Part shown: piece after piece, positions 1 to 30,337 of the stretch
How positions within the stretch are numbered: position 1 is the stretch's first letter
Layout: every line of letters begins with the position of its first letter
DNA from: a virus
Strand: one strand, 5' to 3'
IMG/VR virus record: IMGVR_UViG_3300022858_000412
Coordinates: 1-30,337 of that record
Length of the DNA stretch: 30,337 bases
Notes under the pieces: generated by a model
Database searches by the model: none
Seen by the model: only the letters and a program-made list of their open reading frames with translations
What the model was told of the DNA's origin: nothing
Program-made: the position numbers and the translations under genes

Positions 1-132
1 AATGCAGGGACATTAAGATATTGAGAAACAGGAGATGTTGCGGCGGGAACGTCGCAATTACAAATATGTATGAAAACATCTGGAATCAATTACGCTTGAG
101 TATCAATTAAATACTATGATTGGGGGGTATAA
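1..132 (+). CDS. C-terminus of an upstream gene, possibly tail or baseplate structural protein (partial)
   Basis: An open frame enters from the left edge and ends at TAA 130-132 after 43 residues. It contains two TGA codons read as Trp (RYWETG and YAWVSI) and ends IKYYDWGV. The sequence, rich in Gly, Thr and aromatic residues, suits the end of a virion surface protein, but no family can be named from so short a piece. The last nine codons, stop included, are repeated just downstream (see repeat at 109-162). Confidence 0.6.
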
Positions 133-162
133 ATCAAATACTATGAGTGCGGAATATAAATG
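109..162 (+). repeat. 27-nt tandem duplication of a gene end, stop codon included
   Basis: Two adjacent 27-nt units begin with the same ten bases, AAATACTATG, at 109 and 136. Read in the frame of the upstream gene they encode KYYDWGV-stop and KYYECGI-stop. The preceding Ile codon is also duplicated (ATT, ATC). Most differences are at third codon positions. The second copy lies after the stop of the first, so it is not translated as part of the same protein unless TAA is read through. Confidence 0.75.
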
Positions 163-230
163 AGTAATTTAACAAATCAATATATAAGTAGTAACTTTCA
201 AAATTTATGAAAAATTTTATCAAATAATGA

Positions 231-259
231 TATTTATAGATAGAATAAGTTATTAGGAG
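231..259 (+). promoter_or_regulatory. Candidate AT-rich promoter element plus ribosome-binding site ahead of the lysis genes
   Basis: The 133-nt gap before the endolysin contains GATATTTATA (229-238), then AGAATAA three bases later, then AGGAG at 255-259 six bases before the start codon. The same two-part pattern occurs before the scaffold gene (28073 onward) and a looser one before the gene at 17243. It may be a phage promoter; TATTTATA is the inverse of the T4 late -10 TATAAATA, so the orientation is unexplained. In DNA this AT-rich, chance is possible. Confidence 0.3.
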
Positions 260-265
260 TTTAGT

Positions 266-832
266 ATGAAAGTAAAAATGGGTAAATTAAAAGTGTTAGG
301 AATGTCAATTTATAGCAAACTATCAGCACATTTTACATTAAAGGAATTTTTAGATAGCCAAACAGCATCAAGAAAGGGTATTCAAAATATTCCAAATGAA
401 GAGCAAGTTAAAAATATGAAATCATTATGTATTAATTTATTAGAACCAATTCGCTCAGGTGTTCGTAAAGATATATATGAGAAAGCCTTACTAATGGTTT
501 CAAGTGGATTTAGAAGTTTAAGATTAAATAAAGCAATTGGTGGAAGTGCCAAGAAATCACAACATATGAAAGGACAGGCCGCAGATTTCAATATATGGGG
601 AGCGTCATTGTTTGATGCGTTCAAATGAATTGTTTGCAAAAGTGGATTAGAATTTGACCAATGTATTTGAGAATATGGTGCTTGAATTCACATATCATAT
701 ACTCCATTTGGCATAAATAGAAATGAAATATTAAGTGTTAAAAAAGTTAAATCTGGATTAATTAAAAAAAGTAAATGAAGATTACTTACAAAAGATGAAG
801 TGGGTAAGATGAAATTGGAGTCCGAATTTTAG
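266..832 (+). CDS. Endolysin, M15 family zinc peptidase (D-Ala-D-Ala carboxypeptidase type)
   Basis: This 188-residue protein is a peptidoglycan peptidase that would cut the host wall at lysis. The M15 fold shows in SGFRS (80-84), zinc ligands H100 and D107 in the HMKGQAADF segment, and H142 in the WIHISY motif as third ligand. Residues 1-50 contain FTLKEFLDSQTA, typical of Peptidase_M15_3 proteins. The frame crosses TGA at 626; reading it as Trp restores the EYGxWIHISY block of the family, so this is an intact gene and not a truncated one. Start chosen from AGGAG at 255-259; M13 would be an alternative. The stop TAG 830-832 overlaps the ribosome-binding site of the next gene, a two-helix membrane protein, which fits a lysis cassette. 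Confidence 0.9.
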
Positions 833-842
833 GAGATAGAAT

Positions 843-1157
843 ATGCAATTTGCAGAAATAGTAGATAAGAAAGTTACCAAATCTACAGGTAAAATATTTA
901 TTGGGATTGTACTTTTAGGATTTATTTTACTTACAGCACTATGGGGTCCATCGCTTATTAATGCATTAACAATTGAGAAAGAGCAATCAGTAATGTCAGT
1001 TATGACAAGTGATAGTTCGCCAGAAATAGCCGAAGAAAGTTTTGAAGTAAAAAAAGAATTTGATTGGAAAGGAACAATTTCCTGGATGGTTGGTATTACT
1101 CAATCATTTTTAATAATATTATTAACAATTAAAAAAGTATTTGGTAAAGGAGCATAA
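843..1157 (+). CDS. Two-helix membrane protein, holin candidate
   Basis: The 104-residue product has a hydrophobic segment at about residues 18-42 and a second at about 78-96, joined by an acidic loop, and ends in a short basic tail (KKVFGKGA). Size, topology and position directly after the endolysin suggest a holin that opens the inner membrane. Holins have little sequence conservation, so this rests on layout. AGGAG at 831-835 lies seven bases before the start. Confidence 0.55.
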   Translation: MQFAEIVDKKVTKSTGKIFIGIVLLGFILLTALWGPSLINALTIEKEQSVMSVMTSDSSPEIAEESFEVKKEFDWKGTISWMVGITQSFLIILLTIKKVFGKGA

Positions 1158-1159
1158 TA

Positions 1160-2317
1160 ATGAGATTAGTAGAATTTTTGCCATTGATAACAGAAGGCGT
1201 GAATGACCCAGGCATTTTTAAGGCAATATTTATGGGCGGCGGACCTGGTTGTTTTGATGAAGATACGCTTATTAAAACTGATATTGGATATAAAAAAATA
1301 TTAGATGTAAAGTGTGGAGACTCAATATGAACAATCGACAATAATAACAATAGAGTATTGGAAAGGGTTGAAAAGATATTTTCTTATTTTGCAAAAAACG
1401 AAATGATTGAAATTATACTTGAAAATAATGAAAAAATTGTTTGCACACCAGACCATAAGATTAAATTAAAAGATGGCTCTTGGATTGAGGCACAAAATTT
1501 AACAGAAAAGAGTGATATATTGCTATATACAAAAAATAATGCAAAAGTAAAATCTGTTAATAGAATTACAAATTATAATAAGAAATATGTTTATGATTTG
1601 AAAGTATCAAATAATCATAATTATTTTGTTGGCAAGTCAGAAATAAATGTTCATAACTCGGGAAAAACTACCGTAGCAGGCGAACTTTTTGGAATACCAA
1701 GAAAACTTTCATTCTCCCCCCATGGATTAAAAGTATTTAATTCAGATAGAGAATTTGAACATATGCTTAAAAAGGCTGGAATAAGTGCCGATTTAACATC
1801 ACTTAACGATGAAGAAAATTGACAAATTTATGCAACTGAAAATCCCGAATCAATTTATAGCAGGGCAAAGTTAAAGGCCGCAATAAGATACAAACATTAT
1901 TTAGATGGCAGGATTGGCATGCTTATTGATATTACAGCAAGAAACAGGCAAAGGGTTTTAGGACTTAAAACCCAATTAGAAGAAATGGGATATGATACAC
2001 ATATGGTTTTTGTAAATACAACTTTAGAAAAAGCATTAGAACGTAATCTATTGAGGAAAAGAAAACTTAAACACGCTATGGTGAATGACATGTGGCATCA
2101 AGTGCAAGAAAACTTAGGATATTTTAAGAATTTATTTGGCGCAAATTTTTTAGAAGTTGAAAATAATGCAAAAATGGAAAGTGGTAAATTAGAATTACCG
2201 GCTAACGCTCATAAAGCAATTAATAAATGAGCGGGATCGCCAGTAAAAAATTCAATTGCAAAACAATGGATAAAAAATGCGAAGAAATACAAAGTAGACA
2301 TTGGCGCAGATAAGTAA
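1160..2317 (+). CDS. P-loop kinase (zeta-toxin/polynucleotide-kinase-like) interrupted by a mini-intein
   Basis: The 385-residue precursor consists of 30 N-extein residues ending GGGPG, a 136-residue intein, and a C-extein starting SGKTTVAGELF. Splicing rebuilds a Walker A loop GGGPGSGKTT and gives a 249-residue protein. After the loop come NSDREFE, then GRIGMLIDITARNR (Walker-B-like strand and helix) and an Arg-rich lid (ERNLLRKRK), the order seen in AAA_33/zeta-type kinases. The substrate cannot be told. TGA codons at 1328, 1820 and 2228 are read as Trp. The N-terminus, MRLVEFLPLITEG, resembles a T4 capsid-targeting sequence with a possible protease site after E12. A second, related kinase is encoded at 8178-9047. 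Confidence 0.8.
1250..1657 (+). other. Mini-intein in the Walker A loop of the kinase
   Basis: The 136-residue element starts with Cys1 (TGT at 1250) in CFDEDTLIKT (block A), has CTPDHKIKL (block B), KKYVYDLKVSNNHNYFV (block F) and ends INVHN followed by Ser (block G, with the HN pair and +1 nucleophile). All splicing residues are present and no endonuclease domain is inserted. The splice point lies exactly between G and S of GPG-SGKTT, so the host enzyme cannot bind nucleotide until the intein has left. Confidence 0.93.
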
Positions 2318-2323
2318 TGACAA

Positions 2324-2716
2324 ATGGAAGTGTTTGAGAAAATAGGGAAAATTCTTAGGGAAGGAAAAAACGCTAACGGAAAGTTTGCTCTAAAAAATAA
2401 AATCATCAAACATAAAATTGTTGATGAGGCCATTATACAGCGTCATTCGGAAAAGTATAAGCAGTGGCGTAAGGCTATATTTATACGTGATAAAGCGACA
2501 TGTCAAAAGTGTGGTAAGCGTGGTGGTAGAATAAACGCCCATCATATTTTAGGATTTAAGAAACATAAGAAATGAAGATTTGAGATGATGAATTCAATTA
2601 CACTTTGCGCAAAGTGTCATAGAAAATTTCATGACATATATGGGAAAAAAAATTTTCCTAATATAATTAAAGTTTGAAATATAGATAATAGTAATAATAA
2701 ATATTTAGAATTATAA
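2324..2716 (+). CDS. Free-standing HNH endonuclease
   Basis: The 130-residue protein has the HNH core: WRKAIFIRDKATCQKCG, then NAHHILGF, then NSITLCAKCHRKFH, with two CxxC pairs for structural zinc and the catalytic His in AHH. Proteins like this are phage homing endonucleases. The gene starts seven bases after the kinase stop with no clear ribosome-binding site, so it may be translated by coupling. TGA codons in HKKWRFE and KVWNI are read as Trp. Its place directly behind an endonuclease-free intein gene suggests it could mobilise that intein in trans. Confidence 0.85.
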
Positions 2717-2739
2717 AAATAAATTTGGAGAAAATATAA

Positions 2740-3837
2740 ATGGCTACTAAATGTAAAAATAAGAAAAAATATCATTTTACATATTATACAACAAATCTCA
2801 TTAATAATAAAATATATTATGGCGTTCATAGCACTAATAATTTAAGTGATGGATATATTGGCTCAGGAAAGTTATTACAAAGGGCTATAAAAAAATATGG
2901 AAATGAAAATTTTATTCTTAAAATTGATAAATTTTTTGAAATGGCAAATGAGGCATATGAATATGAATCTATAATTGTTACTGAAAATTTTATTAAAAGA
3001 AATGACACTTATAATATTTGCGATGGCGGATGAGGTGGATGAAAACATAATGCAGGTAAGGGTTGTTATATAGATAAGTCCGGAAATAGGCATTATGTTT
3101 CTACTAAACATAAAAAAGTGATTTCTAATGAATGAGAACATATAAATAAAGGCAAAAAACTTTCAAAAGAAACTAAAAGAAAAATTTCAATTAGTAACCA
3201 GGGAAGAAAAATAAAATTTACTAAAGAGTGAAAAGAAAATTTATCTAAAGTTAGAAAGGGCAAAGTTCCTGTAAAAGATAAAAATGGAAATACCTTTTTA
3301 ATGAAAGTAAACGATGAAAGACTAAAAAGCGGTGAAGTTAAAAGATTTATAAATTATTCTCGAAATCCATCGAAAGAAAGCATAGAAAAGAGAAGAAAAA
3401 AATTGATAGGAACAGCATTAGTTATTGATGACAATGGAAATAAATTTAGAATAAAAATTACAGACAAAGGCTATAAAAATAAATATAAGCCTATTGTATT
3501 GGATAGAATTCATATTTTCAATAAAGAAACATTACAGAAAAAAATGGTATACGAATATGAATGAAAAAACAAATATTCAAAAAATAAAAATTGAGCTTTG
3601 GGAAGATATTTCAAAAAAATTAATATATACAATGACAAGGTAGGTTTGCGAAAAACAATTAAAGAAAATGAATGAAATGAATATAAATCAAATGGTTGAA
3701 AATTGGGAATTGGTAAAGATAAATATAAAAAAATACATATTCATAATCCTTTAGACAAAAAAAGAAAAATGATTTATGAGTATGAATATAAAAGACATTC
3801 AAACATTGGATGAAAAATTGGTAGAGGAAAAATATAA
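2740..3837 (+). CDS. GIY-YIG homing endonuclease, Seg-like, with NUMOD-type DNA-binding repeats
   Basis: The 365-residue protein begins with a GIY-YIG domain (about 11-100): YYGVHSTNN, DGYIGSGKLL, then AIKKYGNENFILKI and a conserved Glu in EYES. This is the arrangement of T4 SegE-type enzymes. It is followed by NUMOD3-like KISISNQGRK and KENLSKVRKGK, and a Lys-rich C-terminal half in which a GxxKxKYKxIHIxN-like motif recurs. The frame crosses many TGA codons (for example 3031, 3040 and 3133), all read as Trp; it stays open to TAA 3835-3837. GGAG precedes the start. It probably acts as a selfish element. Confidence 0.85.
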
Positions 3838-3883
3838 TACGGGAAAAGTAATTTCCCAGATATTAGGAAGGTGTGAGTATTAA

Positions 3884-6800
3884 ATGAAGACCATAAATAA
3901 ATTAACAGATAATATATTAAATGAATTGTCAGAAGATGTAAGTGCATTATTAACTGAGGACCCAGATGTTGTAAAATTAATTGACGGGAAAAGGCTTACG
4001 TGAACTAGCAAGGATGCGGTAGCATTTATGTATATTGATAAAGTATTATATATTTCAAATGATTTCGAAACACATACAGACATACTTGATAAATACATTA
4101 CGCAAAACGATGCAGATTTCCCAACAATTTTCTTAAATTTTGGTGGAAGAACTGCCGACAATTGCCCAGGTAGATTATGGAAGAATAGTAAAATTATATC
4201 ATTATGAGTATATCCCGATAAAAGTAAATTTAAGCAACTTATCAAAGACTTAAACAAACAAAAAGATATTCACATAGATAATACATGGATGATTGAGATT
4301 AATAAATACAAAGTTAAACCAAGCCAAGTAAAGCCAAATTGAAAATATGATTATTCTGGCAACCTAATTGTGCCGATTAATGATTATATAAGGGGCGATG
4401 AAAGAAAGATGTCAGACAAAGCAAAGCAACATATGTTATCTCCTTTACTTAAAACTGGCAACACTATATGGAAAAGAAATAGAAAATTGTCGAAAGGAAT
4501 GTCCGATGCCGAATATAATGCTAAGAAAACAAGATACAAATATACTGAAGATATAATAACCGAAAACCCCGACAGAATGAATGCTGAAGAAAAAGAGCTA
4601 AAATGGAATAGTAATGACGCAAGGTCATTTGGATGATATAATGGTTATTTGTCAGTTGGTCCAGATGGTGACACATTTCACAGTCATTTACGAAATTATT
4701 TGCCAGATGAAGTTCAGGATGGGTTTACCATGCATACTCATTTATATAGAGAAGATTATACCTATGCAGGTCGTCTTTGGCTTAAAAGAAAAGTGATTTC
4801 ATTTTGGTCATATCCAGACCAAAGTAAGTATGTTAAATTAATGAAACAATTAGGCAACCACAAGTATGTTAAGCAAAATTTACTTGGTAAAGATTGAAAA
4901 ATTGAAATAGTTCCAGGAAAAGATGGCAAACCAATACAATATGATGGTGACTGGACAAACAGAAATAAGAATATTATATTAATTCCAACAAAAGATTATA
5001 CTGGTAGCAATGCGAGAACAACAAAAGAGTTATCAAAATTGCATACGCTGTCACCTTTGTTTAAAAAAGGCACTATAAACCCTAAAGCTTTAAAACATAT
5101 GAAATTACCAAAAGGAATGAGTGAAGTAGAAGCAAGATACCTAATGACTAAATATAAATTTCAAGAAAGTGTATTGAAAGAAACACCTGATGAGATAAAA
5201 TCAACAAGCGGTACGCCTTCAGTTAATTGGAAAACAACTGAGGCTTATCCATTCGGATGGTCAATTAATCATGGATTTCTTTGGATAGGGCAAGCCGGGA
5301 GCAACCATGATTACGGAGATACTTCGTGAAATGGCAAGGGATGATTAGGTTTAAAAGCACAATACCCAAAGAAAAAAATTACTCGGGACAATTATTCATC
5401 TTCTGGCAGAATGTGAATTAAAACAAAAATAATTTCATTCTGAGATTACCCAAGTGAAAAATTATTACCAAAATTAATTAAAGATTTAGAAAAAAATCGT
5501 GGAATTAAAATATGAAATAATGGATGAAAGATTGAATTACCTACATGAGAAGGCGACAAACCTAATTTAATTCCATTAGAATATTTTGGAAGAGAAAATG
5601 AGTATTATGAAAAAAAATGAAGTGCCAAAGCAAGACGAAAAATTCATTTAGACCCAGAATTAAAAAAGTTAGTTATTGGCAAGCCTGTAAGCACAAAGAA
5701 ACTTCCCAAAGGAATGTCTCAAGCAGAATACAATTGGCTTAGAACAAAATATAAATATCAAGAAGGATTTGAAGTATCAGATGAAGAATTAAGTGAGATT
5801 GTATTAAATGAAAACCCAGATTATGTAACTAACCAAGCCTCGTTTACAGATTCAGACGGAAGAGCTTTTGGATGACTTTATGGCGAATTACTTGTTGGCA
5901 AAGGCAGAAGTGAAAGCCACGATGATTTGACGCCGGACTCCAAAGATGGTAGGGTTGCTATGGCCTATTCCGGCCGTATATGAATAAATAAAAAAGTCAT
6001 TTCATTTTGGAAATACCCACCAATAAACAAATTTAATAAATTAATGAAAGAATTAGGCAACCATAAATATATTAAAAAAAATATATTAGGCAAAGATTGG
6101 GAGGTTGAAATACTTCCATTGCCAAACGGCAAACCTGGAATATTTGATGATATACATTGAAATAAATATGGCGTCTTGATTCCAACAAAAGATTATGCAG
6201 GAAGTAGTAAAAGAACAAAATCAGAATTAGCGAAATTGCACATACTATCGCCATTATTTAAAAAAGGTGGTGGCGGGTGGTCTAAGAACACAAAACTTCC
6301 TAAAGGTATGAGTACCGCAGAAGCAAAATACTTAATGACTAAATATAAATTCCAAGAAGCATTAGAAATATCAGATAAAGAATTAGATAAATTCACATTA
6401 ATAGAACATCCTGATGAAGTTAAATATAAAGGTGGTATATTACATTCCGGAACGTCAGAAACAATTTCGTTTGGTATTGATGGAAATGGTTTGCAAAATT
6501 GAACCGTATGGGTTTCGAAACCAGGTAAGCCACATGATCGATCGTATAAGTACGGTGGTCGCATTTGAAGAAAACATAAAGTAATATCATTTTGAAATTA
6601 TCCAAAAACAAAGGATGAGTTGTGAGATATGCTTAGATTAGTTGGTGCAAAACTTAAAATAGATTTTGAGAAAGACAAATCTTGGCAAATTGAAATATAC
6701 AGCAAATCTATTTCAGGCACGTTAGGGTCTAGCGGCTTGGGTGATCATCCAGACGCAAAATTAGTTCCACTATCTTCATTTAAAAAAAGTGAGAGCGCAC

Positions 6801-7546
6801 CGTTATTAAAAAAACTAGCACATATTAAAGGTAGAAGAGAGTTTTCAAGCGACCCAGCTTGAATAAAAACGTTAAAACTTCCCAAAGGAATGACAACTGC
6901 TGAGTATAAATGGTTAATGACTAAATATAAATTTCAAGAAAGCAATAAATTGAGCGAAAATCAGATAAAAAATATAATTAATGACTATTTATTTAAAGAA
7001 GACGCTGTTGGATTAATGGATACATTTTTAGATGATTTAGGCGAAGGCAAGGAATTGTTAAAAGAAGTAACGGCAAGCCCAATTAATGGAACCGATGCAG
7101 ATGATGGCCCCGCAACTTGGTATGTCAATTATAGGCATTATTCCAAAGAAGTAAAAAAGGTAGCAGAGAAGGGCGGTATGAAAATAATTGATTATTTAGT
7201 AACTGGTGTTGCCAAAAATTATAAGAATTCTGATGATTATGGGGATGCGATTGCAAATACGTTCTTCCCAGCAGGCGTGCCAGGCAAAGCAACTCCAACA
7301 AGTTGCGTAGACTGGAAAGGCACAAAGGCGTACAATGCTTGGAGAAAATGAATTAAGAATGTTGCTCTTATAACTGGATTTACATTTGTACATAAAATTG
7401 ATACTGAAGAAAAGAAAAGAGCGATAGATACAACGAAAACTATTAAGGGTACGGAAGACGGAATTCAAGGTGGTAAGGAAACGAAACCTTTAGAGGAACG
7501 TGTTGTTGATGAGTTATTAGAAATAGAAGGATTACAATTAAAATAG
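3884..7546 (+). CDS. Very large protein of five ~200-residue tandem repeats (unknown function)
   Basis: With TGA as Trp one frame runs for 1220 residues, the largest gene here. It contains five copies of a ~200-residue unit. Landmarks in each unit are GRxW-xxxxKxISFWxYP, then (copies 2-4) a LGKDWxIEI-like strand, LIPTKDY, LSPLFKK and LPKGMSxAE followed by TKYKFQE. KGMS/KGMT motifs lie near residues 205, 410, 610, 807 and 1002. A unique C-terminal domain of about 170 residues follows (ATWYVNYRHYSKEVKK, then FFPAGVPGKATPTSCVDWKGT). I see no signal peptide, membrane segment or catalytic motif. The N-terminus, MKTINKLTDNILNELSED, has an I-L-N-E pattern like the capsid-leader family. It could be a large internal head protein or a virion adhesin; no family is recognised. 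AGGAAGGTG lies about ten bases before the start. Confidence 0.85.
4130..6900 (+). repeat. Five protein-coding tandem repeats, period about 600 nt
   Basis: The GRxW motif Trp codons are at 4178, 4778, 5414, 5981 and 6566; the SFW motif Trp codons are at 4205, 4805, 5441, 6008 and 6593. Each pair is exactly 27 nt apart and successive units are 567-636 nt apart. Units have diverged at nucleotide level but align well as protein, so the duplications are old and under selection. The same columns use TGG in some copies and TGA in others. Confidence 0.9.
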
Positions 7547-7556
7547 GAGAAACTTT

Positions 7557-7805
7557 ATGGTTACACCAGAAGGTGAAGTGATGAGAGGATTAGAAGAATT
7601 TGTTGGTGGTGGATATAAAAGCGAAGACGCTTACATGGCATCAAAGATTTATCAACAAGCACAAACAAGTTTATACAAATTGGCTGATAAACTAAACATT
7701 TGTGGCAATAATAAAAACGCACAAAGCATTGTTGAATTATCGGAAAGTCTTAAAGAGATTTATAAGAATGTTGATTTCACAGATTTAGATTGCAGAAAGG
7801 AATAG
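7557..7805 (+). CDS. Small helical protein (hypothetical)
   Basis: The 82-residue product is mostly helical, with Gly-rich EEFVGGGY near residue 19 and two Cys (NICGN, DLDCRKE). It contains no Trp codon of either kind. AGGAG overlaps the stop of the repeat-protein gene, eight bases before this start, so the two are likely cotranslated. No family recognised. Confidence 0.75.
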   Translation: MVTPEGEVMRGLEEFVGGGYKSEDAYMASKIYQQAQTSLYKLADKLNICGNNKNAQSIVELSESLKEIYKNVDFTDLDCRKE

Positions 7806-7807
7806 TA

Positions 7808-8167
7808 ATGAATAAAAAAGATTTTCGCAAATTTGTAATAGAAGAGGTGAGAAATATTATGGCAGGAAAAATAAAAAAAACTAAATTTTCATCATTTAAG
7901 GATGATTTTGATGTTTTCCCAAAACGTGATAAACTTGTAGTGTGAAAGCAAAATAAAAATGTAGAAATAGATAAAGGCTCAATTAAGTATTTAATAATGA
8001 GCTTAGATACAATTACAAAGACAGAAACTAAATCGGTAGCTGGGAAAGTAAAATTAAGCGATTACGACTCAAAGAAACGTACGATAAAATATAATGGCGT
8101 GACGATTTCAGTAGATGTTGTTAGGCAATTAGAAAGAGTGTGGATTAATCACTTCGGTGAATATTAA
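7808..8167 (+). CDS. Small protein with a divergent KKxxxRxxIxEE-type leader
   Basis: The 119-residue product starts MNKKDFRKFVIEEVRNIM, a divergent member of the shared leader family (MKKSEIRxMIxEE). The body is strand-rich and basic, with TITKTETKSVAGKVKL and RTIKYNGVTISVDVV, and ends WINHFGEY. One TGA (LVVWKQ) is read as Trp. It starts two bases after the preceding stop. Function unknown; if the leader is a head address, this would be a packaged protein. Confidence 0.75.
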
Positions 8168-8177
8168 GGAGATTGTA

Positions 8178-9047
8178 ATGAATGTTAAATTTATTGAATT
8201 GGTAGATAATTTTTTATTTGAGTTTAAGGATGATTTAAAAAAGCAATGTTTGGTATTGATGGGTTTACCAGCATCAGGGAAAAGTACGTTTATTAATAAT
8301 GATTTACACAAAATATTGCCAGCCTTTAAAAGGTATAAGGTAATAAACTCAGATAACCAAGTTAGAAGACTACAATATCAAACAGCGGTTGATCACTTTG
8401 CTTGGCTAAAGAAAAACGTTAAAGATAAGATTGATATATTAAAGTTTAAAGCTGATACGACGTATGTTGATAATAAATTCAAGGAGCGTGTTATACCAAT
8501 AACTTACGAATGGTGGATGGCAAACGAAAGTAAAGGTATTAAAAATTATTTTAAAGTATTTTATAAACTTTTTTATGCAACGTATTTCGATATTAGAGAT
8601 TTAGCGAAAGTAATTGATAAGCAATTATGACAAACAAAAGTTATAGAAGCGGGTAATATTTTAATAATTGATACAGTTGCGGCCAAACATAAAAAAATAT
8701 TAGACAGATTAACAGACGCCAAAGCGGAAGGATTTAATACTACAATTGTTTATTTAGAGATAACTCCAGAGCTATGCATTGAAAGAGATAAGTTTAGAGA
8801 AAATATGGAAGGTAGGGGCGTAAGTGCCAGCGTAATAAATGGCTATGCAAAAAATATGGGCACAGCCTATTCGGCATACCAAAGCGAAGGAACAAGCCAG
8901 GATAGTGTTGTTGATAGATTAATGAAATTTGAATGGAAACCTACTGGCAATTCTGTAATTAAAGGTACATGAAGTAAAATAGAAGATAACAGATATGCAT
9001 TAAAGAAAAAAACATTAGGTTTGAAAAATACTAAAGAAAGAGGTTAG
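8178..9047 (+). CDS. Second P-loop kinase (AAA_33/zeta-like)
   Basis: The 289-residue protein has Walker A GLPASGKST at about residues 36-44, VINSDNQVRR after it, LIIDTVAAKHKK as the second conserved strand, and an Arg-containing lid in ITPELCIERDKFREN followed by GRGVSASVI. This layout matches small nucleotide- or polynucleotide-type kinases and the kinase at 1160. The P-loop here has no intein. I chose ATG 8178, with AAGGAG at 8166-8171; a GTG at 8157 would overlap the previous gene and has no such site. TGA codons in LWQTKV and GTWSKI are Trp. Confidence 0.8.
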
Positions 9048-9049
9048 CA

Positions 9050-9676
9050 ATGAGAAGAACAAATACACAGGTAATACAAAATATATTAGATGATGGTCAT
9101 AAAAAATCAACATCATATTTCATGGGCGCAACGAAATCAAAAGATGAAAAGCTTGCTGACATCAGAAGAGATAAAAAAGAAGGCGACGTTTGGGAAGAAT
9201 TCGGTACCGAAATGACAAAGCATCGTGGCGGATATATGAGTACGAAATCAAAGATATTGCAAGAGATAAGAGATGAAAATAAAATGCCATTAGTATGCCC
9301 TGAATGTGGCAAGGTAATGAAAAAATATTATGACAAAAAGCCATGAAACATGGAAGGAAAATGTTCAGATTGTATGATTGAAGAAGAAGGCAAGATGAGA
9401 ATAAAAGGTACGTGAAAAGCTCATGTTGAGAAAAAACTTCGTGCAAATGCTTTGTCTCAAATTAGAGATAATAAAAAAATGTTAGAAGAGCAATTAGAAA
9501 ACTTATCAAAAAGTTTTCAAGTTGTTGGTAATGAAACTGGTGAGTTAGAAACTTGAAGTGTATCCCAAACTACCGTTGAAAATAAACGTAAAATACTTGA
9601 GGGTAATATTGCACAATTAAATATTATAGAAAAGAAACTTAACGACGAAGAAAAGGAATCAGAGAATAATGAATAA
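9050..9676 (+). CDS. Zinc-ribbon coiled-coil protein (hypothetical)
   Basis: The 208-residue protein carries a four-Cys zinc ribbon in its middle (VCPECGKVM and, about 20 residues on, KCSDCMI) and a long charged helix at the C-terminus (NKKMLEEQLENLSKSF onward). TGA codons at the Trp of KPWNMEG, KGTWKAH and ETWSV cross what would otherwise be stops. It ends in an 8-base overlap with the next gene. The ribbon could bind nucleic acid or protein; function not assigned. Confidence 0.75.
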
Positions 9677-10175
9677 TAACGATGTAAGAAATATTCTTAA
9701 AGAAGAAATTATTTTAGCCGAAGGTACTGGCGAATTATTAAAAATGTTTAAAAATTTAGCGAAACAACCAATAAATAAAGTTGTTTCAATGATACGCAAA
9801 GGTTGAGCGGACTTTAAAAAAGAAATAACGAGTTCTGGCAACGAAGAGCTTGCATTGACAATTATCAATAAGAAATTTCATACCAATTATAAAAGTTTAA
9901 GTGAAATTGATAAACTTCAGCAAATGAAAGAAGACATTCAACCTTTAACCGAAGACTTTAAGCACTATGTAATGTCATTAAAAGACACGGTATACACATC
10001 ATCATTAGTTATGGGTATGCTTTCTGTTTGATTGGAATTTGCAAAACTTTTAAATGGCAAAGCAATGAATTATAAAAATTTAGCATTTTTTGGAACACTA
10101 TGGCTAATACTGGCATCATCAAAGTATTATGGCGAATGAAAAAATTGGAAGAAAGCACAAAAACAAGGAGAATAA
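9669..10175 (+). CDS. Leader-bearing membrane protein
   Basis: The 168-residue product starts MNNNDVRNILKEEIILAEG, a variant of the shared leader with a possible protease site after E18. Near the C-terminus are two hydrophobic segments, SLVMGMLSVWLEFAKLL and NLAFFGTLWLILASS, followed by a basic tail. A helical domain lies between. If the leader targets the head, hydrophobic segments are unexpected, so this member may have another role. TGA is Trp in KGWADF, SVWLEF and YGEWKN. The start overlaps the previous stop (9669-9676). Confidence 0.7.
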
Positions 10176-10179
10176 GAAT

Positions 10180-10611
10180 ATGGACAAAAACAAAAAATGA
10201 ACGAGCAAAAAAGTTATTACAGTTGCAGTATTATATGCAATTGGATTATTTTTCATCTTGACAAATAGAGCATCATTTCCGGAATGGTCAAGTTATGCAA
10301 TGTGATTATATGGAATTTATGCCTTAGGTAATGTAGGAGCAAAGGTAACACAATCATTAAAAGATGGCGTTGTAATTGATATTGGACTTAGTAGAAAGCT
10401 TATTGGGTTTGCTGTATTACTTGCTACAGCAATAGGACTTATGTTTCTTAAGAAAGAAGGAATTTACGTTGTAACATTTACAATGTTAGCGACATTTATA
10501 CAAAATATATTTTTCATTTATGTTGGTGGTAATGTTGGCGACAAACTTGCAGGTGTATCGGGAAAACTTTTAAAAGTAAAACCAGATATTAAAGACAAAG
10601 ACAAAGTTTAA
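10180..10611 (+). CDS. Multi-helix membrane protein
   Basis: The 143-residue protein has about four hydrophobic segments: VITVAVLYAIGLFFIL, YAMWLYGIYALGNVG, LIGFAVLLATAIGLMFL and VVTFTMLATFIQNIFFIYVGG, with a Lys/Asp-rich tail. It contains TGA-encoded Trp at KKWTSK and AMWLYG. It follows another membrane protein by four bases. It could be a second holin or a superinfection-exclusion protein; neither can be chosen from sequence alone. AAGGAG lies upstream. Confidence 0.7.
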
Positions 10612-10637
10612 TTAAAAAATATTTTAGGAGATAGTAA

Positions 10638-11021
10638 ATGTTAAAGAAATCAGAAGTTAGAGTAATGATTAAAGAAATGATTAAAGAAGAAACCATTGCC
10701 TATGGCCCAGATAACCTTGGACATACTAAATTAAACTGATACGATAAATCGCTTGATGATTTTATTAAAGATGAATTAGGGGAGGACGTTATGCATGAGG
10801 GACTTACGAGTATATCATTCGCAATAGCAGGGAAGGCTTATAAAAATGATGCATTAAAAATTGCTAAACAATTAATTAAAGATTATAGAATTAGAAAGTT
10901 TAATAACAGAGCCAAAGATGAGTTAGTAAAGCAATTAAAGCCCAAATGGGAAAAAGGTAAAACTAAAGTCATTCTGAATGTTGATGATATTTTAAAACAA
11001 CAAGAATTGGGAACATTTTAA
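10638..11021 (+). CDS. Leader-bearing small protein
   Basis: The 127-residue protein begins MLKKSEVRVMIKEMIKEET, a clear member of the leader family with one extra residue before KKSE. One TGA (LNWYDKS, near 10738) is read as Trp and joins the leader to the downstream frame. The body is basic and helical, with KAYKNDALKIAKQLIKDYR and VKQLKPKWEKGKTKV. A basic body fits a protein packaged with DNA, but no family is recognised. AGGAG at 10626-10630. The stop overlaps the next start in TAATG. Confidence 0.8.
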
Positions 11022-11158
11022 TGACAAAAGAAGGGCGTGCTAAATTATTGAAAAAGGCGAAAGAACGCCCGAACCTTGTTAAAACGTATATGAAGTTACT
11101 TAAAGAAAACATACTTCGGAAAACGCACTTGCCTTGATTAGAGACGCATTTTTTTTAG
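11021..11158 (+). CDS. Very small basic protein
   Basis: A 45-codon frame starts at the TAATG overlap and ends at TAG 11156-11158. The product is strongly basic (TKEGRAKLLKKAKERP) and has one TGA-encoded Trp (LPWLETHFF). The stop falls within the ribosome-binding site of the next gene, which is how real genes are arranged here. It lacks its own strong ribosome-binding site, so coupling would be needed. Confidence 0.5.
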
Positions 11159-11169
11159 GAGTAATAAGT

Positions 11170-11424
11170 ATGATTAATGATAAAGAATTAAACGAAATGA
11201 AAGATATTATTTTTGAAGGCAAATATAATGGAAAAGTATTGGTGCCGTTAACCATAGCACTGACACAAACTGACGAAGATAGGCGAAAGGCAAAGGAATA
11301 CATTAAGCAAAATAATCTTGAGAATACTACACCAGGTAGAGCGTTTGCTACCGCCGAAAAGCATTTCAGTCAGGCTAGTCATTATTATATGCAAGCAAAA
11401 AAGTTATTGGATAAATTGAGGTAA
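11170..11424 (+). CDS. Small helical protein with a loose leader-like N-terminus
   Basis: The 84-residue protein begins MINDKELNEMKDIIFEG; the IIFE-G step resembles the end of the capsid-leader family. The body is helical (EDRRKAKEYIKQNNLEN, then HFSQASHYYMQAKKLLDKLR). I chose ATG 11170, nine bases after AGGAG at 11157-11161; an in-frame ATG at 11134 lies inside the previous small gene and has no such site. No Trp. Function unknown. Confidence 0.75.
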   Translation: MINDKELNEMKDIIFEGKYNGKVLVPLTIALTQTDEDRRKAKEYIKQNNLENTTPGRAFATAEKHFSQASHYYMQAKKLLDKLR

Positions 11425-11426
11425 TT

Positions 11427-11738
11427 ATGAAAATACAAGCAAAAACTTTGATTCGAATATTGATAGGTATCGTTATAGTTGCGGCAATTATAATATTATT
11501 GCCACAATCAAATATTAATAGTTTGTTAATAAAGAAAAAGAAAAAACAAGTTAAAGAAATTAAGAAAGAAATAAAAAAGCTTGAAGAACAAAAGGAAAAC
11601 AATGAGGGCGATATAGACGAAACTAACAAAAGTATTGTTGAGTTAGAAAAAGAGCTTAAAGAAATTAAACCAAAAGTCGATACAACTGACATCGACGAAA
11701 CGATAGATTTTTTAAAAGAGTTTATCAATGGGAAATAA
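11427..11738 (+). CDS. Membrane-anchored coiled-coil protein
   Basis: The 103-residue product has one N-terminal membrane helix (IRILIGIVIVAAIIILLP) and then a long charged coiled coil (KKKKKQVKEIKKEIKKLEEQK onward to KELKEIKP). This is the shape of an inner-membrane spanin or other short anchored coiled coil. The protein at 12624, which has a signal peptide, could be an outer partner, but they are not adjacent, so the idea is weak. Confidence 0.75.
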   Translation: MKIQAKTLIRILIGIVIVAAIIILLPQSNINSLLIKKKKKQVKEIKKEIKKLEEQKENNEGDIDETNKSIVELEKELKEIKPKVDTTDIDETIDFLKEFINGK

Positions 11739-11743
11739 ATATA

Positions 11744-12286
11744 ATGAACACATTAAAATTTAAATCATTACTTTTCGAAGGCTCTACAAATCAATATTAC
11801 AGAGCCTTAATGAAGTATGTTGGCAATAATGTTCGCTTAAAGCCGAAAGGTCATTACGAAGAAACAGATGAAGACGGAAACTTAGTGTTTACCACAGGCA
11901 ACGTTATAGCTCAAAGCGAAAAGAAAGAGCTTTCTGCCTCGAAATATATTGGTGGCGCAATGTTAGGAGCGTATTCTGCCTTGGCTTATATGGCTGGCGA
12001 AAATCCAATTGGCAGGGATATATATATTTATACAATTCCTAACAAACCAGACAAAGATTTGTCACATTTAACTTCAGATGATTTTGAATTTTTACAAGAA
12101 GTGAGATATACCAAACCAGTTTTGGCAAAATTTTTTAAGAAAATTAAAATAACAAAAACGATGGATAGAATTTTTGATAATTTTTATAATTTTATAAGTG
12201 GCGACGATTCATTTTGGAATGAATTGCCAGAAAATGAAAAAAGCGAAGTTAAAAACCTATCTAAATTTTTAAAGAAAATAAAATAA
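11744..12286 (+). CDS. Hypothetical protein with a leader-like LLFEG start
   Basis: The 180-residue protein starts MNTLKFKSLLFEGST, close in length and pattern to a T4 capsid-targeting sequence, with a possible cut after E12. The body has mixed strands and helices: TGNVIAQSEKKELSASKYIGG, a Gly/Ala-rich stretch (GGAMLGAYSALAYMAGE) and ENPIGRDIYIYTIPNKP. It uses only TGG for Trp. No family recognised. It starts five bases after the previous stop. Confidence 0.75.
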   Translation: MNTLKFKSLLFEGSTNQYYRALMKYVGNNVRLKPKGHYEETDEDGNLVFTTGNVIAQSEKKELSASKYIGGAMLGAYSALAYMAGENPIGRDIYIYTIPNKPDKDLSHLTSDDFEFLQEVRYTKPVLAKFFKKIKITKTMDRIFDNFYNFISGDDSFWNELPENEKSEVKNLSKFLKKIK

Positions 12287-12297
12287 AGGATGATAAT

Positions 12298-12612
12298 ATG
12301 AAAAAATCAGAAATAAGAATAATGGTCAAGGAAGAGGTAATAAGGGAAAGTTTTGCAGACAATATAACATCTGCATTGAGTGATAAAGATTTTTATAACT
12401 TATTAGATAATGAAATGATAAAAAGTGTTATAACCGTCATTGAAGAGAATGTTGATAATCTTATTAAGCACAAAGGCGTAGAGGCGGATAGAGATGAGGC
12501 CTCTAGGTTAGTAAATGATATATTTAGAAATTATGTGAAACATTTAACGAAGAAGGCGAAAAGAACAAGATTTTTCGGTAAATTCAAATTCAAAAATTTA
12601 TCAAAGAAATAA
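12298..12612 (+). CDS. Leader-bearing small basic protein
   Basis: The 104-residue protein begins MKKSEIRIMVKEEVIRES, the canonical leader with a likely end at E17. The remainder is a helical domain (YNLLDNEMIKSVITVIEEN) ending in a strongly basic tail (HLTKKAKRTRFFGKFKFKN). No Trp. The basic tail would suit DNA contact inside a head. AAGGAT precedes the start. Confidence 0.8.
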   Translation: MKKSEIRIMVKEEVIRESFADNITSALSDKDFYNLLDNEMIKSVITVIEENVDNLIKHKGVEADRDEASRLVNDIFRNYVKHLTKKAKRTRFFGKFKFKNLSKK

Positions 12613-12623
12613 AGGATAGCAAT

Positions 12624-13028
12624 ATGAAAAAGATTATGCCAGTATTATTAATTTTATGCTTAACATTTCCAATATTTGCACAGGAAATTATGACAGTAAT
12701 AGATAGCACATCAAAAGAATTTTATCCGTTGTCCAAAGAAGAATTAAAAACCTTGGCTGTAAAAGTTGATAGCTTACAGCAAGCAAATGAAATAAAAGAT
12801 GAGTTAATAGGTCAATTCAAAATACAAATAGAGAATTATGAAACCTTGGTCATTACAGATTCCTTAATTTTGTCTTACAAAGATAGACAAATTAAAACAT
12901 TGAACGAAATAAATAAATTACAAAAACCAAAATGATGAGAAAAATATGAAAAATGAGCGTATTATATATTCGGTGCAGGAAGTATTATTTTAGGTTCGTG
13001 AGTTGCTAGTAACGTTGTAGGGGGGTAA
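12624..13028 (+). CDS. Exported coiled-coil protein with a C-terminal membrane helix
   Basis: The 134-residue protein has a signal peptide (MKKIMPVLLILCLTFPIFAQ, cut near FAQ-E), a coiled-coil stretch of about 70 residues (VDSLQQANEIKDELIGQFK onward) and, after a Trp-rich hinge KWWEKYEKW, a hydrophobic tail ending SWVASNVVGG. The hinge and tail are visible only when the TGA codons near 12933-12956 are read as Trp. It may act in the envelope at lysis, in spanin-like fashion. The signal peptide resembles those of Bacteroidota, a weak hint to the host. Confidence 0.75.
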
Positions 13029-13030
13029 TT

Positions 13031-14653
13031 GTGAGTACACCAACAGAAGAGCAAATTAAAATAATGGAAATGCGAAAGCTTATTAAAAAAGAAATGAGCA
13101 GATGCGCAAGAGACCCAGCATATTTTATGATAAAATATTGCAAAATTCAACATCCATTAAAAGGTTTAATAAAATTTGATTTGTTTGATTATCAAGAGAA
13201 AGCAATCCAAGAGTTTTTAAAATACCGATATAACATTATTTTAAAAGCAAGGCAGTTAGGCATCTCAACTTTAACTTCGGCTTATGCGACATGACTATTA
13301 ATGTTCCATGATAACAAAACAGTATTGATTATAGCAAATAAAGCAAAAGTTGCCAATAGTATGATTAATAAAATATCAACTATTTACAAAAACTTACCGA
13401 GATGATTGCAAAAAATTGTGCAAAATGAAAACGGTAAATTACCAGTAGATAGTAAAACAAAACTTACATTCATAAATGGCTCAACTGTTGAAGCTACATC
13501 TGCAACCGATGACGCTGGTCGTTCTGATGCATTATCATTATTAATTTGGGATGAGTGTGCGATTGTAAAAGAAAATTTAGCAAGGGAGATTTGGACAGCC
13601 GCAAGCAACACATTGGCAACTGGTGGTGATTGTATTATTTTATCAACTCCCAAAGGTGTTGGTAATCAATTTCACGATTTATGAGTTGATGCTGAATCAG
13701 GCGATAATGAGTTCCATACCATTAGATTGCCATGAAGCGTACACCCGGAAAGAGATCAAATTTACAGAGACAATGAAGATAAGAAATTAGGCAAGAAGAG
13801 GGCGTCTCAAGAGAATGATTGTTCTTTCCTTACTTCTGGTGATTCAGTAATTGATTTGGAAATAATAGAAGCACATAGAAAAAAGAATGCATGTGACCCA
13901 ATAGAAAAAAGATATGCCGGAAAATTCTGAATATGAAAATATCCCGAAGCAAATCATAAGTATATAGTTTCTGTTGACGTTTCACGTGGTGACTCAGAAG
14001 ACAAGTCAGCATTTCATATTTGAGATATAGAAACACTCGAACAAGTTGGCGAGTATGTTGGGTTAATTGACCCGTACGACTTAGGAACTTGGACAGTAAA
14101 CGTAGCACTCGAATACAATAGTGCTTTATTAGTAATAGAAAATAACGGGCTTGGGTATGCGGCCATAGAGGGCGCATTACATAGAAGATATGGCAATTTA
14201 TATTATTCTGGCAAAGCAGGAACAAAAGCTGATATTGGCAAACGAGTAAAAAATTTATTAAAATCAAATGATGATAAAGTTCCAGGATTTAGTAATACAA
14301 TGATAACAAGACCATTAATGATAAATAAAATGGAAAGATTTTTTAGAGAAGAGGCTGTCATAGTACACTCAAATAGATTATTAAATGAGTTATTAACTTT
14401 TATATATAAAAAGGGTGGCAAAGCAGAAGCCATTAGTGGTAAGCGAGACGACTTAACATTGTCAGCGGCAATAGGATTGTACGTAAGAGATACGGCAATT
14501 ACTTTATTACAAGAAAGTGTTAAATCAACGAAAAGAATGTTAAAATATACAGGCAAATTAACTTCAAAGCAAATGTATAATGACAATGATAATGACGACC
14601 CATGGAAAGCGTCAGTAAGTGGGCAAGTAATGAATTTAAGAGAATTCTTATAA
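13031..14653 (+). CDS. terL: Large terminase subunit, gp17-like DNA-packaging ATPase/nuclease
   Basis: The 540-residue protein pumps DNA into the prohead and cuts it. ATPase motifs: variant Walker A KARQLGIST (K72-T80, with no Lys before S/T), Walker B LLIWDE (W173, D174, E175) and coupling motif STPKG (205-209). Nuclease motifs: D316 in SVDVSRGD, E370 in VIENNG and D473/D474 in GKRDDLT. Seven in-frame TGA codons (13292, 13403, 13682, 13733, 13928, 13934, 14021) stand beside four TGG; reading them as Trp gives motifs such as YATWLL and FWIWKYP. The start is GTG, two bases after the previous stop, with a run of G as ribosome-binding site. The portal follows after 15 bases; T4's tail genes 18 and 19 are not between them. 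Confidence 0.95.
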
Positions 14654-14668
14654 AAGGAAGGCTAAAAT

Positions 14669-17143
14669 ATGGCACAAGAAACAAGTAATTTTTATAGAGG
14701 GTTGAGAAGATTATTCTCTAATAACGTGATTGTAAGATACGTTGGTAAGAAAAAAGTAAAAGTTGTAGATGCGGACGGATTTCAAATGCGTCATGGTGAA
14801 TCTGGTAAATATTCTCGTATGAAAACATACGCAAAATTAGAAGAAGCGAGTGGAGCAATTCAAGGTTCTATTGATCATCAAATGCTATATAATGATTATA
14901 TGCAAATGGATAGAGACCCGATATTGTCATCGGCACTTGATCTTTACGCAGAAGAATCAACTACAAGAGATGAGTTCGAGGATATCTTATCTATTACGAC
15001 TGATAATAAAAATATAGAAGATATATTACAAAATTTATTTTATGACATTTTGAATATCCCATTTAATTTATGAGGCTGAATCAGAAATATGGCTAAATTC
15101 GGAGATTGTTATTTATATTTAGAACTTCATAAAGATTTGGGCATTATTAACATTAAAATATTATCGCCGTATGAAGTCGAAAGACTTGAAGGCGTTGACG
15201 AAGACAATCCATACTTAGTACAATTTGTTATAGCTGGTGATAAAAAAGATATGTTAGAAGAATTTCAAGTAGCTCACTTTAGATTGTTAGGCGATGTATT
15301 TCACTTCCCATATGGTCGAAGTATGCTTGAAGGTGGTAGGAAGATATGGCAACAATTAACACTTATGGAAGATGCTATGCTTATTCACAGAATAACAAGA
15401 GCACCTGAAAAAAGAATTATAAAAATAGATGTTGGCGCATTAGCACCTGACGAGATTGACGACCATATGGAAAACATCATGAATGGTATGAGAAGGACTC
15501 CATTTATAGACCAAGCAACTGGAGAATATAACCTTAAATATAATATGATGAATATTAACGAAGATTTTTTCTTCCCAGTTCGTGGTGGCGACACTGGGAC
15601 TGAAATCGATACATTAAGTGGAATGGAATACGCAATTATTGACGACATCGAATACTTACAAAGAAAATTATTTGCATCATTAAGAATACCTAAAGCGTTC
15701 TTAACTTTCGAAGAGGGAATTGGATGTGTTGTTCCTGAAACAGAAATTAAATTAATTAATGATGAAGTAAAAACAGTTAAAGAATTAATCGAAGATTATG
15801 AAGGTGGAATTAAAAATTATGTATATTCAATTAATGAAGAAAAAGAAATTGTTCCTGGCGAAATATCTTGGGCCGGATATACAAAGAAAAACGCTAATTT
15901 AGTTAGAGTTAATTTAGATAATAGTAAATATATTGATTGCACTCCAGATCATGAATTCTTAACAAGAAATGGCGAGTGAGTTGAGGCACAAAATTTAATA
16001 GAAAATCAATCATTAATGCCTTTATATTTGGATAAAACAAAATACGGATATACTACCGTTTACCAACCAAATACGGGCAAATATAAAGAAGTACATAGAC
16101 TTGTTCCAGAACATTATGGAAACGTTATTAAAGGTTCAGACATGGCAATTCATCATTGTGATTTTAATAAAAAAAATAACATTGCATGGCCGAAATTTAT
16201 AAGAAATAAAAATATTAAAAACCATAAAGTAATTAGCATAGAATTTCTTAATGAACAAAGAGATACATGCGATATTACAATTGAAAAATATCATAATTTT
16301 GCAACAAATGCTGGCGTAATCATACATAATTCAAAAGCCACACTTGCCGCCGAAGATTTAAGATTTGCGAGAACAATTGAAAGAATACAAAGTATTATTG
16401 TTTCTGAATTAACAAAGATTGCGATTATTCACCTTTATTCTCAGGGATATAAAAATAAAGATTTATTAGATTTTGAATTAAGTTTAACAAATCCTTCAGT
16501 AATACATGAAGAGATGAAAATTGAATTATGGAATGCCAAAGTATCATTGGCAAATGATATGATGGATACAAACCTATTAAGTAGTGATTTTGTATATGAG
16601 CAAATTTTTAAATTAAATGATATTGATTCCGATAAAGAACGTGCTGGCGTTATCAAAGATAAAAAACGAATGTTTAGAATGGAAACCATTGCAAATAATG
16701 GAACGGATCCGGCAGATGCAAAGTCAGAACCAGAAGGTGGAGATAATGAGGATGATGGTTTTAGTTGGGACGGTGACGATGATGATGTTGAAGAGAATGT
16801 TAGTTCGAGCAGTGACGATAACAGAAAAGCAAAGAAAAGTAAAATTGATACGACGTTGGGAGTAGATGATATGAAAGACGCACATAAATATGACAAAGAT
16901 GTAATTTCTCACAAGTATAAAGGTGGCAGTGCTTTATCATTAGAGGGAACCGTAGCTGACGTATTTGGGGAAGACGATGAGAAAATTGAAAAGAATCAAG
17001 CATTAACTGAAAAGAGAATTAAGGATAAATTTGGTTTCTTGGAAAGACTTGAAGCGACCTTAACTTATGCAAAAGAAGAAAGTGAGAAAGCCTTAATAAA
17101 AGAGGTTTTAAAAAGCGAAAAAGATAAAATAATGTTAAAATAA
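14669..17143 (+). CDS. 20: Portal protein, gp20-like, interrupted by an intein
   Basis: The 824-residue precursor loses a 202-residue intein to give a 622-residue portal, the dodecameric DNA gate at the head vertex. T4-type portal signatures are DPILSSALDLYAEEST (about 89-104), FGDCYLYLE, FHFPYGRSMLEGGRKIWQQL, APEKRIIKIDVG and, after the splice, EDLRFARTIERIQ. TGA at 15071 and 15080 (NLWGWIRN) join the two first parts. The C-terminal ~100 residues are low-complexity, with an acidic Asp/Glu/Ser stretch (GDDDDVEENVSSSSDD), longer than in T4 gp20 (524 residues). AAGGAAGG precedes the start. The next gene follows after a 99-nt gap. Confidence 0.93.
15725..16330 (+). other. Intein in the portal gene with a degenerate HNH nuclease segment
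   Basis: The 202-residue element starts at Cys (TGT 15725, portal residue 353) in CVVPETEIKLI, has block B CTPDHEFLT, block F RDTCDITIEKYHNFAT and ends VIIHN with Ser as +1 residue. Between blocks B and F lies about 75 residues containing HRLVPEHYG and MAIHHCDFNKKNNI, the hallmark of an intein HNH endonuclease, but the usual remainder of that domain is missing. The nuclease is therefore probably dead. TGA 15977 is Trp in GEWVEAQNL, matching TGG in the kinase intein. Confidence 0.92.
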
Positions 17144-17242
17144 TTGAAGAAAATTATATTTATATTAAATAGCACAAATTAAAAGAATAATTTGTAAGAA
17201 TAAAAATTGATAATGATAATAATATTATCAAGGAGAAAAAAT
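17144..17242 (+). promoter_or_regulatory. Intergenic region with hairpin and candidate promoter element
   Basis: This is one of three wide gaps in the window. It holds TATTTATA at 17157-17164 followed by AGAATAA-type sequence, and a perfect 8-bp inverted repeat, TTGATAAT (17207-17214) and ATTATCAA (17224-17231), with a 9-nt loop. The hairpin's 3' arm touches the AGGAG at 17231-17235. It may modulate translation of the next gene or separate it from the portal transcript. There is no U-run, so it is not a standard terminator. Confidence 0.4.
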
Positions 17243-18127
17243 ATGCGTAATCTAAAGCATTTAAAATTGCGAAATACATCAATAATATACGAGACATTGT
17301 TAAGACAAATAACGATAGACGCCCTTGAAGGACGTACTAATTCCCCAGTCTTCGATATATTGAAAGAGTATTTTAATAAGGGTAAATTATTATCCGAAGA
17401 ATTAGGGTTATACAATAGTATTGTTGAATACAAAACTGACAAAAAAGATAAAATGGAATATTTTTTAAAAACAGTTATTCAAATGCGTAAGCGATTAAAC
17501 GAATCGGCATTGGCGCAGGAGAAATATAACGTTATTAAAGAAATTAAAAAACATTATAATCTTAATACGTTGTTTAACTCGAAAGTTGGAAATTATAAAA
17601 TATTGGCGTCAATATATAGATTATTTGAAGCTGAATTACATCCAACTCAAAATTACAACCCAACTGCAATCGTTCAAACTAAATATACAATCATTGAGCA
17701 TATTACTAATCCAATTCAAAAGATAGACAAAACAAAAATCGATTTAATTGTTGAAAAGTACAAACAACAAGCTAAAGAAATAAGAGTTGTTGCTTACAAT
17801 ATGTTAATTGAAAAGTTCAATCAAAAGTATAGTTCCCTTAGTGATAACCAACGTTGTTTGTTAAAAAAATATATTGATAGTATGTCAAATGTGACCGCAC
17901 TAAAAGAGTATGTTGGTAGTGAAGTTCCAAGAGTATCAAAACTTTTAACAAGCTACATTCCTAAAATTGAATCTGAAATTATTAAAATTAAACTTACAGA
18001 GCTTTTGAAACATACAGAAAGTCTCAAGAAAGGTAACAGAGTTAAAGATTCTCAAATTACAAATTTGATGAAGTTATACGAATTGGAAAGTGAAATTTCC
18101 CAGACGCTAAATGAGGATGGTGAGTAA
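17243..18127 (+). CDS. Conserved-looking helical protein of the head-assembly block (unknown)
   Basis: The 294-residue protein is almost entirely helical and contains no Trp. It begins MRNLKHLKLRNTSIIYETLLRQ and shows repeated charged helices, for example IKEIKKHYNLNTLFNSKVGNY and LKKYIDSMSNVTALKEYVGS. It sits directly after the portal, where T4 has the small core genes 67 and 68, but it is far larger and shows no clear similarity to them. Start ATG 17243 follows AGGAG at 17231-17235; an upstream in-frame ATG at 17207 lies in the hairpin and lacks such a site. Confidence 0.75.
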   Translation: MRNLKHLKLRNTSIIYETLLRQITIDALEGRTNSPVFDILKEYFNKGKLLSEELGLYNSIVEYKTDKKDKMEYFLKTVIQMRKRLNESALAQEKYNVIKEIKKHYNLNTLFNSKVGNYKILASIYRLFEAELHPTQNYNPTAIVQTKYTIIEHITNPIQKIDKTKIDLIVEKYKQQAKEIRVVAYNMLIEKFNQKYSSLSDNQRCLLKKYIDSMSNVTALKEYVGSEVPRVSKLLTSYIPKIESEIIKIKLTELLKHTESLKKGNRVKDSQITNLMKLYELESEISQTLNEDGE

Positions 18128-18130
18128 ATT

Positions 18131-18430
18131 ATGAAAAAATTAGAAATTAGGCAAATGATACAGGAAGAGTTAGCAAAACTAAACGAAGCTCAAAAATATC
18201 CTACTCAAGATGAAGCCGAAGCAATGAGTGACTGGTACATGGCAATGAATAACGTATATATTGGCGCCGGGGGAAAAAAAGTAAGAGCCGCATTTGAAAA
18301 GGCTGACGATATTAGAATCAAATTACACACAGAAATTTTTGGTGATAAGTCTCCATGAGCATTAACAAGAAAAGGGAATAAATCAGAAGTAGTTTGAGAC
18401 AAACATAAGGCTGAAAGGTTAGGAATATAA
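18131..18430 (+). CDS. Leader-bearing small protein
   Basis: The 99-residue protein begins MKKLEIRQMIQEELAKLNEA; the expected protease step is after E19. The body, from QKYPTQDEAEAMSDWYMAM to VVWDKHKAERLGI, is mixed in charge and contains two TGA-encoded Trp (SPWALT, VVWDKH). A 28-nt stretch of the leader (18151-18178) is identical to 18453-18480 in the next gene, although the bodies are unrelated. Confidence 0.85.
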
Positions 18431-18432
18431 TT

Positions 18433-18675
18433 ATGAAGAAATCAGAAATTAAGCAAATGATACAGGAAGAGTTAGCAAAAGTAATGCAAGAGAAATCTCC
18501 ACAAATGAAAGCCAATAAAGGCGGCCAATATATTTCGGACATTATCAAGAAAATTGGAACAATTGATTCTCATGCTGGCATAGATAAAAGCAATAAAAAT
18601 TACAAAGAATTGATATCTAAAATGAAAGCCGCAATTAAAGCATTACAAAGAGCAAAATCCCTTTTGAGACCATAA
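18433..18675 (+). CDS. Leader-bearing small helical protein
   Basis: The 80-residue protein begins MKKSEIKQMIQEELAKVMQE. The body is basic and helical, ending KMKAAIKALQRAKSLLRP, which could bind DNA or form a helical bundle. No Trp. It starts two bases after the previous gene and shares leader DNA with it on one side, and with the stub at 18678 on the other. Confidence 0.85.
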   Translation: MKKSEIKQMIQEELAKVMQEKSPQMKANKGGQYISDIIKKIGTIDSHAGIDKSNKNYKELISKMKAAIKALQRAKSLLRP

Positions 18676-18677
18676 TT

Positions 18678-18716
18678 ATGAAGAAATCAGAAATAAATGA
18701 AATAAAGGTGATATAA
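18678..18716 (+). pseudogene. Leader-only stub (12 codons)
   Basis: An ATG followed by KKSEINEIKVI and TAA: the leader start without any body. Twenty-three nt around its start (18672-18694) are identical to those at the start of the preceding gene (18427-18449). The stop overlaps the next ATG in TAATG. It looks like the remnant of a leader gene whose body was lost or replaced. It might still be translated as a coupling peptide. Confidence 0.6.
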
Positions 18717-18982
18717 TGAAAAGTTTTTTAAGAGAAGTTAGTACAACAGGAGATATTGCTGGATATGAAACTCCATATGCATTTTCAACCAAAGGTCCAA
18801 ATTCAAAGCGCTTAAAAGATATTCGCAAATGATGTAAGATTTTTGGGTGAGAAGCCGCAAAAGGTGCTAGTCTTAATGAAGAATTTGAACCAGAAGATTA
18901 TAGGAAAATTAAAGAATTAATTAGGACAGAAATGGCTTTAATTATGTTTGATTTATTTAAAAAAAGAAAAGCTTGAATGTAA
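18716..18982 (+). CDS. Small protein with a short LRE-type start
   Basis: The 88-residue product begins MKSFLREVSTTGDIAGYETP; L-R-E at 5-7 could be a short version of the leader end. Three TGA codons (RKWCKIFGWEAA and KAWM) are read as Trp; with TGA as stop the gene would be broken. The C-terminal half is helical and basic (ALIMFDLFKKRKAWM). Cotranslated with the stub before it. Function unknown. Confidence 0.65.
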
Positions 18983-18996
18983 TAGGAGACATACAG

Positions 18997-19296
18997 ATGA
19001 AAAAATCAGAAATACGAACAATGATAAAAGAAGAGATGATTAAAGAAGGTATGGACTACGGTTTGAAATATGGCATTAGAGATAAAGTAAGAAGTGCTAT
19101 TAATGACATTACAGCAAATATGGAATTCTATTATAGCGAAGATGATGAAATGGATTACAAACAGGCTCACAAAAAAGCAATTGAAGCATATAAAAAATGA
19201 GCAAAGGCAGTCTTTGAACAATTAAAAAAATTAAAAGAAGAAACAAGGTCAGGCTCAAACATATACGATGTAACTTTTAAGAAAAATAAAAAATAA
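18997..19296 (+). CDS. Leader-bearing small helical protein
   Basis: The 99-residue protein begins MKKSEIRTMIKEEMIKEG. Start at 18997 follows AGGAG at 18983-18987; the in-frame ATG at 18973 lies inside the preceding gene. The first 31 nt are identical to those at 20232-20262. The body is acidic in the middle (YYSEDDEMDYKQ) and basic at the end (YDVTFKKNKK), with one TGA-encoded Trp (KKWAKAV). Confidence 0.82.
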
Positions 19297-19297
19297 T

Positions 19298-19978
19298 ATG
19301 TTTAGTTTTATTAAACTTTTAACAGAATTGCAAAGTGACTATGGTGCTGGAATTACTTTCGTAGATATTGACGAAACAACATTTCATACCAAAGCAAAAA
19401 TAGATGTGGTGGATGATGATACTGGGAAAATAGTTAAGAAACTTAATAATCAAGAGTATAATACCTTTAAGTTAAAAAAAGGATATCGTTATGGCTATAG
19501 TGAGTTTAGAGATGCGAAATTATTTAAGAATACTGCAATTCCTATAATGCCAGTTATTAAAAGAGTTAAGCAAATGTTTAAAAGAATTGGTAATGGTGAT
19601 TCTAAAATTGTATTTTTAACAGCACGTGCTGAGTTTGATAATCCAGATATTTTTATTAGTACGTTTAGACAATATGGGATACCGATTGACAAAATAGACG
19701 TGCAATTGGCGGGCAACCTTGCAACTGGAACGGTTGCGAGCGCAAAGAAGAAAATCATAACTCAGTATTTAACAACTGGGCTATATAGACGTGTTAGAAT
19801 GCTTGATGATGATATGGGAAACATAAATATGTTTATCGATTATAGTAACAATGTACCAAAAGCAATAGTCAATAAAGTAAAAAAAAGATATAAGATTGTT
19901 GGGGACGAAAAAATTCCACCAATTCAATTTTTTGCATTACTCGTAAACCAAAATGGCAGTTTAAAAAGAATACAATAG
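19298..19978 (+). CDS. HAD-superfamily phosphatase
   Basis: The 226-residue protein has the HAD motifs: I, VDIDET with nucleophile D23 and acid D25; II, VFLTAR with T108; a basic residue near K151-K153; and IV, MLDDDMGN with D170-D172. HAD enzymes of phages include 3'-phosphatases acting on nucleic-acid ends and nucleotidases; the substrate cannot be told. The N-terminus MFSFIKLLTEL precedes the fold by some ten residues and matches the short capsid-leader pattern (LLTE), so the enzyme may be carried in the head. It uses no Trp. It starts one base after the previous stop. Confidence 0.82.
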   Translation: MFSFIKLLTELQSDYGAGITFVDIDETTFHTKAKIDVVDDDTGKIVKKLNNQEYNTFKLKKGYRYGYSEFRDAKLFKNTAIPIMPVIKRVKQMFKRIGNGDSKIVFLTARAEFDNPDIFISTFRQYGIPIDKIDVQLAGNLATGTVASAKKKIITQYLTTGLYRRVRMLDDDMGNINMFIDYSNNVPKAIVNKVKKRYKIVGDEKIPPIQFFALLVNQNGSLKRIQ

Positions 19979-19991
19979 GGAAAATATAAAA

Positions 19992-20480
19992 ATGAAAAAA
20001 TCAGAAGTTAGAAAAATGATAAGAGAAAAAGTTAAAAAATTAAGAGAAGAGCCAGACACTTATGTATCAAAAACATCAAATGGCTTTACTTTAATTCACA
20101 AAGGTATGCCAGTAATGTCATCAGATAGAACGATGAATGATGTAAAAAAAATGGCAAAAAAAATGAAATTAAAAATTGGTCCCAAATTATGAAACAATGG
20201 CAAATGAGAAACCATTAAGGAAGGCAAACAAATGAAAAAATCAGAAATACGAACAATGATAAGAGAAGAAGTTAAAAAATTAAGAGAAAAAAAAATCCAA
20301 GAAGCGCAACGTAATTTTAGTGTATTAGTAAGACCATCAAAAGCTAAAAATGCAAAAAGTGCACTTGATAAATCAGAAGATAAATTGGATTATGAATTAT
20401 ATGGAAGCGTATTCATGTTCAAAACAAAAGACGATGCACAAGAAGCGCTATATATATTCAGAAAAAGCAATATTTATTAA
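19992..20480 (+). CDS. Double-leader protein: two leader genes fused in one frame
   Basis: With TGA as Trp (20190, 20205) the frame runs unbroken for 162 residues. It begins MKKSEVRKMIREKVKKLREE, has a ~60-residue basic first body (VSKTSNGFTLIHKGMPVM), then a second leader MKKSEIRTMIREEVKKLREK at residue 81 and a second body ending DDAQEALYIFRKSNIY. The second ATG (20232) has its own AAGGAAGG at 20217-20224, so the second protein may also be made alone. Either it is a two-cargo polyprotein or the first gene lost its stop. Confidence 0.75.
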
Positions 20481-20512
20481 TTAAGTATAAATTTATTTAG
20501 GAGAAACATAAG

Positions 20513-20713
20513 ATGAAAATGAAAAAATCAGAAGTTAGAGATATGATTAAAGAAGAAGTCCAAGCACTTAGAGAAGCTGATTATAAAGAATTAGTTAAGA
20601 TGGTTAAGGATTTGGAATCCAAACTTAAAAAGTATAAGATAACAGATAAAGTGAAAGCAAAAAAAGCCGAAGATGCACTAAAGCAACTTAACTCTGTATT
20701 AAACACAATATAA
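20513..20713 (+). CDS. Leader-bearing small coiled-coil protein
   Basis: The 66-residue protein begins MKMKKSEVRDMIKEEVQAL, followed by READ; the expected protease step is after the E of LRE. The rest is one charged helix pair (ELVKMVKDLESKLKKYKI, then AEDALKQLNSVLNTI). Initiation could be at 20513 or 20519; AGGAG at 20499-20503 favours the first. No Trp. Confidence 0.82.
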   Translation: MKMKKSEVRDMIKEEVQALREADYKELVKMVKDLESKLKKYKITDKVKAKKAEDALKQLNSVLNTI

Positions 20714-20727
20714 ATAGGAGATATAAA

Positions 20728-20835
20728 ATGAAAAAGTTATTAATAAAATTTAAGTGGGTATTGTTAGCAATTGTAGTATTGGGGCTTTACTTATCAATCG
20801 CTTTTGGTGGCGTTATTGATTTTACAGCAATATAA
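20728..20835 (+). CDS. Tiny single-helix membrane protein
   Basis: The 35-residue product has a basic start (MKKLLIKFKW) and one membrane helix (VLLAIVVLGLYLSIAFGG). AGGAG lies eight bases before the ATG, and the neighbours on both sides are spaced in the usual way, which supports a real gene. It is the only plainly hydrophobic member of the block between portal and protease. Confidence 0.65.
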   Translation: MKKLLIKFKWVLLAIVVLGLYLSIAFGGVIDFTAI

Positions 20836-20851
20836 AAATAGGAGACACAAA

Positions 20852-21061
20852 ATGAAAATGAAAAAATCAGAAGTTAGAAAAATGATCAAAGAAGAGTTAC
20901 TTAAAGAAGGCGGACTTGATTCAAAAATACAAAGTGAATTTCATGACTTGATTCAGCAAGAGTGAACAAAAAGAAAGTTTTCTGGAAAAGATGCAAATGC
21001 TGATAAATTATTCGATGCGTTTAAAAAAAGTTTTTGGGTATATTTCAAAAAGATAAAATAA
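20852..21061 (+). CDS. Leader-bearing small protein
   Basis: The 69-residue protein begins MKMKKSEVRKMIKEELLKEG; the body is basic and ends KKSFWVYFKKIK. A TGA (IQQEWTKRK, near 20972) is read as Trp. The MKMKKSEV start is shared with the gene at 20513, and both follow a GGAGA-type site, pointing to duplication of the start region. Confidence 0.82.
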
Positions 21062-21089
21062 ATATAATATAAAAATAGGAGAAAATATT

Positions 21090-21854
21090 ATGAGAATAAG
21101 AGTAAAAGAAGTACGTGAGTGGATGAAATCACTTGATGAAAATAAATGGCGTAAGACATATAATGTTGATGCCAGAAGAGTTGCGCATTTCGCCAAAAAT
21201 ATGATGGAAGGTTCTGAACTTGTATTGCCAACCTCTTTACAAAGAAAGGTTGAAGGATACGAATATAAGAGAGAAAAGAAAATGGCAAAAGAATATGTAA
21301 GAGTTTTTAAGAAAAGACTTAAAGAACAAAAACAAGAAGAAGCATTACAAGAATCAATTAAAGTTATAATCGGCGAAGAAATTCAAAAATTAAATGAAAC
21401 GTTAAGTGAAATTGATGCTCCCGAAATGGCGAAGGTTGCCAAAAAGTATGGGTTCAAAATTAAATTAGATTCAAAAAGAAAAGTGAACGATTCCTATATT
21501 TGAGATTTTGATGTATTGAACAATAACATTACCAGAATTAAAATTTCAAATGCAGGCGGAAAAGCTGATACAGCAAATGTTTATTCTGGGAAAAGTACGA
21601 AAAATGGAATAATATTTAAAGATTATAAAGATTTATTCTCACAAATGAAAGAACTTAAAGAATCGACAAAAAATAAAGTTAGAGCAATGATTAAAGAAAT
21701 AATTAAAGAAGAAAACGAGTATCAAGAATTCTTTAAAACCGTTCTTGACAAGTTTAAAGTTAAGTCGCCTGCCGAATTAAGCGATGAAAAGAAAAAAGAG
21801 TTTTTCAATTATATTGAAAAGTTTTGGACTAAAGAAAAGGATCATAAAGAATAG
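21090..21854 (+). CDS. Helical protein with an internal leader-like motif and a C-terminal SPAELSDEKK domain
   Basis: The 254-residue protein is joined across TGA 21501 (SYIWDFD). The first third is basic and helical (REWMKSLDENKWRKTY, KRLKEQKQEEA). A strand-rich middle follows (TRIKISNAGGKADT). At about residues 195-214 comes STKNKVRAMIKEIIKEENE, very like the N-terminal leaders but internal, then a compact domain: EYQEFFKTVLDKFKVKSPAE, then SDEKKKEFFNYIEKFW. I believe the last block recurs in other phage and bacterial small proteins, but give it no function. It directly precedes the protease gene, so it may be a core or cargo protein. Confidence 0.78.
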
Positions 21855-21883
21855 AAATAAGCAGGCAAATTAGGAGAAATATA

Positions 21884-22507
21884 ATGAATAACAAAAAGTT
21901 ATTAATAGATACGATGATGTTCGAAGTTCCACATGAAGTAATAACAGAGGCAATGGGAAGAACAGACAATAGATTTATCGTTAAGGGCATTGTACAAAGA
22001 GCAGATGCATTAAATCAAAATGGTAGAATATATCCTTATGATATATTGACGAAGGAAGCGAAAAATTATACAGATTCATATATTAAAGAAAGCAGGGCGA
22101 TGGGAGAATTAGATCATCCTGATTCAAGTGTGATAAACTTAAACAATGTTTCCCACAATATATTAGATTTATATTGAGAAAATAAAAATTTAATGGGAGT
22201 TATTGAAGTATTGGGAACTCCTTCTGGTAACATCTTAAAAGAATTATTTAAGTCAGGTATTAGATTGGGCATTTCGTCAAGAGGATTGGGTTCAATTAAA
22301 AACAATCAAAATGAAGACAATATGAGTGCAGACTATGTACAAGAAGACTTTGAATTAATTTGTTGAGATTTTGTCTCCAACCCTTCAACAAAAGGTGCAT
22401 TTATGAAACCACTTAAAGAAGGTGTAGATTCAAACCTTGTAAAAGAAGATACTAAATGGAATAAAGTTAGCAATATAATTACAGAATTATTGCCTGAATT
22501 AAAATAA
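21884..22507 (+). CDS. 21: Prohead maturation protease, gp21-like (family S77)
   Basis: The 207-residue serine protease sits in the prohead core and cuts the scaffold, capsid protein and leader-tagged internal proteins after Glu. Signatures: NRFIVKGIVQRADALNQNGR (about 29-48), GELDHPDSS with catalytic H78, and GISSRGLGS with S131/S132. TGA codons in LYWENK and ICWDFVSNPS are read as Trp; the latter block is the usual one for these proteases. The N-terminus (LLIDTMMFEVPHEVITEAMG) has its own x-x-E sites, as expected for a self-processing enzyme. It lies in the centre of the leader-gene block, T4-like in order before gp22 and gp23. Confidence 0.93.
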
Positions 22508-22526
22508 TACTTAGGAGAAATACGAA

Positions 22527-22766
22527 ATGAAAAAATCAGAAATAAGAAAAATGATTAGAGAAGAGATTAAACGATTAAACGAGGCAGTTAAATTGAAGAA
22601 CGTAAAAACAAAGGACGAAGCAAGACAACAAGCAAAAGATTGGCAAAGCGACTTTTCAAACAGATCAATGAGTTGGGCCGAATTGATGAATGCGGGGACA
22701 CATTTTGAAAAATTAGGGAAAAAATTTAATTTAACTAAAGAATTTGAAGAAAATGGAATAATATAA
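22527..22766 (+). CDS. Leader-bearing small protein
   Basis: The 79-residue protein begins MKKSEIRKMIREEIKRLNEA, a textbook leader with LNE-A at its end. The body (AKDWQSDFSNRSMSWAELM) is helical and uses TGG for Trp. It follows the protease gene by 19 bases, with AGGAG before the start. No family recognised. Confidence 0.83.
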   Translation: MKKSEIRKMIREEIKRLNEAVKLKNVKTKDEARQQAKDWQSDFSNRSMSWAELMNAGTHFEKLGKKFNLTKEFEENGII

Positions 22767-22778
22767 AGAGGGTCAATA

Positions 22779-23000
22779 ATGAAAAAATCAGAAATAAGAA
22801 AAATGATTCAAGAAGAATTGTTGGAAGGAAAATCAAATTGGGAGAAGAATAGAAAAGAGGCAATAAATAATGTTGTTTCGGCATTGAAGTCGGCAAGCAA
22901 AGTTAATTATATAAGTCAGTTTGACAAAACTCAATGATTGGTTGATTTTAAAAATGGCCAAAGTGCATTAATTAAAATTGGCATATATAATGAAGATTAA
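22779..23000 (+). CDS. Leader-bearing small protein
   Basis: The 73-residue protein begins MKKSEIRKMIQEELLEGKS; the step LLE-G comes a few residues earlier than in its relatives. The body (EAINNVVSALKSASKVNYI then TQWLVDFKNGQSALIKIGI) has one TGA-encoded Trp near 22936. It ends TAA 22998-23000. Confidence 0.82.
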
Positions 23001-23002
23001 AA

Positions 23003-23065
23003 ATGAAAATAGAAATTTATAAAAGTGGAATTTTTGGAAATAGTTCAGTTAATATATTAAAATAG
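23003..23065 (+). CDS. Possible 20-residue peptide
   Basis: A short frame (MKIEIYKSGIFGNSSVNILK) fills the gap between two leader genes. It starts two bases after the previous stop, and its stop TAG overlaps the AGGAG of the next gene. It has no ribosome-binding site of its own. It may be a remnant or simply an open stretch. Confidence 0.3.
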   Translation: MKIEIYKSGIFGNSSVNILK

Positions 23066-23078
23066 GAGTAAATTAAAT

Positions 23079-24203
23079 ATGAAGAAATCAGAAGTTAGAC
23101 TAATGATTAGAGAAATGGTTAAGTCTGCCCGTAATGAAAACATTGATCCGAGTATAAAGAGAGCCATAAAGACACTCAAAAAGGGAGACAAGTTCACGGT
23201 TAAATCTCCTGACATTAAAGCGGACTGAATAAATATACCATTAACGTTTGTTAGTCACAACGCATTTGCTGAATGAATAGTTTGTAAGGATAAAAAAGGC
23301 AAAGAGTATAGAGTTCCGACGACAAAGATGCGTGACCAAACAATGTCTGTTGAAAAATTGAATGAAAACATTGAACTTAATGAAAGCCAAACAGACATTA
23401 TGAAACTTGATTTTAAACAAGCAAGTAAAATTATTGGGCAATATGAAGCATTAAGGCGCCTCGGTCAATATAATATGTTTGATTTTCTTGCAGTTCAAAG
23501 AGTTGCTTACGAAAATAAACTTTATGATTTTGTTGCATTTACCGCCAATAACAAAAAGGCATATGCGTCAATTATAAAAAATTATAGTAAGTTAATAAAA
23601 ACTATTGACAAGAAAGACATACCAAAATTAAAGAAAGTTAAAACAAGTTATTCATTGGAAGGTATTGATGAGTCAAATGTTTTTGATAAAAATCAAATAG
23701 CAATTGCGAAGAAAACATTAAAAATGTCTGATGCCGGTGCTAATGCAATGGGTGGTATGACAAAAGACGAAGCCCGTGCTATTCTTAAAAAACATAAGAT
23801 AAAAATTAAAGAATGGAAAGAAGAGATAGGAAAGAAATTAGAAATTGGAAAATTCTATAGACAAACATTTAAAAATAGAGATATAGTATATTTTCTACCC
23901 AAAAAATTATATAAGAATGGAAACTATAAAGGGTTAAAATTTACTGTAGATGCTGGCAGAAAATTAAAGGGAAAGGCAAAACAAACAAGTGTTACTGATC
24001 CACTCTTATGATATAAAGTAGATAAGATGGACCCAAAAGTAAAAGCTAGATTTGGCGAGTCTATAACGAATGAAGCAAAAACTCCATATAATTTTGAATG
24101 TATGGAATGCGATCATAAATTTAGTCGCAAAACAATACCCAAAAGTATGGAAGTACGTTGCCCAAAATGCAAGAGTTATGACGTAGACCCACAAGAATTT
24201 TAA
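23079..24203 (+). CDS. Leader-bearing multidomain protein with a C-terminal zinc ribbon
   Basis: At 374 residues this is the largest protein with the canonical leader (MKKSEVRLMIREMVKSARNE). Next comes a small strand-rich domain (GDKFTVKSPDIKADWINIPL to KEYRVPTTKM), a helical middle (QASKIIGQYEALRRLGQY), an ARAILKKHKIKIKEWKEEI segment and a C-terminal zinc ribbon with two Cys pairs (ECMEC and CPKC, about 16 residues apart). TGA is Trp at ADWINI, AEWIVC and LLWYKV, linking parts that would otherwise seem to be separate fragments. The ribbon suggests nucleic-acid or protein binding; the reaction, if any, is unknown. AGGAG at 23064-23068. Confidence 0.8.
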
Positions 24204-24215
24204 GGAGAAATAATA

Positions 24216-24860
24216 ATGTCAGGAATTTTTAAGTACAAATATCAATTGTTGCCAGCAGACTATGAAAAATTCGTCAAGCTATACAAAGAGGATCATCCTA
24301 AAATTATCATAAAATTTGATAAAGGTGACCAAACTTATTATGCTTTTAAGAAAAAACGTAAAGAGTTAGAGTGGAAATATGATAGAGACAATTATCAATT
24401 GTATATTGACGAGCCAATTAAAAACTATTTCTTTAAGAAATTTATAAGGAAGGAAAATAAAATGAATATAAAAAAAGAAGAAATCAAAAAACTTGCTGAA
24501 GAAATCATGAATGATGATTGCTCAGTAAAAAAGAAGAAAGTTAAAAAAGTAAAAAAAGAACAATGGGACGAACTTCCAGTGAAAGAAAGATTTGCTCTTC
24601 TATCAAAGATTATTTTTGATACTAAAGATTTAACAAATATTGGTGCCGAAGTTTCTTCGCTTACAGAAAAAATAGGTGAAACAATTATTGCAGAAAGTGA
24701 TGGGGATTGGTTTGATAAGCATACGCTTAAGAGGAATGCAAGTGAAATTACCAAGAAAGGTCATGAGTTTAATAAAAACGCATCCGAACTTAAAAATGTA
24801 TTTGAAAGAATGCAAGCACTCTATGAAGAAATAGGAATGCTTATAGAAAGATATTTGTAG
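24216..24860 (+). CDS. Two-part protein with an internal leader-like start
   Basis: The 214-residue frame joins an 82-residue strand-rich domain (YQLLPADYEKFVKLYKED, IIIKFDKGDQTYYAFKKKRK) to a second part starting MNIKKEEIKKLAEEIMND. That second start (ATG 24462) has AAGGAAGG at 24446-24453, so it may be an independent start. Part two is Lys-rich (VKKKKVKKVKKEQWDEL) then a long helical bundle (SSLTEKIGETIIAES, FERMQALYEEIGMLIERYL). The plan matches the double-leader gene at 19992. Function unknown. Confidence 0.75.
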   Translation: MSGIFKYKYQLLPADYEKFVKLYKEDHPKIIIKFDKGDQTYYAFKKKRKELEWKYDRDNYQLYIDEPIKNYFFKKFIRKENKMNIKKEEIKKLAEEIMNDDCSVKKKKVKKVKKEQWDELPVKERFALLSKIIFDTKDLTNIGAEVSSLTEKIGETIIAESDGDWFDKHTLKRNASEITKKGHEFNKNASELKNVFERMQALYEEIGMLIERYL

Positions 24861-24870
24861 GAGAACGTAA

Positions 24871-25125
24871 ATGATAAAATCAGAATTAAATGAAATGAAA
24901 AAGATAATGTTTGAAGCAGACCCAAAAGACAAACATTTGCACCCAAACTTAAAACTAATAAAACCATATCCAGGCATGGCTCTCAAAGCAGGCACAATCT
25001 TTAACTGAGATTATGAGTGGCCAGGATACGTTGCGAATAGGCGCCACAGTTCAGAATGAACATGAGAATATTTCAAACCTTGGATTGGTAAATTTTTTAA
25101 AGAAATTAAGAGAAAAGAAAAATAA
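24871..25125 (+). CDS. Small protein with a leader-like start
   Basis: The 84-residue protein begins MIKSELNEMKKIMFEADP, a looser leader with a likely step at MFE-A. The body is Trp- and Pro-rich (FNWDYEWPGYVANRRHSSEW, then TWEYFKPWIGKFFK). Four positions use TGA or TGG as Trp within 25 residues; with TGA as stop only a fragment would remain. AGGAG precedes the start and TAATG overlaps the next gene. Confidence 0.75.
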
Positions 25126-25448
25126 TGAGTACAAGTGCCGTTGAATTGAAAGAAGCTTACAAGCCCGATAATATACGTCTCTATTCGGTAGTAGGCTATC
25201 CAGCAATTAATCGTAAGAATGGATATTTCTGCAATCTTGACGACGTTTGGGAAGACGATATTAAGCATGGCACAAAAGAGTGAGATAAAATATACAAAAA
25301 ATTAAAGCCGAAAGATAAGAAAACAGTTGATGATATACTTAGTAATATAAGCGTTAACGAAGTAGAAGATGGCGATATGTTTAGCTTTACAGACTTAGTA
25401 AAAGGCCCAAAAATATTAATATACACAGGAGTTATAAATGGAAAATAA
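25125..25448 (+). CDS. Hypothetical small protein
   Basis: The 107-residue product starts MSTSAVELKEAYKPDNIRLY with no leader. It has NGYFCNLDDVWEDDIKHG, one TGA-encoded Trp (TKEWDKI), and an acidic helical middle. It overlaps the previous gene by one base and the next by 11. It is the only gene in this stretch without a leader-like start apart from its right neighbour. No family recognised. Confidence 0.65.
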
Positions 25449-25752
25449 AGATATAAAAGCAGAAATTAAGAAAGAAACGAAGACCAAAGTAGCAAACCCA
25501 GCGCCTAAGCATGTAAGAACAGTCGCAGAGGTAAAGTTAGCAATTCAAGAAACAGAGGCGTTAGACAAGCTTATTAGTGAAATAAATAAAGGTGATGTTA
25601 GTTTTTATACTCAACAAAACCCAGTAATTTTCGCTTCACCTGTAAGGCCAACTGCTATGCCGAAAGATATAAACGAAAAGGTTTTTAATTATCTTGATGA
25701 ACAGCTACAAAAGAAAATAGATAAGTTAAATAAAATCATAACTGGAGAATAA
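25438..25752 (+). CDS. Hypothetical helical protein
   Basis: The 104-residue product begins MENKDIKAEIKKETKTKV, with a charged helix that is only vaguely leader-like, followed by KHVRTVAEVKLAIQETEALD and a Pro-rich turn (FASPVRPTAMPKD), then a terminal helix. No Trp. It overlaps the previous gene, and AGGAG lies upstream inside it. Function unknown. Confidence 0.7.
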   Translation: MENKDIKAEIKKETKTKVANPAPKHVRTVAEVKLAIQETEALDKLISEINKGDVSFYTQQNPVIFASPVRPTAMPKDINEKVFNYLDEQLQKKIDKLNKIITGE

Positions 25753-25778
25753 CATAATGAAGAAGTCCGAAATTAGAA
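25744..25778 (+). repeat. 35-nt direct repeat, copy 1 (ribosome-binding site, start codon and leader start)
   Basis: These 35 bases, from GGAGAATAAC through the codons for MKKSEIR, are identical to 26011-26045. The copy includes the ribosome-binding site and spacer, which protein selection would not keep, so it marks a recent duplication or gene conversion of a leader cassette. Confidence 0.9.
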
Positions 25779-26011
25779 ATATGGTCAAAGAAGAGCTTTT
25801 GAAAGAAAGACCGGCTGAGGGCGAAGAAATCGTAGATAAAGTTTTTAGAGGAATTGAAAGAACTATTGGTTCAAATGCTACGAATAAAATTCTTAAATCA
25901 TATAGTGTTGATTTAGCTTTTGAATTTGCTCATATTATCAATAATATTAATGATGGCAAATTACTCACTGGCAAAGTATTTAACGTGTTAAGAAAGTTGA
26001 AAATAAAATAG
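25757..26011 (+). CDS. Leader-bearing small protein
   Basis: The 84-residue protein begins MKKSEIRNMVKEELLKERP. The body is helical (VDKVFRGIERTIGSNATNKI, then FAHIINNINDG) and ends in a basic segment (GKVFNVLRKLKIK). No Trp. Its start region is duplicated ahead of the next gene. Confidence 0.83.
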   Translation: MKKSEIRNMVKEELLKERPAEGEEIVDKVFRGIERTIGSNATNKILKSYSVDLAFEFAHIINNINDGKLLTGKVFNVLRKLKIK

Positions 26012-26045
26012 GAGAATAACATAATGAAGAAGTCCGAAATTAGAA
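26011..26045 (+). repeat. 35-nt direct repeat, copy 2
   Basis: Identical to 25744-25778, 267 bases downstream. The sequence after the leader diverges completely, so only the start cassette is shared. Confidence 0.9.
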
Positions 26046-26455
26046 CAATGATTAAAGAAGAAATACAAAAATTAAATGAAGCAAATTTAAGTGATAACGA
26101 ATTGCATAATATTGTGAGATGAATCCCTGCCGGTTCTCTTGTGGTATCTACGTTTGCGGGCAAAAACTTGAAAATAGTATTGACCGACCATGTATCAGCA
26201 CCACCGTTAGTAACAAAAGATATAAAAAGTGTTGAACGCCATCAAAATAAAGCAGTAGAAAATTTTATAGACGAAGCCAAGAAATTTATCAATATTAGCA
26301 AGTCAAGTATCCATCCGTATATTCATATGAAGGGAGAAAAGGGTAGAATTTTATTTACCTCAGAATTTTCTCTTGATGTTAAAACGAAACCAGAACTTCA
26401 AAAGTTAGAACAATTAGTTAAAGACTTAAAGTTTTACAATAAATTAAAAGGATAA
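26024..26455 (+). CDS. Leader-bearing protein
   Basis: The 143-residue protein begins MKKSEIRTMIKEEIQKLNEA, with LNE-A at its end. A TGA at 26118-26120 (VRWIPAG) joins the leader to the body, which has strands (SLVVSTFAGKNLKIVLTDHV) and a helix (HQNKAVENFIDEAKKFI), ending KFYNKLKG. No family recognised. Confidence 0.83.
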
Positions 26456-26460
26456 TAATT

Positions 26461-26784
26461 ATGAAAAAATCAGAATTAAGAACTTACATTAAAGAAGAAC
26501 TACAAAGATTATTTGAGATTAAATATACGCAAACTAACAATTTACGTATATGGTTGTCGCCAGATAAGAAAACAATATATTTGGATAATGTTTCGCCCGC
26601 AAGCACACCGCAACCAATTTGGCCACTTATTAAAGCATTTCAAAAAAACTTTGGCAATTTAATGGTTGTAAATGGTGACAATAAATGGATAAAGGGAGAT
26701 GATTTGGTTGTAATAGTAAATCTTGATGATACTCCCATTAATGAGAAAAAATTAGAAAAAGTATTTAAGAAGGTGAGTGTATAA
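26461..26784 (+). CDS. Leader-bearing small protein
   Basis: The 107-residue protein begins MKKSELRTYIKEELQRLFEI, with a step at LFE-I. The body is a compact alternation of strands and helices (NLRIWLSPDKKTIYLDNV, FGNLMVVNGDNKWI, DDLVVIVNLDDTPI) like a small ferredoxin-type fold, by appearance only. Trp codons are TGG. It shares its last base with the next start. Confidence 0.82.
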   Translation: MKKSELRTYIKEELQRLFEIKYTQTNNLRIWLSPDKKTIYLDNVSPASTPQPIWPLIKAFQKNFGNLMVVNGDNKWIKGDDLVVIVNLDDTPINEKKLEKVFKKVSV

Positions 26785-27104
26785 TGAAAGATTTGTTAAA
26801 TGAAATAACAATTGGCGGTGGCGTATGATTAAGCTCTAAAACTTTTGCAAATAAAAAGCTTATAGAATCTAGTCAAATCCACTTAAAAGGATATATTGCT
26901 GAACTTATGACTAATAGAAAAACATTATGGTTAATGCCTAATAAAGGTGCAAGAGATTGGAAAAAAGAGAAAGCATATTTGAAAAACTTTTTTAACAAAG
27001 TAAAATTTGCTAACCGTGAATTGGATTCTTTAGAGGTCACTCTTCCTCTAAAATCTGACAAAGTAGAATTGGAGCTTGTTTTGACTGGCAAGATGGAGAA
27101 ATAA
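26784..27104 (+). CDS. Small protein with a short LLNE start
   Basis: The 106-residue product begins MKDLLNEITIGGGVW; LLNE-I is a short leader-like pattern. The body is basic (KGARDWKKEKAYLKNFFNKV) followed by strands (LEVTLPLKSDKVELELVLTG), and its layout resembles that of the preceding protein. One TGA is Trp (GVWLSS). TAATG overlap with the gene upstream. Confidence 0.72.
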
Positions 27105-27105
27105 T

Positions 27106-27768
27106 ATGGATGCCGTTTTAAGTTTTTTAAGTTCATCAGAGTTTTGAAAGGCGATTGGTGCGTTAGCAATTATCGTTGCCGCAATTTGAAGCAACCCAAT
27201 TATTAGTAATAAATTAAAAGACATTAAGCTTGATGTTAGGGATAATTTGCAAGTAATAGAAAAAAAAGTTGGTCATATTGAAGGCGAACTAATTGTTATT
27301 AAAGATGCACTTAAAGAAAACACTGAATTAACAGCAATGGTAAAAACAAGAAAAGAAACTATTGAATTACTAACCACCGTTGTAAGCGGCGCACTTGAGT
27401 ATATCAATGACGTAAAATTAAGAGAATTCATTGATATAAAAACAAAATCAATCATTCAATTTAATTTAGACTTATTAGAATTAGACATTGATACAATCAC
27501 AGACTTACAAATAAAAACAAAAATAAACTCTGAAAAAAATACAATTGCAAAAATTGGTTATGAAATTTTAGGGCAAGAATTTATTGATAAATTTTATACT
27601 TCGGTTCATGGGCAAGGAACCGATTGATATGAAAGAGATATTTTAAATATTTTACATTGTAAAATTAACTATAAAGCTGACGCAATTAGAGCAAGAACAG
27701 AAGTATTCATAAGAGAAACCATTCGAGCATTGGCTGGCGAATATGAAGACTTTATCAAAAATAAATAG
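27106..27768 (+). CDS. Membrane-anchored helical protein (hypothetical)
   Basis: The 220-residue protein has an N-terminal membrane helix (FWKAIGALAIIVAAIWSNPII), followed by a long helical cytoplasmic part (KDIKLDVRDNLQVIEKKVGH and IKDALKENTELTAMVKTRKE), then a helical domain ending GEYEDFIKNK. TGA codons at both Trp of the membrane helix and in GTDWYER are required for the full length. No leader. Function unknown. Confidence 0.75.
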
Positions 27769-27776
27769 GAGGCACT

Positions 27777-27995
27777 ATGCGACCAAGTTATATGCAGGAT
27801 GGAAGTAAGGTAGAAGTTAAGAACGGTAATTTTTCGGAAGCATTAAAAACTTTTAAAAGACAGTTAAAAATGCAGAATTTATTTGTCGAACTGAAAGAAC
27901 GAAGAGAATTCAAAAAACCATCGAAAATTAGGCAAGAAGCATTGAATATCGGAAAAAGAAGACAAAAATTTAAGCTAATGAACAATAAAAGGTAA
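27777..27995 (+). CDS. rpsU: Ribosomal protein bS21 homologue
   Basis: The 72-residue protein matches bS21: VEVKNGNFSEALKTFKRQLK (12-31), then ELKERREFKKPSKIRQEA and a basic tail KRRQKFK. bS21 sits near the anti-Shine-Dalgarno end of 16S rRNA and influences start-site choice. Phage-borne bS21 genes are known and are thought to replace the host copy on ribosomes to favour phage messages. AGGAGG at 27767-27772 is a strong ribosome-binding site, longer than most here. The gene is the last before a strong terminator. Confidence 0.88.
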   Translation: MRPSYMQDGSKVEVKNGNFSEALKTFKRQLKMQNLFVELKERREFKKPSKIRQEALNIGKRRQKFKLMNNKR

Positions 27996-28004
27996 GAAAA
28001 AGTT

Positions 28005-28053
28005 AAAAAACCCCCAAAACAGAAAGAAATATGCTGTTTTGGGGGTTTTTTTT
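28005..28053 (+). terminator. Strong intrinsic terminator
   Basis: A perfect 18-bp inverted repeat, AAAAAACCCCCAAAACAG (28005-28022) and its complement from 28034, with an 11-nt loop and a run of T at the end. It lies ten bases after the bS21 stop and closes the gene block. I saw no comparable structure elsewhere in the window. The A-tract on the 5' side would let it work in both directions. Confidence 0.95.
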
Positions 28054-28218
28054 GAAAAAAAAATAATAAAAAGATATTTATATATAAGAATAATTCCTTA
28101 TCGAGTTATTGACAAAATATACTAAACCCTATTGTAGTATAACAATTTATAATAATAACCACAGTTAAGATTCTAAATAATCTTATGAAATTTTTTGAAG
28201 AAAAACAGGAGAAAAACA
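28054..28218 (+). promoter_or_regulatory. Intergenic region with probable promoter for the scaffold-capsid genes
   Basis: After the terminator a new transcript must start here. The region has GATATTTATA at 28073-28082, then TATA and AGAATAA, the same pattern as ahead of the endolysin. TTGACA at 28109-28114 has no well-spaced -10 hexamer (TATAAC at 28138 is 23 bases on). AGGAG lies just before the scaffold ATG. Which element is the promoter cannot be decided. Confidence 0.45.
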
Positions 28219-29346
28219 ATGGGTAAAGTAAAAAAAACCACAGGTTCATTAAGACTTATCGACGAATGCATCACAGATGCGAAAGCTCTTATGGAAATTT
28301 CTCTCTTTAACGCTCAAGAAAAGTTAAAAGAAAGATTCACACCACAACTTAAATCACTTATCGCTAAAAGATTACAACAAGAAGAAGACGAATTAGAAGA
28401 TGATGATTTAGAAGATGGGGAAAACTTTAACGATATTGAAGGCGAAGAAGAAGCAGAAATTGAAGATGATGCCTATGACGCACCAGCCGAAGAAGAAGAA
28501 ATTGACCTTGATGTAATTGACGATGAAGATTTGGAAGACGATGAAGATTTGGAAGACGAAGAAGAAGTTGACCTTGATGGAATTGAGGATGATGAAATTG
28601 AAGACGACGAAGATGAAGCAGTTGCCGGATTGGAAGATGCAGAAATGGACATTGATGTTGATGATTTGGAAGATGAGGAAGATGAGGAAGAAGAGGAAGA
28701 AGAAATTAACCTCGAAGCCATTATGAAACAAATGGAAGATCTTAGCGAAGATGATGATATCGACATTGAAGACGACGAAGTTGAAATTGAAGATGACGAA
28801 ATTGAAGAAGACGACGAAGTTGAAATTGAAGATGACGAAGTTGAAATTGAAGAAGACGAAGACCTTGAGTTTGACATTGAAGACGACGACGAAGTTGAAA
28901 TTGAAGATGACGAAATTGAAGATGATGATTTAGAAATTGAATCATTAAAAGCCAGAAACAAAAAGCTTACAACAGAATTGAGAAAATATAAAGCAGGAAC
29001 AAAACTTTTCAAACGAAAAATTGCAGAACAAAAATTTGTGCAAGCTAAATTGCTTTATGTCAATGACATGTTAAAACGTAAGAAACTTTCTGAAATGCAA
29101 AAATACAAAATCGTTGAGGCATTTGATAAAGCTAAGAACATTAGTGACATCAAATTAATCTATAAAACTTTGTTTGAAGCTTACAAGGACAGACAAAAGA
29201 AAATCAGGGCAACTAAGCCAAACACTCTTAGAGAAGGAACCGCATCTAAAGCGATTCTTGTAAATAGGAAGAAAAGAATTATTAGAAACAAAGTATCTAA
29301 TCCTATAAAAGATAGATACCAACTTTTAGCAAATATAAGAAAATAA
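28219..29346 (+). CDS. 22: Prohead scaffold core protein, gp22-like
   Basis: The 375-residue protein would form the inner core around which the head assembles and then be digested by the gp21-like protease. It has a helical N-terminus (residues 1-65), an extremely acidic middle of about 190 residues made of EIEDDE-like repeats, and a basic helical C-terminal domain containing AKLLYVNDMLKRKKLSEMQK and IVEAFDKAKNISDIKLIYKTL, the part that resembles T4-type gp22. It contains no Trp. ATG 28219 follows AGGAG at 28208-28212; an upstream in-frame start at 28195 lacks such a site. Position directly before gp23 supports the call. Confidence 0.88.
   Translation: MGKVKKTTGSLRLIDECITDAKALMEISLFNAQEKLKERFTPQLKSLIAKRLQQEEDELEDDDLEDGENFNDIEGEEEAEIEDDAYDAPAEEEEIDLDVIDDEDLEDDEDLEDEEEVDLDGIEDDEIEDDEDEAVAGLEDAEMDIDVDDLEDEEDEEEEEEEINLEAIMKQMEDLSEDDDIDIEDDEVEIEDDEIEEDDEVEIEDDEVEIEEDEDLEFDIEDDDEVEIEDDEIEDDDLEIESLKARNKKLTTELRKYKAGTKLFKRKIAEQKFVQAKLLYVNDMLKRKKLSEMQKYKIVEAFDKAKNISDIKLIYKTLFEAYKDRQKKIRATKPNTLREGTASKAILVNRKKRIIRNKVSNPIKDRYQLLANIRK
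28384..28950 (+). repeat. Acidic low-complexity repeat inside the scaffold gene
   Basis: GAA, GAT and GAC codons dominate for nearly 570 nt, with repeated GAAATTGAAGATGACGAA-like units, most regular from about 28765 to 28940. Units encode EIEDDE and EVEIEDDE. The regular DNA units point to expansion by slippage or unequal recombination. The reverse strand gives a spurious Ser-rich frame. Confidence 0.9.
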
Positions 29347-29361
29347 AATAGGAGAAATAAA

Positions 29362-30337
29362 ATGGGAAAAAATTTAACCAATATTAAAAGACTGATGGAA
29401 AGTGCAGACCCTCATAAGTCCAAAATGAAACAAGCACAATTGCTTGCTGGCAAATGGGACGAAACTGGTCTTTTAGAAGGTTTGGAAGGATACGACCGTA
29501 GCAATATGGCAATACTTCTTGAAAACCAAGCACGTGAGTTAATCAAAGAATCAACTACTACTGGTAACACAGCCGGCTCAGAAGAATGATCTGGTGTAGC
29601 CCTTCCTTTAGTACGTAGAATCTTTGGTGAACTTCCATCAAAAGAATTTGTAAGCGTTCAGCCAATGAACTTACCTTCTGGGCTTGTATTCTACATTAAC
29701 TTTAAATACGGAACTACAAAGGCACCTTATACTGATGGAGATTTAGTATTTGGTATTACCTCAGCTTCAGATAACGCACCTTACGGTGGATTTTATGGCG
29801 CTGGAAGATATACTTACTCATCTAACAATTTCAGTTCGTCAGTACAAGGTATTGATACTGGGTCAGCGATTGCCTGGGCTGATGTAAATTATGATGCTGA
29901 TTTGTCAGCTTCTGTGGCAGCTACAACAGCAACTTTAGGTCTTTTCAAGATGAAGATTCCCGTTGCACAACTTTCAGAATATGATGCAGAAGGAATTAGA
30001 GGCTTCGCATTATCAGGAAGTGCAAGTTCATCATTTGACGAATATTACCCACAATTTACAAAAATAGTTGGAACTAACGTTCAATTTGTCGTATCTGCTT
30101 CGGCACCTGATGGCGGAAGTATTGTGTCAGGTTCAACTGGTTTAACTGTATTTTATCAAAAACAACCATCTGCTTATGACAGAGGCGACTTTGAAGAAAA
30201 CTCAACAAACACACCAATTTCAATTCCAGAAATTGATATTGAATTCAAGTCTGAAGCTATCGTTGCTAAGACTAAAAAATTAAAAGCTGTGTGAACACCT
30301 GAAATTAGTCAAGACCTTCAAGCTTATCACGCTATTG
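29362..30337 (+). CDS. 23: Major capsid protein, gp23-like (partial, runs off the window)
   Basis: The first 325 residues of the capsid subunit are present. T4-type signatures are the N-terminal region to be cleaved (possible protease step after E63 in ARELIKES), GVALPLVRRIFGELPSKEFVSVQPM with GLVFYINFKYG, and near the window end IPEIDIEFKSEAIVAKTKKL leading to KAVWTPEISQDLQAYHAI. The Trp of that last motif and the one in EEWSGVAL are TGA codons (30292 and 29587), positions where Trp is expected. The N-terminus, KRLMESADPHK, has the x-L-M-E form seen in targeting peptides. AGGAG precedes the start. Confidence 0.95.

Follow-up and report, generated by a model that had tools for sequence, protein, structure and literature searches.

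A shared N-terminal leader on many unrelated small proteins of an uncultivated T4-like phage as a putative capsid-targeting sequence removed by a gp21-type protease

Proteins that enter the host together with the phage DNA are active ahead of all phage gene expression, and they are leading candidates for overcoming bacterial immune systems. To our knowledge, few such proteins are known outside T4 and the giant phages. In T4, the gp21 protease cleaves after L/I-X-E, and the capsid-targeting sequences (CTS) are 10–19 residues long (PMC9026906). The T4 cut sites (slash) are FIAE/A in IPII and IPIII, TITE/A in IPI and FLTE/A in gp23. In the giant phages phiKZ and SPN3US, the propeptides of the head ejection proteins are cut by gp175/gp245, and the first 15 residues of SPN3US gp53 and gp54 are identical (PMC5694885). 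Here we describe an uncultivated T4-like phage in which one short N-terminal peptide is carried by more than 12 unrelated small proteins, as it is in many related phages.

The system resembles the internal proteins IPI, IPII and IPIII of T4 and the T-even phages, which are likewise small unrelated proteins with a common short leader ending in hydrophobic-x-Glu before Ala, a gp21-family protease and a variable gene set (PMC9026906, PMC12373910). By inspection, however, the leader letters found here (MKKSELRQIIREEIQKLNE) cannot be aligned with the T4 CTS MKTYQEFIAE except at the [LI]xE end. The leader would thus work like a T4 CTS, with a likeness in letters that stops at this end, so common descent is not implied. 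Leader genes number about 15–23 per 30–38 kb, compared with three in T4 and at least 10 reported across T-even phages and, unlike in T4, they are located inside the head cluster and leaders also occur inside ORFs. phiKZ and SPN3US likewise package many proteins, which a diverged gp21 relative cleaves behind the Glu of a short motif, but their motifs are AxE/SxE and their cargo consists of large paralogues and RNA polymerase subunits (PMC5694885), not a multitude of small unrelated proteins that share one leader as here. The cultured Flavobacterium phage immuto (MW353175), compared here at the gene level, has orthologous gp21 and gp23, and its head genes follow the same order. A leader like MENFDLKKFLVENKLTTNSKILKE is common to three immuto proteins that otherwise differ, and homology links some immuto bodies to MKKSE-leader bodies, the LxE falling at the same junction; immuto differs in the sequence of its shared leader and in using the standard genetic code. 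Compared with IPI–III, our system is best read as the same sort of leader with a different peptide and far more cargo, some of it in polyproteins.

The window, the whole stretch of 30,337 nucleotides analysed, contains 14 strong copies of a leader with the consensus MKKSEIRxMIxEE..LxE, each heading an unrelated body (Table 1). A position-specific model trained on the strong copies gave these starts scores of 34–42. At a score of at least 20 the model matched 217 times across the loci scored, and reversed sequences, used as a control, gave 0 matches at a score of at least 6. Every start listed in the sequence-only reading is present in the sequence: besides the 14, the copy at 10638, which reads MLKKSEVRVMIKEMIKEE, aligns from its second codon (a one-residue shift), and those at 7808 and 9669 are weak (scores 7–8). 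The proteins at 20513 and 20852 start MKMKKSE. Among the window proteins, 111 of 136 pairs of N-terminal 40-mers matched each other and the best body-versus-body match reached only E=0.003 with composition correction off, so the bodies are effectively unrelated, as that reading had stated. Synonymous codons vary within the leader (Glu13 GAG/GAA 7/6; Ile6 ATA/ATT; Arg7 AGA/AGG/CGA/CGC), indicating that conservation acts at the protein level. The hydrophobic-x-Glu end attributed to the whole family is present in 15 of the 17 window copies and missing from those at 23079 and 7808; the 23079 protein has an internal KLNE/NIELNE/SQ. The bodies of the 14 window leader proteins tested have a pI of 8.9–10.3, a weak mark of DNA-associated internal proteins, since 20 of 29 further proteins encoded by the phage are likewise basic.

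Table 1. Leader proteins, head genes and related features of the window (slash, expected cut).
Feature	Position	Strand	Remark
Short-leader candidate MRLVEFLPLITE/GVND, intein-split P-loop protein	1160..2317	+	N-terminal motif only
Candidate polyprotein, 1220 aa, five ~200-aa repeats	3884..7546	+	[LI]xE before each repeat
Divergent leader MNKKDFRKFVIEEVRNIMAG, without LxE end; doubtful member	7808..8167	+	Leader score 7
Divergent leader MNNNDVRNILKEEIILAE/GTGEL	9669..10175	+	Leader score 8
Leader protein MLKKSEVRVMIKEMIKE/ETIAY	10638..11021	+	By-eye alignment and model score; code 4 ORF
Short-leader candidate MNTLKFKSLLFE/GSTN	11744..12286	+	N-terminal motif only
Leader protein MKKSEIRIMVKEEVIRE/SFADN	12298..12612	+	Leader score 38
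Terminase large subunit, TGA=Trp	13031..14653	+	Aligns with annotated terL of two cultured phages
Portal gp20 with intein	14669..17143	+	PF07230 154 bits; intein match
Leader protein MKKLEIRQMIQEELAKLNE/AQKYP	18131..18430	+	Leader score 38; code 4 ORF
Leader protein MKKSEIKQMIQEELAKVMQE/KSPQM	18433..18675	+	Leader score 38
Short-leader protein MKSFLRE/VSTTGDIAG, internal SLNE/EFEPEDY	18716..18982	+	
Leader protein MKKSEIRTMIKEEMIKE/GMDYG	18997..19296	+	Leader score 41; code 4 ORF
Short-leader candidate MFSFIKLLTE/LQSD	19298..19978	+	N-terminal motif only
Two-leader ORF, 162 codons, TGA=Trp: MKKSEVRKMIREKVKKLRE/E at start, MKKSEIRTMIREEVKKLRE/K at 20232	19992..20480	+	
Leader protein MKMKKSEVRDMIKEEVQALRE/ADYKE	20513..20713	+	Leader score 40
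Leader protein MKMKKSEVRKMIKEELLKE/GGLDS	20852..21061	+	Leader score 40; code 4 ORF
Protein with internal leader-like stretches IIGEEIQKLNE/T and STKNKVRAMIKEIIKEE/N	21090..21854	+	
gp21-family prohead protease, presumed processing enzyme	21884..22507	+	PF03420, phrog_207
Leader protein MKKSEIRKMIREEIKRLNE/AVKLK	22527..22766	+	Leader score 40
Leader protein MKKSEIRKMIQEELLE/GKSNW	22779..23000	+	Leader score 41; code 4 ORF
Leader protein MKKSEVRLMIREMVKSARNENIDPS, 374 aa	23079..24203	+	Leader score 38; code 4 ORF
Short-leader candidate MIKSELNEMKKIMFE/ADPK	24871..25125	+	N-terminal motif only
Leader protein MKKSEIRNMVKEELLKE/RPAEG	25757..26011	+	Leader score 38
Leader protein MKKSEIRTMIKEEIQKLNE/ANLSD	26024..26455	+	Leader score 41; whole under code 4 only
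Leader protein MKKSELRTYIKEELQRLFE/IKYTQ	26461..26784	+	Leader score 34
Short-leader protein MKDLLNE/ITIGG	26784..27104	+	
Acidic gene in gp22 scaffold position, presumed docking core	28219..29346	+	Precedes gp23 as in T4
gp23 major capsid protein	29362..30337	+	44% identical to Mel-JY01 capsid protein

Where terL, portal, gp21 and gp23 have TGA in frame, two cultured relatives have W at 23 of 26 aligned residues; as judged from these alignments, the stop codon TGA is translated as tryptophan in the window phage. The code 11 reading, in which these four genes are broken, was replaced by TGA=Trp, under which whole genes emerge for the terminase, the gp20 portal, the gp21 protease and gp23. No tRNA genes were found in the window, so TGA=Trp has no support from a suppressor tRNA. 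As a result of this code, the genes at 10638, 18131, 18997, 19992, 20852, 22779, 23079 and 26024 are longer than in code 11, and the sites at 19992 and 20232, previously taken as separate leader genes, merge into one ORF: the two leaders stand, the two genes do not. A translation start of its own may exist at 20232, inside this ORF. The genetic code had been overlooked in the first reading, made from the letters and a list of ORFs with translations.

The leader genes are located within the gp20-gp21-gp22-gp23 head cluster. Of the 14 strong copies, one, at 12298, is upstream of terL; the other 13 all fall in the stretch from the portal gene to the scaffold-like gene, 7 ahead of the protease and 6 behind it. 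The first 97 aa of the 21884 product matched PF03420 (Peptidase_S77) with 38.5 bits against a cut-off of 27, and the product matched phrog_207 at 2e-21; the intact protease gene of a near-identical contig reached 85 bits with the family profile. This gp21-family protease is presumed to be the enzyme that processes the leaders. Profile searches of Pfam and PHROGs gave no family match for the 28219 gene. The expected cut in gp23 is ELIKE/STTTG, aligned with the T4 FLTE/A. Clustering of the leader genes around the protease holds in the window and not as a general rule: the near-identical contig (38.3 kb) has 23 leader copies, 7 of them past gp23, and one relative has ten copies near or flanking its tail-sheath gene.

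In IMG/VR the leader was present on 285 non-redundant proteins. [LIVMF]xE occurs at residues 15–26 in 257 of these (90%), compared with 13–18% downstream, with P3 Leu/Ile in 233 and P1' Ala/Gly/Ser in 115. Leader conservation breaks off abruptly at hydrophobic-x-Glu, a site missing in about 10% of the set. When contigs were picked by the leader alone, a gp21-family (S77) protease was present on 29 of 100, including 9 of 9 over 100 kb, and on 0 of 35 controls; since most leader contigs are fragments, the co-occurrence is direct in only 29%. Several large protease-negative leader contigs bear myophage tail genes, as fragments would, and the absence of the S78 prohead protease from 50 protease-negative leader contigs ruled it out as an alternative partner. 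The expected pairing of leader and protease thus held in every leader-selected contig of more than 100 kb, and the opposite case, a leader common in protease-less phages, was searched for among the leader-selected contigs and not seen. S77 phages mostly lack this leader, and its pattern turned up a single time among 84,980 cellular species genomes. Searches of cultured phages by tblastn with the 22527 protein or with the leader alone gave nothing useful, an absence that for the leader is not firm because the low-complexity filter may hurt; a literature search on the leader letters found no paper.

There are two classes of leader, a long one of 16–20 aa (MKKSExRxxIxEE..LxE) and a short T4-like one (e.g. 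MKLLDLLNE). In other phages, leader bodies are found either after short T4-like leaders of unrelated sequence (MIKLIDLLTE/) or embedded in longer proteins. Of 28 distinct cases, 13 have [LIVMF]xE at exactly the matching junction in both partners, compared with an average of about one at other offsets; offset -5 shows a lesser peak of 6 cases, which may reflect a second nearby site. The exact match across unrelated leaders points to genuine cleavage and to leaders as exchangeable modules; by comparison of sequences, the long and short leaders may be interchangeable on the same bodies. The C-terminal part of the 18716 protein stands alone as a leader protein in L007, and in L043 the 26784 domain follows an MKKSE-leader protein as a fusion. 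An excess of N-terminal [LI]xE was confined to head-region contigs, with none over the whole genomes of G024 or immuto.

We consider it highly probable that the leader is a capsid-targeting sequence that a gp21-type protease removes, and an exchangeable module on many head-packaged, potentially injected bodies. The amphipathic leader would dock the precursors onto the scaffold core during prohead formation, the gp21-family protease would then cleave after the Glu of Leu/Ile-x-Glu at the leader end, and the mature bodies would be retained beside the DNA inside the head, from where they could be delivered into the host at infection. Long and short leaders would be exchangeable modules serving the same bodies, and some cargo would be made as polyproteins resolved at internal LxE sites. 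The leader family, its boundary, its pairing with the protease and its modularity are shown by the sequences, and we infer the docking, cutting, packaging, injection and counter-defence role; the support for the leader as a removable ticket into the virus head is indirect but strong. Against this reading stand the two window copies and the roughly 10% of the set that lack the site, the protease seen directly in only 29% of the mostly fragmentary leader contigs, the many S77 phages that do not have this leader, the leader genes near tail genes and the peak at offset -5. The enlarged cargo proposed in the sequence-only reading, with one capsid-targeting leader cut by a gp21-like enzyme, gains in this indirect way from the protease co-occurrence, the [LI]xE boundary and the matched junctions.

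T4 gp67 and gp68 are core proteins that are degraded and expelled before DNA packaging. The same address and the same protease would serve if the leader proteins were scaffold-type core components with this fate and not cargo, and their genes do lie among head-core genes. However, the bodies contain 0.96 [LI]xE per 100 residues, the level that their composition predicts (1.01), and 151 of 285 contain none, whereas the T4 core proteins gp22/67/68 have 2.5–5.6; this density is closer to that of the T4 internal proteins, which is 0. The bodies also vary far too much, and change far too fast, to be a scaffold, and we regard this explanation as unlikely. Since the leader looks like an amphipathic, Glu-rich helix, with a hydrophobic moment unexceptional for its composition, and leader genes flank the tail-sheath gene in one relative, it could instead be a docking tag for the tail, a host protein or a membrane, the hydrophobic-x-Glu end being mere helix periodicity. 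Such periodicity would not be expected to place [LIVMF]xE exactly at the junction when the leader is unrelated or the joint internal, and the P1' preference for Ala/Gly/Ser also speaks against it; we consider this very improbable. A third reading has the conserved 5' end act at the level of DNA, as a recombination seed or a translation-start module for cassette exchange, and gives the peptide no role. It would explain why bodies swap between leaders but hardly deserves credence, since codons vary synonymously while residues are kept, the leader occurs inside ORFs and in several places without Met, and the junction motif is conserved at the protein level; cassette exchange may well act in addition to the peptide role.

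If the leader is a capsid-targeting sequence, the leader proteins are probably deliverable into the host with the phage DNA, as judged from their sequences. Pfam, PHROGs and PADLOC searches of 97 leader proteins gave scattered single matches and no common function. With a leader recognizable from sequence and a defined cut site, hundreds of injected proteins could be predicted from metagenomes, along with their predicted mature starts.

Finally, the leader was also found inside ORFs, several times without Met, and part of the cargo is probably made as polyproteins that are cut at internal LxE. We infer that the 3884 candidate polyprotein would be cut at the [LI]xE before its repeats. Structure prediction of the 200-aa repeat from five sequences gave a mean pLDDT of 67 and no credible fold match. 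Whether all this amounts to modular head-loaded delivery, with swapped leaders and cargo, polyproteins, one prohead protease and dozens of injected proteins per phage, we judge an even chance. The leader swaps and candidate polyproteins also offer a natural experiment on the features that define a capsid address. The short leader class and these candidate polyproteins had been overlooked in the first reading.

Our results confirmed that a single N-terminal peptide, here called the MKKSE leader (MKKSEIRxMIxEE..LxE), precedes many otherwise unrelated proteins of the window. The sequence-only reading had listed these starts and described their downstream parts (bodies) as unrelated, and both observations were borne out. 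With a 14-column leader model derived from the strong copies, 14 starts scored 34-42; 10638 is a fifteenth, beginning one residue earlier, and 7808 and 9669 are weak. When all loci were scanned in reverse with this model, no match reached a score of 6 or more. The N-terminal 40-mers matched in 111/136 pairs, and comparison of the bodies with each other found no convincing similarity. Since codon choice varies within the leader, it is the protein sequence that is conserved.

IMG/VR was scanned with two leader patterns, yielding 285 leader proteins once redundancy was removed (median ORF ~95 aa), with up to 10 in 14 kb on one contig and 23 leaders on a 38.3-kb contig near-identical to the window. 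A search of 84,980 species genomes of bacteria and archaea yielded a single comparable hit, on a 3-kb contig with several leaders; the contig is probably phage sequence within a metagenome bin. In this contig (L303, CAJQGZ010000010.1, 1310-3074) leaders are repeated within two ORFs in the standard code. The search of cultured phages, a weak test, found no leader, and a literature search for its letters found no publication mentioning them. Note that an ORF of 19 codons consisting of the leader alone (MKKSEFRAMIKEEILKTLK, then a stop) is kept in three contigs (L022 7236, L026 1227, L044 2762).

In T4, capsid-targeting propeptides are 10-19 residues long, and gp21 cleaves after L/I-X-E (PMC9026906). 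Conservation of the MKKSE leader drops at Glu 16-17 or 19-20, positions one helical turn apart. In 257/285 leader proteins the Glu of a [LIVMF]xE falls within residues 15-26, compared to 13-18% in equal downstream windows and ~150 proteins when the residues of the same stretch were shuffled. Within the 285, 233 have Leu or Ile at P3 and 115 have Ala, Gly or Ser at P1', while P2 is mostly Asn or Lys. For gp23 of the window a cut would be expected at ELIKE/STTTG (slashes mark expected cuts after Glu), which aligned with T4 FLTE/AEIGG and with QLISE/A and QIVSE/A of relatives.

Next, the bodies were searched against all ORFs of the compared loci. Fifty-two matched proteins without a recognised leader (a few matches being fragments of themselves), and in 36 of these the match begins near the leader end. 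Examples are KILKE/EIFKF and MIKLIDLLTE/SLFPF (in the cultured Flavobacterium phage immuto), KILLNE/GTRSRIG and NDYILTE/GTRSTIG, TVLKE/QGGYVE and STIQE/QGGYVE (immuto), and IITE/LDFKSQDAF and PINE/LDFKSQDAF; bodies lying within longer proteins gave SLQE/DRKADF and GALNE/DKKSDF, and KILSE/SKYKVGD and NTKLTE/SKIKKGD. The motif fell at exactly the matching residue in 13/28 distinct homologues, while other offsets from -12 to +12 averaged ~1, with a smaller second peak of 6 at -5. Helical periodicity in a Glu-rich peptide would not explain this exact coincidence. In these alignments, the point at which a body is joined stays the same across different leaders and domain joints. Three immuto proteins (MW353175; 103806, 117631, 118632) share one different leader (..NFDLKKFLVENKLT.NSxLLKE), which suggests that each lineage has its own common address peptide.

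The bodies look more like internal proteins than like shredded core proteins. The density of [LI]xE is zero in T4 IPI-III bodies and 2.5-5.6 per 100 residues in T4 gp22, gp67 and gp68. In leader bodies it is 0.96, the value given by composition, and 151/285 lack the motif altogether. By analogy with T4, the scaffold would be the docking partner of the leader. The motif also lies at residues 7-25 in 30/45 window genes versus 10/45 further in (p 2e-5); the 30 include candidates for a second, T4-like short leader, such as the four listed in the table.

Conserved window genes are interrupted by in-frame TGA codons. In terL, portal, gp21 and gp23 these align with Trp at 23/26 residues in two cultured relatives, and therefore the window reads TGA as Trp. 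This lengthens many leader genes, makes 26024 a whole gene, and turns 19992-20480 into a single ORF bearing two leaders. Because standard-code phages also have leaders, leader and recoding are separable. The phage is a T4-like myophage with near-identical contigs in several metagenomes; three other leader contigs (G001, G009, G083) are recoded as well.

Head genes and short-leader candidates of the window (slash, predicted cut after Glu)
Feature	Position	Strand	Remark
terL	13031-14653	+	whole under TGA=Trp
gp20 portal with intein	14669-17143	+	whole under TGA=Trp
gp21	21884-22507	+	whole under TGA=Trp
scaffold-like gene	28219-29346	+	whole under TGA=Trp
gp23	from 29362	+	whole under TGA=Trp
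short-leader candidate	11744		SLLFE/G
short-leader candidate	19298		KLLTE/L
short-leader candidate	24871		KIMFE/A
short-leader candidate	26784		DLLNE/I

It had also been asked whether the leader always accompanies a gp21-type protease. In two sets of 50 contigs selected by leader alone, Peptidase_S77 was found in 16/50 and 13/50, including all nine contigs >100 kb, eight of them clean because one (L044) entered via a truncated leader ORF; most contigs are fragments. As controls, contigs were chosen that have a start resembling the leader's, MKKSDY; these had no leader and no Peptidase_S77 (0/35; Fisher p 5e-5 overall, 0.003 for contigs of 15-100 kb). Seven protease-negative leader contigs carry a T4-type portal, several large ones have tail sheath, baseplate wedge or replication genes, and an S78-type protease was absent from 50 protease-negative contigs. 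Conversely, ~60/80 S77 loci lack any leader trace; most S77 phages are without it, and the leader is confined to some lineages.

Some products are candidate polyproteins, inferred to be cut at internal sites. Within ORFs lie 26 leader-like stretches, several without any Met; those with Met may be internal translation starts. In another phage, the C-terminal portion of the 18716 product occurs as a leader protein in its own right. The 1220-aa product of 3884-7546 has five tandem ~200-aa repeats with [LI]xE ahead of each and no family or fold match, and is a candidate packaged polyprotein.

T-even phages have at least 10 internal proteins with a common N-terminal packaging leader, and T4 IPI, IPII and IPIII each block a different GmrSD restriction enzyme (PMC12373910); thus, systems that place one leader on cargo of unrelated sequence are already known. 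By letters the T4 and MKKSE leaders are not homologues, the latter being a putative functional equivalent. What is new, judged from sequence, is a leader family distinct from that of T4, found in uncultivated phages, with far more putative cargo per genome, leader exchange with the site exactly kept, and the candidate polyproteins.

Finally, near the window start, a P-loop protein (1160-2317) is split by an intein within its ATP-binding loop (GGGPG / SGKTT); the second intein of the window is that of the portal gene. Adjoining the P-loop gene are, to judge by sequence, two probable homing-type nuclease genes, 2324-2716 and 2740-3837, with an HNH-like CxxC...HHI motif and a GIY-YIG-like start, respectively.
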